From assembly GCA_958296125.1 (NCBI GenBank), contig OY282444.1, positions 2,823,623 through 2,887,622 on the forward strand: a DNA stretch of 64,000 bases. The letters are read 5' to 3'. This document shows positions 1-64,000 of this stretch, piece by piece; the stretch's first letter is position 1; every line of letters begins with the position of its first letter. The notes under the pieces are model-generated. The model saw nothing but the letters and a program-made list of their open reading frames with translations, did not search any database and was not told the DNA's origin. Source of the DNA: an uncultured Poribacteria bacterium (GTDB lineage: Bacteria > Poribacteria > WGA-4E > PCPOR2b). Made by a program: the position numbers and the translations under genes.

Positions 1-1
1 A

Positions 2-160
2 CTCGCCCGTGACATCAAATCTGCGATCGAAGGGGCGTATCGCGGGGTAGAGAAAATCCACTTCGATCAAGCCCATTTTCGGACTGACATCGGATACCGG
101 GCATTAAACCGTGTGTCATCAATAGACAAGCGAGAGGTGAGCAACCGTGCCAGTCTCTGA
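2..160 (+). CDS. purD: Phosphoribosylamine-glycine ligase, C-terminal end (partial)
   Basis: An open frame enters from the left edge and stops at 158-160. Its 52 residues resemble the C-terminal end of PurD (GAR synthetase): an alanine-rich helix with AIEGAYRGVEKI, followed by a segment ending in FRTDIGYRAL, which matches the family's 'YRxDIGxRAL' ending. PurD catalyses the second step of de novo purine synthesis, joining phosphoribosylamine and glycine with ATP. Only the tail is visible, so the ATP-grasp active site cannot be checked. The last 14 bases overlap the GTG start of the next gene, which suggests translational coupling. Confidence 0.75.
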   Translation, partial: LARDIKSAIEGAYRGVEKIHFDQAHFRTDIGYRALNRVSSIDKREVSNRASL

Positions 161-881
161 ATTTCAATTCCTCGGTGTTTCTCATATCGTTGTGTTGGTG
201 CTAACAATCGCGCTGCCCGTTGTGCTGACGATATTGGTGAGGAGAGCGGATTCATCGGTAATAACGAATGCGGTTTGCTACATTTTGGGCGCAACCTTAA
301 TCGTCAATGAAATTGGGCATTGGGGGTACCGTATGACAACGGTACAATCGTTCAGCGAATTTCTGCAGAAATACTTGCCCCTCCACATCTGCGGAATTGT
401 GCTCTTTGCCGTGGTGTTTGTGCTGTTGCATCGGAACCAGATCCTTTATGAAATCGGTTATTTTTGGGGGATCGTCGGTACATTAAACGCTATTATCACG
501 CCTCAACTTGATGTCGGTTTTCCGCACTACCGTTTCTTTCAATATTTCATTGTACACGGTGGTATCGTCGTCAGCGTGTTGTTTGCGACGTGGGGATTGG
601 GAATGCGCCCTACCCTCAAGGGCTTGTTGCGTTCATTCTTGCTTGTCAACCTTTATATGGCAGTTATCGCAGGTGTCAACCTATTGCTGAAATCTAACTA
701 CATGTTCATTTGTGATCCACCGGATACGGAATCGCCCTTCTTCTTTGCGCCTTGGCCCTGGTATATACCCATTTTAGATGGGGTGACACTCGTCCTTTTC
801 TTCGTTGTTTACTCCCCTTTCTTAATTAGTGATTGGCTGAAATCTCCTACCCCAAAAACAATCACGGATAAAAAGACCTAA
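147..881 (+). CDS. TMEM164/YwaF-like (TIGR02206) integral membrane protein
   Basis: This 244-residue protein has about seven hydrophobic segments and short loops. Family-like marks are LPLHICG in the third helix, the GTLNAIITP loop, a FIVHGG motif, and the late NYMFICDPP motif followed by PWPWYIP. These match the TIGR02206/YwaF family, whose eukaryotic relative TMEM164 has been described as an acyltransferase; the conserved His and Cys would be the candidate catalytic pair, but the bacterial role is not established. The start is GTG inside the end of purD. The stop is three bases before the MFS gene, so the two are probably co-transcribed. Confidence 0.7.
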   Translation: MPVSEFQFLGVSHIVVLVLTIALPVVLTILVRRADSSVITNAVCYILGATLIVNEIGHWGYRMTTVQSFSEFLQKYLPLHICGIVLFAVVFVLLHRNQILYEIGYFWGIVGTLNAIITPQLDVGFPHYRFFQYFIVHGGIVVSVLFATWGLGMRPTLKGLLRSFLLVNLYMAVIAGVNLLLKSNYMFICDPPDTESPFFFAPWPWYIPILDGVTLVLFFVVYSPFLISDWLKSPTPKTITDKKT

Positions 882-884
882 CAA

Positions 885-2231
885 ATGACACAACTGCAGC
901 AGAAAAATTCGCACAATGCTTCAGGTGGGCCCCGAATCTTCGGTTGGTGCATGTATGACTGGGCAAATTCCGCCTATGTGACCACGGTGGTGGCTGGTGT
1001 CCTACCAATCTATCTCGCCACCGGTATTGTGGGCAAAGCGGGGGTCCACATCGGGGACACCGTTGTCAACGCAGATACTCTCTGGGCGTGTCTCGTCGGT
1101 GCCGCGGCACTATTCGTCTTTCTCTGTGCCCCCGTTCTCGGTTCCATATCAGACTTCTCTTCAGCCAAGAAAAAATTCCTGATGGTATTTGCTTATACGG
1201 GCAGCATCAGCGCAACGCTTCTCTACTTCTGTCAATCTGGAGATGTATGGCAGACCGTCATCCTATTTCTGATCGCACAGATTGGATATGTGGGAGCGAA
1301 TGTCTTCTATGATGCGTTTCTACCTCAGATCGCATCTGAGGATGAAATAGATTGGGTATCCAGCAAAGGATTTTCCTACGGGTACATCGGCGGTGGATTA
1401 CAATTTGCCATTACATTGGGACTGGTCGCCGGCGGCGAAGTCATCGGGATCAATCAAGGACTCGCAGCCCGCATTGGATTGGGAATGGCAGGCCTGTGGT
1501 GGGCGGGTTTTACACTCTTTACGCTCAAAAACCTGAAAGAGGCGGGGGCGATAGAGGCTATTCCAGAAAAGTACCAATCGCAACCGAAGATAATCGCTTA
1601 TACCGCCATTGGAATAACGAGAACTCTCGGCACGATTAAAAAGGTTCGACGTTTCAAACATCTGCTACTGTTCTTAATTGCTTTCATGGTCTATAACGAC
1701 GGCATTCAGACCGTCATCAGTATGGCAACAATTTATGGGACTGAAGAATTGAAATTTTCTGCAACGGTCTTGATGGTCACGTTGCTGATGATTCAGATTG
1801 TCGCTGCCGGCGGTGCCTTACTATTCGGTAGAATCGCTAGCAAGATTGGGGCGAAACGGGCTTTGATGTTAGCGTTACTCCTCTGGAGCGGGGTTGTCAC
1901 CTATGCTTATTTCCTGCATACCGTTACGGAATTCTTCATCTTGGGAGGTATTGTGGGAATCGTGCTCGGCGGCTCGCAGGCACTCAGTCGTTCTTTTTAC
2001 GGGGCGATGATTCCCAAAGAAGCCTCTGCTGAGTTTTACGGGTTTTATTCCGTATTTAGCAAGTTCTCAGCGATTTGGGGGCCTTTGGTGTTTGCCCTCA
2101 TACGGCAGATTACCGGAACGCCACGATTGGCTATCATTTCACTGATAGGCTTCTTTATTGGGGGGCTGATCTTGCTTGCTTTTGTGGATGAGGAGAAAGC
2201 TAAGGAAGCCAAACGCTCTGGGGTATTCTAA
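885..2231 (+). CDS. MFS transporter, UMF1/Atg22-like family
   Basis: The 448-residue protein has about twelve predicted membrane segments. Its N-terminus carries the signature FGWCMYDWANSAY, typical of UMF1/Atg22-type permeases, which in yeast export amino acids from the vacuole. An internal GRIASKIGAKRAL loop matches the MFS motif A position of the second half. The substrate in bacteria is not known and cannot be inferred here. The gene follows the membrane protein at 147-881 with a three-base gap and converges on the nitrilase gene with a four-base overlap at 2228-2231. Confidence 0.75.
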   Translation: MTQLQQKNSHNASGGPRIFGWCMYDWANSAYVTTVVAGVLPIYLATGIVGKAGVHIGDTVVNADTLWACLVGAAALFVFLCAPVLGSISDFSSAKKKFLMVFAYTGSISATLLYFCQSGDVWQTVILFLIAQIGYVGANVFYDAFLPQIASEDEIDWVSSKGFSYGYIGGGLQFAITLGLVAGGEVIGINQGLAARIGLGMAGLWWAGFTLFTLKNLKEAGAIEAIPEKYQSQPKIIAYTAIGITRTLGTIKKVRRFKHLLLFLIAFMVYNDGIQTVISMATIYGTEELKFSATVLMVTLLMIQIVAAGGALLFGRIASKIGAKRALMLALLLWSGVVTYAYFLHTVTEFFILGGIVGIVLGGSQALSRSFYGAMIPKEASAEFYGFYSVFSKFSAIWGPLVFALIRQITGTPRLAIISLIGFFIGGLILLAFVDEEKAKEAKRSGVF

Positions 2232-3121
2232 CGACGAGTGAGCTTTTCCCCTTTCACGAGTTGGGCTGCCGCGTAGACCGTAGGCCTTGCCTCATCAACG
2301 GTACAGCTAGCAGAACCCCTTGCCCTATCAGCCACCTCCCTCTTGACTTTCGTAACGATCATCCCTTCATCTGGAAGATACTCATCAATCAGTTCTCCGC
2401 TTGGATCTATCGCTAAGCACAGTCCCGGAAACCAAGCATTGCCACTATGCCCCGACTGATTCGCATAGAAGATATGGAGGGCATTATCAACCGCCCGCCC
2501 CGGTAGCAGTTGCATCGCTAATTCCTTGTGAAACTGGGCTTGCTCACGCTGATCGCCATTGTTAGAAATCTTCTCGATCGCCCCACTGCCGCCAACAGGG
2601 ATGAAAAAGAGTTCCGCCCCTTTCTGCGCCGCCCCCCGAAAAAGTTCGGGAAAACGCAAATCATAGCAGATCCCCACACCAAACGTCCATCCCTGCGAGG
2701 CGACCACCGGAAACGTATCGCCGGGCACAAACCATGCCCGCTCATTGGGATTGGGCAGATGGAGTTTTGAAAAGGTTGCCAGATATCCCTCAGGCCCGAC
2801 GATAAGCGCACTGTTACGAAGCTGGGCTCCATACGGCTCAATCGTACCAACTACCAGTGTCATCTGTAGTTTGCGAGAGAGGGATTCCAGAAATGGCACC
2901 GACTCCTCTGCTGCCGCTACCGCGATTTTCTGTGCCTCCTCAAACTTCAGGTCTGACTTGTTCATTGACCCGGTGATGCACTCTTCCGGGAAAACCCCAA
3001 AGTTCGCTCCTTGTGCGTGTGCTTTGTGTGCCCATACCGCCACGCGTGCCAAGTTTGCCGATGGGTCCCCCATGACACTGTGCATTGCAATCGATGCGAC
3101 TCGGATTGTATCATTTTCCAT
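2228..3121 (-). CDS. Carbon-nitrogen hydrolase (nitrilase superfamily amidase)
   Basis: The 297-residue protein has the nitrilase-fold Glu-Lys-Cys triad in order: Glu in FPEECITG near residue 46, Lys in FSKLHLPNPNE near residue 140, and Cys in GVGICYDLRFPE near residue 173. The family hydrolyses amides, ureas or nitriles of small metabolites; the motif spacing fits an aliphatic amidase or N-carbamoyl-type enzyme, but the substrate cannot be assigned. The ATG at 3121 is preceded by a GAGGA ribosome-binding site. It is transcribed away from the GNAT gene region with 23 bases between them. Confidence 0.8.
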   Translation of the reverse strand: MENDTIRVASIAMHSVMGDPSANLARVAVWAHKAHAQGANFGVFPEECITGSMNKSDLKFEEAQKIAVAAAEESVPFLESLSRKLQMTLVVGTIEPYGAQLRNSALIVGPEGYLATFSKLHLPNPNERAWFVPGDTFPVVASQGWTFGVGICYDLRFPELFRGAAQKGAELFFIPVGGSGAIEKISNNGDQREQAQFHKELAMQLLPGRAVDNALHIFYANQSGHSGNAWFPGLCLAIDPSGELIDEYLPDEGMIVTKVKREVADRARGSASCTVDEARPTVYAAAQLVKGEKLTRR

Positions 3122-3144
3122 GCTATTTCCTCATTTGTAATTGT

Positions 3145-3720
3145 TTAGCAATTAGGGGTAACTTGCTTTGCGAGAAAGATATCCGGCTTGCCACGTCCGT
3201 TGGCATCGGGCATCACACCTGTAATGGAAAAACCGAGTTTCTGGTAAAACTCGTATGGATGGCGGCGCAAGTTTCTGATTTGCGCCAAATGGTCAAGGAC
3301 ATTGGGGTAAAGGTCAACCCCTGCAAGGGTTGTCATATCGTCCTCATCATCAACTCCAACCCAAATTGTCAAACCTCCTCGTTTTCGCACGAGGCTCTCA
3401 AAATCGCCCACAAGCTGCTGTCCAATCCCACCCCCTTGCCGACTCAGTTTAACCACCAACGGATGGATTTCCCAGACGTTCCCATCGTAGTGACTCAATC
3501 CACCAATCCAACCGACAATCTCGCCGCTCTGGTCAACAGCGATGCGGCTTATTCGGTCTTCGCCAAGGGATTCTTCCACTTCCTCCAGAGCAGCTGCCAT
3601 GTGGGGCCAAGCGTTTGGCGAGTGTGTCTTGAATCCCTCAATCAACAACGCCGCAACCTGCTCGATAGCCCGTTCATCGTCAGATGAGAGCGTGATGATT
3701 TGCACCCCAAGATTCTTCAC
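3145..3720 (-). CDS. GNAT family N-acetyltransferase
   Basis: The 191-residue protein has the GNAT motif A (acetyl-CoA pyrophosphate loop) as SRQGGGIGQQLV near residues 92-103, preceded by the beta-strand segment EIHPLVVKL. The later YEFYQKLGF segment matches motif B ('A..FY...GF'). This pattern resembles aminoglycoside 6'-acetyltransferase-like GNATs, but resistance should not be assumed. The chosen start is GTG at 3720. It lies 15 bases downstream of the Gfo/Idh gene on the same strand, so the pair is probably one operon. Confidence 0.75.
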   Translation of the reverse strand: MKNLGVQIITLSSDDERAIEQVAALLIEGFKTHSPNAWPHMAAALEEVEESLGEDRISRIAVDQSGEIVGWIGGLSHYDGNVWEIHPLVVKLSRQGGGIGQQLVGDFESLVRKRGGLTIWVGVDDEDDMTTLAGVDLYPNVLDHLAQIRNLRRHPYEFYQKLGFSITGVMPDANGRGKPDIFLAKQVTPNC

Positions 3721-3735
3721 ACCGCACCTTATACC

Positions 3736-4830
3736 CTATTTGATCCAGCTCATTGATTCACCGCGGACTAGGAAAGAGCGTTCATCCCATTGACCGGGGC
3801 GTTCAACTGGAATCGCACCAGTTTCCACCGCCACATCCAATGGGTTAGCACGGGTCTCTAGTGGCAGACGCACCCGCTCGTGCATACGGGCCGATTCGTA
3901 GACCGCCATCATAATCTCCAAAGCAGCCTTACCATACTTTGCTTGTCCGGGGTAGTCCTCAATTTTGTCGTCGATCCAGTCGCAGATCGCATACGCCTGA
4001 CTTGTGAACGCACTGCCATACCCTGTCCGATTTTTTTCGGTCGGCTCAAATACTTGCCAACCTGCTTTATCAGGGGTCATGTATTTCAGGCTATTATCGT
4101 TAACCTCCATCATACCGTCGCTGCCGTATACCGTGGCACCAACTTGATAGAGTCCACCACTGAGGGGAACCTCATTCTCAATAACACCTTCCACATCGTT
4201 GGGATACCCGATCAGTCCGCAGCAGCGGTCTTCGACCCGATGTCCGAAGAGGTAGTGGTCGGTTTTGCGTTCCACACAACCCATGACCCACTCCACCTGT
4301 GGGTTTCCTAGCACGAAGAGTTGGAAATCGACACAGTGGGTCCCTGTGTTCAGCATCCCTGCTCTCACTGAGGACCACAGCCGGCGGGGTTTGCCGATGG
4401 CACCGGCCTCAAGGAGCCGCCTCGCTTCCTGCCACGAAGAATAGAAACGACGTTGATGGCCGATCGCAAATTTAACATCGTTGCGTTCACAGGCAATCAT
4501 CATCGCTTCCGCTTCTCCCAGCGAGCAAGCCATCGGTTTCTCACAGAGTATTGCTTGGGGTTTGTGAACCGCTGCCGCAATCGTCATCTCAGCGTGTTGC
4601 GGATTCCAAGAGCAGACACTAACGATGTCGAGATCCTCCGTTTCCATCATCTCCCGATAGTCGAGATACTGGCTTTTAACGTTGAAATCCCGTGCATAGT
4701 CTGCCAGTGCCTCGGGGTGAGAATCGGCGATCGCGACAATTTCAGTGCGATTACATTCAGTCCAACCTTGACCGTGTGAACGAGCAATACGGCCGCTTGC
4801 AATAATACCAACCCTGAATTTTTTAGCCAA
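3736..4830 (-). CDS. Gfo/Idh/MocA family oxidoreductase
   Basis: This is a NAD(P)-dependent sugar or cyclitol dehydrogenase-like protein of about 364 residues. The N-terminal Rossmann segment is FRVGIIASGRIARSHGQGW. The mid-domain EKPMACSLGEAEAM has the family's conserved Glu-Lys-Pro, whose Lys contacts cofactor and substrate. The frame is open up to 4896, but I choose TTG at 4830 because an AAGGAGGA ribosome-binding site lies seven bases before it and the protein then begins directly at the Rossmann strand. The substrate is unknown. A GNAT gene follows in the same direction. Confidence 0.8.
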   Translation of the reverse strand: MAKKFRVGIIASGRIARSHGQGWTECNRTEIVAIADSHPEALADYARDFNVKSQYLDYREMMETEDLDIVSVCSWNPQHAEMTIAAAVHKPQAILCEKPMACSLGEAEAMMIACERNDVKFAIGHQRRFYSSWQEARRLLEAGAIGKPRRLWSSVRAGMLNTGTHCVDFQLFVLGNPQVEWVMGCVERKTDHYLFGHRVEDRCCGLIGYPNDVEGVIENEVPLSGGLYQVGATVYGSDGMMEVNDNSLKYMTPDKAGWQVFEPTEKNRTGYGSAFTSQAYAICDWIDDKIEDYPGQAKYGKAALEIMMAVYESARMHERVRLPLETRANPLDVAVETGAIPVERPGQWDERSFLVRGESMSWIK

Positions 4831-5144
4831 GCTGAATTCCTCCTTCTTATCTGATGATAAAAAATAGAAGCTAACCACAATTATTACTTTGTGCATCCTA
4901 GCACAGCCTGAGCCGCTACGTCAAGAGGTTTTACGCCCGTCCCTCCCCACGGGAAGGCATCTCCGAATCTGATCGATTGTGTCACGGATACATGCTATAG
5001 TTATGACCTAAATCAACAAGGAACTACAAGGATATCCTACACCAAAACTACGAAGTCTTATTTTAACCACTGATCTAAAGCTAACGTTTTAACCCAAACC
5101 TGATTTTGTTGGGGATTGGCACTATTCTGAGGAGGACCTTAATA
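4831..5144. other. Divergent intergenic region
   Basis: This 314-base region separates the minus-strand Gfo/Idh gene from the plus-strand LDH2-type dehydrogenase. It must hold both start regions. I see the two ribosome-binding sites but no convincing -35/-10 pair: a TATAGT at 4996-5001 has its nearest TTGTGT only 13 bases upstream, which is too close. Confidence 0.4.
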
Positions 5145-6194
5145 ATGGTTATAAAGACAGCTGCTCAACTTGACAAGCTCATCCGCGAGGCACTGCTAGC
5201 CGCAGGAGCCGATGAGCGTAACGCCAACCGTGTCGCGGAAGCGTTGGTTTTATCGACTTTGCGTGGTGTTGATACGCACGGCATCCTGCATCTGCCGAGC
5301 TACGTCGAGAAGATTCAAGCCGGTGAAATTGTTCCCACCGCTTGGCCCGAAATCCTGAAGGAAGATGCCACAAGCGCACTCATAGCGGGCAACTGGACCT
5401 TTGGGCATGTGACAGCGAAGTATGCGATGGAGGTCGCGATAGAGAAGGCTGAAACCCACAACGTGGCGGTCGTAAGTGCTGTTCAGATAAACCATATCGG
5501 GCGTCTGGGCGAATACGCCGAAATCGCAGCCGCCAAAGGGATGCTATCAATAATCTGGGCTGGAGGGTTTGGAGCAGAAAAGCCGGTCGCTGTTCCTTAC
5601 GGTGGACGCCAACCGGTGCTGAGCACTAACCCAGTTGGCATGGGTTTCCCCGCCGGTGATGGGCCGCCAATGATTATTGATTATGCCACGACGGTCGTTG
5701 CCGGAAGTAAAGTCCTCACGGCGAGAGACAGAAACGCACAACTTCCACCGGGCAGCATCGTCGACAAAGCTGGGAATCCTTCCACGGATCCAATGGATTA
5801 TCTTGAGGGTGGTTCGTTGCTACCCTTTGGTGGGCATAAAGGTTACGCCTTGATGCTGGCAGTAGAATTTTTTGGACGAATCCTGTCCGGGGCGGATGCC
5901 TTTTCGGACGAAGAGAAACGGGGCGGTACCATTTTCCGTCACTCTGGCGTTACCATGATGGTCATGAAGGCGGATCTGTTTCAGGCTTTGACGGATTACT
6001 CGACGCGCATAGAGGATTTGGGGAATCAGATTAGATCCGTGCCACCGGCACCCGGTTTCGAGGAGGTATTGCTCCCCGGCGACCTGGAGGCACGGGCGCA
6101 AGCGACTCGCGGACGCGATGGCATCCCCATCGCCGATGCACTCTGGGAAAGGTTAGAGGCACTTACCGAATCGTTGGGCGTAAGTATGGGCTAA
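5145..6194 (+). CDS. LDH2 family malate/lactate/ureidoglycolate-type dehydrogenase
   Basis: The roughly 349-residue protein belongs to the LDH2/MDH2 oxidoreductases (YbiC, YlbC, AllD, ComC relatives), NAD(P)-dependent enzymes acting on 2-hydroxy acids or their keto forms. Evidence includes the N-terminal helix set with ALVLSTLRGVDTHGILHL, the catalytic-region NHIGRLGEYAEIAA, the FGAEKPVAVPYGGRQPVLSTNPVGMGFP cofactor segment (PYGG and NP hallmarks), and LPFGGHKGYALML. The frame opens at 5106, but ATG at 5145 has a GAGGAGGA ribosome-binding site at the right distance. The exact substrate is not determinable. Confidence 0.85.
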   Translation: MVIKTAAQLDKLIREALLAAGADERNANRVAEALVLSTLRGVDTHGILHLPSYVEKIQAGEIVPTAWPEILKEDATSALIAGNWTFGHVTAKYAMEVAIEKAETHNVAVVSAVQINHIGRLGEYAEIAAAKGMLSIIWAGGFGAEKPVAVPYGGRQPVLSTNPVGMGFPAGDGPPMIIDYATTVVAGSKVLTARDRNAQLPPGSIVDKAGNPSTDPMDYLEGGSLLPFGGHKGYALMLAVEFFGRILSGADAFSDEEKRGGTIFRHSGVTMMVMKADLFQALTDYSTRIEDLGNQIRSVPPAPGFEEVLLPGDLEARAQATRGRDGIPIADALWERLEALTESLGVSMG

Positions 6195-6239
6195 AATGCT
6201 GGAAGGATGGTATAAACTGGGTGCTTCACACGCAACCGG

Positions 6240-6266
6240 GAGCGAGCAAGCAGATCTTGCTCGCTC
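6240..6266 (+). terminator. Perfect hairpin after the LDH2 gene
   Basis: An 11-bp perfect inverted repeat (GAGCGAGCAAG and its complement, loop CAGAT) lies 46 bases after the stop. There is no T-run after it, so it may be a factor-dependent terminator or mRNA-stabilising hairpin rather than a classical intrinsic terminator. Confidence 0.4.
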
Positions 6267-6362
6267 TGAAAGGACGCAATTCTCACAACCGAAGTGCGTA
6301 GGTCCTAACTATGGTCGAGGTGCTCAAGGTTTAATACAGTGGACAGTTGATCTACAAGTTCG

Positions 6363-7268
6363 TTATTCCGGGCCGAAAGGGAAAGCTTCAATGTCGTTTT
6401 CTACTGCTTTTAGTAGGATAGAGATTTCCCGCTTATCCTCCGCATCCAGTTCATGAGGCGCAGGGGCCCGCTCCACCATAGAGGTTAAGATGCCTCGACG
6501 CTTGAGAATATAACGGACAAACTGATGGTTTTCCAGATTAATCAAGGGCAGTAGACGGGTATGTAGGTCCCGTGCGCCGGTCTCGTCGCCTGCCCACCAA
6601 CGCTCCATAATTTTTGCAAGCAAATCGGCAAATTCGCAAGCCGGCATACAACCATCAGCACCGCGTGTTATCTCCGCCGGCAGCACCTTACCGGCAGCAC
6701 CCCCGAAGATGGTCTTGATCCGATCTCCAGCCAACCCCTTGACTTCGGCGATGTGCTGTGGCCCCGGCTGCCGCTCCTCTTTGACATATTCAATCTGCGG
6801 AACATCTTCTGCAAGTTGAACAATCTGCTCCCCGGTCAGAGGGGCATAACTGTCAGCATTCTGCACCATAATCGGTCCGTCAAAGGCCTCCCCAAGCCGC
6901 TTGAACATATCTATCGCTGTCGCCGCATTGGTGCGTGCCGGTGCCATCGCGATTATCGAGTCTACCCCCGCCTGCTGTGCAGCTCTTGCATAGAGCAGCG
7001 TCTGCGGCACGGAGATACCAGAACAGCCAAAAACTACCGGCAATCTGCCACTAACTGTGTCAAGGACAGCATCCAAATTTCGGATGCGTTCATCCTCGCC
7101 GAGGAAATAGAACTCCCCCACCATAACGGGCCAGACAATCCCGTGTTGCCCCGACTCACAGCAGAAATTGGCAGCAGCCTGCAGATCTGTGGTATGGATG
7201 TCTAGGGCCTCTGTGTAGGGTGTCGGGAGCAGACCAAAAACTCCTTTCATCGGATCAAATTTTGTCAT
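6363..7268 (-). CDS. Dihydrodipicolinate synthase / N-acetylneuraminate lyase family aldolase
   Basis: This is a TIM-barrel class I aldolase of about 301 residues. The N-terminal FGLLPTPYTE matches the family start ('TPF'). The Schiff-base lysine is in IEYVKEERQPGP near residue 160, and the GADGCMPACEFAD segment fits the sugar-acid aldolase branch. It is probably not the lysine-pathway DapA: the Gly-rich 'GTTGE' loop is replaced by VWPVMVGEFYFL. I choose ATG at 7268 over ATG at 7274 because the AGAGGA ribosome-binding site is then eight bases away. The actual substrate (a 2-keto-3-deoxy acid or similar) is an inference. Confidence 0.75.
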   Translation of the reverse strand: MTKFDPMKGVFGLLPTPYTEALDIHTTDLQAAANFCCESGQHGIVWPVMVGEFYFLGEDERIRNLDAVLDTVSGRLPVVFGCSGISVPQTLLYARAAQQAGVDSIIAMAPARTNAATAIDMFKRLGEAFDGPIMVQNADSYAPLTGEQIVQLAEDVPQIEYVKEERQPGPQHIAEVKGLAGDRIKTIFGGAAGKVLPAEITRGADGCMPACEFADLLAKIMERWWAGDETGARDLHTRLLPLINLENHQFVRYILKRRGILTSMVERAPAPHELDAEDKREISILLKAVENDIEAFPFGPE

Positions 7269-7377
7269 ATACAAATTCCTCTGTTTATCGTTTCTCTGCT
7301 TTAATGATTAAAAAAATCAGCATCTATTCAGATAGAGATACAACCTCACGTGGATTCCGAATCTATGGGCGTATCTA

Positions 7378-7875
7378 TCATTCTAATGTGAGTGCCTTTG
7401 GATACCACAAATGTAACAACTCCCCTTGGACCTCGTAATCCAATTCAGCCCATTTTTCGATGGGGAGGGTGATGTGGGCAACCGCTGCTGTTGGCATAGT
7501 TTCTATTCCGCCTGTCAAGTGGCAGACCAATGCCTCCATCCCAGGATTGTGCCCGACCACCATCACCCGCTGGTCAGCGTCCGGCAAGTTCTGCAAGACA
7601 GCGAGGTATGCCCCTGGGCCCGCATGATAAAACTCCTGCGTCAATTCGACCTTATCCTCATAATGACACGCTTTGGCGACTGCCGTGGCAGTTTTTCGTG
7701 CCCGTTTGGCGGTTGAACTAATAATCCTGTCGGGTGCCAAGCCCTGCTTCCGCAAAAATTTTCCCATTCGCAGCCCATCCTGTTTGCCGCGCTTGTTGAG
7801 CGGACGATCATGATCTGCCAACGACGCATCTTTCCAACTCGACTTTGCATGACGTAAAATTAGTAATGTTTTCAT
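7378..7875 (-). CDS. sixA: SixA-like phosphohistidine phosphatase (histidine phosphatase superfamily)
   Basis: The 165-residue protein starts MKTLLILRHAKSSW, the RHG-type catalytic motif in the RHAKS form seen in SixA. The second core histidine is in VVGHNPGMEALV. SixA removes phosphate from histidine-containing phosphotransfer domains (ArcB HPt and PTS NPr in E. coli); the partner here is unknown. The length is typical of the family. It stands alone on the minus strand with no obvious operon partner. Confidence 0.8.
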   Translation of the reverse strand: MKTLLILRHAKSSWKDASLADHDRPLNKRGKQDGLRMGKFLRKQGLAPDRIISSTAKRARKTATAVAKACHYEDKVELTQEFYHAGPGAYLAVLQNLPDADQRVMVVGHNPGMEALVCHLTGGIETMPTAAVAHITLPIEKWAELDYEVQGELLHLWYPKALTLE

Positions 7876-7937
7876 ACTGACCCTTTTTCTTGTAGAGAAC
7901 TGTTCACCTATCCCCCCGCTAGGGCTTTGGTTGGCAG

Positions 7938-7975
7938 CTTGCGTTAATATAACGCAAGTGGCTAGTAGTAGGCAT
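7938..7975. repeat. Palindrome plus repeat shared with 59330-59357
   Basis: Nine-base arms CTTGCGTTA/TAACGCAAG flank a three-base centre, followed by TGGCTAGTAGTAGG. The reverse complement of this stretch resembles the CACTACTAGCAACTTGCGTT sequence at about 59330-59357, so it is a dispersed repeat of the genome rather than a gene-specific site. Confidence 0.5.
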
Positions 7976-8057
7976 ATTGCTTTAACTCCTATTTAAGACT
8001 ATCCTATCACAAACTCAAGAGAGTATCCACACAAAAACCCCGCCCTCCAAAAAACGC

Positions 8058-8086
8058 TTGTCGAAAAATGAGAGTTTGGCTATAAT
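8058..8086 (+). promoter_or_regulatory. Sigma70-type promoter upstream of phytanoyl-CoA dioxygenase gene
   Basis: TTGTCG (8058-8063), a 17-base spacer and a perfect TATAAT (8081-8086) point toward the gene at 8248, leaving a leader of about 155 bases. Confidence 0.55.
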
Positions 8087-8247
8087 GGACGGACGGTACG
8101 CCATTTGAGTAAACTTTTTCCAAAGCCCTTGTATAGGTTCATGTGCACCCATGAGTTTTCTGTCGGGAAAAGTTACTTAGGCAACCCGAAAGATGTCAGC
8201 TAAACCCTGACGAACAAAGAACTATCCCAAAATTAGGAGATATATGT

Positions 8248-9057
8248 ATGCCTGTACCCACGACAAACGCCGATGGCAAACCGGCGATAGAATTCACCGA
8301 AGACCAGAAATACATCTTCGACACACGAGGTTGGATAGCCCTCCCCGGCGTGTTGACCGACGACGAAGTCGCCGAGATGCGGGATTTTTGCTGCCATCTG
8401 AAAAGAGATCCCGAATCCATTCCTGAGCATCATCGTTCATCCATCGGCGGCCCCCTCGAAAAGTTGACCGACCACCCTATCGTCCTCGGCTTCATGAACG
8501 AGTTTGTCACGTCAGCTTATGCGAGCGAGGAGTGCTACGGCTTTCGCATGGAAGGCACGTTTCTGACAATTCGATCCAAAGGACATGACAACTTCAGCCC
8601 TCACGGCGGACGGGGCATGTTGAATTTCCCGGGCAACTCACATACCTATCACATGCACCACGACAAGGCGCACAGTGGATTGACGCGAGTCGTATGGGAA
8701 CTGAACCCCGTCAAGAAACGTAGCGGCGGCACCTTGTTCTTGACGGGCAGCCACAAGGGGGCTTTCCCTCCACCAAAATCGACGCAGAATCGGGATTGTC
8801 CACTGTGGGATGATTATTCCTGCCCGGCGGGATCGGTGCTATTTTTCACCGAAGCGATTACTCACACCGGCGCACGGTGGGAGGACGATGCCGTGGATCG
8901 GGTCGCCATTTTCAACTGTTACAACGTTGTTGGTAACAAGTGGCATAAGTGGGAACCCCATCCCAAACATCTCACCGAAATGCCGTTCAAGCGGGGTACG
9001 CTCTTCCGTCCCGTCTACTGTCAGGATAACGTGCTTTCACCAGCAGACAATGTGTAA
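8248..9057 (+). CDS. Phytanoyl-CoA dioxygenase (PhyH) family protein
   Basis: The 269-residue protein is a predicted Fe(II)/2-oxoglutarate oxygenase. The facial triad is visible as H137-H-D139 in YHMHHDKAHS and the distal His at about 206 in EAITHTGARW, with Arg 210 four residues later suitable for binding 2-oxoglutarate. The GGTLFLTGSHK segment before the distal His is typical of PhyH. Poribacteria-like genomes are rich in this family and individual substrates are mostly unknown. An AGGAGATAT ribosome-binding region precedes the ATG. The next gene, an enolase-superfamily dehydratase, lies 90 bases downstream and may be co-transcribed. Confidence 0.85.
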   Translation: MPVPTTNADGKPAIEFTEDQKYIFDTRGWIALPGVLTDDEVAEMRDFCCHLKRDPESIPEHHRSSIGGPLEKLTDHPIVLGFMNEFVTSAYASEECYGFRMEGTFLTIRSKGHDNFSPHGGRGMLNFPGNSHTYHMHHDKAHSGLTRVVWELNPVKKRSGGTLFLTGSHKGAFPPPKSTQNRDCPLWDDYSCPAGSVLFFTEAITHTGARWEDDAVDRVAIFNCYNVVGNKWHKWEPHPKHLTEMPFKRGTLFRPVYCQDNVLSPADNV

Positions 9058-9147
9058 TAAGTAGATGATGAGTAAGGCTTGAGGTGTGATCAATAATAAT
9101 TCACGTCAAAACAGGGTTCACCGACATCACTGAACTGGAGGTAGTAT

Positions 9148-10284
9148 ATGAAGATTACGGCGGTCAAACCGTTTATTGCATCAACTGGGAATTTTTTCGT
9201 CAAGGTCGAGACGGACGAAGGTATCTACGGCATTGGCGAGGGGGGCTTGAGACGGCGGGGGCGAGCGATGGCGGAAGTCATCCATTCGTCTGAACCCACT
9301 CTGCTCGGTCAAGACCCGTTTCGTATTGAGTATTTGTGGCAGCGGATGTTTCGCGGTGGTTTTTTCCCCGGCGGTGTAATTCAGTCCGCGGCGGTAAGTG
9401 CGGTGGACATTGCGCTGTGGGATCTTAAAGGTAAGGCGTTGGGCGTGCCGGTATACGAATTGTTGGGAGGAAGGACACGCGATAAAGTAGTCTGTTATCC
9501 TCACAACGGCGACCCAAATAATATTGAATCACTCGTCCAGAGTTGCCGGGATACCTACGAAGCGGGATGGAAGTTTGTCCGATGGGGGGTGTGCGATCCG
9601 GAAGGCGACGATCGCTTTGAGCCGACGCGAGCAGTGCGATTCGGGATTGAGCAGGTAAAGGCGGTCAGAGAAGCACTCGGCGATGATATCGAGATTCTTG
9701 TGGATGTCCACACGCGATTGGATCCACCCGCCAGCATTGAATTCTGTAAAGGGGTTGAGCCGTATCGCCCCTTCTTCATTGAAGATCCACTCCGCAGCGA
9801 AAATCCTGCGAGTCTGAAGTTGGTGCGACAGAATACATCGGTGCCGCTAGCGGTAGGCGAACAGTTTGACAGCAAATGGAGCTTTCGGGAAGCGATTGAG
9901 GAGGACTTGATGGACTATTGTCGAGTAGACCTCTGCATCGCCGGGGGCTTAACTGAGGCTCGAAAGATTACAGGTTGGTGTGAGACCCACTACATCCACA
10001 TCGTGCCACACAATCCGCTCGGGCCCGTTTCAACAGCAGCCTGTCTCCACCTCTGTTTGGCATCAGCCCTTGTCGGGGTACAGGAGCTACCACGTCCACC
10101 AATGACGAGCCTTACCGATGTCTTTCCGGTTCAGATGCCGTTTGCTGATGGCTATCTACTTCCACCTGAAGGGCCTGGACTTGGTCTTGAGTTCAACGAA
10201 GAGGCACTCATCAACGCTACACCACCGGATCCCGGGCCCCCCGCCGGTTATCAAAGGGACGATGGGGCATATACTAACTGGTAG
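9148..10284 (+). CDS. Enolase-superfamily sugar-acid dehydratase (galactonate dehydratase-like)
   Basis: The 378-residue protein has both the capping domain (FVKVETDEGIYGIGEGG) and the barrel. Metal ligands appear at D186, E212 (FIEDPL) and E238 (GEQF). The catalytic histidines are at H188 (DVHTR) and H288 (VPHNPLGPVSTAACLH). This layout and the 'HNPLGP' ending closely follow DgoD-type D-galactonate dehydratases of the mandelate racemase subgroup, but related dehydratases share it, so substrate specificity is unproven. An ACTGGAGGTAG ribosome-binding site precedes ATG at 9148. Product flow to the DHDPS/NAL-type aldolase at 6363 is plausible but speculative. Confidence 0.8.
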   Translation: MKITAVKPFIASTGNFFVKVETDEGIYGIGEGGLRRRGRAMAEVIHSSEPTLLGQDPFRIEYLWQRMFRGGFFPGGVIQSAAVSAVDIALWDLKGKALGVPVYELLGGRTRDKVVCYPHNGDPNNIESLVQSCRDTYEAGWKFVRWGVCDPEGDDRFEPTRAVRFGIEQVKAVREALGDDIEILVDVHTRLDPPASIEFCKGVEPYRPFFIEDPLRSENPASLKLVRQNTSVPLAVGEQFDSKWSFREAIEEDLMDYCRVDLCIAGGLTEARKITGWCETHYIHIVPHNPLGPVSTAACLHLCLASALVGVQELPRPPMTSLTDVFPVQMPFADGYLLPPEGPGLGLEFNEEALINATPPDPGPPAGYQRDDGAYTNW

Positions 10285-10488
10285 ATTGATTCTCCAACTT
10301 AGGGTTATTAACAGGCGGTTTATATGGGCATTAATGACCAAAATTTTTGATCCGCATAGCAACTTGGTTGAGGAAAATAAAAAATTTACTTGGAAAGCTG
10401 GTAAAATTCTGGTAAAATTATCGACGAAGTTGATTTCTGACAGAGACAATCGCCGTTACACCCACTCAAAAATAGGAATAATAGCGTA

Positions 10489-11478
10489 TTGCAGAATCAA
10501 GAATCCCTAAAAATACCAATACAAAGCATCACAGAAGCCCAAGTGCTTTTTGGGCAATCTGATGTCTTTCTGAACATTGTCGAAGCCCGTTTTAACGTCA
10601 AAGTCCTATTAAAGAGCGAAGGCTTGGTGATCACCGGCAATAACTTCGACGACGTTAATCGTGTAACCAAAACCTTTGAGTCGTTACTTCATCTCATCCG
10701 GAGTGGGCAATCTATCAATGCGAATGATGTCAAATATGCGATTCGCACTTCCAAAGGAAATACACCTGTCCAGTTGGAAAAAGTAGCCAATGAAGCTATC
10801 TCTGTCTTTTCCAAGCGCGGTGTGGTGCGGCCGAAGACCCCCGCCCAGAAACGTTATGTGGCCGCAATCAAATCGTATGATCTCGTATTTGGTATCGGTC
10901 CTGCCGGAACCGGAAAAACTTATCTCGCGATGGCGATGGCAGTCTCTGCCTTGAAAAGTGGACAAGTCAGCCGAATCATCTTAACCCGACCCGCGGTGGA
11001 AGCGGGCGAAAGGCTCGGCTTTTTACCCGGCGATATTGAAGCGAAAATTAACCCCTATCTGCGCCCTTTATATGATGCACTTTACGATATGATGCCTCCC
11101 GAATCCCTTGAGCGTTATGTTGAGCGGAATGTGATTGAAGTGGCGCCGATTGCCTTCATGCGCGGACGGACGCTCAATAACTCGTTTGTTGTTCTTGATG
11201 AAGCACAAAATGCAACCATTGAACAGATGAAAATGTTTCTCACACGACTCGGATTTGATTCTAGAGCCGTTATCACCGGAGACATAACACAAACCGACCT
11301 GCCGACAGGTACAAAATCGGGGCTTGTTGATGCACAATCGGTACTGTCAGATGTTGAAGGCATCGTATTCATCCACTTTTCAAAAGAGGATGTTGTACGG
11401 CACGAACTTGTGCAGCAGATCGTAGAAGCCTACGAGGAACGCGATGCCGAAAGGTTGAGAAAAACCGATAGCATCTAA
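10489..11478 (+). CDS. PhoH family ATPase
   Basis: The 329-residue protein contains Walker A GPAGTGKT at 137-144 and Walker B VVLDEAQNAT near 234, followed by the sensor region VITGDITQTDLP. The N-terminal about 100 residues form the KH-like PhoH-L extension. PhoH-like proteins are RNA-associated ATPases, commonly encoded next to ybeY as here. The start is TTG at 10489 with a distant AGGA; a different start cannot be excluded. It opens a phoH-ybeY-CorC block that is conserved in many bacteria. Confidence 0.85.
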   Translation: MQNQESLKIPIQSITEAQVLFGQSDVFLNIVEARFNVKVLLKSEGLVITGNNFDDVNRVTKTFESLLHLIRSGQSINANDVKYAIRTSKGNTPVQLEKVANEAISVFSKRGVVRPKTPAQKRYVAAIKSYDLVFGIGPAGTGKTYLAMAMAVSALKSGQVSRIILTRPAVEAGERLGFLPGDIEAKINPYLRPLYDALYDMMPPESLERYVERNVIEVAPIAFMRGRTLNNSFVVLDEAQNATIEQMKMFLTRLGFDSRAVITGDITQTDLPTGTKSGLVDAQSVLSDVEGIVFIHFSKEDVVRHELVQQIVEAYEERDAERLRKTDSI

Positions 11479-11526
11479 CTTTGATGTGCGAACAGAATCA
11501 ACCGCCTGTTGTAACAGCGACTGCCG

Positions 11527-11958
11527 ATGGTATTCATTAACAACCAGTGTCAAAATATTGACTTTGATGAACCGATTATTTATAATGCGACGTTGACCAC
11601 GCTAAAGGCTCACGATTCTGCTGAGTGCGAAGTGAGCATTCTTCTAACGGATGATGCCGAGATTCAGGTGCTTAACCACCAATATCGCCACATTGATGGA
11701 CCCACTGATGTACTCGCCTTTGCAATGCGAGAAGGCATCGGTGGCGATTTGAATCCTCAACTGCTTGGCGATTTGGTCATATCTGTTCCAACAGCCCAAC
11801 GCCAATCAATCGCACATGGGCATTCACTTGATATTGAGCTGGCTGTATTGAGCGTACACGGTACGCTTCATCTTCTCGGTTATGATCACCAAAGCCCAGA
11901 GCAAGCGGAAATCATGTTTGAGAAACAAGCGGAACTGCTCCGTTTAATTAGCACCTAA
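11527..11958 (+). CDS. ybeY: Endoribonuclease YbeY (16S rRNA maturation)
   Basis: The 143-residue protein has the zinc-binding signature HGTLHLLGYDH with His 111, 115 and 121. The preceding PTDVLAFAMRE segment is the conserved strand of the family. YbeY takes part in 16S rRNA 3'-end processing and ribosome quality control. Length is standard. It sits between the PhoH and CorC/HlyC genes, the usual synteny. A 12-bp inverted repeat (11951-11962 with 11986-11997) overlaps its stop codon. Confidence 0.9.
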   Translation: MVFINNQCQNIDFDEPIIYNATLTTLKAHDSAECEVSILLTDDAEIQVLNHQYRHIDGPTDVLAFAMREGIGGDLNPQLLGDLVISVPTAQRQSIAHGHSLDIELAVLSVHGTLHLLGYDHQSPEQAEIMFEKQAELLRLIST

Positions 11959-11997
11959 TTTTGTATACCTAAAAGAACCGTAAAAAAAATTAGGTGC
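11951..11997 (+). other. Inverted repeat across the ybeY stop codon
   Basis: GCACCTAATTTT at 11951-11962 is perfectly complementary to 11986-11997, with a 23-base AT-rich loop. It could form an mRNA hairpin covering the ybeY stop codon. No T-run follows on the plus strand, so it is not a clear terminator. Confidence 0.4.
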
Positions 11998-12060
11998 TAG
12001 GTTTCCGCAGAGAATGGAATCTCCTCTGGCTTACAAGTTCTTGGGGGTGTAATCCCACGT

Positions 12061-13338
12061 TTGGACGATATAGACATAATTAAGCTGGTTAGCTTGGTTG
12101 TTTTATCAATCTTCGCGGTGTTGTTTTCGGTCGTGGAAGTGCTTATTAACAGGCTTAGCCGGAACGAAATGCTGAATATCGCGGAAACCGGGGGACCGCA
12201 GCATGAGATTTTAACCTCTCTACTGCGCTACCCACAGAAATTTTCTGCAACGATTATCGTCGCCAAGAGCGTATTAATTGTTTGTATTGTCGTTTTACTG
12301 CTCTCCTTGTTCGATTTTGATTCTCTGAGGGATCGGACGATTAGTGCCCTCCTTGCGATCCTCCTCATTGTTGTTGTGACGGAGCTCATCCCGAAAAATT
12401 ATGTACAGGGCAGCTCTGAAAACTCAACAATTTTCGCCCTCCGTTTTGTGCACGTTGTTTATTGGATCTTATATCCCCTCATTAAACCGTTGACCCTGTT
12501 TGGCTATCTTGGCGTTCGGATTCTGGGTGGAAAAGCCCCAACCGAACAGGATAGCAGCGTCTCGCCGGAAGACCTTGAAGCCTTGGAAAATGTCGGGAAT
12601 AGCCAGGAAATCTTGGAGGAAGAGGAGCGAGAAATGATCTCGCGCATCCTTGACCTGCCCGATAAAGTTGCCCGCGAGATTATGATTCCCCGAACAGATG
12701 TGACGTGCCTTGATGCCTCTTCCCCAAAGGCGGTCGTGCTTCAAACTGCAATCGAATCTCGGCATTCGCGTATTCCTGTGTACGAGGAGCAGATTGACCG
12801 CATTATCGGGCTCCTTCATGTCAAAGATATATTAGACGGTTGGGCAAAAGACCAACCCCTCGATCTGAGATCGATTGCCACAGATCGACCTCCGCTTTTC
12901 ACACCTGAAAGTAAAAAAATATCCGACCTCTTCCAAGAGCTACGCGCAAATAAACAGCACATGGCAATCGTTGTTGATGAGTATGGGGGCACAGCGGGAA
13001 TCGTGACGCTCGAAGATATTATTGAGGAGATTGTCGGAGAAATCCAAGATGAGTACGATTTTGACGAACAAGAGGAGCTCATTCCACTCGCTGAAAACAT
13101 CTATTCAGTTGATGCGCGGATGAGTTTTATTGATCTCAATGAGCAGCTAGAGACACAGCTCGAATCGGAAAACGCAGACACAATCGGCGGATTCATTTTC
13201 GACCATCTGGGAAGAGTGCCTGAACAGGGCAACCAATTCTCGTACCAAGGGTTGGCATTCACGATATTAGAAGCGGATGAACGTCGTATCCATCGGATCC
13301 GGATTCAACGGTTGGAAGATACGTCGGAAAAAAAGTAG
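12061..13338 (+). CDS. CNNM/CorC (HlyC/CorC) family transporter-associated protein: DUF21, two CBS, CorC_HlyC
   Basis: The 425-residue protein begins with about three to four membrane segments of the DUF21 type (residues 5-160). A linker with EREMISRILDLPDKVAREIMIPRTDV opens a CBS pair at about 200-330, ending with the typical DEYGGTAGIVTLEDIIEEIVGEIQDEYD. A C-terminal CorC_HlyC domain follows. Related proteins act in magnesium or cobalt efflux or in leader-peptide-like membrane functions. The start is TTG at 12061; a GGGGGTG stretch lies about 12 bases upstream. It is third in the phoH-ybeY block. Confidence 0.85.
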   Translation: MDDIDIIKLVSLVVLSIFAVLFSVVEVLINRLSRNEMLNIAETGGPQHEILTSLLRYPQKFSATIIVAKSVLIVCIVVLLLSLFDFDSLRDRTISALLAILLIVVVTELIPKNYVQGSSENSTIFALRFVHVVYWILYPLIKPLTLFGYLGVRILGGKAPTEQDSSVSPEDLEALENVGNSQEILEEEEREMISRILDLPDKVAREIMIPRTDVTCLDASSPKAVVLQTAIESRHSRIPVYEEQIDRIIGLLHVKDILDGWAKDQPLDLRSIATDRPPLFTPESKKISDLFQELRANKQHMAIVVDEYGGTAGIVTLEDIIEEIVGEIQDEYDFDEQEELIPLAENIYSVDARMSFIDLNEQLETQLESENADTIGGFIFDHLGRVPEQGNQFSYQGLAFTILEADERRIHRIRIQRLEDTSEKK

Positions 13339-13348
13339 AAAAGCAGGC

Positions 13349-13377
13349 TTGACAGATACTAGCGTGTATGATAAAAT
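13349..13377 (+). promoter_or_regulatory. Sigma70 promoter of tRNA-Pro and its tandem array
   Basis: A perfect TTGACA (13349-13354), a 17-base spacer and TAAAAT (13372-13377) lie just upstream of the tRNA. Transcription would begin near 13384, about 15 bases before the mature 5' end. No other promoter is seen before the tandem tRNA-like copies, so readthrough from here is the simplest way to express them. Confidence 0.75.
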
Positions 13378-13398
13378 CACACGCTGTTTTGCCATAAT

Positions 13399-13473
<75 letters not shown>

Positions 13474-13506
13474 TATTTCGTTAGATTCATCAAGAGATAT
13501 TGCAGT

Positions 13507-14650
13507 AGGGGTATAGCACAGTGGGGTTAGGGCGTTCCGATAGATCGGAAAGGTCGGAGGTTCAAATCCTCTCGCCCCGATATTTCGTTAGATTCATCAA
13601 GAGATATTGCAGTAGGGGTATAGCACAGTGGGGTTAGGGCGTTCCGATAGATCGGAAAGGTCGGAGGTTCAAATCCTCTCGCCCCGATATTTCGTTAGAT
13701 TCATCAAGAGATATTGCAGTAGGGGTATAGCACAGTGGGGTTAGGGCGTTCCGATAGATCGGAAAGGTCGGAGGTTCAAATCCTCTCGCCCCGATATTTC
13801 GTTAGATTCATCAAGAGATATTGCAGTAGGGGTATAGCACAGTGGGGTTAGGGCGTTCCGATAGATCGGAAAGGTCGGAGGTTCAAATCCTCTCGCCCCG
13901 ATATTTCGTTAGATTCATCAAGAGATATTGCAGTAGGGGTATAGCACAGTGGGGTTAGGGCGTTCCGATAGATCGGAAAGGTCGGAGGTTCAAATCCTCT
14001 CGCCCCGATATTTCGTTAGATTCATCAAGAGATATTGCAGTAGGGGTATAGCACAGTGGGGTTAGGGCGTTCCGATAGATCGGAAAGGTCGGAGGTTCAA
14101 ATCCTCTCGCCCCGATATTTCGTTAGATTCATCAAGAGATATTGCAGTAGGGGTATAGCACAGTGGGGTTAGGGCGTTCCGATAGATCGGAAAGGTCGGA
14201 GGTTCAAATCCTCTCGCCCCGATATTTCGTTAGATTCATCAAGAGATATTGCAGTAGGGGTATAGCACAGTGGGGTTAGGGCGTTCCGATAGATCGGAAA
14301 GGTCGGAGGTTCAAATCCTCTCGCCCCGATATTTCGTTAGATTCATCAAGAGATATTGCAGTAGGGGTATAGCACAGTGGGGTTAGGGCGTTCCGATAGA
14401 TCGGAAAGGTCGGAGGTTCAAATCCTCTCGCCCCGATATTTCGTTAGATTCATCAAGAGATATTGCAGTAGGGGTATAGCACAGTGGGGTTAGGGCGTTC
14501 CGATAGATCGGAAAGGTCGGAGGTTCAAATCCTCTCGCCCCGATATTTCGTTAGATTCATCAAGAGATATTGCGATAGGGGTATAGCACAGTGGGGTTAG
14601 GGCGTTCCGATAGATCGGAAAGGTCGGAGGTTCAAATCCTCTCGCCCTAA
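13507..14650 (+). repeat. Tandem array of eleven tRNA-Pro-like degenerate sequences, 107-bp period
   Basis: Copies start at 13507, 13614, 13721, 13828, 13935, 14042, 14149, 14256, 14363, 14470 and 14577. Each has a 74-base tRNA-like part plus a 33-base spacer that is identical to the real tRNA's 3' flank. The 3' half (variable loop, T arm, CGCCCCG) matches tRNA-Pro exactly. The 5' acceptor strand is changed to AGGGGTA (two mismatches and one G-T), the D stem has one mismatch, and the anticodon arm is replaced by TTCCG-ATAGAT-CGGAA, a six-base loop with no normal anticodon geometry. Copies look identical by eye, except that copy 11 has a changed leader (GCGAT) and an altered 3' end. They are not functional Pro tRNAs as far as structure shows. 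Confidence 0.9.
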
Positions 14651-14674
14651 TAGATTCACTTGGATCAATAATTG

Positions 14675-14929
14675 ATGTTTTATGTTTATATTCTTCAAAG
14701 TCTGAAAGATGGGAGCTATTATATTGGACAGACTAACAATGTGTCCAATCGTCTTGAGCGTCATAATAGTCGGCGGCAATTAGCGACTCGATCCAAGATT
14801 CCGTGGGAATTGGTTTATACCGAGACTTTTTCGACAAGAAGTCAAGCGGTCAGACGGGAACGAGAGATAAAAAATTGGAAAAGTCGTCAAGCCATCAAAG
14901 AGTTGTTGGGTAGTCATGACGGTGCGTAA
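14675..14929 (+). CDS. Small GIY-YIG nuclease-domain protein
   Basis: The 84-residue protein is a complete single-domain GIY-YIG protein: FYVYILQS at residues 2-9, YYIGQT at 15-20, the catalytic Arg region NRLERH, and the downstream REREIKNWKSRQ with the metal-binding Glu. Family members include UvrC-like and homing-type nucleases and YhbQ; the function of stand-alone copies is unresolved. It lies exactly between tRNA-like copies 11 and 12, and its last three codons and stop fall inside copy 12. An in-frame TTG at 14672 is an alternative start. No strong ribosome-binding site is visible. Confidence 0.85.
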   Translation: MFYVYILQSLKDGSYYIGQTNNVSNRLERHNSRRQLATRSKIPWELVYTETFSTRSQAVRREREIKNWKSRQAIKELLGSHDGA

Positions 14930-14993
14930 CGCGGTCCGGTTAGGGCGTTCCGATGGATCGGAAAGGTCGGAGGTTCAAATCCTCTCGCCCCGA
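14920..14993 (+). pseudogene. Twelfth tRNA-Pro-like copy, downstream of the GIY-YIG gene
   Basis: This copy keeps tRNA-Pro features lost in the array, such as the GTCCGGTTA D loop and the acceptor 5' strand CGGTGCG (six of seven pairs with CGCCCCG). It already has the altered anticodon arm TTCCG-ATGGAT-CGGAA. It therefore looks intermediate between the true tRNA and the array units. Its first ten bases encode the end of the nuclease gene. Confidence 0.8.
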
Positions 14994-15133
14994 TATTAAC
15001 TCGGATCTATCAACAGTTGCTTACCTTGTCCCATTATCGTTTCAAACAGTCCGCGCATAAACAGAGTCCGTTCCGAGACCAGGTTTGCACACACTTATCT
15101 GAGAATGCACAGGTTAAATCTATCGGAGAATTT

Positions 15134-15739
15134 ATGATAGCCTTGCGGTTTGCCCTTATCGTGTGTTTGGTAGTGGGAGCCGTTATGGGATGTGACCCCC
15201 CTAAATCCCAAAAACCCACGTATAAGACACTCCTTTTCAGTGTCGATAAGACACTACTCGGCCCTGCAAGCATGGACTCGCTGCTCAAGATGGAGATCGC
15301 TGCACCGAAGGGGTGGGAAGTGATTGACGATGCAATGCTGGAGCAAGTGATTGATGGATTGGGCGATACATTCACACTAGGGCTTCAGATGGTGCCCCGG
15401 AAAGTGTTCGTGAATGAGGCATCGCGGGCGATGTGTGTGGTATCAAGGTTGGAAGGGGCGACGGTCGCGCCGGACGAAACCTTGTTAAAGACGCTGGAAA
15501 CCGCTTACCGTACCCGATTTCCACAGGCAACGGTTCAGCGTGCAATTTTTATGAAAGGTGCATTTCGCGTGCATCAATTAATGGTTGGAGCTTCCGATTT
15601 TGTGCTGGTCAAGCTGATCTGCGACGCACCGGAAACTCCTGTCTTTGAGGTTGATTACATGGCTCCTAGAGCGGTTTACGCAGCAGAACTTCGAGCTATT
15701 GAATCATCAATCGGTTCTATTAATTTAATTACCCATTAA
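15134..15739 (+). CDS. Predicted lipoprotein of unknown function
   Basis: The roughly 201-residue protein starts at ATG 15134 after a CGGAGA ribosome-binding site; the longer frame to 15017 has no such support. Residues 1-20 form a lipoprotein signal (MIALRF, a hydrophobic stretch, VMGC lipobox). The mature part is mixed alpha/beta without repeats and mentions no motif I recognise. A lipoprotein of the Bor type follows 20 bases later, so the two may act together at the outer membrane. Confidence 0.6.
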   Translation: MIALRFALIVCLVVGAVMGCDPPKSQKPTYKTLLFSVDKTLLGPASMDSLLKMEIAAPKGWEVIDDAMLEQVIDGLGDTFTLGLQMVPRKVFVNEASRAMCVVSRLEGATVAPDETLLKTLETAYRTRFPQATVQRAIFMKGAFRVHQLMVGASDFVLVKLICDAPETPVFEVDYMAPRAVYAAELRAIESSIGSINLITH

Positions 15740-15759
15740 TCCTAAGTGAGGATGAACAC

Positions 15760-16053
15760 ATGTTGAGAAAATGTTCAGTTGCAGTACTTCTTCTGGGTGT
15801 GCTGCTGGTCATTGGATGTACAGCACACCTCCACAAAGTGGGCGAGGGCGCGCAAGGTGATCACGTTGTAGAAGTACGTCAATGGTATGTGCTTTACGGC
15901 TTGCTGCCAATCAATAAAGTGGATACAAATGCCATCGCAGGTGAGACAACCGACTATGAAATTATGACCCTGCATACCAAGATCGATTTCATTATCAATG
16001 TATTCACCGGTATTGCCTCGGTCACTTCTCGGACCGTTATTGTTCGGAAATAA
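15760..16053 (+). CDS. Bor-like small lipoprotein
   Basis: The 97-residue protein has a lipoprotein signal ending in VIGC at about residue 20. The rest resembles the Bor family layout: an aromatic beta segment (VEVRQWYVLYGLLPIN), a middle with KVDTNAIAG, and a closing hydrophobic strand plus TSRTVIVRK. Bor of phage lambda is an outer-membrane lipoprotein linked to serum survival, but chromosomal homologues have unknown roles. A GTGAGGATGAAC sequence precedes the ATG. Confidence 0.55.
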   Translation: MLRKCSVAVLLLGVLLVIGCTAHLHKVGEGAQGDHVVEVRQWYVLYGLLPINKVDTNAIAGETTDYEIMTLHTKIDFIINVFTGIASVTSRTVIVRK

Positions 16054-16228
16054 TTGATGAATATCATTGAGCGGGTGTTGGTACAATCAACACCCATAGA
16101 TGGTAGGGGCAACCCTCGTGATTGCCCCCGATGAAGCATTGGGGCACAAATCCCGATTCTATTGCGTCAGAACAACGCATGCAACAGAATCGGACCCCAA
16201 CCCTTTAGAGTTGGGTTGGTTGACTTCT

Positions 16229-16290
16229 ATGGGACAATGGAACGATGAAATAAGGCAACAATAAATTCATCGCGCTATTGTCCCATTTTA
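16229..16290 (+). terminator. Hairpin with T-rich tail before recO
   Basis: ATGGGACAAT at 16229-16238 pairs with ATTGTCCCAT at 16277-16286, and GATGAA/TTCATC pair inside; TTTTATT follows. It fits a terminator for the upstream lipoprotein pair, although its long stem-loop could also be a mobile hairpin repeat. Confidence 0.45.
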
Positions 16291-16303
16291 TTATGGAGGT
16301 ATG

Positions 16304-17053
16304 ATGCCAACTCAAAAAACACAGGCGATTGTCATTCGCTCACAGCCACTCGGCGAAGTGCACAAGATCATCAGGTTCTATACCGTTGAGTTCGGCAAGG
16401 TCAGCGCGGTAGCACATGGGAGCAGGAGATCCAAGAGCCGTTTCGGCGGCAGCCTCGAACTCCTCAACTATGGCAACCTTGTGTTCTTTGAATATCCGAA
16501 TAAAGACCTCCACAGAGTTGAAGCCTTCGATCTGGTTGACGACTTCGATGCAGTCAAAGCGGACTTTGACCGTACCGCTTACGGCTGTTATTTAGCAGAA
16601 TTGGTTGATGCCACAGAACTGGTAGGGCAGGCAGCAGACCAAAACGTCTTTCATCTACTGCAATACGGATTTGAAACGTTGGCACAGACCGAAGATGTCC
16701 CATTATTAGCGCGTGCGTTTGAACTCCAATTGCTGGGCCTGGCAGGCTACGCGCCTCAACTCTCGCGGTGCGTAGCGTGTGCAGAAGTGTTCCACGGTGC
16801 AACGGTGAATTTTAGTCCACGCCTTGGGGGCTTGCTGTGTGCAAATTGTGAGGGGCAAGACACAACGGCGAGATCGATTTCACGCGGGAGTTGTGAACTG
16901 ATGAACCATCTACAAAAATTTGACTTTTCTTATCTACACCGCTTTCGTGCCTCCAATCTCAACCACAGGGAGCTTAAGTTTGTCCTTTCAAATTTTATCT
17001 CCTATCATACCGAACGGACTTTGAAAAGCCGTGAATTTATTGATAATTTATAA
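16304..17053 (+). CDS. recO: DNA repair protein RecO
   Basis: The roughly 249-residue protein has the N-terminal OB-fold opening (QKTQAIVIRSQPLGEVHKIIRFYT) and GSRRSKSRFGGSLELLNYG, both typical of RecO. A zinc motif in the second half uses CVAC near residue 150 and CANC near residue 175. RecO loads RecA with RecR and anneals single strands in the RecFOR pathway. ATG at 16304 is preferred over 16301 because the GGAGGT site would otherwise abut the start. Confidence 0.88.
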   Translation: MPTQKTQAIVIRSQPLGEVHKIIRFYTVEFGKVSAVAHGSRRSKSRFGGSLELLNYGNLVFFEYPNKDLHRVEAFDLVDDFDAVKADFDRTAYGCYLAELVDATELVGQAADQNVFHLLQYGFETLAQTEDVPLLARAFELQLLGLAGYAPQLSRCVACAEVFHGATVNFSPRLGGLLCANCEGQDTTARSISRGSCELMNHLQKFDFSYLHRFRASNLNHRELKFVLSNFISYHTERTLKSREFIDNL

Positions 17054-17087
17054 AATGTGAGGCGTGGAAAAAGCGTTTTTTGGGAGT

Positions 17088-17186
17088 ATGTCACTACATC
17101 TACGAATTGGCATGGAATACGCTAGCGACCCCGATGTGATTGGACATATTCAGCGGGTTGGGGTGACGGTATATGAGGCAGATTGA
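17088..17186 (+). CDS. Short uncharacterised reading frame
   Basis: A 32-residue frame (starting MSLHLRIGME and ending VYEAD) follows a GGGAG ribosome-binding-like sequence in the gap between recO and the type III Res gene. I do not recognise it. It could be a remnant of a longer gene or chance. Confidence 0.2.
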   Translation: MSLHLRIGMEYASDPDVIGHIQRVGVTVYEAD

Positions 17187-17233
17187 TAGGTTGATCCTAA
17201 GCGAAATCCCGATGAAATCGATGGAGATATATG

Positions 17234-19834
17234 ATGGCGGAAAAGTTTTTGTATGAAACGATATTAGAGGAATTCGGACGGCAAACCATCCAAAATACCG
17301 AAATTCCCAATTATCTCAAAGACAACCTGAACCCCAAATTTGAACTCCGCCCGTATCAGGAAGAAGCCTTCGCCCGCTTCTTCCTCTGTTTTAAAGAAAA
17401 TTTCGATGGCAAGGAAAAGCCCCTGCATCTTCTGTTCAATATGGCGACCGGCAGCGGCAAAACCCTCATCATGGCGGGCTTGATTCTCTACCTCTACGAG
17501 AAAGGCTATCGAAACTTTCTTTTTTTCGTCAACTCCACCAATATCATCGAAAAAACAAAGGACAATTTCCTCAATCCCCTGTCGTCCAAATATCTCTTCA
17601 ATGAGCCCATCCACCTCGGATCGGGGCGCGTTGCCGTGACACCGGTGCCCAATTTTGAAGGTGTCAACGAAAACGACATCAATATCTGTTTCACCACCAT
17701 CCAAAAGCTCCATTTTGATCTAACGACAGAAAAAGAAAATGCCTTAACATACGAGGATTTCAGGGACAAAAAGATTGTGCTCTTAGCTGATGAGGCGCAT
17801 CATATCAACACCAGTACGAAAGCCGGACAGGAGCTGCTGGTCAGCTGGGAAAATACAGTAGAGCGCATTTTTAGTCAAAATACAGACAATCTGCTGCTTG
17901 AGTTTACCGCCACCCTTGATTATGCCCATCGCAACCTTGTCGATAAATACTGTAACAAGGTGTTATATAAGTATGACCTGCGGCAGTTTCGCAATGACGG
18001 CTATTCCAAAGATGTCTTTATCGTTCAGGCGGATTTTGAGGAAAAAGACCGCATCATACAGGCACTGATTCTCAACCAATATAAACAGGAAGTCGCCGCC
18101 AAACACCGCATCAACCTGAAGCCGGTCATTCTATTTAAAGCGCAACGGACAATCGCTCAATCCAAAGAGAACAAGGACCGTTTTCACAATATTGTTGAGA
18201 ACCTTTCGGCGGAAGATATTCGGCGGATTCGGGATAAATCGAATTTGCCCTTGGTAAAAAGCGCATTCACTTTTTTCGATGAAAACCACATCGGGCCCGA
18301 CCAACTAGTGGAAAGGCTGCGAAGGGAATTTGACGAGAACCGTTGTATTTCCGTCAATGAGGAGGGGGAAAAGGACCATCAGCAGATACAACTCAATACC
18401 CTTGAAGACCGCGACAACCGCATCCGCGCCATCTTTGCTGTCCAGAAACTGAACGAAGGTTGGGATGTCCTGAATCTTTTTGATATTGTCCGATGCTACA
18501 CGACACGTGACGCAAGGGCAGGGAAACCGGGTAAAACGACCGTTGCCGAGGCGCAGCTAATCGGGCGCGGGGCGCGGTATTTCCCCTTTGTTACCGACGA
18601 CAATCCCGACCAATACCGACGAAAATTCGATAAAAACCTGATGGCGGAACTGCGGGTGTTGGAAGAACTGCACTATCACAGTGTCAACGATTCCCGCTAT
18701 ATCTCTGAGATTCGCACCGCCCTGATTGACGAGGGGATGCTTGACGAGCAGACGGTCGAAAAAACGCTTAAACTGAAAAGTGCGTTTAAGGAAACCGATT
18801 TTTACAAACGTGGGATCATCTGCATCAATGAACGGGTTGAGAACAGGAATGAATCCGTCCGCTCATTTACCGATATCGGTGTATCATCAAAGAGTTACCA
18901 CTATTCACTCGCCACCGGCAGAGGCGTTTCTGAAGCGGTGCTAGATGACAGTGGTAACACCCTCCCTGACAAGGGGGAGGCATCGTCAGACCCCGTACAG
19001 ATTGTAGAGGCAGGCCAGAGTAATATTCTGGTGAGAGATATACCCTTCCATATCGTCAGGACCGCTATTGCACGAAATCCCTTTTTTACTTTCAAATCCT
19101 TGAAAACCTATTTTCCTCACATTAAATCTATCCGTGAACTCATTAAAGCGGATGAATACCTCGGCGGACTTTCAATCACCCTTCAAGGTGCTGAAAGATA
19201 CCCTTTATCTAATGAAACTTACCTTGCTGCGATAACGGGACTGCTTAACCAAATTGAATCTGAATTGCGTCAAAACATAACCGAGTACAAAGGCACGGGA
19301 GCGTTCAAGCCAAACAGTGTCAGCTCCATATTCACCGACAAAACCCTGAAATTAGTTGAAGGCAGCGAAAGGGCAGATGGCGACGAACAGTTAGTCTCTG
19401 ATAGAGAATGGTATGTATTCAATGCTAACTACGGCACCCGCGAGGAAAAGGATTTTGTCCGAACCCTCGATGCCCAGATAGACGAGCTAAAGGAAAAATA
19501 CGACAGGATATATCTGGTCCGTAACGAAAGGCATTTCAAAATTTACAACTTTGACGACGGACAAGCGTTTGAGCCCGATTTTGTGCTGTTCCTGCGTGAG
19601 AAAAACGGAAACACCCTCATCCGTCAGATATTTATTGAACCCAAGGGAAGGCATCTGCAAGCGCACGAGAAATGGAAAGAGGATTTCTTAGAACAGATTA
19701 AAGAAAAATTCTCAGGGGAAGTTTGGGAGTTTAAGATGCAAAGCAGAACGCAAACATACAGACTGATAGGCGTGCCATTCTATAACAACCAAGATGAAAA
19801 GCAGTTCAGGGAAAGCCTTGAGTCCGTATTATAA
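17234..19834 (+). CDS. Type III restriction enzyme Res subunit (SF2 helicase plus PD-(D/E)XK nuclease)
   Basis: The roughly 866-residue protein has helicase motif I FNMATGSGKTLIMAG near residues 76-90, motif II LLADEAHHIN, motif III FTATLD, and motif VI-like AEAQLIGRGARYFPF. The C-terminus has a nuclease-like FEPDFVLFL...IFIEPKGRHL, giving the Asp and Glu-X-Lys of PD-(D/E)XK. In type III systems Res needs Mod for target recognition and cuts after ATP-dependent communication between sites. The order is unusual: Res precedes the Mods, with a 149-base gap. ATG 17234 fits the GGAG better than 17231. All essential motifs look intact. Confidence 0.85.
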   Translation: MAEKFLYETILEEFGRQTIQNTEIPNYLKDNLNPKFELRPYQEEAFARFFLCFKENFDGKEKPLHLLFNMATGSGKTLIMAGLILYLYEKGYRNFLFFVNSTNIIEKTKDNFLNPLSSKYLFNEPIHLGSGRVAVTPVPNFEGVNENDINICFTTIQKLHFDLTTEKENALTYEDFRDKKIVLLADEAHHINTSTKAGQELLVSWENTVERIFSQNTDNLLLEFTATLDYAHRNLVDKYCNKVLYKYDLRQFRNDGYSKDVFIVQADFEEKDRIIQALILNQYKQEVAAKHRINLKPVILFKAQRTIAQSKENKDRFHNIVENLSAEDIRRIRDKSNLPLVKSAFTFFDENHIGPDQLVERLRREFDENRCISVNEEGEKDHQQIQLNTLEDRDNRIRAIFAVQKLNEGWDVLNLFDIVRCYTTRDARAGKPGKTTVAEAQLIGRGARYFPFVTDDNPDQYRRKFDKNLMAELRVLEELHYHSVNDSRYISEIRTALIDEGMLDEQTVEKTLKLKSAFKETDFYKRGIICINERVENRNESVRSFTDIGVSSKSYHYSLATGRGVSEAVLDDSGNTLPDKGEASSDPVQIVEAGQSNILVRDIPFHIVRTAIARNPFFTFKSLKTYFPHIKSIRELIKADEYLGGLSITLQGAERYPLSNETYLAAITGLLNQIESELRQNITEYKGTGAFKPNSVSSIFTDKTLKLVEGSERADGDEQLVSDREWYVFNANYGTREEKDFVRTLDAQIDELKEKYDRIYLVRNERHFKIYNFDDGQAFEPDFVLFLREKNGNTLIRQIFIEPKGRHLQAHEKWKEDFLEQIKEKFSGEVWEFKMQSRTQTYRLIGVPFYNNQDEKQFRESLESVL

Positions 19835-19983
19835 AAAAGTAGTAGTCATAGTCCGTATGTCGTCCCGTTGTTCCCATTAGGGTTCGTCAGTGCTGGCTGC
19901 CGCTGGTTATTAGATATTGAAATTTATCTGACAAGCCGTTGCACTTGACAGCACAATAAAAACAACACCGCAAGACTCCCAAC

Positions 19984-21966
19984 ATGCCCAAGCATTTTCA
20001 CGCCAAACTAATCACTCTCCTCAAAACCGACTCCCGTTTCATTGACGACGAAGGCGAGCTAGTCAAAGCGGCGGTCATCGATCGCGCGTGGCAGATTGAC
20101 CACACCCTGGTGAGGCTGCTGCTCCGTGAACCTGATATAAAAGCAAAATTCTTTGACGAGATTGAAGGATACTATATCTTCAATACCAACACCTTCATTG
20201 ACTACATCTCCGCCAAAAACTTCCTCGCCAATTCCTACACCCACTTCCGCAACAAAATCGGCTTGAATATTGAGGATAAGTTTCTGCCTGAACGAGGTGA
20301 GGTATCTCTGGTTTGGCCCTACAAAGATTGCGTATTGGAAGGCGGACAGACGCAGGAGGCGGAGAAGCGCAAAGAGATATTTTTTAATGAGATTCTAGCG
20401 CAGGACGAAATTGACCGCCTCTTTGACCTGAAGGTATTGACCCGTTGGAAACGCCATACAGTTGACGGTGAACAAAAGGTGACGGAGATTAGACGCGATG
20501 AAAACGGCACGATACGCGAAAACCTGATTATCAAGGGGAACAACCTACTGGCGTTGCACACGCTGAAAACGCAGTTTCGCGGGAAGGTTAAACTGATTTA
20601 CATTGACCCGCCGTATAACACTAAAGGGGAAAGCAACACTTTTGGATATAACAACTCTTTTAATCATTCGAGTTGGCTTACTTTTATTAGAAGTAGACTT
20701 GAAATAGCTAGAGAACTATTGCGAGACGAGGGGTTAATCATAATAGCAATAGATGATGAAGAGCAAGCTTATCTAGCTGTCCTGTGTGATGAAATCTTTG
20801 GCAAGGTAAATCATATAGGTACAGTCATCGTGCAGAATAAACCGAGCGGCAGAACAACTGATTCTTATTTTGCTACATGCCATGAGTACTTGCACATTTA
20901 TTCAAAACAGGCAGGCTTGCCAACAATGAATTTTCTTGAGTTGACAGATGAACAAAAAAATAAATACACAGAAGGAAAAGGGGGAAAACTTTTCAGATGG
21001 CGTGATTTTTTAAGAACGGGTGGTCTTTCAACTCCTAAAGAACGACCAAACTCATATTACCCAATTTACTTCCTGCCCCAGGAAGAACTAATTTCTTTAG
21101 AAAGGATTTCTGATGCACAAATTGAGATCTTACCATTAGACAGTCATGGGAATAAAAGGGTTTGGCGAAAAACACGTCCCTCCTTCTTAAAGCACGTAAG
21201 TAATCATGAAATAAAAATTGAACAAAACAGGTCAGGCTTATGGAAGGTGAGGATTATGGATAAAATAAAGGAAGGGACCCGGCCTAAAAGTGTTTGGATT
21301 GACAGTAGATATGACGCTTCTTCGCATGGGACAAAACTATTAAAGAATCTTTTTGAAGGGCAAAAAGTTTTCAGCTATCCAAAATCAATACATGCTGTTA
21401 AAGATGCTATTCAAATATTTACGGAAACAGGTGGGGATAATATAATTCTTGATTTTTTTGCAGGAAGTGGAACAACCGCCCATGCTATCTTAGAGCTGAA
21501 TAAAGAAGATGGTGGAAACCGCCAATTTATTTTAGTTGAGCAACTGGACTCTATTAAAACTGTTATATTGCCACGGATACAAAAAGTTATTAAAGAGATC
21601 AGCTATAAGGATAAGGAAAATTTCGTCTACTTTGAGTTAAAGGAATACAACCAAGCCTTCATGGACAGAATCCAAGCCTCCCAATCTTCCGAAGCACTTG
21701 TGGCCCTCTGGCGTGACATCGCCGCAAACTCATTCCTGAATTGGTATGTCAATGCGGAAATCCCGGAAGAGGCGATAGCAGATTTCATCGCTATCGGTCA
21801 CGGCGAAAATGGACTAAAAAAGCAGAAAAAACTGCTGGCGGAACTGCTGGACAAGAACCAGTTGTATGTCAATCTTTCGGAGATGGAGGACGAGGACTTT
21901 GGTGTCAGTGCGGAGGATAAGGCGTTGAATCGGGCGTTTTATGGCAATGGTCTAGGTGATGCATAG
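19984..21966 (+). CDS. Type III DNA methyltransferase Mod, copy 1
   Basis: The 660-residue protein is a beta-class N6-adenine methyltransferase. Motif IV DPPYNT is at 208-213 and motif I FAGSGTT near 492-498, with the variable target-recognition region between about 250 and 480. Residues 1-250 and the last about 105 (from YNQAFMD) are almost the same in the four following genes. The end of the variable part here reads FVYFELKEYNQAFMDR, unlike FIYCELMPYNQAFMDK in copies 2, 4 and 5 (copy 3 has FVCCELMPYNQAFMDK). Mod methylates and directs Res. There is no clear ribosome-binding site before the ATG; the leader ACCGCAAGACTCCCAAC is shared with the other copies. Confidence 0.88.
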   Translation: MPKHFHAKLITLLKTDSRFIDDEGELVKAAVIDRAWQIDHTLVRLLLREPDIKAKFFDEIEGYYIFNTNTFIDYISAKNFLANSYTHFRNKIGLNIEDKFLPERGEVSLVWPYKDCVLEGGQTQEAEKRKEIFFNEILAQDEIDRLFDLKVLTRWKRHTVDGEQKVTEIRRDENGTIRENLIIKGNNLLALHTLKTQFRGKVKLIYIDPPYNTKGESNTFGYNNSFNHSSWLTFIRSRLEIARELLRDEGLIIIAIDDEEQAYLAVLCDEIFGKVNHIGTVIVQNKPSGRTTDSYFATCHEYLHIYSKQAGLPTMNFLELTDEQKNKYTEGKGGKLFRWRDFLRTGGLSTPKERPNSYYPIYFLPQEELISLERISDAQIEILPLDSHGNKRVWRKTRPSFLKHVSNHEIKIEQNRSGLWKVRIMDKIKEGTRPKSVWIDSRYDASSHGTKLLKNLFEGQKVFSYPKSIHAVKDAIQIFTETGGDNIILDFFAGSGTTAHAILELNKEDGGNRQFILVEQLDSIKTVILPRIQKVIKEISYKDKENFVYFELKEYNQAFMDRIQASQSSEALVALWRDIAANSFLNWYVNAEIPEEAIADFIAIGHGENGLKKQKKLLAELLDKNQLYVNLSEMEDEDFGVSAEDKALNRAFYGNGLGDA

Positions 21967-22002
21967 TTCTAGAAGTTAGACACGTTCCAATATTCCATTT
22001 CG

Positions 22003-22028
22003 TAGGTAACGCGGATCTGCGTTCCCTA
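22003..22028 (+). other. Intercistronic hairpin between Mod 1 and Mod 2
   Basis: TAGGTAACGC, loop GGATCT, GCGTTCCCTA pair with one mismatch in a ten-base stem. The same element in perfect form is found between Mods 3 and 4 (26115-26140) and half of it between Mods 2 and 3. No T-run follows, so it may stabilise or process the polycistronic message. Confidence 0.5.
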
Positions 22029-22072
22029 CTAGGTGTTAGAGAAACTAAGAACAACCCCGCAAGGCCTCCAAC

Positions 22073-24037
22073 ATGCCAAAGCATTTTCACGACAAACTAA
22101 TCACTCTCCTCAAAACCGACTCCCGTTTCATTGACGACGAAGGCGAGCTAGTCGAAGCGGCGGTCATCGATCGCGCGTGGCAGATTGACCGCGCCCTGGT
22201 GAGGCTACTGCTCCGTGAACCTGATATAAAAGCAAAATTCTTTGACGAGATCGAAGGACACTATATCTTCAATACCAACAGCTTCATCGACTACATCTCC
22301 GACAAAAACTTCCTTGCCAATTCCTACACCCGCTTCCGTAACAAAATCGGGTTGAACATCGAGGATAAATTTCTGCCTGAACGAGGTGAGGTGTCTCTGG
22401 TTTGGCCCTACAAAGATTGCGTATTGGAAGGCGGACAGACGCAGGAGGAGGAGAAGCGTAAAGAGATATTTTTTAATGAGATTCTAGCGCAGGACGAAAT
22501 TGACCGCCTCTTTGACCCAAAGGTGTTGACCGGTTGGAAACGCTACACGGTTGACGGGGAGCAGAAGTTGACAAAGATTAAGCGGGATGACAGCGGTGTC
22601 ATTCGGGAAAACCTACTCATCAAGGGGAACAACCTACTGGCGTTGCACACGCTGAAAACGCAGTTCCGCGGAAAGGTCAAACTGATCTACATTGACCCGC
22701 CTTATAACACAGGGAGTGATAGTTTCGGCTATAACGATAGCTTTAATCATTCCTCATGGCTGACATTTATGAAAAATCGGATGGAAGTAGCAAGGGAGTT
22801 GCTACGCGATGATGGGGTAATTTTTGTTCAGTGTGATGATAACGAGCAAGCGTATCTGAAAGTGTTGATGGATGAGGTTTTCGGTCATGGAAATTTTGTC
22901 TCAAATTCCGCAGTTGTCATCAATAGGGGTGGCAGGGACTACGGGGGTATTGCGCGGCTCCATGAATACCTTTTGATATATTCAAGGGAACAGGGCACAG
23001 CACTCAATCAAATAGCAGAGAAAAATAAAAAGTTTGATTATAAAGACGATTTTGGTGGCTTTAACTTGATGGAGTTAAGAAATCGCAATATTCGATTTAA
23101 CGTCAAAAACCGCCCCAATTTGTGTTATCCATTTTATGTCAATCCAACCGATGCGGATGCATCAGGTCTATTGGAAATTTCCTTAGAGAAGAAAGAGGGC
23201 TTTGTTGAAGTGATGCCATTAAAGTCGCAAGGAGTACAGACAGTTTGGAGGTGGGGCAAGGAAAAGACCCATGCACACTTAAATACGACAATAAAAGGGA
23301 AAGCGAAACGGGATGGTAGCTATATGATTGTCCAAAAATACAGAAAATCCACCAAACGGCAAAGAAGCATTTGGGATGAAAAGGAATTTATAAATGAGAG
23401 GGGAACTGAACATATAAAAGCATTATTTGCTCAAAAAGTCTTTGACTACCCAAAATCAGAACATCTTATTTCACGGATTATCGAACTCGGCAGTGCCGTA
23501 GGGGACATTGTTCTAGATTTTCACCTAGGTAGCGGTACAACTGCCTCTGCTGCACACAAGCTGAGAAGGCAATATATTGCTATTGAGCAAATGGATTACA
23601 CCCAAAATATTCCGGCCAAGCGGTTAAAAAAAGTAATTGCCGGTGAACAGCACGGTATATCTCAATCCGTCAATTGGCAGGGCGGCGGCGACTTCATCTA
23701 TTGCGAACTAATGCCATACAACCAAGCCTTCATGGACAAGATCCAAGCCTCCCAATCTTCCGAAGCACTTGTAGCCCGCTGGCGGGACATCGCCGAAAAC
23801 TCATTCCTGAATTGGTATGTCAACGCGGAAATCCCAGAAGATGCGATAGCAGATTTCATCGAAATCGGTCAAGGCGAAAATGGGCTGGAAAAACAGAAAA
23901 AGCTACTAGCAGACCTGCTGGACAAGAACCAGTTGTATGTCAACCTTTCGGAGATAGAGGACGAGGATTTTGGTGTCAGTGCGGAAGATAAGGCGTTGAA
24001 TCGGGCGTTTTATGGCAATGGTCTAGATGATGCATAG
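22073..24037 (+). CDS. Type III DNA methyltransferase Mod, copy 2
   Basis: The 654-residue protein has the same conserved head and tail as copy 1, motif IV DPPYNT at 208-213 and a variant motif I FHLGSGTT near 483-490. Its centre (about 255-540) does not align in sequence with copy 1 by eye, including segments such as VVINRGGRDYGGIARLHEYLLIYSR and KRQRSIWDEKEFINERGTEH. This implies a different DNA target. It shares the HxGSGTT form and the VNxQGGGDFIYCEL junction with copy 5. It starts 106 bases after copy 1. Confidence 0.88.
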   Translation: MPKHFHDKLITLLKTDSRFIDDEGELVEAAVIDRAWQIDRALVRLLLREPDIKAKFFDEIEGHYIFNTNSFIDYISDKNFLANSYTRFRNKIGLNIEDKFLPERGEVSLVWPYKDCVLEGGQTQEEEKRKEIFFNEILAQDEIDRLFDPKVLTGWKRYTVDGEQKLTKIKRDDSGVIRENLLIKGNNLLALHTLKTQFRGKVKLIYIDPPYNTGSDSFGYNDSFNHSSWLTFMKNRMEVARELLRDDGVIFVQCDDNEQAYLKVLMDEVFGHGNFVSNSAVVINRGGRDYGGIARLHEYLLIYSREQGTALNQIAEKNKKFDYKDDFGGFNLMELRNRNIRFNVKNRPNLCYPFYVNPTDADASGLLEISLEKKEGFVEVMPLKSQGVQTVWRWGKEKTHAHLNTTIKGKAKRDGSYMIVQKYRKSTKRQRSIWDEKEFINERGTEHIKALFAQKVFDYPKSEHLISRIIELGSAVGDIVLDFHLGSGTTASAAHKLRRQYIAIEQMDYTQNIPAKRLKKVIAGEQHGISQSVNWQGGGDFIYCELMPYNQAFMDKIQASQSSEALVARWRDIAENSFLNWYVNAEIPEDAIADFIEIGQGENGLEKQKKLLADLLDKNQLYVNLSEIEDEDFGVSAEDKALNRAFYGNGLDDA

Positions 24038-24104
24038 TTCTAGGTTAGACGCGTTCCCTACGAAGTGTTAGACAAACTAAGAACAACACCGCAAGGTCCC
24101 CAAC

Positions 24105-26078
24105 ATGCCAAAGCATTTTCACGACAAACTAATCAATCTCCTCAAAACCGATCGCCGTTTCATTGACGACGAAGGCGAGCTAGTCAAAGCAGCGGTCATC
24201 GATCGCGCGTGGCAGATTGACCACGACCTGGTGAGGCTGCTGCTCTGTGAACCTGATATAAAAGCAAAATTCTTTGACGAGATCGAAGGACACTATATCT
24301 TCAATACCAACACCTTCATCAACTACATCTCCGACAAAAACTTCCTCGCCAATTCCTACACCCGCTTCCGCAACAAAATCGGCTTGAACATCGAGGATAA
24401 GTTTCTGCCTGAACGAGGTGAGGTGTCTCTGGTTTGGCCCTACAAAGATTGCGTATTGGAAGGCGGACAGACGCAGGAGGAGGAGAAGCGCAAAGAGATA
24501 TTTTTCAATGCGATTCTGGCGCAGGACGAAATTGACCGCCTCTTTGACCCGAAGGTGCTGACTCAATGGAAACGCCATACAGCTGACGGTGAACAAAAGG
24601 TGACGGGGATTAGACGCGATGAAAACGGCACGATACGCGAAAACCTGATTATCAAGGGGAATAACCTGCTGGCATTGCACACGCTGAAAACTCAGTTTCG
24701 CGGAAAGGTTAAACTGATTTACATTGATCCGCCTTATAATACGGGAGGGGAAGCCAATGTTTTTACCTATAACAATAATTTCAATCATTCATCTTGGCTG
24801 ACCTTTATGAAAAACAGACTTGAAGTTGCAAGGGAGTTTTTAAAGGATAATGGGTTCATCGCCATCGCCATTGACCACTATGAGCTATTTTATTTAGGGT
24901 CCATAGCCGACGAAGTTTTTGGCAGGGAGAATCGTGTAGGCATTTTAACGATCATTCATCATCCCGCAGGGAAGACAAACAATGATTTTTTTGCAACAAC
25001 AAATGAATTCCTTTTGGTCTATGCAAAGTATAAAGAACTGACAAAGATAAACTTTTTTGAGATGACCGAAGAAACCGAAAAAACTTTCAGCCACGAAGAC
25101 GAAGTTTCACGATATAAACTGGAAAAGTTGATGCGAAAGGGTGAGACAAGAAATGCGCGGAGGGAAGATCGCCCTAAGCAGTTCTATCCCATTTATGTTT
25201 CCAGAGATTTAAAGCAGATTTCGTTGACGAAAGTAGATGGTTATCATGAATTGCTTCCAGTAGAAGACCGTATAGAGTGGGTTTGGTCTAATTCCCCATC
25301 AACTTTACAAGAAAAGATAGATAAAGGGGAACTGGTCCCAAAAAGGCGCAACGATGGGAGCATTCAAGTTTTCTTTAAGCGAAGAATCACTGATTACCAA
25401 GGACAACGTCCCAAAACGACATGGACAGATAAAAAGTACAACGCGACCTTTCATGGCACGAGACTTTTAGAAAAGATTATTGGAAGAAAAAGTGTGAGTT
25501 ATCCAAAATCTCTTTATGCGGTTTTGGACACCTTAAAAATCATGACAGACAAAGATGATATAATCTTTGATTTCTTTGCAGGTTCAGGCACTACAGGGCA
25601 TGCGGTAATAGAATTAAATAAAGAGGATGGCGGTAGCAGAAAGTTTATTTTAGTGGAACAGTTAGAGGAACATGTAAAGATATGTAATGAGAGAATTCAG
25701 AAAGTAATGCAGCAGGAAGATATAGATGATTCTTTTGTTTGTTGCGAACTGATGCCATACAACCAAGCCTTTATGGACAAGATCCAAGCCTCCCAATCTT
25801 CCGAAGCACTTGTAGCCCTCTGGCGCGATATCGCCGAAAACTCATTCCTGAACTGGTATGTCAACGCAAAAATCCCGGAAGATGCGATAGCAGATTTCAT
25901 CGCTATCGGTCACGGCGAAAATGGACTGGAAAAACAGAAAAAACTGCTGGCGGAACTGCTGGACAAGAACCAGTTGTATGTCAACCTTTCGGAGATAGCG
26001 GACGAGGATTTCGGTGTCAGTGCGGAAGATAAGGCGTTGAATCGGGCGTTTTATGGCAATGGTCTAGATAATGTATAG
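24105..26078 (+). CDS. Type III DNA methyltransferase Mod, copy 3
   Basis: The 657-residue protein has motif IV DPPYNT at 208-213 and motif I FAGSGTT near 489. Its recognition region is distinct (for example VGILTIIHHPAGKTNNDFFATTNEFLLVYAKYKE), although its layout is closer to copies 1 and 4 (FHGTRLLEKIIGRKSVSYPKSLYAV) than to 2 and 5. The head carries a few private substitutions (INLLKTDRRF, LLCEPD). The gap from copy 2 is 67 bases, lacking most of the intercistronic hairpin. Confidence 0.88.
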   Translation: MPKHFHDKLINLLKTDRRFIDDEGELVKAAVIDRAWQIDHDLVRLLLCEPDIKAKFFDEIEGHYIFNTNTFINYISDKNFLANSYTRFRNKIGLNIEDKFLPERGEVSLVWPYKDCVLEGGQTQEEEKRKEIFFNAILAQDEIDRLFDPKVLTQWKRHTADGEQKVTGIRRDENGTIRENLIIKGNNLLALHTLKTQFRGKVKLIYIDPPYNTGGEANVFTYNNNFNHSSWLTFMKNRLEVAREFLKDNGFIAIAIDHYELFYLGSIADEVFGRENRVGILTIIHHPAGKTNNDFFATTNEFLLVYAKYKELTKINFFEMTEETEKTFSHEDEVSRYKLEKLMRKGETRNARREDRPKQFYPIYVSRDLKQISLTKVDGYHELLPVEDRIEWVWSNSPSTLQEKIDKGELVPKRRNDGSIQVFFKRRITDYQGQRPKTTWTDKKYNATFHGTRLLEKIIGRKSVSYPKSLYAVLDTLKIMTDKDDIIFDFFAGSGTTGHAVIELNKEDGGSRKFILVEQLEEHVKICNERIQKVMQQEDIDDSFVCCELMPYNQAFMDKIQASQSSEALVALWRDIAENSFLNWYVNAKIPEDAIADFIAIGHGENGLEKQKKLLAELLDKNQLYVNLSEIADEDFGVSAEDKALNRAFYGNGLDNV

Positions 26079-26114
26079 TTCTGGAGGTTAGACACCTTCC
26101 AATATTCCACTTCG

Positions 26115-26140
26115 TAGGGAACGCGAATCTGCGTTCCCTA
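26115..26140 (+). other. Intercistronic hairpin between Mod 3 and Mod 4
   Basis: A perfect ten-base stem (TAGGGAACGC with GCGTTCCCTA) and a six-base loop GAATCT lie in the middle of the 106-base gap. It is the same element as at 22003-22028 and lacks a following T-run. Confidence 0.5.
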
Positions 26141-26184
26141 TTAGGTGTTAGAGAAACTAAAAACAACACCGCAAGGCCTCCAAC

Positions 26185-28110
26185 ATGCCAAAGCATTTTC
26201 ACGACACCCTAATCACTCTCCTCAAAACCGACTCCCGTTTCATTGACGACGAAGGCGAGCTAGTCAAAGCGGCGATCATCGATCGCGCGTGGCAGATTGA
26301 CCGCGCCCTGGTGAGGCTGCTGCTCCGTAAACCTGATATAAAAGCAAAATTCTTTGACGAGATCGAAGGACACTATATCTTCAATACCAACAGCTTCATC
26401 GACTACATCTCCGACAAAAACTTCCTCGCCAATTCCTACACCCGCTTCCGCAACAAAATCGGGTTGAACATCGAGGATAAATTTCTGCCTGAACGCGGTG
26501 AGGTGTCTCTGGTTTGGCCCTACAAAGATTGTGTATTGGAAGGTGGACAGACAAAGGAGGCGGAGAAGCGCAAAGAGATATTTTTCAATGCGATTCTGGC
26601 GCAGGACGAAATTGACCGCCTCTTTGCCCCGAAGGTATTGACAGGTTGGAAACGCCACACGGTTGACGGGGAGCAGAAAGTAACAGAGATTAAGCGGGAT
26701 GTCAACGGCGTTATTCGGGAAAACCTACTCATCAAGGGGAACAACCTACTGGCGTTGCACACGTTGAAAACTCAGTGTCGCGGAAAGGTCAAACTGATTT
26801 ACATTGACCCTCCGTATAACCCTGATAGTCCGTCGAATACTTTTGCGTACAACAATAGTTTCAATCATTCATCTTGGCTGACTTTTATGAAAAACAGGTT
26901 GGAAGTGGCGAAAGAATTGCTGACTAAAGACGGTGCCCTCATCATAGCCATTGACGAAAATGAACAGGCATATCTTAGTGTTCTCCTCATGGAAGTATTT
27001 AGCGAGTATGAAATCCACTGTATTACAGTTATACACAATCCTCGTGGCATTCAGGGAACAAATTTCTCATATACTCACGAGTATGTGCTTTTCGTTATTC
27101 CACAAGGGAAAAAGGTGATTGGCGATAGAAAGATCCCCCCTGAAGAGGTTACTTGGGCCAACTTCAGAAATTGGGGCGGAGAATCAAGACGCGAAAATGC
27201 CAAGAATTGCTTTTATCCGATTATTGTGGAGGAGGGCAAAGTTGTTGGGTTTGGGGATGTCCTTGATAGTGATGAGCATCCTTTTGCTCAAACAACTCCA
27301 CAGGGGAAAAGAGATTTTGTATATCCAATCGATCCGAATATGATTGAACGCAAATGGAGATATGCAAGGCAAAGTGTAGATGAGGTCAAGCATTTGCTCA
27401 GAGCAAAAAAAACAAAAACGGGCTATGAAATTGAGATAGGAAAAGATTTTGGTGTGTATCGCACTGTTTGGGAAGATAGTAGATACGATGCCAACATTTA
27501 CGGAACACAAATTGTAAAGTCACTCGTGCCTGACTGTGATTTCGCTTTTCCAAAATCACTTTGGAATGTCTATGACTGTTTGTACTCGGTGGTAGCCAAT
27601 GATAAGGATGCTATTGTCTTAGATTTCTTCGGTGGGAGTGGCACAACTGCCCATGCTGTGTTGGAACTAAATAAAGACGGAGGCAACCGAAAATTCATTA
27701 TTTGCGAGCAAATGCACTATGTTGAAACTGTGACAAAAGAGCGCATCAAAAAGGTTATTGAGCAAAACAATAAGGGCGACTTCATCTATTGCGAACTGAT
27801 GCCATACAACCAAGCCTTCATCGACAAGCTCCAAGCCTCCCAATCTTCCGAAGAGCTTGTGAAACTCTGGCGTGACATCGCCGCAAACTCATTCCTGAAC
27901 TGGTATGTCAACGCAAAAATTCCGGAAGATGCAGTGGCAAATTTTATCGCTATCGGTCAAGGCGAAAATGGACTGGAAAAACAGAAAAAACTGCTGACGG
28001 AGCTGCTGGACAAGAACCAGTTGTATGTCAACTTTTCAGAGATAGAGGACGAGGATTTCGGTGTCAGTGGGGAGGATAAGGCGTTGAATCGGGCGTTCTA
28101 TGGCGAATAA
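26185..28110 (+). CDS. Type III DNA methyltransferase Mod, copy 4
   Basis: The 641-residue protein is the shortest of the five. Motif IV reads DPPYNP instead of DPPYNT; the catalytic DPPY is intact. Motif I is FGGSGTT near 481. The recognition region is unique (ITVIHNPRGIQGTNFSYTHEYVLFVIPQ). The tail ends at AFYGE, a few residues shorter than copies 1-3. Conserved head residues such as TQFRGKVK are changed to TQCRGKVK. All expected catalytic motifs are present, so it is probably active. Confidence 0.86.
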   Translation: MPKHFHDTLITLLKTDSRFIDDEGELVKAAIIDRAWQIDRALVRLLLRKPDIKAKFFDEIEGHYIFNTNSFIDYISDKNFLANSYTRFRNKIGLNIEDKFLPERGEVSLVWPYKDCVLEGGQTKEAEKRKEIFFNAILAQDEIDRLFAPKVLTGWKRHTVDGEQKVTEIKRDVNGVIRENLLIKGNNLLALHTLKTQCRGKVKLIYIDPPYNPDSPSNTFAYNNSFNHSSWLTFMKNRLEVAKELLTKDGALIIAIDENEQAYLSVLLMEVFSEYEIHCITVIHNPRGIQGTNFSYTHEYVLFVIPQGKKVIGDRKIPPEEVTWANFRNWGGESRRENAKNCFYPIIVEEGKVVGFGDVLDSDEHPFAQTTPQGKRDFVYPIDPNMIERKWRYARQSVDEVKHLLRAKKTKTGYEIEIGKDFGVYRTVWEDSRYDANIYGTQIVKSLVPDCDFAFPKSLWNVYDCLYSVVANDKDAIVLDFFGGSGTTAHAVLELNKDGGNRKFIICEQMHYVETVTKERIKKVIEQNNKGDFIYCELMPYNQAFIDKLQASQSSEELVKLWRDIAANSFLNWYVNAKIPEDAVANFIAIGQGENGLEKQKKLLTELLDKNQLYVNFSEIEDEDFGVSGEDKALNRAFYGE

Positions 28111-28237
28111 ACAATCTCAAAAAACACAGATCTCAATCCGTCATTATTTTATAGATGAAGGCGGCGATAGTGCTCTGTTTTCCCGGAAAGGGAAAGTACT
28201 GAACGCGCAAGGCAGATTATGGTGTCTACTACACACA

Positions 28238-28264
28238 AAAAAAGCCGCTCAACGCGGCGGCTTT
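28238..28264 (+). terminator. Hairpin after Mod 4
   Basis: AAAGCCGC and GCGGCGGCTTT form a strong stem around TCAAC, preceded by an A-run (so a T-run on the opposite strand) and ending in CTTT. It could terminate in either direction and would separate Mod 5 from Mods 1-4. Confidence 0.5.
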
Positions 28265-28288
28265 GGAGTGGAGAGAAAAAAATAAAAA

Positions 28289-28359
28289 GCCAGGGATATA
28301 GGATTGTGCAGGGCCGTAGCCTTCCAATCACACGGGTGAACCCGAATTTTGTCCCTGGC
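28289..28359. repeat. Structured 71-base repeat, copy 1
   Basis: The ends GCCAGGGA and TCCCTGGC are complementary. The interior includes CAGGGCCGTAGCCTTCC and CGGGTGAACCCG. A close copy of the same length lies after Mod 5 at 30496-30566. It may be a REP/MITE-like element or a small structured RNA. Confidence 0.6.
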
Positions 28360-28456
28360 AATTACAACCTATTATAATGCCATGCCCCTATAATGTCAAG
28401 TAAAAATTAGGGCTATTTAGTTTTCGGTCTTTTGACCGAACCGCAAGACTCCCAAC

Positions 28457-30454
28457 ATGCCAAAGTATTTTCACGCCAAACTAATCAATCTCCTCAAAAC
28501 CGATCGCCGTTTCGTTGACGACGAAGGTGAGCTAGTCAAAGCGGCGGTCATCGATCGGGCGTGGCAGATTGACCACGCCCTGGTGAGGTTGCTGCTCCGT
28601 AAACCTGATATAAAAGCAAAATTCTTTGACGAAATCGAAGGACACTATATCTTCAATACCAACAGCTTCATCGACTACATCTCCGACAAAAACTTCCTCG
28701 CCAATTCCTACACCCGCTTCCGCAACAAAATCGGCTTGAATATTGAGGATAAATTTCTGCCTGAACGAGGTGAGGTGTCTCTGGTTTGGCCCTACAAAGA
28801 TTGCGTATTGGAAGGTGGACAGACAAAGGAGGCGGAGAAGCGCAAAGAGATATTTTTCAATGCGATTCTGGCGCAGGACGAAATTGACCGCCTCTTTGAC
28901 CCGAAGGTATTGACCCGTTGGAAACGCCACACGGTTGATGGTGAGCAGAAAGTAACAGAGATTAAGCGGGATGTCAACGGCGTAATTCGGGAAAACCTAC
29001 TCATCAAGGGGAACAACCTACTGGCGTTGCACACGCTGAAAACTCAGTTTCGCGGAAAGGTCAAACTGATCTACATTGACCCACCATATAACACGGGGAG
29101 TGATAGTTTCGGCTATAACGATAGCTTTAATCATTCCTCATGGTTGACGTTTATGAAAAATCGGCTGGAAGTGGCGCGAGAATTGTTGAAGGTTGACGGG
29201 GTAATCTTCATTCATATTGACGATCAAGAAATGCACTATTTGAAATTGGTGGCGGATGATATATTCGGCAGAGATAACTTTATCGCAACCGTTCCGAGAA
29301 AGACGCGAAGCGGAAAAAGCGATGTGCCTTATAAACTATCACAGGATTTTGACTGGATGCTAATGTACACAAAAGGTGCGTCGAAAAAAGACGAGCTTTT
29401 CGGGCGCACCGTTGAAAGGAAATATTACAAGTCCCCCGATTTTCCGGACGATGAATGGCGACTCAGTCCGATGACGACGCAACGCACAATTCAGGAACGC
29501 CCGAATTCAAATTTCACACTCATAAATCCGAAAAACGGACAAGAATTTCCGGTCAACCCGAATCGGTGCTGGGCTGTTACCAAAGATACATTTCATCACT
29601 ACTACAAACAAGAAAAAATCGTTTTTCCCGGCGATTATGATTTCCTCAACATGAAACAGCCCGCCATGCGAGTTTTTAAATCCGAAGAGATCTCAAGGCG
29701 AGGCGATGATTTTGATAAGGCTTATGTCTCAACGAATTTCCTCAATCAGGTGATGGATGAATTACTGAAAAGCATGGTCAACAAGAAAGGCACAGATGAG
29801 ATTGTAGAACTATTTGGAGAAAAGGTATTTTCATACCCTAAGAATGAAAAACTTATTGAGCGTATTATTGAATATACAACAGAGGAAGGGGATACTGTTT
29901 TAGATTTTCACATCGGAAGCGGTACGACCGCCGCGGTTGCTCACAAGATGAACCGACACTGGATAGCTGTTGAACAGATGGATTATGTGGAAACCATCAC
30001 AATGGAGCGGCTCAAAAAAGTTGTCGGCAAAAAAGTTAAGGCAGAGGGAAAGCTAATCGAAGAAATTGACTACGACACCGGCGGTATCTCCAAATCCGTC
30101 AACTATCAGGGCGGCGGCGATTTCATCTATTGCGAACTGATGCCATACAACCAAGCCTTCATGGACAAAATCCAAGCCTCCCAATCTTCCGAAGTACTTG
30201 TATCCCTCTGGCGGGACATCGCCGAAAACTCATTCCTGAATTGGTATGTCAACGCGGAAATCCCAGAAGATGCCGTGGCGGATTTCATCGCTATCGGTCA
30301 CGGCGAAAATGGACTGGAAAAACAGAAAAAACTGCTGGCGGAACTGCTGGACAAGAACCAGTTGTATGTCAACCTTTCGGAGATAGAGGACGAGAATTTT
30401 GGTGTCAGTGCGGAAGATAAGGCGTTGAATCGGGCATTCTACAGAGACTCGTGA
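28457..30454 (+). CDS. Type III DNA methyltransferase Mod, copy 5
   Basis: The 665-residue protein is the longest of the set. Motif IV is DPPYNT at 208-213 and motif I is FHIGSGTT near 483. Its recognition region is unrelated by eye to the others (FIATVPRKTRSGKSDVPYKL, SPMTTQRTIQERPNSNFTL). The junction SVNYQGGGDFIYCELMPYNQAF matches copy 2. The N-terminus has PKYFHAK and DRRFVDD substitutions and the C-terminus ends AFYRDS. It stands 346 bases from copy 4, behind a hairpin, but has the same 17-base leader before its ATG. Confidence 0.88.
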   Translation: MPKYFHAKLINLLKTDRRFVDDEGELVKAAVIDRAWQIDHALVRLLLRKPDIKAKFFDEIEGHYIFNTNSFIDYISDKNFLANSYTRFRNKIGLNIEDKFLPERGEVSLVWPYKDCVLEGGQTKEAEKRKEIFFNAILAQDEIDRLFDPKVLTRWKRHTVDGEQKVTEIKRDVNGVIRENLLIKGNNLLALHTLKTQFRGKVKLIYIDPPYNTGSDSFGYNDSFNHSSWLTFMKNRLEVARELLKVDGVIFIHIDDQEMHYLKLVADDIFGRDNFIATVPRKTRSGKSDVPYKLSQDFDWMLMYTKGASKKDELFGRTVERKYYKSPDFPDDEWRLSPMTTQRTIQERPNSNFTLINPKNGQEFPVNPNRCWAVTKDTFHHYYKQEKIVFPGDYDFLNMKQPAMRVFKSEEISRRGDDFDKAYVSTNFLNQVMDELLKSMVNKKGTDEIVELFGEKVFSYPKNEKLIERIIEYTTEEGDTVLDFHIGSGTTAAVAHKMNRHWIAVEQMDYVETITMERLKKVVGKKVKAEGKLIEEIDYDTGGISKSVNYQGGGDFIYCELMPYNQAFMDKIQASQSSEVLVSLWRDIAENSFLNWYVNAEIPEDAVADFIAIGHGENGLEKQKKLLAELLDKNQLYVNLSEIEDENFGVSAEDKALNRAFYRDS

Positions 30455-30879
30455 TGTCCTTCAATGTGAATCGAAAAAAAACGCTCAATAAAAAAGCCAG
30501 GGATATAGAATTGTTCAGGGACGTAGCCTTCCAATCACACAGATGAACCCGAATTTCGTCCCTGGCAATTGTAGGGGCAGCCCTTGTAGCTGCCCTTTCG
30601 CGGAAAGGCATCACACTAACTGAGTACCACCGTGGCTACTTATCCGTGGCCCCTGAGGCGTGAGAGGCATAGGTATTTCATACCAACTCCTTATCCTGTT
30701 AATCCTTTAATCCTGAAAATCCTGATTCAGACAATACAGATGCAAAACTCCTATAGCAAATCTCCTTTCTCCTTGACAAATTGATTTGTTCGGTTCACAA
30801 TTAGAAAGATTTTATCTATTTTTGTAACCCAACTTCCGCATCGTTATGAATGGACATTAGAAGGGGAGACAGAACAATC
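30455..30879. other. Gap between Mod 5 and the broken XRE gene
   Basis: This 425-base region contains the second structured repeat (30496-30566), then a small hairpin (GGGCAG/CTGCCC, about 30575-30595), then AT-rich sequence with CCTGTTAATCCTTTAATCCTGAAAATCCTGA, a low-complexity direct repeat. I see no gene. Confidence 0.5.
30496..30566. repeat. Structured 71-base repeat, copy 2
   Basis: The terminal stem GCCAGGGA/TCCCTGGC and most of the interior match copy 1 at 28289-28359. The inner CGGG-TGAA-CCCG stem of copy 1 is CAGA-TGAA-CCCG here, so that inner pairing is not conserved. Both copies directly follow a Mod gene. Confidence 0.6.
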
Positions 30880-31250
30880 ATGGTGGGTGAACGATTGAAG
30901 CGATTTAGGCTTGCTCGTGGTATGGCTCTTGACGACCTAGAGGCTGCTATTGGTGAACTAGTTAGCAAACAAACACTGTCAAAGTATGAGCGCGGTAAGA
31001 TGCGAGCCAAAGTAACTACGCTCAATCAAATCGCTGCCGCACTGGGAATTAAATTCGCTCAATTGTGGGGCGAACCAAACCAAGTTGTCATGTCGAGTGG
31101 GTTGCTTATCCCGATTTCATCGAGGATGCTCGGCAACGGCATCGGAAGCCCGATCGCTTGGGTAAGAAAGAACAGGAGCAGCTACAGAGTTTTGTTGCTG
31201 AAGTGTTAGAGAAACGGGACTTCATCTTTGGGCTTTGCACCTTCTTTTGA
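30880..31250 (+). pseudogene. Frameshifted, truncated XRE-family regulator
   Basis: Residues from ATG 30880 form a clear helix-turn-helix of the XRE type (GERLKRFRLARGMALDDLEAAIG, VSKQTLSKYERGKM, LNQIAAALGI). After about 31075 the matching continuation is in another frame: HVEWVAY, then KKEQEQLQSFVAEVLEKRD up to 31250, which resembles the linker that leads to an ImmA/IrrE peptidase in related proteins. No HExxH peptidase follows. The gene is thus frameshifted and cut short. It may once have regulated the neighbouring restriction genes, but this is only a guess from position. Confidence 0.6.
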
Positions 31251-31282
31251 TATGAGCTACAATATTATGAGGATTGATAACG

Positions 31283-34200
31283 ATGACTTTTCAAGAAATA
31301 ATTCTCGCTTTAGAGCGGTTTTGGGCGGATTACGGCTGCACCCTTCAGCAACCGACCGATATTGAGGTCGGCGCAGGGACATTTAACCCCGCTACCTTCC
31401 TACGCTGCCTCGGACCAGAACCGTGGCAAGTCGCCTATGTCGAACCCTCACGGCGGCCCGCTGACGGACGATATGGCGAAAATCCATTTCGGCTCGGAGC
31501 TTACTACCAATATCAGGTGATACTTAAACCCGCGCCGACAGATGTGCTGCCGCTCTACCTTGAGAGTTTACGATATTTAGGAATCGATGCCCGTCAAAAT
31601 GACTTCCGTTTCGTGGAGGACGATTGGGAGGCACCGACATTAGGGGGATCTGGACTCGGTTGGGAGGTCTGGTGGAACGGTGCCGAAGTAACACAATTCA
31701 CCTACTTTCAACAGATGGGAGGGATTGAGTTAGATCCAATCTGCGCCGAATTGACGTATGGATTGGAACGCATCGCACTCTATCTGCAAGATGTCGGCAG
31801 TTTCTTCGACATCAAATGGAATGAGCAACTAATCTACGGGGACGTGCATCACCAGAGCGAGGTGGAGTACTCCAAATACCAGTTTGAGGGCGCGAACGTT
31901 GAGACGCTGTTCAACCTCTTCGATGCCTATGAAAAGGAGGCATCAGGCTGCTTAGAGTCCGGCTTGATACTGCCGGCGACGGATTACGTCCTGAAATGTT
32001 CACATACCTTCAACGTCCTTGATGCCCGCGGTGTCATCAGCGTGACGGAGCGCGTCGGCTACATTGAGCGCGTTCGACGCCTCGCACAACGGACCGCACG
32101 CGGCTATGTCGCGCAACGTGAGGAGATGGGGCATCCCTTGTTGAATCGTTGGAAACCCAAACCGGAGGAAGGGCTGGATGAAAAAAAGGGTTTAGACACT
32201 CGATCGGAGGTTAAGGAACAGATCGAAGAACAAACCGTAATTGAATCGTCCGCGGATTTCCTCCTAGAGATTGGAACGGAGGAGATCCCCGCCGGCTATA
32301 TCCCACCTGTCTTGGACCAGCTTCGGGAGCTTGCCGCCCAATCACTTACGAGTGCTCGGCTCCCGTTTGAAGATATCCGGACGCTGGCAACCCCACGCCG
32401 TCTAACCTTATGGGTCCAGGGATTGGCAACCCTACAGCCGGATCAGGTCACTGAGGTGGTCGGTCCCCCGAAGCGCGTCGCCTACGATGCGGACGGGAAT
32501 CCCACCAAAGCGGCGATCGGTTTTGCAAAGACACAAGGCATCAACGTCGAAGATCTAAAAATCGTTGAGACACAGCGTGGGGAATATGTCGCTGTGGATA
32601 AACTCGAAAAGGGGCAATCCGCCCAAGACCTGCTGAAAACAGAAATCCCTGAGTGGATCCAATCCCTGAGTTTCCCGAAAACGATGCGCTGGGATAATCT
32701 GAGGTTTGCGCGTCCCATACGGTGGTTGGTCGCCCTGCTGGGGAATGGGGTGGTGGATTTCCAACTGGACACGTTGTGTTCGGGCGGGCAGACGTACGGT
32801 CATCGCTCGTTGAACCCTGAACCTGTTGAACTCTCCTCTGCTTCGCTTGGAGATTATATTGAGCGTTTACGAGCGGTCAATGTGCTTGTCGATCCGGAGG
32901 CGCGGCGCAACGAGATCAAGAATCAAGTCACAGATATCCTGAAAGCCGAAGGCTGTTTGACCACAATCGATTCGGAGTTGCTAGATACCGTCAATTTTCT
33001 TGTCGAAAATCCTCAAGCAATTGTGGGTAGTTTCAGTGAATCTCATCTCTCTTTGCCGACCGAAGTTTTAATCACCCCCATGAAGACGCAACAACGCTAC
33101 TTTCCAATGTGGCAGTCTGATGGAAAGCTGGCGGCAAAGTTTATAGCGATTTCCAACGGGACCGACGGCAACTTTGACGGCATCCGGCACGGCAACGAGC
33201 GGGTCTTGCATGCCCGACTCAACGACGCAGCGTTCTTCTACAACGAAGATCAGAAGACCTCGCTCACGAATAAAGTTGATCGACTGCACAACGTTGTTTT
33301 TCAGGTGAAACTCGGTTCCCTCCACGACAAACTCACCCGATTGAAAGAGCTTGCTACATTCATCGCAGAGGGGATTGGCGTTGATGAAAGCGTCAAGAAT
33401 CACGTCATTCGAGCGGCATCACTTTGTAAGGCAGATCTGACAACGCAGATGGTGATTGAATTTCCATCTCTACAAGGGGTTATCGGGAAATACTACGCCG
33501 AAAATTCTGGTGAACCCCACGCAGTTGCCGTGGCGATTGAGGAACACTATCAACCCATCGCCGTCGACGCGCCTATCCCATGCACTGACGTAGGGACAAT
33601 CGTTGCGCTTGTGGATAAAATTGACACCATCGTTGGGTACTTCGGTATTAATGAACGGCCCACAGGTTCCCAAGATCCGTATTCACTTAGACGGCATGCA
33701 ATCGGAACAATACGCATCCTCCACGAGCGCAACCAACACCTCGCACTGACTCCTGTCATTGAGAAGGCGATTGAACTATATCAGGTCGATTTCGTCGAAG
33801 ATACAAAGCCTGCTGTCCTTGATTTTATCAAGGGGCGGATGGAAGTGCTTCTGGGCGGACAAAGCTACGCGTCGGACCTTAGCTACACACCAGACCTTAT
33901 TGATGCAATCCTCGCAACGGACGAGGTGGATGTGATTGATATTCTAGAGCGAGCGGTGGTCCTCAAAACTTTTCGTGAGGGACCGGACTTTGATCGGGTA
34001 TATCCGGCACTGAATCGCGTTCTGAGAATTTTGCCAGACCAACCACCGACAGAAATTCGGCCCAACCTGTTTCAGGATGAGGCTGAGAAGCAGTTAGGCG
34101 AAGTTATGGGCAGCATGGAAGCGGGGTTAAACCGATGCGTTCAGAAGCGTGATTATGAGGGGATACTTACCCGGCTCGGTGAGTCTCAGCCCGCAATCGA

Positions 34201-34336
34201 TCGGTTCTTCGATGATGTGATGGTCATGGCGGAAGACGCTGCGGTCCGATCCAATCGACTCGCACTGTTGAACGCTATTGCACAGAAGGTATACCCGCTT
34301 GCAGACCTGACGAAGTTGGTCATTGCAGGAACTTAA
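31283..34336 (+). CDS. glyQS: Fused glycyl-tRNA synthetase, alpha and beta subunits
   Basis: The roughly 1017-residue protein joins both subunits of the bacterial alpha2beta2 enzyme. Residues 1-290 are GlyQ ([52 protein letters not shown]). A charged linker of about 40 residues ([11 protein letters not shown]...) leads to GlyS, starting near [17 protein letters not shown] and continuing through [33 protein letters not shown] and the C-terminal anticodon-binding helices. ATG 31283 has a GAGGA site nine bases upstream; TTG 31274 abuts it. Such fusions are known in several phyla. It charges tRNA-Gly for translation. Confidence 0.92.
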
Positions 34337-34429
34337 ATCGGTCAATGGTCTAGACACAGATATGTCAAAATGACTTTTCAAATAGGTTCTTACGTTTTAC
34401 GCATCACACATAAAAAAGGGAGATAAAAA

Positions 34430-37400
34430 ATGAAACCAAAATTAGTTCTGTTTATCAGTTTTGTGCTGGCACTCGGTATCCTCACCGGTTGTGCCGATAA
34501 GGAAGATAAAAATATCCTCGAAGCGCGGGAGACAATTGCAAAATCGGATTACGCCGCCGCCCGGAGTGCTATAGAAACCGCACCAGACCTTCCAGAAACG
34601 CGAGCGATGCGAGTCTTACTTCAGCTACACACCGCTTCGGGATGGGAGACTGACGTGGCTGCTTGGCACGCGACCATTCAAAAGGTCGTTGATTACTTAC
34701 AGCCGCTCAATAAGGATATAAAAACATTGGAAATGCAAGAAGATCCAGACTCCGACGACCTCGATCGCTTGGAGCGGCTCATCCGGTCCAGAAATTCGAT
34801 TGCCGGCCTTCTCGTAAAATCGCTCGCTGCAGCCGCCGAAAAAAACGCCAGTCTCCTTTCAGAACTGGTCAGTCAGACCAATTCCGCCGCTATCACAGCA
34901 CTCTTGGAGGCAGAGAAGTGCTTTGACCCGATGGCGAGCGGTGCGGCGATGATGTTAATTCAAAAACTCGGCAATACGCCGGAGGTTTCCGACCTGCTGA
35001 TCCGAGCGACGCAGCACCCGGACGCAGATATTAGAAAGGGTGCTGTCAAGCATTTGGGGGACCTAGCAGACCCGAAACTAATCCCCACATTTGAATCAAT
35101 CCTGAAAAACAAGAACGAATCTCCCTATGTGCTCTACAACGTGATCGGTGCTCTGGAGCGGCTTAAAGATGAGCCAATCGTGCCAGCACTCAAGCTGGCG
35201 ACGCAGACCAATGCCGCTCAGGTGCGGATGCACGCAGCAAAATTGATTGGTCAACTCAAAGCGGAGGAGGCCATCCCCTCACTGATTCACCTATTGGCGG
35301 ACCTGGATGCTTATGTCAGAACCGTATCGATCAATGCCCTGAACCTGATCGGCGAAGCGTCTATCGAGCCTTTAATCGAAGTGCTTGATTCCGGTGCCCA
35401 AAATGTCCTTCCAGATGAGAATTCAACTGAGTTTCTCCAACTGACATCGGAGTACCATTACCTTGCAAATGCCTATATTGATGCAACTCGGCACAAAAAT
35501 CATCGCATTCGCACACAGGCTGCTGCAGGGCAGGCACTTGGCGCATTAAAAGCCGAAGAAGGGATTCCCCGACTCATTAGCTTGCTCGATAATGATGACC
35601 TCCGTGCGAGTGCAGGCACCGCGTTGCAGGCAATGAAGGGAGTTGCCGTCCCGGGACTTATCAATGCCCTGAAGGATCCAAGGGATAATGTCAGGATTCG
35701 GAGCGCAGAGGTGCTAGCTGGTATCATTGATTTGCGATCGGTGGACGGACTCAGTGAAGCGTTGATGACCGATGCTCGAAAGGATGTTAGAGCAGCGGCA
35801 GCTAAAACGCTTGGTGTCTTGAGGGGGCGGGGCACGGATAATAGCGCACGGGACGCGCTGATTCAAGGGCTTAAGTTGGATGACACAACCGCTGCAAACG
35901 CTGCAAACGCACTTGGTGAAATCCAAATTGGTACCGATGAAGCGGTTCAAGAACTCATCACAATGGCAATGGACAAACGGGGACGTGAAACCGTGCGGAG
36001 CGCTGCGCTATCTGCTTTGACGAAACTCGCGGCCGCCCAAGCGGTCCAACCGATGTTGCTCTTAATGTTAAGCGATGAAACCAGTCCTGCCCTCCGCAAA
36101 GGTGCCGTGGCCGCTTTGGGAGAAATCAAGGCACCAGAATCGATGCCCGCCCTTGTGTGGGTTTTGAGGACACGCTATGAAGATATCAAAAACTTCCAAA
36201 GACACCTCAAAAGGCAATACAACACGCTCGCACGCTTGAAGGAAGCGATTGCCGAACTGGGGGTTGAGTGGACAGGGGAATACGCTCCACCCGATTATCG
36301 AACGTGGGGTGAGCTCAAACCCATTCCGAGCCTTGTTCGTAGTGAGGTTGCGCTCTCGCTCGGCAAAATCAAAGGCAACGCAGTTGTGGAGCCGTTAATT
36401 GATGCGCTCAGGGAGGACGAACGTGCTGCTGTGCGTAAGAGTGCTGCCTTCGCTTTAGGAGAGATCGCAGGTGAACTGGTAATCGATCCCTTGATTCACG
36501 CACTCAGGAACGATAAACAGGGGATTGTCCGTCAAGAAGCTGCGGTCGCTTTGGGCAAAATCAAAGGAAATAAAGTGGTGAATCCTTTGCTAACGACACT
36601 CAAGAAGGATAAATTTGAGGGGGCTCGCAAACAAGCAGCCATCGCGCTACGTGAGTTGCCGCCTGAACTTGCCGATGATGGACTGGTTGATGTCCTGAAA
36701 AAGGGATGGGGGACCTTTGAAGAAAAGGAGGAAGCCCTATCTGTTCAGACTGAGGTGATCACGTCCTTAACCAAACTAGGCAATGAGGCGACAGCGAAAT
36801 CTCTAATAAACGCGCTCAAATCCGAGGAGGACGAATGGACACGATGGCAACTGGTGTTTGTGCTAGGGAGGCTTGAAGAAAACGACAATTCACCTGTGGA
36901 TGCGGTTAGCCTTGAATTGGAACACCCAAACTACATTATTCGCAAGGAGGCGGTGCTTGGGCTTGGACTCAGCAAAGATCGGAAATCTCTTGGAGTCTTG
37001 ACCAAAATCCTTGAGGACAAAAATGAGTACAAGTCGATCCGTGCAAGTGCCGCAACGGCACTAGGTACGCTGCTTGATGAACGCGCAGGCTCATCACTCC
37101 TCGCTGCCCTGGATGACGAACATATTGAAGTCCGAGCCCAAGCTGCTACTGCGTTAGGGGCTATCAGAGAAGCCAGAGCTGTTGATAAACTCATTGAACT
37201 TTTCTACGCCCCTCTGGAAGATAAATCGGTAAAGGCGGCTTGCATGACCGCGCTTGGATTGATCGGGGGCGAAAAGGCCGAAGCGGTGCTCCTTGACGTT
37301 CTAAAAACGGAAACGGAAAAAGGAAGTATTTTCACGAACGCAGTCACAGGACTCGGAGAGTTGAAGAGTACAAAAGCGGTGCCGGCACTGATTGAAATCC

Positions 37401-38269
37401 TCGAAGATCAAAGCTTAGAACTGGATGCCCGTACAGCTGCGCTTGCGAAGCTCTCCGCTCGCACAAAAGCTGCCACGGCATTGGCCAACATCAAAGACCC
37501 ACGCGCCGCCGAAGCGTTTGGAAGACGGCTCATTGACGAATCGGAATATATTATTGCAATAGTAGACAAAGATGGGAAAAAAATTCCGAAACATAATTGG
37601 AGTTGGGAGCATTTTGTCATAGCTACCAAACCGTTCCGCCTGCCTGCTTTTGTTGCACCCAAGATGATTGAGCGGATTGAAGATCCACTGGAAGAGTGGC
37701 CCGTAAAGGCGCACGCTGCCAATGTCCTCGCAAAATCTGATGCCCCAGGCGTTGGACCGAGAATCAGAGAACTGCTCGCCGATCCAATCGTGCAGATACG
37801 CCAATACACGGCACTCGGTGCCGGTGAAGGCAAACTCAGTGAATTCAAGGACGACTTGGTGAAATTGATGTTGGGCGAGGTGGAAATCAACGCTGATGTG
37901 CGACGAGGGGCAACACAGGGACTGGGGAGCCTGGGCGACCCCTCCGTTGTGCCAGCCCTTGCAGAAACACTTAATAATGATGTTAATGTTATAGCGCTCC
38001 GTCAGGATGCCGCAATTGCCCTTGGGAAAATTGGAGATGATGCGGCTGTTACCGTGCTGTCTGCAAAGCTGGAAGCCCTCCAGGCGAGTCAGGCGGAAAA
38101 GAAATTGCGGATCGACATTCTCAAAGCACTCGCCGAAGCTAAGAATCCAAAAGCTATACCCATTCTCAAGACAGCTCTGGAAGATTCGGATGGGGACATC
38201 CACTTCTGGGCAGCAGATGCACTGTATAAAATTACGGGCGATGGGCATGGATATCACCGCGTGGGTTAA
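34430..38269 (+). CDS. Giant HEAT-repeat lipoprotein
   Basis: The 1279-residue protein begins with a lipoprotein signal (MKPKLVLFISFVLALGILTGC, lipobox LTGC). It then consists of about thirty HEAT/PBS-lyase-type repeats, recognisable as ALGEIKAPESMPALVWVL, ALGKIKGNKVVNPLLTTL, ALGAIREARAVDKLIELF and similar, with breaks near 580-630 and 1040-1080. Proteins like this form long superhelical scaffolds for binding other proteins; no enzymatic motif is visible. It would sit on the periplasmic face of a membrane. It follows glyQS by 93 bases and has a GGGAG site before the ATG. Confidence 0.8.
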   Translation: MKPKLVLFISFVLALGILTGCADKEDKNILEARETIAKSDYAAARSAIETAPDLPETRAMRVLLQLHTASGWETDVAAWHATIQKVVDYLQPLNKDIKTLEMQEDPDSDDLDRLERLIRSRNSIAGLLVKSLAAAAEKNASLLSELVSQTNSAAITALLEAEKCFDPMASGAAMMLIQKLGNTPEVSDLLIRATQHPDADIRKGAVKHLGDLADPKLIPTFESILKNKNESPYVLYNVIGALERLKDEPIVPALKLATQTNAAQVRMHAAKLIGQLKAEEAIPSLIHLLADLDAYVRTVSINALNLIGEASIEPLIEVLDSGAQNVLPDENSTEFLQLTSEYHYLANAYIDATRHKNHRIRTQAAAGQALGALKAEEGIPRLISLLDNDDLRASAGTALQAMKGVAVPGLINALKDPRDNVRIRSAEVLAGIIDLRSVDGLSEALMTDARKDVRAAAAKTLGVLRGRGTDNSARDALIQGLKLDDTTAANAANALGEIQIGTDEAVQELITMAMDKRGRETVRSAALSALTKLAAAQAVQPMLLLMLSDETSPALRKGAVAALGEIKAPESMPALVWVLRTRYEDIKNFQRHLKRQYNTLARLKEAIAELGVEWTGEYAPPDYRTWGELKPIPSLVRSEVALSLGKIKGNAVVEPLIDALREDERAAVRKSAAFALGEIAGELVIDPLIHALRNDKQGIVRQEAAVALGKIKGNKVVNPLLTTLKKDKFEGARKQAAIALRELPPELADDGLVDVLKKGWGTFEEKEEALSVQTEVITSLTKLGNEATAKSLINALKSEEDEWTRWQLVFVLGRLEENDNSPVDAVSLELEHPNYIIRKEAVLGLGLSKDRKSLGVLTKILEDKNEYKSIRASAATALGTLLDERAGSSLLAALDDEHIEVRAQAATALGAIREARAVDKLIELFYAPLEDKSVKAACMTALGLIGGEKAEAVLLDVLKTETEKGSIFTNAVTGLGELKSTKAVPALIEILEDQSLELDARTAALAKLSARTKAATALANIKDPRAAEAFGRRLIDESEYIIAIVDKDGKKIPKHNWSWEHFVIATKPFRLPAFVAPKMIERIEDPLEEWPVKAHAANVLAKSDAPGVGPRIRELLADPIVQIRQYTALGAGEGKLSEFKDDLVKLMLGEVEINADVRRGATQGLGSLGDPSVVPALAETLNNDVNVIALRQDAAIALGKIGDDAAVTVLSAKLEALQASQAEKKLRIDILKALAEAKNPKAIPILKTALEDSDGDIHFWAADALYKITGDGHGYHRVG

Positions 38270-38411
38270 AGCTCGCTTTGCTTAAATAACCCTTGTGCAA
38301 ACTACGGCACAGTGCAGCGTACCACTAACAAACCAATGCACTAATGAACCAACATAGCCCTAGCGGGGCGACATGTGTATAGAATCAAATCAATGAAAGG
38401 AGGATACACAG

Positions 38412-38927
38412 GTGAAGTCAAACCCAAACCGACTCATCGACCATTTCTTTCAAATGCAAAAAGAGATTGACCGTCTTTTCGATGATTTCAGGGAACCGTC
38501 GCAGGATCTAACGACTGAAACGACGCATTGGCGACCGCCGATGGACATTTATGAAACGGTCGATAGTTTTGTTGTCAAGATTGAAATCGCAGGCATAGAA
38601 CCGAGCGAAGATGTCAAAATCCAACTGAATCGAAATGTCTTGACCCTCAAAGGATACCGACAAGATCGGACCGACCTGAAAAAAGAACACTACCATCAGG
38701 CTGAATTAAACTACGGTCCCTTTGAACGGTCGATTGTATTACCAAATATCTTGGCGGAAGATGTGGCACCGGTTGCGAGTTATGCAAACGGTTTTCTGGA
38801 GATCCATATCCCGAAGGCAAAGGTAAATATGCCAAAAGAGATCGTTGTTCAAGCCAAGAAAGAATTAGAGGTTGGTGTACCTGAAAATCCGGAACGAAAG
38901 GAGCTTGATGATGACATCGAAGGATAA
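38412..38927 (+). CDS. Hsp20/alpha-crystallin family small heat-shock protein
   Basis: The 171-residue protein has an alpha-crystallin domain from about 45 to 145: the opening RPPMDIYETVDSFVVKIEIAG, LKGYRQD, the beta7 region GPFERSIVLP, and the closing ANGFLEIHIPKA. It keeps the C-terminal extension. Small heat-shock proteins hold unfolded clients for later refolding or proteolysis. The start is GTG at 38412 with an AAAGGAGG site nine bases upstream. It overlaps the Lon gene by 20 bases, so holding chaperone and protease are translationally coupled. Confidence 0.88.
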   Translation: MKSNPNRLIDHFFQMQKEIDRLFDDFREPSQDLTTETTHWRPPMDIYETVDSFVVKIEIAGIEPSEDVKIQLNRNVLTLKGYRQDRTDLKKEHYHQAELNYGPFERSIVLPNILAEDVAPVASYANGFLEIHIPKAKVNMPKEIVVQAKKELEVGVPENPERKELDDDIEG

Positions 38928-41292
38928 AAACAAACAGGACCTGAAGGTTGAAGTGCCGCAAGAACTGCCAATTATTCCTGTCCCGGGAGACCTGGTTATC
39001 TTTCCGTATATGCCGCCGGTCCCCCCGTTTCCGCCGCATCACGTTGTGTTATCGGGAGAGAGCGTTACAGCGGCTGTCGATGAAGCCCTAATCGATGGTT
39101 CGCGGCTGCTCTGCATCTTTAATCTCCAGTCGGATAAAGACACACCGGAGTTGACCGTTGAAGACTTTAATACTGTTGGAACGCAGGTTTACATTATTAA
39201 GTGTCGCAAAGAGGATGAAAATGTCTTGTTCCTCGCACAGGGGCGGGCAAGGGTTCAGATTGAAGAAATTACGCAGACCGATCCATTTATCAAAGGACGG
39301 GTGCAAATCATTGAAGAAAAAGAGGAAGAAACGACCGTTGAAGTAGAAGCTCTGATGCGCAGTGTCACCTCTTTATTTCAAAAGATTGTCGAGCTTTCGT
39401 CACGATATCAGGAAGAATTCAGTATTATTGCAGACAATATTGACGAACCGGGGCGACTCGCAGATTATGTCGCGGCGACACTCGATCTCAAACCTCAAGA
39501 TAAGCAAGTACTTTTGGAAACCATCTCTCCCACAGATCGGTTGGCTCAATTAATCCTCTCACTCACTAAGGAACTAGACCTGCTTGAACTGGAAAGCAAG
39601 ATTCAGTCTGATGCCCAAGGTGTAATTAACCAAGGGCAGCGCGAATACTTTCTCCGCGAACAGATGAAAGCCATCCAAAAAGAGCTCGGTGAAGCCGACG
39701 ATCTGTTGCTAGAGATCGAGGAGATGCGAGAGCAGATTGAAAAAGCCAATATGCCCGAAAAAGTGCACACCGCTGCACACAAGGAGCTCAATCGCCTCTC
39801 CAAGATGCACTCAGCCTCCCCGGAGTCAACCGTTTCTCGAAATTACCTCGATTGGCTCATCAACCTCCCTTGGGATGTCAGCACACCCGACCGCCTCGAC
39901 ATCCCTCACGCAAAGCAGATCCTTGATGAAGATCACTATGATCTCGAAAAGGTTAAAGACCGAATTCTGGAATATCTTGCGGTGCGGATGCTCAAGAAAG
40001 ATATGAAAGGGCCCATCCTCTGCTTTGTGGGACCACCGGGGGTCGGGAAAACCTCGTTGGGTGCTTCAATCGCCAGAGCGATGGAGCGAAAATTTGTGCG
40101 GGTTTCATTGGGTGGAGTGCATGACGAAGCGGAAATTCGAGGACACCGACGAACCTACATCGGCTCAATGCCGGGGCGCGTTGTAAAGAGTCTACGTCAG
40201 GTAGAGTCCAATAACCCGGTTTTTATGTTAGACGAAATTGATAAACTCGGTTCAGATTTTCGCGGCGATCCGGCGGCGGCACTGCTTGAGGTGCTTGATC
40301 CAGAGCAGAACTTTGCTTTTGTGGATAACTACCTTGAGGTCTCCTTCGATCTCTCGAAGGTCATGTTCATTACCACGGCTAATCAGCTCCACACCATTCC
40401 CCCAGCCTTGCTTGATCGCCTCGAAATTCTCGAACTCCCCGGCTACACCACCAACGAGAAGTTGATGATTGCCAAGCAGTATCTCATCCCGCGCCAACTC
40501 GAAGCGCACGGTATTGAGGAGGCTACGCTGTCTATCGCGGATGACGCACTTCATCAGGTAATCGACAAATACACCCGTGAGGCAGGGGTCCGAAACCTTG
40601 AACGTGAGATGGGAGCAATCTGTCGAAAGGTTGCCCGCCAGATTGCCGAGGGGAAAGATACACCAACCCATGTGACAACTGACGATGTGCCGAATTATTT
40701 GGGACCAACCAAATTTTACTCTGAAATTGCTGAACGGAAGGAGGAGATTGGCGTTGTAACCGGTATGTCTGCCACCGCTTATGGGGGTGAGATTCTGTTT
40801 ATAGAGGCAACCAGTATGGCTGGTGAGGGAAAGTTACTTCTCACAGGACAGCTCGGTGATGTGATGCAGGAATCCGCCCAAGCCGCGCTAAGTTATGTCA
40901 AGTCCCAGGCGGAGATATTACATTTCGACCCTGATTTCTTCCGAAAGCACGACATCCACGTTCATGTGCCAGCCGGGGCGAGCCCGAAAGATGGGCCCTC
41001 CGCCGGTATCACCATCGCCACAGCCCTCGCTTCTCTGGCGACGAGACATAACGTCCTCCCCGAGGTTGCGATGACCGGCGAAATTACGTTGCGGGGGCGG
41101 GTGCTACCGATCGGCGGCTTGAAGGAGAAGACCCTCGCTGCCAAGCAAGCAGGGATTAAGACTGTTATCCTACCTGAGCGCAATCAGAAAGATCTGGTTG
41201 AAGTTCCCGATGATGCTAAGGAGGGACTTGAGTTTATGTTTGTTGATCATGTAGATGAAGTCCTTAATCGGGCACTCAAGCAAAATCAGTAA
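38908..41292 (+). CDS. lon: ATP-dependent protease Lon
   Basis: The roughly 795-residue protein has the complete Lon order: N-terminal LON domain ([15 protein letters not shown]), the coiled region with [18 protein letters not shown], the AAA+ module with Walker [17 protein letters not shown] near 372-386 and Walker [12 protein letters not shown], and the protease domain with catalytic Ser in [10 protein letters not shown] near 698 and Lys in [14 protein letters not shown] near 741. ATG 38908 or 38911 is chosen because AAAGGA lies just upstream within the end of hsp20; the frame opens earlier at 38872. Lon degrades damaged and regulatory proteins. Confidence 0.92.
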
Positions 41293-41404
41293 AAAACAAA
41301 CGCTCATGTCAAGAAATCGTGCAACAGCAGCATCGGGACTAAGAAGCCTGTCCCTACAGTTGAGATAAACCGCTGAGATTTTGGAAAGAGAGACGGAGAT
41401 ACGG

Positions 41405-44320
41405 ATGCAGACTGAGGACACAATTTCGGTCTATATAGCGGATATATTGCGAGAACGCAGAAATACATGGAGCATCGAATCACAGGAAACACTGCTGCGC
41501 GAAGCCAAACGTCCCGATATAACCCTGACAGAAACCGGCAAAGAGCCGATGGTCATAGAGGTAAAGATTGACCACCACCGCTCACCAAATTTAGAGGGCG
41601 AAGAGCAAGCAAAAGGACGATTCGGAAAACGCTTGGCATCATTTGAAATCCTTAAAACCGCCATGGCATTACGAGTCCCCTATCGGTTTCGACAGCTCAG
41701 CAGTGCTGAGATTTCTAACGCACTCCGACACGCCGATGACCTCCATTACGCCCTCTTCAGCATTGATGCCCCTCACCGTTTTCCCAATAGCGGTTGGATT
41801 GTCGGCAGTATCAGTGACGTTGCCACTGCCCTCCGAATTGGTGCCATCCCCATTTCCAAAGTTGTTCAAGCCGCCGAAGATTTAGAGCGCGGCGTAAATG
41901 AAGCTGCAATCCTCCTCGCTGCTGCTGTAAAAATACGCCCCCACATCGCAGAAACCATTGAGGAAATCCTCTATCAAGGAGCGGGTGAACAGACCTATCG
42001 GATGGCGATGTTGATCATCACAAATGCTTTCGTTTTCCAGAGCGCACTTGCCGGAACCCCGGGAATGGACACAGTGCCATCCCTCGGCCAACTCCAAACG
42101 GTGGGAGAACAACTTAACGTCAATGAAGTCTTGAACGCGTGGGATGTCGTTCGACAGGTCAACTATCGTCCAATCTTTGATGTTGCGTATCATCTGACGA
42201 AAGAGGTGCTGGCAACAGACGATAAACTGGTCGGACAGGTATTGTGGACCCTACGTAACACCGCCCAAGGACTAATTACGCGAGGGTTGGCGCAGATACA
42301 CGAGCTAGCGGGCATCGTCTTTCAACGGTTAATTGTTGACCGACGGTTCATCAAGGCAAATTATACGCGCCCCGAGTCCGTTGCACTGCTCTCCGCCCTC
42401 GTTTTACCCGACGGGCAGCCTACCCTAGGGGAGGGGCTATGTGCCTTTCCAAAGGTCGCCGATTTTGCTTGTGGCACCGGCGCACTACTAAACGGACTTT
42501 ACCAGCGGATATTGGCACTACATGAACAAGCGGGTGGGATTGGGAAAGACATTCACCGGCAAATGGTAGAAAATAACCTCGTTGGGGCTGATATCATGCC
42601 CAATGCCAGCCACCTCACCGCTTCAATTATTGCGAGCACCTACCCCGATGTCAAAATTGGGAAAACCCGCATTCACACTATGGCATACGGCACGCAGCGA
42701 CTAGATGGCAAATATGCAATAGGGGCTTTGGATTTACTTGAGAATCCGGAGGCAACGTTGCCATTAGGGTTAATAAACGCGGAGCAGGTTCAAGGTGGTG
42801 ACAGCTCAGACGATACCCAAGAATCGGAATTTCGGCACGGCGAATTTGATATCATCATCGATAATCCACCCTTTACAAGGATGGGAGCGGATAATAATTC
42901 TGATAACCCTGATGTTCCGACGACTCTGTTTGGAGATAAGGATGAAGATGTCGCCAAGGCGATGAAAACATCGCTCCGAAGCATGGAGACCTCCATCGCA
43001 AATGGCAACGCCGGCCTCGGTTCCTATTTTGTTGACCTTGCAGATCGGATGCTAAAAAGTAGTGATGGGGAGGCATCTCTGTATCCGCCCACGATGGGGT
43101 TCGTGCTTCCCTTGACTGTCCTGACTTCTCCCAACTGGCAGAAGGTAAGAGACCTATGGGCTACTATGTATCACGATGTAACTGTTGTCACCATCGCCGA
43201 TGCCAAAACGGGAAACTGTGCCTTCTCCGCGGACACGGACATGGCAGAGTGTCTCGTGGTTGCCCTCAAAGGCAGGACGGAAAACACCGGCCGCGGCACC
43301 TTTGTCTGTCTGCACCGCAGGCCAAATAGCCATTTAGAGGCAGTTGAAATAGCTAAGTGGATTCAACATCTCCGAAATGTCAGAAAGTTTGAAGATCCAC
43401 CAATCGGTGGGAATCCTATCAAGGTCGGGGATGAGATAGTAGGGTTTGCCTTAAATTGTCCGTTGCAAGGGGTGTGGACCACCTCACGCATCAGAGATCT
43501 CGCGTTGATTCAATCCACCTATCACTTAGCAAATGGGCATGTCTGGTTACCGGGACAGCGCACCCTCCTCGAAATACCGATGAGGACTATCGGTAAGATT
43601 GCGACAATCGGTTTTAACCACCGAACTATTAAGGACCCATCATGGGGTGCCTTTGACATAGAAATGGGGTGCTCCGATACAGATTTGTATCCGGGGTTGT
43701 GGCATCTCGATTCAGACAATCAACGCGCCATGGTTGTGCAACCGGATTGCCACGGCCTCATTCGTTCCAACTATTGGGACAAAGCCCAGGAAATATTGGA
43801 AAGAAATGGACGCGTCCATCACAATTTAGATTTACGGTTTAACGCAAATTCTCTATCAGTGCTCTTCACAGAGAAGACCGCTATCGGTATCGGCTGCCCC
43901 AATGTCGTGTTTGAAAATCCTTTACATGACTACGTTTTCTCCTTGTGGGGAAACTCAACCTTGGGGTTGTTATGCCACTGGATGCATTGTAACAAGCAGC
44001 ACGAGGGGCGTGGAAGAGTTAGCTTGAAGGTCCTAGAGTCAATGCCGACGTTGGATGTGCATCAATTGGATCAGGCTGCCTTGCAGAACGCCGAGTGTAT
44101 TTTTGAGGAGATGAAGCATAAGCGGATGCTTCCGTTCAATCAGATGTTTGAGGATGTGGCGCGTCAGGAGTTGGATCGGCGGCTGTTATCTGAGGTGCTT
44201 GGGATATCTGAGACAACACATCCGGATGTTTATGCGGGCTTGGATCGCCTCCGCGAGCGATTGTGTGAAGAGCCTAGCATCCACGGTGGGAAGCTGTCGC
44301 GGGTTACATTGCCGCCTTAG
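41405..44320 (+). CDS. Single-chain nuclease plus N6-adenine methyltransferase (type IIG-like restriction enzyme)
   Basis: The roughly 971-residue protein combines an N-terminal PD-(D/E)XK motif (P37-D38 ... I51-E52-V-K54) with a gamma-class methyltransferase: motif I DFACGTGALLNGLY near 353 and motif IV DNPPF near 486. A long C-terminal part could be the target-recognition domain. A single protein that both cuts and methylates fits type IIG or BREX/DISARM-like solitary enzymes; no partner genes are seen. ATG 41405 is chosen over TTG 41381 because GGAG lies six bases upstream. It overlaps no neighbour and could have been acquired separately from the type III cluster. Confidence 0.75.
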   Translation: MQTEDTISVYIADILRERRNTWSIESQETLLREAKRPDITLTETGKEPMVIEVKIDHHRSPNLEGEEQAKGRFGKRLASFEILKTAMALRVPYRFRQLSSAEISNALRHADDLHYALFSIDAPHRFPNSGWIVGSISDVATALRIGAIPISKVVQAAEDLERGVNEAAILLAAAVKIRPHIAETIEEILYQGAGEQTYRMAMLIITNAFVFQSALAGTPGMDTVPSLGQLQTVGEQLNVNEVLNAWDVVRQVNYRPIFDVAYHLTKEVLATDDKLVGQVLWTLRNTAQGLITRGLAQIHELAGIVFQRLIVDRRFIKANYTRPESVALLSALVLPDGQPTLGEGLCAFPKVADFACGTGALLNGLYQRILALHEQAGGIGKDIHRQMVENNLVGADIMPNASHLTASIIASTYPDVKIGKTRIHTMAYGTQRLDGKYAIGALDLLENPEATLPLGLINAEQVQGGDSSDDTQESEFRHGEFDIIIDNPPFTRMGADNNSDNPDVPTTLFGDKDEDVAKAMKTSLRSMETSIANGNAGLGSYFVDLADRMLKSSDGEASLYPPTMGFVLPLTVLTSPNWQKVRDLWATMYHDVTVVTIADAKTGNCAFSADTDMAECLVVALKGRTENTGRGTFVCLHRRPNSHLEAVEIAKWIQHLRNVRKFEDPPIGGNPIKVGDEIVGFALNCPLQGVWTTSRIRDLALIQSTYHLANGHVWLPGQRTLLEIPMRTIGKIATIGFNHRTIKDPSWGAFDIEMGCSDTDLYPGLWHLDSDNQRAMVVQPDCHGLIRSNYWDKAQEILERNGRVHHNLDLRFNANSLSVLFTEKTAIGIGCPNVVFENPLHDYVFSLWGNSTLGLLCHWMHCNKQHEGRGRVSLKVLESMPTLDVHQLDQAALQNAECIFEEMKHKRMLPFNQMFEDVARQELDRRLLSEVLGISETTHPDVYAGLDRLRERLCEEPSIHGGKLSRVTLPP

Positions 44321-44506
44321 AAGTGCTAAAGAATGCAGGCCATGGGCAATTATTGGGAGTTACAAATTCTGAATTTATTCAAAAAGAAGCTATCTATCGA
44401 GGTGAACAAGGGGGGTTAGGTTGCGATAAAATAATTCGATTGACACTGATACCCATCCATTATAAAATGCTGATGTATTTACAAACATAATGAAGGAGAA
44501 TTCCTG

Positions 44507-45163
44507 ATGGCAGTTAAAATAGAGAAGATGTTTGACTTTCCGGGCCCACAGCCAAACGGCATGCAAGCCACAGAAGAAGGGATCTGGTTTCTTGATCAGG
44601 TTTCAAATCAAGCCCTCCTCGTCTCCTACGAAGGGGAAACTTTGGAGGCGTTCGATACGGATTCCGAGCACGGGAGCGGTATCACGGTGAACGGTGCGGA
44701 CCTTTGGATCGCATCAACCTTCGTCCCGACGCGCATAAAAACCGATGGTCCGGCAATTCTAAAAGCTGACCGATCGAGTGGAAAGACCCTTGCCGCCTAT
44801 CCGACCGCAGGTGCCAAGGAGTCAGGGGCACACGGATTGGAGTGGCGCGATGGCAAATTGTGGATGGCAGTGCCGCCTTCAGCGACCGTTTACCAGTTAG
44901 ATCCGGAAAACGATCTCGCTGTCCTGCATTCTTTCCCGGCTCCCGGAGTCCGTCCACACGGTCTCGCATGGGAGGGGGATGATCTCTGGTGCGTTGAAAC
45001 AAACTACCGCGCCTTCTATCGCATGAATCTCAAAGATGGTTCGACCATTGATAAGATCGAAATTCCCGAACCACACCCGGAACCGCACGGCATGACCCGC
45101 TGGGATGGGTGCTTCTGGTACTGTGATGCCGGATCCGGAGCCGTTTGCCGGGTGTCTCAATAG
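44507..45163 (+). CDS. Beta-propeller protein (NHL/streptogramin-lyase or PQQ-like)
   Basis: The 218-residue protein has about five blades of about 40 residues with repeated cores GIWFLDQVSNQALLVSY, DLWIASTFVPT, GKLWMAVPPSATVYQLD, DDLWCVETNYRAFYRM and GCFWYCDAGSGAVCRV. No signal peptide is visible, so it is probably cytoplasmic. The cysteines and histidines near the blade ends (HGLEW, HGLAW, HGMTRW) recur regularly and may line a central channel. The catalytic function is not evident. A GAAGGAGAATTCCTG site precedes ATG 44507. Confidence 0.6.
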   Translation: MAVKIEKMFDFPGPQPNGMQATEEGIWFLDQVSNQALLVSYEGETLEAFDTDSEHGSGITVNGADLWIASTFVPTRIKTDGPAILKADRSSGKTLAAYPTAGAKESGAHGLEWRDGKLWMAVPPSATVYQLDPENDLAVLHSFPAPGVRPHGLAWEGDDLWCVETNYRAFYRMNLKDGSTIDKIEIPEPHPEPHGMTRWDGCFWYCDAGSGAVCRVSQ

Positions 45164-45209
45164 CCTAGGCTCTCAAACATTTTTCTGAAGCACAAGGCGG
45201 CTGAAGCGA

Positions 45210-46289
45210 ATGAGAAAACAGAGCGAAGACATCGGTTTCTTACCGCCGATTAGGGAATTCTCTGACAGAGGAGCCAAGTGGTTGCTGGAATTTGGCGAAA
45301 ATGTGGAAGGGTTGCTACAAATTGTCGCGAGCGATTTGGCCGACCAACTTGATTTCAGTCAACTCCAACAGGTAAATCAAAGTTTTATTCCCGATAACCT
45401 GCGGAAACAAGAATCCGATGTCATCTATCTGATCCCATTTCAATCTGAAGAGTTGGGTGACGTGTGGGCTTATCTGCTTATCGAACACCAATCGGTGACA
45501 AGTCCCGTGATGGGCTTTCGACTTCTGTTCTACATGGTCAATATTTGGGATGCCCAGCGACGTGGGTGGGAGGATGCGAAAGTCCCTGAAAGCGAGTGGC
45601 ACTTTCGCCCAATTATTCCGATTGTCTTTTATACAGGGAGCCAAACGTGGGAGATGCCGATAACAATGGAGGTAGTCACAGATCTACCACAAGCCCTAGG
45701 ACGGTTTGTTCCCACGTTTGATGTTTTATTCCTGAATGTTAAGGGAGAAGATGCCCCTGACTTCCTCCGTCACCCATTTCGCCTGCTGTTAGAGCTCATT
45801 CGCCAAGAAGATGCAACAAAAGCTGACTTTGAAGCTGTGTTAAGACAGGTAGTAGAGATTTTGAAGGAGTTACCGGAAGAATCGCCGCAGTGGTCAAGAG
45901 CAATGTACTATTTGGTTTTGCTAATCTATCATAGGCGACCTACAGAAGAACGTGAAACCCTGATGAATATTGTTGCCCAAACCCTTGTAGGACGTAGGCA
46001 AATAGAGGAGGTACAAGATATGCCGCAAACAATTGCAGAATACTTCATTCAACAGGGCGAGGAAAGAGGAGAGAAACGCGGTGAAAGGCGCGGTGAAAAA
46101 CGTGGTGAGAAACGCGGTGAACTAAGGGCAAAGCGCGAAGCCGTTCTCAAGCTCCTCCAGCTTCGATTTGATTCCATTCCGCCCTCCGTAGTGAAGAAAA
46201 TTAAGTCCATCCGCAGCGTGGATCGACTCAATGCCCTTTTCGATCAGGCTGCAACTGCCAATAGCATTTCGGAAATTGAGATCAGTTGA
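45210..46289 (+). CDS. Rpn/YhgA-like PD-(D/E)XK nuclease family protein
   Basis: The 359-residue protein has the family pattern FSDRGAKWLLE near the start, then D70 (ESDVIYLIPF) and E92-H-Q94 (YLLIEHQSV), the Asp and Glu-X-Gln of this nuclease family. Rpn proteins promote RecA-independent recombination in E. coli and are often called transposase-like. Residues about 283-306 consist of a charged GEKRGERRGEKRGEKRGE tract encoded by six 12-base repeats at 46056-46127. A DUF4351-like helix pair ends the protein. It lies 12 bases before an ABC transporter gene. Confidence 0.75.
   Translation: MRKQSEDIGFLPPIREFSDRGAKWLLEFGENVEGLLQIVASDLADQLDFSQLQQVNQSFIPDNLRKQESDVIYLIPFQSEELGDVWAYLLIEHQSVTSPVMGFRLLFYMVNIWDAQRRGWEDAKVPESEWHFRPIIPIVFYTGSQTWEMPITMEVVTDLPQALGRFVPTFDVLFLNVKGEDAPDFLRHPFRLLLELIRQEDATKADFEAVLRQVVEILKELPEESPQWSRAMYYLVLLIYHRRPTEERETLMNIVAQTLVGRRQIEEVQDMPQTIAEYFIQQGEERGEKRGERRGEKRGEKRGELRAKREAVLKLLQLRFDSIPPSVVKKIKSIRSVDRLNALFDQAATANSISEIEIS
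46056..46127 (+). repeat. Six 12-base repeats inside the Rpn-like gene
   Basis: The units follow GGNGARARRCGN and encode Gly-Glu-Lys/Arg-Arg. Since the period is a multiple of three, copy-number change would alter only the length of a charged linker, not the frame. Confidence 0.65.
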
Positions 46290-46301
46290 AAGTGGGTCAG
46301 C

Positions 46302-48353
46302 ATGAGAAAATCTGAACCTCTGTTGCGCGTTGACAACCTCAAGACCTACTTTCGTACTCCGGAAGGCCTTGCCCTTGCTGTAGATGGTGTGTCCTTTGAG
46401 ATTCAGCATAACGAAATTTTTGCGATCGTTGGGGAATCCGGCTGCGGCAAGAGTGTGACGGCATTGTCAATAAGTCAACTCGTGCCGCAGCCGGCGGGGT
46501 TTATTGCCGGCGGGGAGATTCATTATAAAGGCAGGGAAATCACCCGATTGCCAGAGGTAGAAAAGCGAAAGATTCGGGGTAACGAGATTGCGATGATCTT
46601 CCAGGAGCCGATGACCAGTCTCAATCCTGTGTTTACCGTTGGGAATCAAATTCTGGAAGCAATCCAGCAGCATCAAAAGATAGGTGGGAGCACTGCGAAA
46701 AACGCTGCTATTGAAATGTTGGATTTGGTCGGCATTCCGGAACCGGCGCGGCGTTTTGAGGAATATCCCCACCAGCTTTCGGGCGGCATGAGACAGCGTG
46801 TCATGATAGCGATTGCGCTATCGTGTCGGCCTGGCCTGCTCATCGCTGATGAACCGACGACCGCGTTGGACGTTACGATTCAGTCGCAGATTCTTGAACT
46901 GATTAAGCAGCTCCAACGAGAGTTTGGGATGGCAGTGCTGCTGATTACCCATGACCTTGGCGTTGTCTCCGAGATGGCGGACCGTGTCGCGGTCATGTAC
47001 GCAGGAAAGATTGTCGAAACCAGCGATTGGGGGACACTTTACCACAATCCTCACCATCCCTACACGACCAAGTTGCTTGACTCTCTCCCCTCGCGTCAAA
47101 AGCGCGGCGAGGCCTTGCAAACTATCCAAGGGCGTGTCCCGCAAGCGACGCAATACCCTGATGGATGTCGCTTTGCTGATCGGTGTCCCGAAGTTATGAA
47201 CGGTTGTGATGCGATCTTGCCGCCATCGATTAAGGTCGAAACGGGCCATCACGCCGCATGTCACCTTTACAGTCCTGATTTTAATCGCCTGGCCCCTGCA
47301 GCAGAGATTGCCGCCGCCCCAACTTCAGCCGCTGTAATACCTTCTGCCCTTCCCAATCCTGACATCACCAACGAACCATTCATTCAGGTGAACAATCTGC
47401 GCGTCCATTTCCCAATCGTAAAGGGAATACTCAAGCGGACGGTGGGTTATGTCTATGCGGTTGATGGGGTCAACCTTACCATTCCTAAAGGGAAAACCCT
47501 CGCCCTTGTTGGAGAATCCGGATGTGGGAAAACGACACTCGGCAAAGCGGTTCTCCGACTTGGCGTTCCGATTCAAGGAGAAATCCGTTACGACGACATC
47601 GATCTTGCACAGTTGGATAGATCTGAACTTCACCCCTATCGACGGAAACTTCAAATCATCTTCCAAGACCCTTACTCATCACTGAATCCACGGGCGATGG
47701 TTGGGCAGACGATTCAGGAGGGTATGATAACCCACGGCATTGGAGCCAATCGATCGGAACGGGAAGACCGGGTGCGCGAACTGATGCAGCGGGTCGGACT
47801 GTCTCCTGACATGGTCAGTCGTTATCCCCACGAATTCTCCGGTGGGCAACGCCAACGAATCGGAATCGCCCGCTGCTTGGCTGTTGAGCCCGAGTTCATT
47901 GTTTGTGATGAGGCGACGAGTGCGCTGGATGTTTCCGTGCAAGCGCAGATCTTAAACCTGCTCAAGGAACTTCAGGACGACTTGAATCTGACCTACCTGT
48001 TTATCACCCACAACCTTTCGGTGGTGGAGTATCTCGCGGACGAAGTGGCGGTGATGTATCTCGGCCGAATCGTTGAACGGGGAACTACCGAAGAGATCTT
48101 TGACCAACCCAAGCACCCTTACACCCGTGCGCTGCTATCGGCTGTGCCCAAAATCGATCCGGAGACCGGCATCGAAAAGATTCAGCTTGAAGGCGATGTG
48201 CCGTCGCCAATTAACCCGCCAAAAGGTTGTCATTTTCATCCGCGTTGCCCTGAAGCGATGCCGCATTGTAGTGAGGCGTATCCTGACGGAGTCGCGTTCA
48301 CGGGGACTCATTCGTGCCGATGCTATCTCTATGACGTGAAGCATAAAAACTGA
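46302..48353 (+). CDS. Fused oligopeptide/dipeptide ABC transporter ATPase (two nucleotide-binding domains)
   Basis: The 683-residue protein contains two complete ATPase domains, as if OppD and OppF were joined. Domain 1 has Walker [15 protein letters not shown] near 44, the signature LSGGMRQR and [14 protein letters not shown]. Domain 2 has Walker [15 protein letters not shown] near 402, [15 protein letters not shown] and [14 protein letters not shown]. Each ends with an oligopeptide-transporter C-terminal domain including paired cysteines ([16 protein letters not shown]), suggesting an iron-sulphur or zinc site known in this family. No permease or binding protein gene is adjacent, so it must work with components encoded elsewhere. 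Confidence 0.88.
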
Positions 48354-48411
48354 GATGGGACGAGGAGCGGTGCACGTCTGAGAATCAGACACCTCCGACA
48401 GATAAAAAAAA

Positions 48412-48443
48412 GAGGAGATGGATCCTTGCAAATCCATCTCCTC
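48412..48443 (-). terminator. Terminator of htrA, probably bidirectional
   Basis: A perfect 12-base stem (GAGGAGATGGAT with ATCCATCTCCTC) is flanked by an A-run on the plus strand, so it reads as hairpin plus T-run for the minus-strand htrA gene. It also ends the convergent ABC ATPase gene, with ACTGTTTTG after the stem. Confidence 0.75.
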
Positions 48444-48476
48444 ACTGTTTTGTGGAACGGTTTTCATGCGTTTCTT

Positions 48477-50033
48477 TTAGTTCGACGGGTTTTCCAGCGT
48501 GATGTATGCAGCACCCCTGTTTGGTTGTCTAACGTATAGCAGAATCTTTGATTTATCCTTAACTGCTCTAGTATGCTCACGGTAATCCTTTAGGTTTGAG
48601 ATTTCCAACCCTTCAATTTCCTGAATCAGGGTCCCGACACCAATCTGGGCTCTTGCGGCGGCACTGCGTCGCTCAACCGCAGTGACAATCACACCGTTTT
48701 CGCCTTCATACCCATATTTTGCTGCTAGTTCATCGGTCAAGCCCTGCACATGAATGCCCGCAAATGCTTCCGTGTCGTCTTCATCCGGAACAAAGCGGCC
48801 CGGTCTACCAGCGAATCTTGTAAGCTCTTCTTCAGTAAGCTTTCCAAGCTTGACCTTTAAAACTTTCTCTTTTCCGGCGCGAATCACTTTCACTTCAACC
48901 GTTTTGCCGACACCTGCTGCAGCCACGGCGTGCATGAGGTGGTTGCTATCACGGATAACGACCTTATCAAATTCGATAATCACATCTCCACGACGGATAC
49001 CCGCTTTTTCTGCTGGCCTCCCTTTGAGTGCTTGTGTAATCAAGGCACCACGCGGTTCATCAAGTTTTAACTTCTCTGCCAAGTCATAGTCAATAGGTTG
49101 AAGCGTAACGCCCAGCCATCCTCGCTCTACCTCCCCTTTCTCGATTAATTGGGTCATAATCCGTTTTGCGAGATTAATCGGGATGGCAAACCCAACCCCA
49201 GCGTTGCCTTGTGAAAATCCACCGCCGGTGGCGATTGCCGTGTTAATACCAATTAACTCACCACGGATGTTAATGAGGGCACCACCGCTGTTGCCACGAT
49301 TGATCGCGGCATCGGTTTGGATGAAGTCCGCATATCTGACAATACGAATATCATTTATCGAACGCCCTTTTGCACTGACCATCCCGCGCGTCACCGTTTG
49401 GGCGAGTCCAAAGGGACTCCCGATAGCGATGACCCACTCTCCAATCTGAAGTTCCTCCGAGTCGCCGAGAGGCAAGGCATGCAAACCCTTTCCATCAATC
49501 TTCAGAACCGCAAGATCCGTTCCGCGGCGACTTGCATCTTTTCCAACAACGTCCGCTTGATATTCGCGTCCGTTCGGTAAGACTACCACAATACCCTCGG
49601 CATCTTCAATGACATGGTTATTCGTTAAGATATAACCGGCTTCGTTGACAATGACACCGGATCCAAGCCCCTCTACTTCTCGCTTATCTTCTTCACGTTC
49701 ATCTGAATCACGACGCTCCCGGGGCCCGAACCAAAACTCGAATAAATCATCATCGCCGAAAAAATCGAAAGGGCGCTGCGGACGAGATGTTGAAACCAAC
49801 CGGGTGGTTGTAATTTGCACAACGGCGGGTTTTGCACGATTTACCACTTCAATGAATGCACGGTTCGCCCGTTCCAAATATTCAAAGTCCTGATTAAAAC
49901 TATTGCTAGTTTGACCAATTGCGGTCTGAGGGGTAAACGTCGGGTTATCTGTGTTTAGCGTTACACCGACAGCGATTATTAATGCTACAACTACCAGTGA
50001 AATTGTCCATTTGGTTAAATTTGACTTAAACAT
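48477..50033 (-). CDS. Periplasmic serine protease HtrA/DegP
   Basis: The roughly 518-residue protein begins with a membrane or signal segment (LTKWTISLVVVALIIAVGVTL). The trypsin-like domain has the catalytic His in TNNHVIEDA, Asp in GTDLAVLKI and Ser in NRGNSGGALIN. Two PDZ domains follow: GWLGVTLQPID onward and FAGIHVQGLTDELAA onward. An acidic/arginine-rich insert lies before the protease core. HtrA removes misfolded envelope proteins. The frame opens at 50066, but ATG 50033 has an AAGGAGGG site nine bases upstream. It lies downstream of hsp20 on the same strand, past a terminator. Confidence 0.9.
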   Translation of the reverse strand: MFKSNLTKWTISLVVVALIIAVGVTLNTDNPTFTPQTAIGQTSNSFNQDFEYLERANRAFIEVVNRAKPAVVQITTTRLVSTSRPQRPFDFFGDDDLFEFWFGPRERRDSDEREEDKREVEGLGSGVIVNEAGYILTNNHVIEDAEGIVVVLPNGREYQADVVGKDASRRGTDLAVLKIDGKGLHALPLGDSEELQIGEWVIAIGSPFGLAQTVTRGMVSAKGRSINDIRIVRYADFIQTDAAINRGNSGGALINIRGELIGINTAIATGGGFSQGNAGVGFAIPINLAKRIMTQLIEKGEVERGWLGVTLQPIDYDLAEKLKLDEPRGALITQALKGRPAEKAGIRRGDVIIEFDKVVIRDSNHLMHAVAAAGVGKTVEVKVIRAGKEKVLKVKLGKLTEEELTRFAGRPGRFVPDEDDTEAFAGIHVQGLTDELAAKYGYEGENGVIVTAVERRSAAARAQIGVGTLIQEIEGLEISNLKDYREHTRAVKDKSKILLYVRQPNRGAAYITLENPSN

Positions 50034-50113
50034 TTGTAGACCCTCCTTTTCTGGTTCAAAACACACCGCTATCTAAATGAAAGTTTCAAAAAAGCACCGC
50101 ACTTTTGACATAA

Positions 50114-50149
50114 AAAAAGCGTCCTACGTTTAAACGCAGGACGCTTTTT
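50114..50149 (-). terminator. Intrinsic terminator after the second hsp20
   Basis: AAAAGCGTCCTNCGTTT and its complement form a stem with one mismatch, followed by a T-run when read on the minus strand. It sits 14 bases after the hsp20 stop and upstream of htrA, so htrA probably has its own promoter or depends on partial readthrough. Confidence 0.75.
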
Positions 50150-50162
50150 GCAAATCAGATGG

Positions 50163-50609
50163 CTATTCGACACTGATTTGAATCTCTTTGGGTTTGACTT
50201 CTTTTACTTTTGGAATAGACACAGCCAACACACCGTTCGTGAATTTTGCTTTGATGTCTTCAGAATTCAAGTTCGCCGGCAATGTGAAAGACCGTTGGAA
50301 TCGACCGTAACTCCGCTCAACACGATGATACTTCTGGTCTTTTCCCTCGCTTTCATGCTTCTTTTCACCTTTGAGTGTGAGGATATCATCCGTCACGGAA
50401 ACTTGGACATCCTTCTCGGCGAGTCCCGGAATTTCAGCGCGGATTTCAACATGATCATTCGCTTCTAAGATGTCAACAACTGGCATCCAATCCAAATTCT
50501 CACCCTCTGCACGATAGCGTGCTGGCCTGTGCCAGTGGTCAAACAATCGACTCATCTCATTGTGAATGCTAAAGAGATCTTGTATCGGTCTCGTGGCTAG
50601 ACTTCTCAT
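50163..50609 (-). CDS. Hsp20/alpha-crystallin family small heat-shock protein
   Basis: The 148-residue protein has the alpha-crystallin domain from about 38 to 130: WMPVVDILEANDHVEIRAEIPGL, ILTLKGEKKHE, YGRFQRSFTLP and FTNGVLAVSIPKV, closing with the IQISVE tail that resembles the IXI motif. It is a second small heat-shock protein in this window, shorter than that at 38412. The start has a GGAGG site. A sigma54-type promoter lies 72-87 bases upstream on the minus strand, which is uncommon for heat-shock genes. Confidence 0.88.
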   Translation of the reverse strand: MRSLATRPIQDLFSIHNEMSRLFDHWHRPARYRAEGENLDWMPVVDILEANDHVEIRAEIPGLAEKDVQVSVTDDILTLKGEKKHESEGKDQKYHRVERSYGRFQRSFTLPANLNSEDIKAKFTNGVLAVSIPKVKEVKPKEIQISVE

Positions 50610-51138
50610 TTTTAGTGCCTCCTATTTCTCTAATTTTTGCTTGGTTTTATGAGTATTGTTACTCAGATGATCCAATATAGAGCAAGTGTCATGCCAAACA
50701 CTGTTTTTTTAGTGAATCAAAAAAGAGCTAAATCGCCCAATCCCTGTTAAGACGCGGGTTGCAGCGGGTTTTGTGTGATGGTATTTGTCATGAATCTGAA
50801 GGACTTGCGGACAGCTACTGTTTGCCATCTAATCACGGTATGTCATTATGGCATGGTTTGTGGCCGGACCATCGTGCGACAATGATATGTCATTTTGACC
50901 TATTTTCCTTTCACGGCTGCTACTGGTTTGTCATACCGATCCTGCGTCCATAGGTTACTAGCCTTGTGAAGGCTTGGAACGTCCGCAGGTCTCCCTGATA
51001 GGGTAGGGCGCAACTTGGATGATAATACATAGAAGGGAGACTGTCAGCGAGGATAGGCATGAAAATGCTTCCAATCTATTCCGTTTTGTGGGAAAATAGT
51101 AACTTTATCAAGTCACTGAAGCGAGAGGGGTGCTTGTA
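50610..51138. other. Divergent intergenic region, hsp20 and histidine kinase
   Basis: This 529-base region holds the sigma54-type promoter of hsp20 (50681-50696, minus strand). I find no copy of the TTCGCAG-N4-CTGCGAA palindrome here, and no convincing promoter for the kinase gene. A TATGTCATT motif occurs twice (about 50840 and 50887). No gene is convincing. Confidence 0.5.
50681..50696 (-). promoter_or_regulatory. Sigma54 (-24/-12) promoter of hsp20
   Basis: Read on the minus strand the sequence is TGGCATGACACTTGCT: GG and GC have the required spacing and 14 of 16 positions agree with the consensus. The predicted start is near 50670, leaving about 60 bases before the hsp20 ATG. Confidence 0.7.
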
Positions 51139-52203
51139 ATGAAACTAGCGTTGTCACGGTTTCTATTGAGCGGACTTTTACTTATCGGAGAAGTATGGGA
51201 GGCAGCTGCCCAATCGCAGGGGGCTCCAATGAGAATCGTCGGCACCCTCTTTATGCCGGGCCCCGACCACGCGACCCCGCATGTCGCGATCCTTGTCCAA
51301 GCCGCAAGCGTGCCCTTGAAAGTCGGACCGCAGGGGTATCTCAACGGCTGGATTGCTATTCCCGCCGCGTTGGCGATTGTGGGCGTTCTGTTTGTTATTG
51401 TTGTCCGGCGTTATTATACCAAGTACCGCGAGGCACAGCGATTACGTGAAGAGATGTTGCAACAAGAACACGATGCCCGTGAACAGGCGGAGAGAAACGC
51501 CAATACGCTTCGTGGTCTCGCTCATGCTGTTAAAAATCCGTTGGCAATCATCGAAGCCTGTTCGGAAAATTTGGCGATGTTAGAGGAGACAACGCCTGTG
51601 GGGAGGCATTCTAAGGATGCCACCAACAAGTTCACCCAAGAGATTAGAGAACAGGTAAATCACGCACGTCACACAGTCAATCAATTGCTTGAGACAACGG
51701 CGCAACCTGAATTTCGGCTTTTTGATCTTCGTCTTGAGATTGAAGTCTGGCTGCACGAAACGATACAAAGAAATCCGGATTGGGAACATAAAATCACGCT
51801 TAGTAAACAATACGAAGTGGCACCCCACATTCATGGGGATGTGAATAAGCTGCGGATAGCATTTGAGAACCTCTTTATCAATGCGTGTGAAGCGATGGAG
51901 GAGACCAGGGGGACCCTTACCCTCCGGATGACCCGGACGGTTGATGCCATCCGAATTGATATACAAGACACCGGCTGCGGTATGAGCGCGGAAACGGTGC
52001 AAAATGTCTTTAGACCGCTCTATTCAACGAAAAAAGATAGGGGCGGCACCGGGTTAGGCATGTGGATTGCCGAGCAAATTATCAATGAACACCGCGGACA
52101 GATTGATATTTTGTCAAAACCCGACGTTGGAACAACCATCTATGTAGAATTGCCAATTTTTTTACTCCGACAACGACGAGATGTATTATTACCGTGGGGG
52201 TAA
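51139..52203 (+). CDS. Membrane-anchored sensor histidine kinase
   Basis: The roughly 354-residue protein starts with a signal peptide (LSRFLLSGLLLIGEVWEAAAQ), then a short external part of about 45 residues, a membrane helix near 73-95 (WIAIPAALAIVGVLFVIVV) and a coiled coil. The phospho-acceptor is H129 in GLAHAVKNPLAIIEA, followed by the N box FENLFINACEAME, G1 box DTGCGMS and G2 box GGTGLGMWIAEQI. The external sensor is too small for a known domain. ATG 51139 follows a GAGAGGGG site. It is 63 bases upstream of the NtrC-type gene and is the likely cognate kinase. Confidence 0.88.
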   Translation: MKLALSRFLLSGLLLIGEVWEAAAQSQGAPMRIVGTLFMPGPDHATPHVAILVQAASVPLKVGPQGYLNGWIAIPAALAIVGVLFVIVVRRYYTKYREAQRLREEMLQQEHDAREQAERNANTLRGLAHAVKNPLAIIEACSENLAMLEETTPVGRHSKDATNKFTQEIREQVNHARHTVNQLLETTAQPEFRLFDLRLEIEVWLHETIQRNPDWEHKITLSKQYEVAPHIHGDVNKLRIAFENLFINACEAMEETRGTLTLRMTRTVDAIRIDIQDTGCGMSAETVQNVFRPLYSTKKDRGGTGLGMWIAEQIINEHRGQIDILSKPDVGTTIYVELPIFLLRQRRDVLLPWG

Positions 52204-52266
52204 CCTTTGTAGTTACCCTGTCTTAGTCATGTACAGGACCTGCCCAAAACTACTGGGGGCAAAATC

Positions 52267-53661
52267 ATGTCGAATGAACAAGGAAAAATCCTTATCGTCG
52301 AGGACGAAGAAATCTACGCAGACGTGTATAATGCCAGGCTGGCTCCTCTAGGATATCAGATTGAGACAGCAACGGATATACCCACCGCTTCTCAGAAACT
52401 AGGGTCATTCCAACCGGATATAATTATTCTCGATTTGAGATTACAGCACCAAGATAGCGAAGAAGGACTTGCGTTTCTAAGGGAGATTATGGCGCGCGCC
52501 CCTGCCATCAAAGTGATTGTCGTCACCGTTGAGGGGACGATACAAAACGCCATGAAAGCTCACAAGCTGGGTGCCTATGATTTCATTGAGAAGAAAACCC
52601 AAGGTTACAACGAACTTCCCTTCCGAGTCAATCAGGCTTATGAGAGATTGCAGCTAGAACGCCGAATCGCAGCCCTGCAACAATCCGAAATTGACCGCAT
52701 AAAAGGATACCGCTACGGCTCTGACAAAGTCATCGTTGGAGATTCCGAATCCATGCACCGCTTGTTTGGGCAGATAGACCGCGTCGCTTCGACGGACACA
52801 ACCATTCTCATCCAAGGCGAAAGCGGAACCGGAAAGGAACTTATCGCCCAAGCGATTCACTATCACAGTCCCAGAGTCAGTCAACCCTTTGTTACGGTTG
52901 CCTGCGGACAAACAGAGAATGCTCTTCTCGGCAGCGAACTTTTTGGACATGAGCGAGGGGCATTCACCGGCGCAACAGGGCGAAAGCAAGGAAAATTTGA
53001 GGACGCGAACCGCGGCACCATCTTCCTCGATGAAATTGCTGAACTGGATGCAGAGTCTCAAGTAAAGTTCCTGCGCGTCTTGCAAGAAAGACAGCTTGAA
53101 CGGATCGGCGGGAAGCAGACCATTGAAGTAGACATCCGAGTGATTGCAGCGACGAACAAAGATTTGGAGCAGGCTGTCCGAGAAGGCACGTTTCGAGAGG
53201 ATCTCTACTATCGACTCAACGTTTTTCCGTTACACGTTCCTCCGTTACGCGAGCGCAAATCCGATATACCACTGCTTGCCACCCACTTTCTCTCTCAAAA
53301 ATTGCATCTAGCCGATGGCAAACAGATCAGAGGCTTTCAGGAAGCAACAATGGTGTTTTTGATAAAATACTCGTGGCCGGGGAACGTCCGTGAACTGGAG
53401 AACCGGATCGAGCAGGCGGTGGTGTTAGCCACAGGTGATTGGATTTCTGCTGCTGCCCTCCAGCTTGATGCCGCTAGAAAATTCGATGCCGAGAACAAAG
53501 GACTTACCGAATTGGTTGATGAATACGAGCGGATTTTAATCATTGACGCGCTTGAAGGGGCTGTAGACCAGAAGGCTGCGGCAGACCATCTCGGTATCCC
53601 TGAGTCAACGTTGAGATATAAAATGGATAAATACCATATCAAGAGAAGCCGATTCAGGTAA
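52267..53661 (+). CDS. NtrC-family sigma54-dependent response regulator
   Basis: The 464-residue protein has a receiver domain with acidic pocket VEDEE and phosphorylation site D56 (IIILDLRLQ), an AAA+ domain with Walker A GESGTGKE near 184-191, the sigma54-contacting loop GAFTGA near 231-236, and Walker B TIFLDEIAELD. It ends with a Fis-type helix-turn-helix (QKAAADHLGIPESTLRYKMDKYHI). All parts needed to activate sigma54 promoters are present. Its last eight codons are duplicated at 57118-57141 and 60596-60619, each leading a copy of the enhancer module, so this gene's 3' end was part of the amplified unit. Confidence 0.92.
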   Translation: MSNEQGKILIVEDEEIYADVYNARLAPLGYQIETATDIPTASQKLGSFQPDIIILDLRLQHQDSEEGLAFLREIMARAPAIKVIVVTVEGTIQNAMKAHKLGAYDFIEKKTQGYNELPFRVNQAYERLQLERRIAALQQSEIDRIKGYRYGSDKVIVGDSESMHRLFGQIDRVASTDTTILIQGESGTGKELIAQAIHYHSPRVSQPFVTVACGQTENALLGSELFGHERGAFTGATGRKQGKFEDANRGTIFLDEIAELDAESQVKFLRVLQERQLERIGGKQTIEVDIRVIAATNKDLEQAVREGTFREDLYYRLNVFPLHVPPLRERKSDIPLLATHFLSQKLHLADGKQIRGFQEATMVFLIKYSWPGNVRELENRIEQAVVLATGDWISAAALQLDAARKFDAENKGLTELVDEYERILIIDALEGAVDQKAAADHLGIPESTLRYKMDKYHIKRSRFR

Positions 53662-53662
53662 G

Positions 53663-53680
53663 TTCGCAGAAAGCTGCGAA
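53663..53680. promoter_or_regulatory. Candidate NtrC-type enhancer site A1
   Basis: A perfect palindrome TTCGCAG-AAAG-CTGCGAA begins two bases after the regulator stop codon. Eight related sites in three modules make it the best candidate binding site for the adjacent Fis-type DNA-binding domain. Confidence 0.65.
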
Positions 53681-53683
53681 CCT

Positions 53684-53714
53684 GCTGGAACGCAGTATCT
53701 ACAAGGCTTCCAGC
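53684..53714 (+). terminator. Terminator of the regulator gene
   Basis: GCTGGAA and TTCCAGC form a seven-base stem, followed by GATTATTTTT. Copies follow the duplicated enhancer sites at 57196-57226 and 60674-60704. Confidence 0.55.
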
Positions 53715-53754
53715 GATTATTTTTCGCCTTTAAGCCAATATTGCGCCAAATCTG

Positions 53755-53772
53755 AACGCAGAAAGCTGCGAA
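53755..53772. promoter_or_regulatory. Candidate enhancer site A2
   Basis: AACGCAG-AAAG-CTGCGAA, matching site A1 except for the first two bases. Confidence 0.55.
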
Positions 53773-53970
53773 GTTACGGGGCATGCACGTGAAAAATGAT
53801 GGGGAATGCGGTTAGCATCCACTCAAATTAAGAATAATAGGAGTTACGCCCTTGAGTTTGTAATTGGGCATATTTATCGCCCTATATAACCGTTCCTCAT
53901 CGCTGCGCTGGCTTTTTAGCCTCTCCCCGTTAAAAACTTAATACTGATTTTGGGGCATTATTGTTTGATT

Positions 53971-53986
53971 TGGCATGGTAATTGCT
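53971..53986 (+). promoter_or_regulatory. Sigma54 promoter of acidic protein A
   Basis: TGGCATGGTAATTGCT has GG and GC exactly twelve bases apart, first G to first G, and agrees with the consensus at all key positions. The start is predicted near 53997. Confidence 0.8.
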
Positions 53987-54051
53987 CAATAGAATTGCAC
54001 AAGCATCGGTCTTATACTTGAGATATTAAACCGGGAAAGGATGTGATACAA

Positions 54052-54747
54052 ATGAAAATGGTTGTTGGTGCTGGAATGATTGCTGTCCTGATAGTATGCG
54101 GTGCATACTTTGGTGGTCATTGGTATTATGGAGATGACCCAATTCCCTTAATTGTTGACAGTCAACCCCCTAGGGTCTCTGTTGGAACTTCAACGGTGGA
54201 TAATTCCGAGGTTGATGAACCAATCACCTCCGGTATTTTTGCTGACGAATCAGATGGCGATGTTGTTGAGTCTTCTGACGGACTGGAACACTCTCATGGG
54301 GAGTCCACTCATTCTCATGATGCCCAAGCGATTGAGGAACCTTCCTCGGAAGCGTGGGACTGGGATGAAGAACTCCGTGAAGAAAGCCGTGAAGAGGTCC
54401 CTGAAGAGTTTCCTGGAAACCGTTCGGATGAGGAACTCCGCGCAAGGTTTTTAGAAAGCGTAGCAAGTGGGGAGTTTTCCCGTAAGCTGCGTGAATATTT
54501 TGAAGCGCAACATGGCACAGGCCCTGAAGTTGATGTGATGGTTCGCTACCACGATAACCTTCTCACGGGTCAAGCGACGCTGTCAGATGCGATAGAATAC
54601 GATAAAGCCCGCCTAGCACTTGGCTTGGCTGGGTCTCAGGAAGCGAAAGCAATTGACAAGTCAATTGAACACCTTGAGAAATACGGTGATGAACCGGTCG
54701 GACACACATTACATGTAACCTCATTGGACCGTTTGGAAGTGCGATAA
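54052..54747 (+). CDS. Acidic membrane-anchored protein of unknown function, copy A
   Basis: The roughly 231-residue protein has one N-terminal membrane helix (VVGAGMIAVLIVCGAYFGG), a long acidic low-complexity region with a His cluster (HSHGESTHSHD, residues about 83-95), and a more ordered C-terminal half (SDEELRARFLESVASGEFSRKLREYFEAQHGTGPEVD). I recognise no family. A near-identical protein is encoded at 56292; the C-terminal 50 residues differ most. It follows a sigma54 promoter. ATG 54052 fits the AAAGGA site better than GTG 54043. Confidence 0.75.
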   Translation: MKMVVGAGMIAVLIVCGAYFGGHWYYGDDPIPLIVDSQPPRVSVGTSTVDNSEVDEPITSGIFADESDGDVVESSDGLEHSHGESTHSHDAQAIEEPSSEAWDWDEELREESREEVPEEFPGNRSDEELRARFLESVASGEFSRKLREYFEAQHGTGPEVDVMVRYHDNLLTGQATLSDAIEYDKARLALGLAGSQEAKAIDKSIEHLEKYGDEPVGHTLHVTSLDRLEVR

Positions 54748-54799
54748 GCCAAGCACAGCGATTGGTCAACAACGTGGGCCGTCTTAAATCTATACAACT

Positions 54800-54844
54800 A
54801 GCGGTATCACATCCTTTTTCACAGGTATGATACCGCTTCTTTTA
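54800..54844 (+). terminator. Terminator with AGCGGTATCA/TGATACCGCT stem, copy 1
   Basis: A ten-base stem encloses TTTTTCAC-like sequence and is followed by TCTTTTA. Near-identical copies are at 56028, 57075 and 60506, each after a gene of this region. Confidence 0.75.
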
Positions 54845-55000
54845 TGCTTGCATTGACCGTCCCTTTCTTGCTGAGCTAAAAACCACAAAAACCACAACGC
54901 TTTTCAATTGTTGCGTTTAATGCTGTTTTATGTTCACCCCTTTCGACTTCCATCCCTAGTCTCGGCACGGCCCCTGCTAGGGTAAGATGAAGGAATCACT

Positions 55001-55969
55001 ATGCGAATGACTATCCTCGTGGCTTGCTTATGGCTTGCCACGAGTCCCCTTCAAGGCAAAATTGTATTTTATTCTAAGCGAGATGGAAACGCCCAGCTCT
55101 ACACAATGAACTCAGATGGTAGTCAACAAACCCAGCTCACGTTCAATGGAGATGGTGATGCTTGGTCTACCTGGTCTCCCAACGGTCAACAGATTGCGTT
55201 CGATAGCAATCGGGATGGAAACTGGGAAGTCTATATGATGGATGCCGATGGAAGCAACCAACGGAGACTGACCCATCATCCCGCTTTTGATGGGCAACCC
55301 CACTGGCACCCTGACGGAACACGGATTGCGTTTTCGCGCGGCGAACCGGAAAAGGATATTTCTAGTATCTATACGATAGGCCTTGATGGTAATGACCTCC
55401 GGTTGGTGACGCAGGCGGAATTTATCGCAAAGGTGAGATGGTCGCCCGACGGAGAACGGATTGCCTTTGAAGGCGTTCTAGGCGGCAGCCGGGAGGTCTT
55501 CGTTATTGATGCCGATGGCACGAACCGATGGCAAGTGTCAAAAACCCTCCCTCGATCGACCATGCGTCTGGGCGATTGGTCTCCGGATGGGAAAAAGATT
55601 CTGTATACGGTAATCACGAAACCGCTTGCTGATGGTGTCGCGTATCAGTATTCGATGGTCATCGCTACACTTCATCGGACAAATCGGTCAGTGATTAAGT
55701 TTGAACCGGTGATTCTGCCTCCCGGTCTCCTATTGGCTGCCGATGGTCACGGGTGGGGGGCAGGTGGGAAATCTATCATTATAGCGGGTAAAATTGGGAA
55801 TTGGGATATTTACCGTTTTTGGCTCGCTGACCGTCAACTTATCCAGTTGACAGATAGTCCTGCCACCGATTTCGCGCCTCATGAGTGGAATCCCCGCTTG
55901 TCTGTCAGACTTCAGCAGTTACTCCCCTTATTCTGGGGTGAGATTAAATCTGACCGCTTACGGCCCTGA
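55001..55969 (+). CDS. Exported PD40/TolB-like propeller protein, copy A
   Basis: The 322-residue protein has a signal peptide (MTILVACLWLATSPLQG) and about six TolB-type PD40 blades with the repeated core W-SPDG--IAF (STWSPNGQQIAFDS, HWHPDGTRIAFSR, RWSPDGERIAFEG). Such domains bind peptides or act as periplasmic scaffolds (TolB interacts with Pal). The ATG has a GAAGGA site. A weakly sigma54-like sequence lies at 54963-54978. It is duplicated at 59479 with about 95 percent identical residues by eye outside blade 3 (around residues 100-125). Confidence 0.75.
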   Translation: MRMTILVACLWLATSPLQGKIVFYSKRDGNAQLYTMNSDGSQQTQLTFNGDGDAWSTWSPNGQQIAFDSNRDGNWEVYMMDADGSNQRRLTHHPAFDGQPHWHPDGTRIAFSRGEPEKDISSIYTIGLDGNDLRLVTQAEFIAKVRWSPDGERIAFEGVLGGSREVFVIDADGTNRWQVSKTLPRSTMRLGDWSPDGKKILYTVITKPLADGVAYQYSMVIATLHRTNRSVIKFEPVILPPGLLLAADGHGWGAGGKSIIIAGKIGNWDIYRFWLADRQLIQLTDSPATDFAPHEWNPRLSVRLQQLLPLFWGEIKSDRLRP

Positions 55970-56027
55970 GGATTGATTGCGCTGTAATGTGACAATGCCC
56001 TATGTATTTGCGTTGCGAGATGTATTT

Positions 56028-56071
56028 AGCGGTATCACGCCTTTTTTCACGGGTATGATACCGCTTCTTTT
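56028..56071 (+). terminator. AGCGGTATCA/TGATACCGCT terminator, copy 2
   Basis: The ten-base stem is intact and TCTTTTA follows. It ends the PD40 protein A transcript. Confidence 0.75.
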
Positions 56072-56210
56072 ATGCTTGCATTGACGGTCCCTTTCTTGCT
56101 GAGCTAAAAACCCCAATATCGCTCTATATAACCGTTCTCATCGCTGCGCTGCTTTTTAGTCTCTCCCCGTTAAAAACTTAATACTGATTTTGGGGTATTA
56201 TTGTTTGCTT

Positions 56211-56226
56211 TGGCATGGTAATTGCC
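56211..56226 (+). promoter_or_regulatory. Sigma54 promoter of acidic protein B
   Basis: TGGCATGGTAATTGCC equals the copy at 53971 except for the last base (C instead of T). The spacing is intact. No enhancer palindrome is found within 300 bases upstream. Confidence 0.7.
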
Positions 56227-56291
56227 CAATAGAATTGCACAAGCATCAGTCTTATGCTTGAGATATTAAACCGGGAAAGGATGTGATACAA

Positions 56292-56954
56292 ATGAAAATG
56301 GTTGTTGGTGCTGGAATGATTGCTGTCCTGATAGTATGCGGTGCATACTTTGGTGGTCATTGGTATTATGGAGATGACCCAATTCCCTTAATTGTTGACA
56401 GTCAACCCCCTAGGGTCTCTGTTGGAACTTCAACGGTGGATAATTCCGAGGTTGATGAACCAATCACCTCCGGTATTTTTGCTGACGAATCAGATGACGA
56501 TGTCGTTGAGTCTTCTGACGCACTGGAACACTCTCATGGGGAGTCCACTCGTTCTCATGATACCCAAGCGGTCGAGGAACCTTCCTCGGAAGCGTGGGAC
56601 TGGGATGAAGAACTCCGTGAAGAGGTCCCTGAAGAGTTTCCTGGAAACCGTTCGGATGAAGAACTCCGCGCAAGGTTTTTAGAAAGCGTAGCAAGTGGGA
56701 AGTTTTCCCGTAAGCTGCGCGAATATTTTGAAGCGCAACATGGCACAGGCCCTGAAGTTGATGCGCTGGTTCGCTACTACGACAAACTTTTCACGGGTCA
56801 AGCAATGTTGTCAGATGATATAGAAATGGCGAAGGCCGAAGAGGCACTTGGTACTGCATCTCATGACGCGGGATATATTGACAGGCTGACAGCACGCCTT
56901 GAGGAATACGGTGATGAACCGGTCGGACATACACTAACTGTTACTTCACACTAA
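56292..56954 (+). CDS. Acidic membrane-anchored protein of unknown function, copy B
   Basis: The roughly 220-residue protein is a paralogue of the one at 54052, with the same anchor and acidic His-containing region. It lacks the four-residue EESR duplication of copy A, and the last about 60 residues differ (SDDIEMAKAEEALGTASHDAGYIDRLTARLEEYG). The DNA is almost identical through the first 450 bases, so the duplication is recent. Expression should be sigma54-dependent as for copy A. Confidence 0.75.
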   Translation: MKMVVGAGMIAVLIVCGAYFGGHWYYGDDPIPLIVDSQPPRVSVGTSTVDNSEVDEPITSGIFADESDDDVVESSDALEHSHGESTRSHDTQAVEEPSSEAWDWDEELREEVPEEFPGNRSDEELRARFLESVASGKFSRKLREYFEAQHGTGPEVDALVRYYDKLFTGQAMLSDDIEMAKAEEALGTASHDAGYIDRLTARLEEYGDEPVGHTLTVTSH

Positions 56955-57074
56955 CTGTTACTTCATTGGACCGTTTGGAAGTGCGATGATCCAGGCACAG
57001 CGATTGGTCAACTATAGATTGGTTTGTTGATGACGATGTGCCATCAACGGGGGCCGTCTTAAATCTATACAACT

Positions 57075-57117
57075 AGCGGTATCACATCCTTTTTCACAGG
57101 TATGATACCGCTTCTTT
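57075..57117 (+). terminator. AGCGGTATCA/TGATACCGCT terminator, copy 3
   Basis: The stem is intact. The T-rich tail CTTCTTT runs directly into the ATCAAGAGAAGCC fragment of the regulator gene, marking a duplication junction. Confidence 0.75.
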
Positions 57118-57142
57118 ATCAAGAGAAGCCGATTCAGGTAAG

Positions 57143-57160
57143 TTCGCAGAAAGCTGCGAA
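57143..57160. promoter_or_regulatory. Candidate enhancer site B1
   Basis: A perfect TTCGCAG-AAAG-CTGCGAA palindrome, identical to site A1. Confidence 0.6.
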
Positions 57161-57174
57161 ATCGGGGGATTAGC

Positions 57175-57192
57175 ATCGCAGAAAGCTGCGAA
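57175..57192. promoter_or_regulatory. Candidate enhancer site B2
   Basis: ATCGCAG-AAAG-CTGCGAA, one base from the perfect palindrome. Its centre is 32 bases (about three helical turns) from B1. Confidence 0.6.
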
Positions 57193-57266
57193 CCTGCTGG
57201 AACGCAGTGTCTACAGGGCTTCCAGCGATTATTTTTCGCCTTTAAGCCAATATTGCGCCAAATCTG

Positions 57267-57284
57267 AACGCAGAAAGCTGCGAA
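57267..57284. promoter_or_regulatory. Candidate enhancer site B3
   Basis: AACGCAG-AAAG-CTGCGAA, identical to site A2. Confidence 0.55.
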
Positions 57285-57453
57285 GTTACAGGGTAGGCAA
57301 GTGAAAAATGATGGGGCATGGGGTTAGAGTCCACCCAAATTAAGAATAAATAGGAGTTACGCCCTTGAGTTTGTAATCGGGCACATTTTCAGAAATTAGC
57401 GTGTGACCCAAATGGGTGATATGCCCTTGGTACTTAAAAAAAGGAGGACCGCC

Positions 57454-58185
57454 ATGCATTGGACAAAACGTTTCTTGATTGTTAGTTTGATTGTTTGCTT
57501 TGCTTCACTTGTCTACAGTGTTGTATCATTCTATCGGTTACGCCGACTCCCTGAACCAGTGGTGATTGTCGAACCTGACATCCCATTGCGCCGAAATCCG
57601 CGCGTTTTGAAACCCGCTAAGATACCTGAGACTGAGAAATCGTCAGAGAGTGATTCAGAGCCTTCTAACGGCGAGATCGCCTTGACAGAGGATGAATGGG
57701 AAGAGGATTCGGAGGACTTCGATGCTTTGTTAACAGATGCGTTTACATCTACCCCCGAACCGCTTGTAGATGCAGAGGAGACAACTAGCAAGTATCCACC
57801 AGTGCCGGCTGACTATCCATTTACACCAATTTGGCTACGCTCTGAAGCAGAACGGGCCCATATACCACCGGAGCGCCTTGAATTACAGGAAATATTAGGT
57901 ATGGTTATGGTAAAGCTATGGAGCGAGGGCGACCATGATTTTACCGGCGGTGTTATTACGAATGGAATATTCTACCCGCTCTACCCCGATGTCGCCTATG
58001 TCGAATGGGATCAGTCCGAAAGACCGGATGGCACAATATCCTGGTATGTTGGTCATCTTCTAACGGGTGATAATGATAGTGATGCGATTATAGACCAACT
58101 CGAGAATGGGGAAACCCCAGCAGGAATCAGAATTGTCGACTATAAATCGGCGGGGATAGATCCATACCAATTCTTATCAAATTGA
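57454..58185 (+). CDS. Membrane-anchored protein with a C-terminal domain shared by three neighbours
   Basis: The roughly 243-residue protein has an N-terminal membrane helix (FLIVSLIVCFASLVYSVVSFY), an acidic linker, and a C-terminal domain from about 125 (YPPVPADYPFTPIWLRSE, then MVKLWSEGDHDFTGGVITNGIFYPLYPDVAYVEWDQ). This domain is almost the same in the next gene and diverged in the third. I do not recognise it. ATG 57454 follows an AAAGGAGG site. Three consecutive genes overlap or nearly so, forming an operon behind enhancer module B. Confidence 0.7.
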   Translation: MHWTKRFLIVSLIVCFASLVYSVVSFYRLRRLPEPVVIVEPDIPLRRNPRVLKPAKIPETEKSSESDSEPSNGEIALTEDEWEEDSEDFDALLTDAFTSTPEPLVDAEETTSKYPPVPADYPFTPIWLRSEAERAHIPPERLELQEILGMVMVKLWSEGDHDFTGGVITNGIFYPLYPDVAYVEWDQSERPDGTISWYVGHLLTGDNDSDAIIDQLENGETPAGIRIVDYKSAGIDPYQFLSN

Positions 58186-58199
58186 AAGAGGGAATACAC

Positions 58200-58709
58200 A
58201 TGAAATCTCATCAGTGGGTTCTTATCGTCTACATGGTGCCTTTCGTTTTGTCCGTGATATGTGGATGTACTATATTGGGGTCGGAAACAGATCGGTCTGT
58301 TACTGGCTTTGAGTATCCCGAAGTGCCCGAGGACTATCCACGTAGGGTCCATTGGCAGCGATCCGAAGACGAGCGAGTAAAGATAGCACCCGAGGATGTT
58401 GGAAGAATGGAGTTGTTAAGTATGGTTATGGTAAAGCTATGGAGCGAGGGCGACCATGATTTTGCCGGCGGCGTTATTACGAATGGAATATTCTACCCGC
58501 TCTACCCCGATGTCGCCTATGTCACATGGGATCATTCCGAAAAACTGGATGGCACAATATCCTGGTATGTTGGTCATCTTCTAACCACGAGTAATAATGA
58601 TAGTGATGCGATTATAGACCAACTCGAGAATGGGGAAACCCCGGAAGGAATCAGAATTGTCGACTATAAATCGGCGGGGATAGACCCGTACGAATTCTTA
58701 TCAAAATGA
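58200..58709 (+). CDS. Predicted lipoprotein, paralogue 2 of the shared domain
   Basis: The roughly 169-residue protein has a lipoprotein-like signal ending CGC (VLSVICGC) and then the shared domain with VPEDYPRRVHWQRSED and MVMVKLWSEGDHDFAGGVITNG. From the LSMVMVKLW core to the C-terminus it is nearly identical to paralogue 1, which shows recent duplication or gene conversion. ATG 58200 follows AGAGGG. The function is unknown. Confidence 0.7.
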   Translation: MKSHQWVLIVYMVPFVLSVICGCTILGSETDRSVTGFEYPEVPEDYPRRVHWQRSEDERVKIAPEDVGRMELLSMVMVKLWSEGDHDFAGGVITNGIFYPLYPDVAYVTWDHSEKLDGTISWYVGHLLTTSNNDSDAIIDQLENGETPEGIRIVDYKSAGIDPYEFLSK

Positions 58710-58723
58710 GAAGGATGAAAGAC

Positions 58724-59242
58724 ATGAAATATCTCCAAGGCGTTCTTATTGTCTGCATGGTAACCGCCGTTTTGGCCGTGATGTGGGGCTGCGCGACATT
58801 GGGGCAGGATGAAATTGAGTTGCGTATGGAAGGCGAACCGGGCGAGTATCCCGAAGTACCCGATGACTATCCATTCCCAGTGGCTTGGTTGCTGTCTGAG
58901 GAAGAAAAATTGCAGATACCCAAGTCTATTTTTGAAAATATGGTATTACTGGATCGGGCACAGATTAAACTATGGAAGAGTGGCGACCATAATTTTGTTG
59001 GTGCCTATCTTGGACCTAGGATATTCTTTCCTAAATATCCAGGGGTCGCCTATGTATACTGGAACGAGCATGAAAAACCGGACGGTACGATATATCGGTC
59101 TGCTCATCGCGTCGTGACCTCTGGTGAGACTGATGGCAATACAATTATGAACCAACTCAATAATGGAGAAATTCCAGACGGGATAAAAATCGTTGATGTT
59201 AAGGATGTGGGTATAGACATAAATGAATTCTTATCGAAATAA
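58724..59242 (+). CDS. Predicted lipoprotein, paralogue 3 of the shared domain
   Basis: The roughly 172-residue protein has a lipoprotein-like signal (VLIVCMVTAVLAVMWGC) and a diverged copy of the same domain: YPEVPDDYPFPVAWLLSEEE, AQIKLWKSGDHNFVGAYLGPRIFFPKYPGVAYVYWNEHEK. Conserved features across the three are the KLW-x-x-GDHxF segment, a YPxVAYVxW strand and an ending SAGIDPYEFLSK or similar. ATG 58724 fits the GAAGGA site; ATG 58706 is an alternative. The function is unknown. Confidence 0.68.
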   Translation: MKYLQGVLIVCMVTAVLAVMWGCATLGQDEIELRMEGEPGEYPEVPDDYPFPVAWLLSEEEKLQIPKSIFENMVLLDRAQIKLWKSGDHNFVGAYLGPRIFFPKYPGVAYVYWNEHEKPDGTIYRSAHRVVTSGETDGNTIMNQLNNGEIPDGIKIVDVKDVGIDINEFLSK

Positions 59243-59248
59243 TATAAC

Positions 59249-59353
59249 CTAAGTTGCTAGTGGATTTGTCAATCCACCGCGAGCGGTGATTGATTTAATT
59301 TAGGTGCATTCTTCCGATTTGCAGTGTTTCCCACTACTAGCAACTTGCGTTAA
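59249..59353. repeat. MITE-like inverted-repeat element
   Basis: The ends AAGTTGCTAGTGG and CCACTACTAGCAACTT are imperfect inverted repeats around about 75 bases that contain smaller hairpins (GTGGATT/AATCCAC, ACCGC/GCGGT). No coding potential is seen. The end sequence recurs near 7940-7975. Confidence 0.55.
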
Positions 59354-59478
59354 TATGGGAGTTACAATGTCAACAGAACCTAATGGTAGATTAAGAGCCT
59401 GTTTTAAAATTAGGTGAAACGGTCATCTTTTAGAGATTAATTTGGATCTTTCAAATAGGTTTTAAAGGAGGCATAACC

Positions 59479-60447
59479 TTGCGGATATTGTTTTTCGTAG
59501 TGAGTCTTTGGTTGACCACGAGTCCCCTTCAAGGCAAAATTGTATTTTATTCTAAGCGAGATGGAAACGCCCAGCTCTACACAATGAACTCAGATGGTAG
59601 TCAACAAACCCGGCTCACGTTCAATGGAGATGGTGATGCTTGGTCTACCTGGTCTCCCAACGGTCAACAGATTGCGTTCGATAGCAATCGGGATGGAAAC
59701 TGGGAAGTCTATATGATGGATGCCGATGGAAGCAACCAACAGAGACTGACCCGTCACCTTGCTTTGGATGCATACCCCCACTGGCACCCTGACGGAACAC
59801 GGATTGCGTTTCGTAGCGGCCGAGATGGTAACGATATTACTAGCATTTATACAATGGACCTCGATGGTAATAACCTCCGGTTGGTGACGCAGGCGGAATT
59901 TATCGCAAAGGTGAGATGGTCGCCCGACGGGGAACGGATTGCCTTTGAAGGCGTTCTAGGCGGCAGCCGGGAGGTCTTCGTTATTGATGCAGATGGCACG
60001 AACCGATGGCAAGTGTCAAAAACCCTCCCTCGATCGACCATGCGTCTGGGCGATTGGTCTCCGGATGGGAAAAAGGTTCTGTATACGGTAATCACGAAAC
60101 CGCTTGCTGATGGTGTCGCGTATCAGTATTCGATGGTCATCGCCACCCTTCATCGGGCGAATCGGTCAGTGATTAAGTTTGAACCGGTGATTCTGCCTCC
60201 CGGTCCCCTATTGGCTGCCGATGGTCACGGGTGGGGGGCAGGCGGAAAATCTATCATTATAGCGGGTAAAATTGGGAATTGGGATATTTACCGTTTTTGG
60301 CTCGCTGACCGTCAACTTATCCAGTTGACGGATAGCCCTGCCACCGATTTCGCGCCTCATGAGTGGAATCCCCGCTTGTCTGTCAGACCTCAGCAGTTAC
60401 TCCCGTCGTTCTGGGGTGGGGTTAAATCTAACCGCTTACGGCCCTGA
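59479..60447 (+). CDS. Exported PD40/TolB-like propeller protein, copy B
   Basis: The 322-residue protein is a paralogue of the one at 55001. The N-terminal about 15 residues differ (LRILFFVVSLWLTTSPLQG), and blade 3 differs around AFRSGRDGNDITSIYTMDLDG. Most of the rest is nearly identical, including the C-terminal NPRLSVRPQQLLPSFWGG. The start is TTG 59479 with an AAAGGAGG site seven bases upstream. In contrast to copy A there is no sigma54-like sequence just upstream. Confidence 0.75.
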   Translation: MRILFFVVSLWLTTSPLQGKIVFYSKRDGNAQLYTMNSDGSQQTRLTFNGDGDAWSTWSPNGQQIAFDSNRDGNWEVYMMDADGSNQQRLTRHLALDAYPHWHPDGTRIAFRSGRDGNDITSIYTMDLDGNNLRLVTQAEFIAKVRWSPDGERIAFEGVLGGSREVFVIDADGTNRWQVSKTLPRSTMRLGDWSPDGKKVLYTVITKPLADGVAYQYSMVIATLHRANRSVIKFEPVILPPGPLLAADGHGWGAGGKSIIIAGKIGNWDIYRFWLADRQLIQLTDSPATDFAPHEWNPRLSVRPQQLLPSFWGGVKSNRLRP

Positions 60448-60505
60448 GGATTGGTTGCGCTGTAATGTGACAATGCCTTACGTATTTGCGTTGCGAGATG
60501 TATTT

Positions 60506-60549
60506 AGCGGTATCACACCCTTTTTCACGGGTATGATACCGCTTCTTTT
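60506..60549 (+). terminator. AGCGGTATCA/TGATACCGCT terminator, copy 4
   Basis: The stem and the TCTTTTA tail are intact. It ends the PD40 protein B transcript. Confidence 0.75.
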
Positions 60550-60620
60550 ATGCTTGTATTGACGGTCCCTTTCTTGCAGAGCTAAAAACTACAACATCAA
60601 GAGAAGCCGATTCAGGTAAG

Positions 60621-60638
60621 TTCGCAGAAAGCTGCGAA
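60621..60638. promoter_or_regulatory. Candidate enhancer site C1
   Basis: A perfect TTCGCAG-AAAG-CTGCGAA palindrome, as in A1 and B1, about 330 bases upstream of the sigma54 promoter. Confidence 0.6.
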
Positions 60639-60652
60639 ATCGGGGGATTAGC

Positions 60653-60670
60653 ATCGCAGAAAGCTGCGAA
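60653..60670. promoter_or_regulatory. Candidate enhancer site C2
   Basis: ATCGCAG-AAAG-CTGCGAA, as in B2, again with a 32-base centre-to-centre distance to C1. Confidence 0.6.
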
Positions 60671-60744
60671 CCTGCTGGAACGCAGTGTCTACAGGGCTTC
60701 CAGCGATTATTTTTCGCCTTTAAGCCAATATTGCGCCAAATCTG

Positions 60745-60762
60745 AACGCAGAAAGCTGCGAA
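60745..60762. promoter_or_regulatory. Candidate enhancer site C3
   Basis: AACGCAG-AAAG-CTGCGAA, as in A2 and B3, about 208 bases upstream of the promoter. Confidence 0.55.
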
Positions 60763-60969
60763 GTTACAGGACATGCACGTGAAAAATGATGGGGCATGTG
60801 GTTAGCATCCACTCAAATTAAGAATAAATAGGAGTTACGCCCTTGAGTTTGTAATCGGGCACATTTACCGTCCTATATAACCGTTCCTCATCGCTGCGCT
60901 GGCTTTTTAGTCTCTCCCCGTTAAAAACCTTATTCATACCGATTAATTTTGGGGCATTATCTTTTTCTT

Positions 60970-60985
60970 TGGCATGATAATTGCT
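60970..60985 (+). promoter_or_regulatory. Sigma54 promoter of the zinc-ribbon protein gene
   Basis: TGGCATGATAATTGCT keeps the GG and GC elements at the correct spacing. Its flanks differ from the other copies while the core is retained, which argues for selection on the promoter. Confidence 0.75.
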
Positions 60986-61227
60986 TATAAATATAGGCAT
61001 TCACAAGCGTCACCTTATTCACCAATGGTGCTAGTTTGCAACTGTTGATACGCTCTCCGGTCAGAAACCTAGAGCGAAACGTGACAACGATTTGTTCATG
61101 GGTTCATGTCAACTTTTGAACGATCCTGTCTGTTAAACTGTACTAACAGACTCCTGAGATTGCTCCGTTGTGGCTCCGGCATGACTCATGTGAGTCGTGA
61201 AATCTCAAAAGCAGAAGGAGATTAAAG

Positions 61228-61434
61228 ATGTATATACATGCAAGAAAGGAACCCCAAGTGAAACCAGCATCTCCATCAAAAGTAACTAAAGCAATCCACG
61301 TAATCAAAAATCAGTGCTGCGGAAAGTGTGGTGTACAAGCGAAGGGCTTTGTTTACCACAAAGCGCATCCAATCTACTATTGCCGCAAATGTTTACGCGA
61401 TGAAATTGACGCTCGTGGACAACTCTTCGCATAA
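61228..61434 (+). CDS. Zinc-ribbon-like small protein
   Basis: The 68-residue basic protein has two pairs of cysteines, CGKC near 31-34 and CRKC near 54-57, 20 residues apart and separated by a short beta-rich part (GFVYHKAHPIYY), as in a zinc ribbon. It has no signal peptide, so it should be cytoplasmic, unlike the other products of this cluster. An AGAAGGAG site precedes the ATG. It is the only gene after sigma54 promoter C. It may be a nucleic-acid-binding or adaptor protein; this is inference. Confidence 0.65.
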   Translation: MYIHARKEPQVKPASPSKVTKAIHVIKNQCCGKCGVQAKGFVYHKAHPIYYCRKCLRDEIDARGQLFA

Positions 61435-61765
61435 TAGCGACTTGCGTTACAATAAGTGACATACTCCCCAGCATACCTGGTCTCGGCACGGACAAACGGA
61501 CAACTACAGGGGTGAACGCTCACCCCTGATACTTTGTCCAGATATGGCTTGCACCCACAACTCTAAGCGGGAGTATGGAAGGGGCTTGATCAGATTCCGA
61601 TTGTATTGTCCCCTACGTTGCTAGTTATGTGTGGCGCGATAAGATTGAACCCTATCCCCGTAGGTCGGGCATCCTCGATAAATCGGGATTCTCGGAACGG
61701 AACCGACCTTATCGGGGCGGGGCGACACCTGATTTCATCGCGACAAACTTCCGTAAGGAGAAATC
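61435..61765. other. Gap with hairpin elements
   Basis: This 331-base region contains a perfect nine-base stem at 61507-61528 (CAGGGGTGA-ACGC-TCACCCCTG), inside a wider GGACAA/TTGTCC pairing. It also contains an imperfect inverted repeat (about 61658-61720, CCCCGTAGGTCGG and its near complement). These look like dispersed hairpin repeats. No gene is convincing. Confidence 0.5.
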
Positions 61766-62446
61766 ATGAAATATCCAATCATTTTCACGACCGTCGGGCT
61801 ATTCCTGTTAAGCTCAATCGCCTCACCGCAAGATGAGAGCGAATCCGAGTCAACAAAAGCGCGCTGGAATGAGCGTTATGATCGTGACATGTATATCTAC
61901 GGCAAAGAACCTGCTGCCTTCCTCAAGCAGAAAATTGGCGGGCTAAAGAAGGGGAAGGCGCTCGTCTTGGCGATGGGGGAGGGACGCAGTGCGGTTTATC
62001 TTGCCCAAAACGGCTTTGATGTCACAGGTGTAGACATTTCCGAGGTCGCTATCGAAAAATGTAACAAGCTGGCGAAAGAAAGAAACACAACGGTCAATGC
62101 TGTTGTCGCTGATCTGACTGACTATGACATGGGCGAAGCGCAGTTTGACCTAATCACAAAATTCTACTACTACGAGCCATCAATCTTCCCACAGGTCATT
62201 GATGCACTCAAACCGGGCGGCATCTTTATCCTCGAGCAGTTCTCAATTGACCACCTTAAGTACAGGGAAACCAGCCGCTTTGGTCCGAGAAATCCTGACT
62301 ATCTCATAAAGCCCAACGAACTTTTGGAACACTTCAAGTCGTTACGGATACTCTACTATGAAGACACCGTCGTGGAGCTGGATGAAGGGATGCACAAAGG
62401 AACGGCGGCAGTCGTTCGACTCATCGCACAGAAAGTTGATAAGTGA
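61766..62446 (+). CDS. Class I SAM-dependent methyltransferase-like protein with a signal peptide
   Basis: The 226-residue protein has a cleavable-looking signal (MKYPIIFTTVGLFLLSSIASPQ). A methyltransferase fold follows: motif I ALVLAMGEGRSAVYLAQNG, the acidic motif II end VTGVDIS, VVADLTDYDM, and the post-motif FDLITKFYYYE. The sequence resembles the TehB/thiopurine-type branch. An exported SAM enzyme is odd because SAM is cytoplasmic; either the leader is not cleaved or the real start is downstream, although no internal Met with a ribosome-binding site is seen before the fold. GTAAGGAG precedes the ATG. Confidence 0.7.
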   Translation: MKYPIIFTTVGLFLLSSIASPQDESESESTKARWNERYDRDMYIYGKEPAAFLKQKIGGLKKGKALVLAMGEGRSAVYLAQNGFDVTGVDISEVAIEKCNKLAKERNTTVNAVVADLTDYDMGEAQFDLITKFYYYEPSIFPQVIDALKPGGIFILEQFSIDHLKYRETSRFGPRNPDYLIKPNELLEHFKSLRILYYEDTVVELDEGMHKGTAAVVRLIAQKVDK

Positions 62447-62638
62447 GTGCTGTCTAACCACAGGTGATATGCTTTATTTAACCTTATCATAAATTCAATC
62501 TTCAAGCTGAGTTCAGGAAGAAAACATGAAATGGTTCAGTCTTATGAACCCATGATTTTCACGTTTCACGCGTTTTGCACTTTCTTTTTACATGATCCAA
62601 AATCAAAAGTTTGCACAAATAGGATCGGAGGAAATTGG

Positions 62639-63694
62639 ATGACAGCTAACAATAAAGTACGAGTTGCGGTTGTTGGTATGGGCATCGGCAGACCCAATGG
62701 ACGCGCATTGTCAGCGAACCCGCGTGGACAGGTCGTTGCGCTCTGTGATCTGTTAGAAGAGCGTATGCAGGAATTTGCAAAGGAGTTGCCGGAAGAAGTT
62801 AAATTTTACACCAACTACAAGCAGATGTGCAAAGACCCGGAAATCGATGCTGTCTTTGTAGGGACACCGAATCAGTGGCATGTGCCTGTTGCGTTGGAGG
62901 CTGTGCGAAATGGGAAGCATGTGCTGGTGACCAAGCCGCTCGCTGACTCAGAAGCGGCAGCGAAGGAACTGGTTGCTGAAGCGGAGGCGGCAGGTATCGT
63001 AAACATGATGTCTCTTTCCACCCGCTTTGGGCCCGATTGTCAATATCTTGGAAATCTCCAACAGGAGGGATATTTTGGTGAACTCTACTACGCCAGAGCC
63101 CGCAGCGTCCGAAGAAACGGGATTCCAACTTGGAGCTTGGGGTTCATTCAGAAGGGCGGTGGTGCCTTTCGGGATATGGGCGTACATGTTCTCGACGCTG
63201 TGTGGTGGGTGCTGGGTATGCCAAAACCCGTTGGCGTGTTAGGCGCTGCCGGAGCGAAGTTTGGTCCCTACGGATTGGGCTATTCGACCGGCACCCCTCC
63301 ACCTAAATCGTTCTACGAGCAGTACGCATCGGACGATTATGGAGGCGGTTTCATTCGCTTTGAGGACGGCACCGGTCTACAGGTTGAGAGTTTTTGGGCA
63401 TCACACCAACCGGGTGAGTTTCAAATGGAGTTGTTTGGCACGGAAGCGGGTGCTAGACTCAGTCCACTCACGCTCTACCGCATGGAAAACGGCGCAGCCC
63501 ACGACATTAACGTTGAGCCTCCCCAAGGGCTCCAATCTTGGGATAACATCGCCGCGCATTTTATCGACAGTATCTTAGATGGTAAACCGTGTGCAGCCCC
63601 ACTCCGCCACGGGCTTATCGTGCAACAGATGATGGAAGCCCTACTCCTGAGCGCGCACACAGGGAAGGAAGTGCGGATTGAGGTTGATGAGTAA
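62639..63694 (+). CDS. Gfo/Idh/MocA family oxidoreductase
   Basis: The roughly 351-residue protein has the N-terminal Rossmann fold (VRVAVVGMGIGRPNGRAL, ALCDLLEERM), the family's Lys-Pro motif as VTKPLADSEAAAKELV (usual Glu replaced by Thr), and a substrate-side domain with GGGAFRDMGVHVLDAVWW (the conserved GGG..D.G.H..D). The frame opens at 62531, but ATG 62639 has a CGGAGGA site six bases upstream. The substrate is unknown. It is the second Gfo/Idh gene of the window and is not closely similar to the first. Confidence 0.82.
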   Translation: MTANNKVRVAVVGMGIGRPNGRALSANPRGQVVALCDLLEERMQEFAKELPEEVKFYTNYKQMCKDPEIDAVFVGTPNQWHVPVALEAVRNGKHVLVTKPLADSEAAAKELVAEAEAAGIVNMMSLSTRFGPDCQYLGNLQQEGYFGELYYARARSVRRNGIPTWSLGFIQKGGGAFRDMGVHVLDAVWWVLGMPKPVGVLGAAGAKFGPYGLGYSTGTPPPKSFYEQYASDDYGGGFIRFEDGTGLQVESFWASHQPGEFQMELFGTEAGARLSPLTLYRMENGAAHDINVEPPQGLQSWDNIAAHFIDSILDGKPCAAPLRHGLIVQQMMEALLLSAHTGKEVRIEVDE

Positions 63695-63837
63695 CGGAAA
63701 CCGATTTTGAGGGGCTGCCAATTTATTGTGGGGAACGCAGCTCCCGATACCGTTGCGTCGTTCTGTGCTATGCGCCGAATTTGACCTCACGGCTACCGAG
63801 TCCTGCCAATTTCCCTGCCCCAGTTCCCAATCCTCAT

Positions 63838-63867
63838 TTGCAAATTTCTATGGAACTGTGGTATAAT
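63838..63867 (+). promoter_or_regulatory. Sigma70 promoter of the ferredoxin gene
   Basis: TTGCAA, an 18-base spacer and a perfect TATAAT (63862-63867) precede the ATG at 63936 by about 70 bases. Confidence 0.6.
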
Positions 63868-63935
63868 TTGCGTGTACAAATTTTCCGAAATCGTAGACAA
63901 CCGAAAAGATTAGATGTGCCCGAGGAGAGATAGAA

Positions 63936-64000
63936 ATGGCTTACGTGATTGCCGAACCTTGCATTGATGTTATGGATACGGCGTGCGTTGATGTGTGTCC
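63936..64000 (+). CDS. fdxA: 7Fe ferredoxin, N-terminal end (partial)
   Basis: The first 21 residues (start MAYVIAEPC, then DTACVDVCP) match the N-terminus of 7Fe ferredoxins, whose consensus begins MxYVIxEPCIxxxDxxCVxVCP; these cysteines hold the 3Fe-4S cluster and part of the 4Fe-4S cluster. A GAGGAGAG site precedes the ATG. The rest lies beyond the window. These small proteins carry electrons between oxidoreductases. Confidence 0.8.
   Translation, partial: MAYVIAEPCIDVMDTACVDVC

Follow-up and report, generated by a model that had tools for sequence, protein, structure and literature searches.

A probable single-chain type IIG restriction-modification enzyme inserted beside lon in an uncultured Poribacteria genome

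In this study we have analysed a gene of an uncultured Poribacteria bacterium lying on 64,000 nucleotides of contig OY282444.1 (the whole stretch is called here the window), and we consider it highly probable that this gene codes for a self-sufficient single-chain type IIG restriction-modification enzyme of 971 residues (41405..44320, + strand, stop codon included; defined by reading frame, Pfam and alignment). The computed basis of this reading is the frame with its motifs, the predicted fold, the selection on the nuclease domain, the exchange of a block in sister groups, the solitary insertion of the gene and its horizontal spread; motifs, profiles and sequence variation are what define the methyltransferase and recognition domains. 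From known families we infer the cutting and methylating reactions, the N6-adenine product, the cutting at a distance and as a dimer, and the antiviral role. A published account describes type IIG enzymes as gamma methyltransferases that carry a cleavage domain, mainly of the PD-(D/E)XK type, at the N-terminus; the monomeric ones hold their R, M and S domains in one chain (PMC3874165). By analogy, a recognition domain near the C-terminus would read a DNA site, the central domain would use SAM to add an N6-methyl group to an adenine of that site on host DNA, and the N-terminal metal-dependent PD-(D/E)XK domain would cut unmodified incoming DNA at a fixed distance, probably once two enzyme molecules have paired, since there is one catalytic site per chain. 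An exchange of the recognition domain would alter cutting and marking together. The window enzyme probably defends its host against foreign DNA.

Reading frame, motifs and predicted nuclease fold

The reading frame of the window gene is open throughout from a TTG at 41381 to the stop at 44320, and gives 971 residues from the ATG at 41405, a start residue shared by its close relatives. The window protein was aligned with 52 relatives that are 34–85% identical, which makes the 53 members counted below; loci fetched twice, relatives whose single frame spans fewer than 880 query residues (e.g. L007/L033 and L022, all of them split) and the distant L029 and L030 were left out of these counts. On the + strand the chain begins with the nuclease domain (residues about 1–135, 41405..41809; PD-(D/E)XK with E4, D38, E52 and K54), bounded approximately by motifs and predicted fold, and continues with a putative helical spacer (about 136–310, 41810..42334), placed approximately by the helices of a low-confidence model and by analogy with MmeI. 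The predicted gamma-class adenine methyltransferase domain (about 311–625, 42335..43279, approximate limits from motifs and profiles) contains, by alignment, motif I for SAM binding, DFACGTG (residues 353–359, 42461..42481), and the catalytic motif IV, NPPF (residues 487–490, 42863..42874). It is followed by the presumed target recognition domain (about 650–875, 43352..44029, boundary approximate), the most variable part and the one exchanged in sister groups, and by a partly helical C-terminal region (about 876–971, 44030..44317), taken from the domain-wise comparison and the low-confidence model.

A sequence-only reading of this DNA had reported the nuclease residues D38, E52 and K54 and gamma-class methyltransferase motifs in the same polypeptide of about 971 residues, and both are borne out. 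The nuclease residues stand at those positions and are conserved with few exceptions, D38 being kept in 53/53 members, E52 in 51 (D in the other two) and K54 in 49 (E in the other four), while DFACGTG and NPPF are present in the window protein and their family forms, (F/Y/L)ACGTG and NPP(F/Y), in all 53. The usual four-residue nuclease site is made up by E4, which sits in the first predicted helix and is found in 52 of the 53 members, with a gap in the remaining one.

The N-terminus of the window protein is predicted to be a PD-(D/E)XK nuclease fold. For a model of residues 1–170 built from 13 sequences (pLDDT 85.5, pTM 0.80), the best re-aligned PDB chain was that of the type IIG enzyme BpuSI (3s1s; Z 9.9, rmsd 3.0, 121 residues, 13% identity); the earlier reading had named an N-terminus lacking a nuclease fold as the outcome that would speak against it, and the predicted structure went the other way. 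After BpuSI come a restriction-endonuclease-like protein, TT1808, an HsdR fragment and the cutting domain of DrdV (Z 7.7), and BsaXI is also present (Z 6.0), the further matches being what we take to be PD-(D/E)XK nucleases. This ranking is a re-alignment of Foldseek's 1000 best chains, and families missing there are not thereby excluded; only five chains reach Z 8, and a Z under 8 may, by the tool's warning, mean a common arrangement. Foldseek itself gave no match to the N-terminal model at E 0.001 or better (best E 3.1e-3), a profile search of the PDB started from this domain returned chance matches only (best E 0.91), and 35 N-termini scanned against NCBIfam and Pfam matched no family consistently. 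A HyoA C-terminal match at residues 2–60 (E 1.4e-4, in 2 of 35 members) was discarded as too weak to use. A full-length model from seven sequences (pLDDT 38.5) was used for low-confidence helix positions alone.

Selection appears to keep the nuclease domain in use. Between the window copy and four close relatives the dN/dS of this domain is 0.139–0.214, values from which we argue that the domain is still used, and over all five domains it is 0.085–0.235, as estimated by plain counting, with dS values reaching 1.1. Could the gene be a decaying remnant without activity? Broken copies, with in-frame stops or reduced to fragments, are frequent among its relatives; the window copy, however, has an uninterrupted frame of 971 codons and retains its motifs, and the low dN/dS extends to all five domains, which leaves this reading with hardly any credit.

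Probable placement within type IIG

Judged by Pfam, PADLOC and PDB comparisons, the window gene falls outside the Pfam MmeI family and fits a type IIG branch of its own. The Pfam Eco57I model scores 25.1 bits on the window protein, just under the cut-off of 25.3, and matches 32 of 34 family members (E 0.01); the PADLOC IIG model PDLC03600 matches 25 of the 34. With the window protein as sole query, PADLOC's BREX PglX models do as well as its type IIG model (5.7e-5 and 6.3e-5), and the MAD2 model matches weakly (E 9.5e-4). Searched against the PDB, the family profile reaches BREX BrxX best (E 1.3e-8; motif I region, residues about 331–408), then DrdV (type IIL; E 8.9e-6), which the nuclease model matches as well, and, weakly, TaqI, LlaBIII, LlaGI and BsaXI (E 0.009–0.06). 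The window gene was not among the 8 matches of the Pfam MmeI methyltransferase model PF20473 in its own genome (E 0.001), where a true MmeI relative served as positive control with 290.9 bits; a profile comparison of the family with five Poribacteria MmeI relatives aligned the motif I region alone (probability 7.3%). The earlier suggestion that this may be a new type IIG subfamily is supported with limits: the layout is that of type IIG and PF20473 gives no match, and the Eco57I score lies very close to its cut-off. A search of the titles and abstract beginnings of open-access PMC papers found no description of the family, which does not prove it unpublished. The family would represent a separate single-chain restriction-modification branch, abundant in an uncultured phylum and weakly matched by the curated models tried; the window copy itself overturns no known biology.

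The type IIG enzyme BpuSI unites a nuclease, a spacer, a gamma methyltransferase and a recognition domain on a single polypeptide, the arrangement presumed for the window protein, but it is accompanied by two further methyltransferases, and the window gene has no adjacent one. The presumed layout of the window protein resembles the published map of MmeI (type IIL; PMC4833311), with similar domain sizes; the order and sizes of its putative parts would fit the five-part MmeI arrangement (nuclease, helical spacer, methyltransferase, recognition domain and helical C-terminus), the helices being those of a full-length model of low confidence (pLDDT 38.5). MmeI and DrdV are also like the window gene in having no adjacent extra methyltransferase. 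The window protein nonetheless differs from the MmeI family in its lack of a PF20473 match and in a profile alignment limited to motif I. With Eco57I (type IIG) the family shares the methyltransferase model and the window protein a similar length (997 vs 971 residues), whereas Eco57I-like systems have an adjacent companion methyltransferase, which the window gene does not, and the window protein stays just below the Pfam cut-off. BcgI and BsaXI (type IIB) likewise fuse a nuclease to a gamma methyltransferase but need a separate S subunit, and none adjoins the window gene. Neither a specificity (S) gene nor a companion methyltransferase is found among the flanking lon, HSP20, Vgb-like and YhgA-like genes. 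The statement of the sequence-only reading that there is no specificity subunit stands for the adjacent genes, but this is normal for a monomeric type IIG enzyme, in which R, M and S form one chain. In gene number the family recalls Borrelia, with up to 20 type IIG genes per genome, compared with up to 14 family matches here (in one genome, G045, some of them fragments); Borrelia belongs to an unrelated phylum, and the likeness meant here is one of gene number.

Presumed recognition block, its exchange and a sister clade at one locus

The specificity of the window enzyme is probably internal, in residues about 650–875, since these vary most, with the lowest identity along the chain, and the block is exchanged in two sister groups. 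For pairs in which the remaining sequence shows 80% identity or more, the recognition block is under 50% identical in 12 of the 54 from an 11-member sister group and in 15 of the 51 from one of 13 members. The window's own five-member group, with blocks 67–86% identical, shows exchange in none of 8 comparable pairs, and another sister clade, group B, in 0/7; the groups in this test hold 46 of the 53 members, and the block is taken there as residues 626–845. Two examples are L019 and L020, whose methyltransferase domains share 88% identity and whose recognition blocks share 47%, and L055 and L062, with 80% and 43%, whose divergence already begins near residue 476, inside the methyltransferase domain. 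L045 and L047 differ in their blocks (50%) despite common neighbouring genes, which suggests that the block was exchanged in place. From such natural exchanges of the presumed recognition domain on a similar frame one could learn how specificity is encoded.

Group B (L049–L052, L068, L025 and L125–L143) comprises 25 copies fetched from 25 genomes, all at one locus, with one neighbouring gene common to 25/25 and five others common to 17–20 of the 25. Full copies number 24 of 25; L137, split in two frames, was left out, and L138, which breaks off before the last stretch, was counted, hence the C-terminal minimum of 0.00 in this group. In all 24 rows counted both the nuclease and the methyltransferase motifs are preserved, and the recognition domains (residues 650–850) are 63–98% identical, with no exchange seen. 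Group B might hold a restriction enzyme kept in place with constant specificity and acting as an epigenetic mark. The groups that exchange, set against the one that does not, provide a test bed for when a restriction enzyme turns into a resident mark. The window copy belongs to a mobile group, not to group B. One may tentatively picture in the Poribacteria a radiation of one-gene units, as bare mobile genes of ~3 kb, with recognition exchange in some lineages and one clade fixed as an epigenetic marker, a scheme that we regard as possible but rather doubtful.

Eight relatives carry E in place of the catalytic K: three Poribacteria copies, one copy on a Nitrosospira plasmid and four on viral contigs. 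In the tree these eight fall together, though weakly supported (0.41), and K is retained in the plasmid outgroups L029 and L030. An E-x-E site is known in BamHI. On viral contig L098, positions 3926–7012 hold a family member with this substitution.

These relatives, together with a sister clade that holds one locus in 25/25 fetched copies without recognition-domain exchange, would agree with the window gene being mainly a solitary methyltransferase, that is, an epigenetic regulator whose N-terminal domain binds DNA or regulates and no longer cuts. We judge this unlikely, as the window copy keeps E4, D38, E52 and K54, the dN/dS of its nuclease domain (0.139–0.214) is similar to that of the other domains, and in the sister clade itself the nuclease site is intact in every row counted (24/24).

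Locus, spread and neighbourhood in the window

The window gene is inserted alone between lon and a Vgb-lyase-like gene. The segment between these two genes (41293..44506, no strand assigned) measures about 3.2 kb and holds on its strand one frame of at least 100 codons, which is the window gene; in genomes of the same genus the corresponding gap is about 80 bp (G002, G004 and G005) or about 125 bp (G003). Upstream lie lon, so named by sequence, and an HSP20 gene, and downstream the Vgb-lyase-like gene (37.3 bits, for a Pfam cut-off of 50) followed by a YhgA-like gene. In G001 the family gene also comes after lon, the other side being a contig end, and in G002 and G003 it is present on contigs other than that of lon, with other neighbours. 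No 8-base words common to 41281–41430 and 44301–44520 were found, direct or inverted, and no mobility gene was seen beside the window copy.

The window lies within a single contig of 5,156,246 bases, and the family gene occurs once in its own genome. Across the phylum 59 of 84 genomes, the own one included, match at E 1e-10 (58/72 in the same order and 1/12 outside), and in a smaller search 47 of 58 match at E 1e-5, with 14 matching places in G045; several matches in these genome listings are fragments or carry in-frame stops. Sequence divergence indicates that the family gene has spread horizontally, because its dS is below that of lon, the one housekeeping gene used as transfer control: the copy of G012, from another family, is 79.2% identical to the window gene with dS 0.82, whereas its lon is 73.5% identical with synonymous sites saturated, and within the genus the dS of the family gene is 0.52–0.62 against 0.74–0.84 for lon. 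Relatives are also found on plasmids (seven records, three covering 80%), one from Nitrosospira with 35.7% identity over 99% and two near 25% over 96–97%, and in phage records, where 11 matches near 25% identity are all partial and stay below 80% coverage. The window protein had no match in viral contigs. With the family alignment as query three contigs were recovered, and with the Nitrosospira copy four, a single contig being shared by the two sets; of the further scans the next gave an already known contig only and the last none.

Family members in other clades need not be solitary. A recurrent family of 116–303 residues lies just downstream of the family gene in L049, L057, L058, L060, L061 and L069, and the three members scanned (L049, L057 and L060) had no Pfam match; DUF6602, PIN-DUF433 or DUF5615 genes recur downstream of some relatives. 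Five tandem paralogues of 201–224 residues stand beside the family copy in L032 (4236–7419), and the one scanned had no Pfam match. In L041 a 260-residue frame (6535–7314) that matches enzyme residues 3–155 alone adjoins a full copy, and is either a stand-alone nuclease domain or a remnant.

Might the gene be part of a larger defence system, like BREX, DISARM or MADS, in which the methyltransferase directs effectors coded elsewhere? Its methyltransferase core fits the PglX models as well as those of type IIG, PglX/BrxX being by profile the most similar core in the PDB, MAD2 matches weakly, and the genes that recur downstream of some relatives (the 116–303-residue family near six copies, DUF6602, PIN-DUF433 and DUF5615) could be such partners. 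The BREX matches, however, concern the methyltransferase core, the PDB one being limited to about residues 331–408, neither neighbour of the window gene is a partner of this kind, the gene is inserted alone, and its chain has its own added nuclease domain; a Pfam scan of 26 window frames showed no BREX genes. We hold this alternative to be very improbable, and prefer the self-sufficient type IIG enzyme.

A type III cluster at 17231–30454, with one Res and five tandem full-length Mod paralogues of 641–665 residues, ends 10.95 kb upstream of the window gene, in agreement with the 11 kb given before. We rejected the idea of one island formed by the cluster and the window gene: in G002 and G004 Res keeps the distance to lon that it has in the window, about 22 kb, and the interval from lon to the Vgb-like gene lacks the window gene, so that gene and cluster can be separated in a test that concerns Res only. 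The window gene and the type III cluster are inherited separately. The earlier claim that the cluster makes this stretch rich in modification enzymes is not supported in any meaningful sense, given this separability and the 20 stretches of the genome that match the Eco57I methyltransferase model (the window gene and the true MmeI relative included, many in frames of 1000–1280 residues), by which such genes are common throughout. Restriction-modification has been reported as enriched in sponge metagenomes (PMC5099237).

Elsewhere in the window (13398–14650), a tRNA-Pro (CGG) gene precedes a tandem array of 11 tRNA-like units with 107-base spacing, in which the anticodon loop has collapsed to a near-perfect hairpin and for which ARAGORN gives a two-base anticodon. 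At 31274–34336, the alpha and beta subunits of glycyl-tRNA synthetase are fused in one 1020-residue frame.
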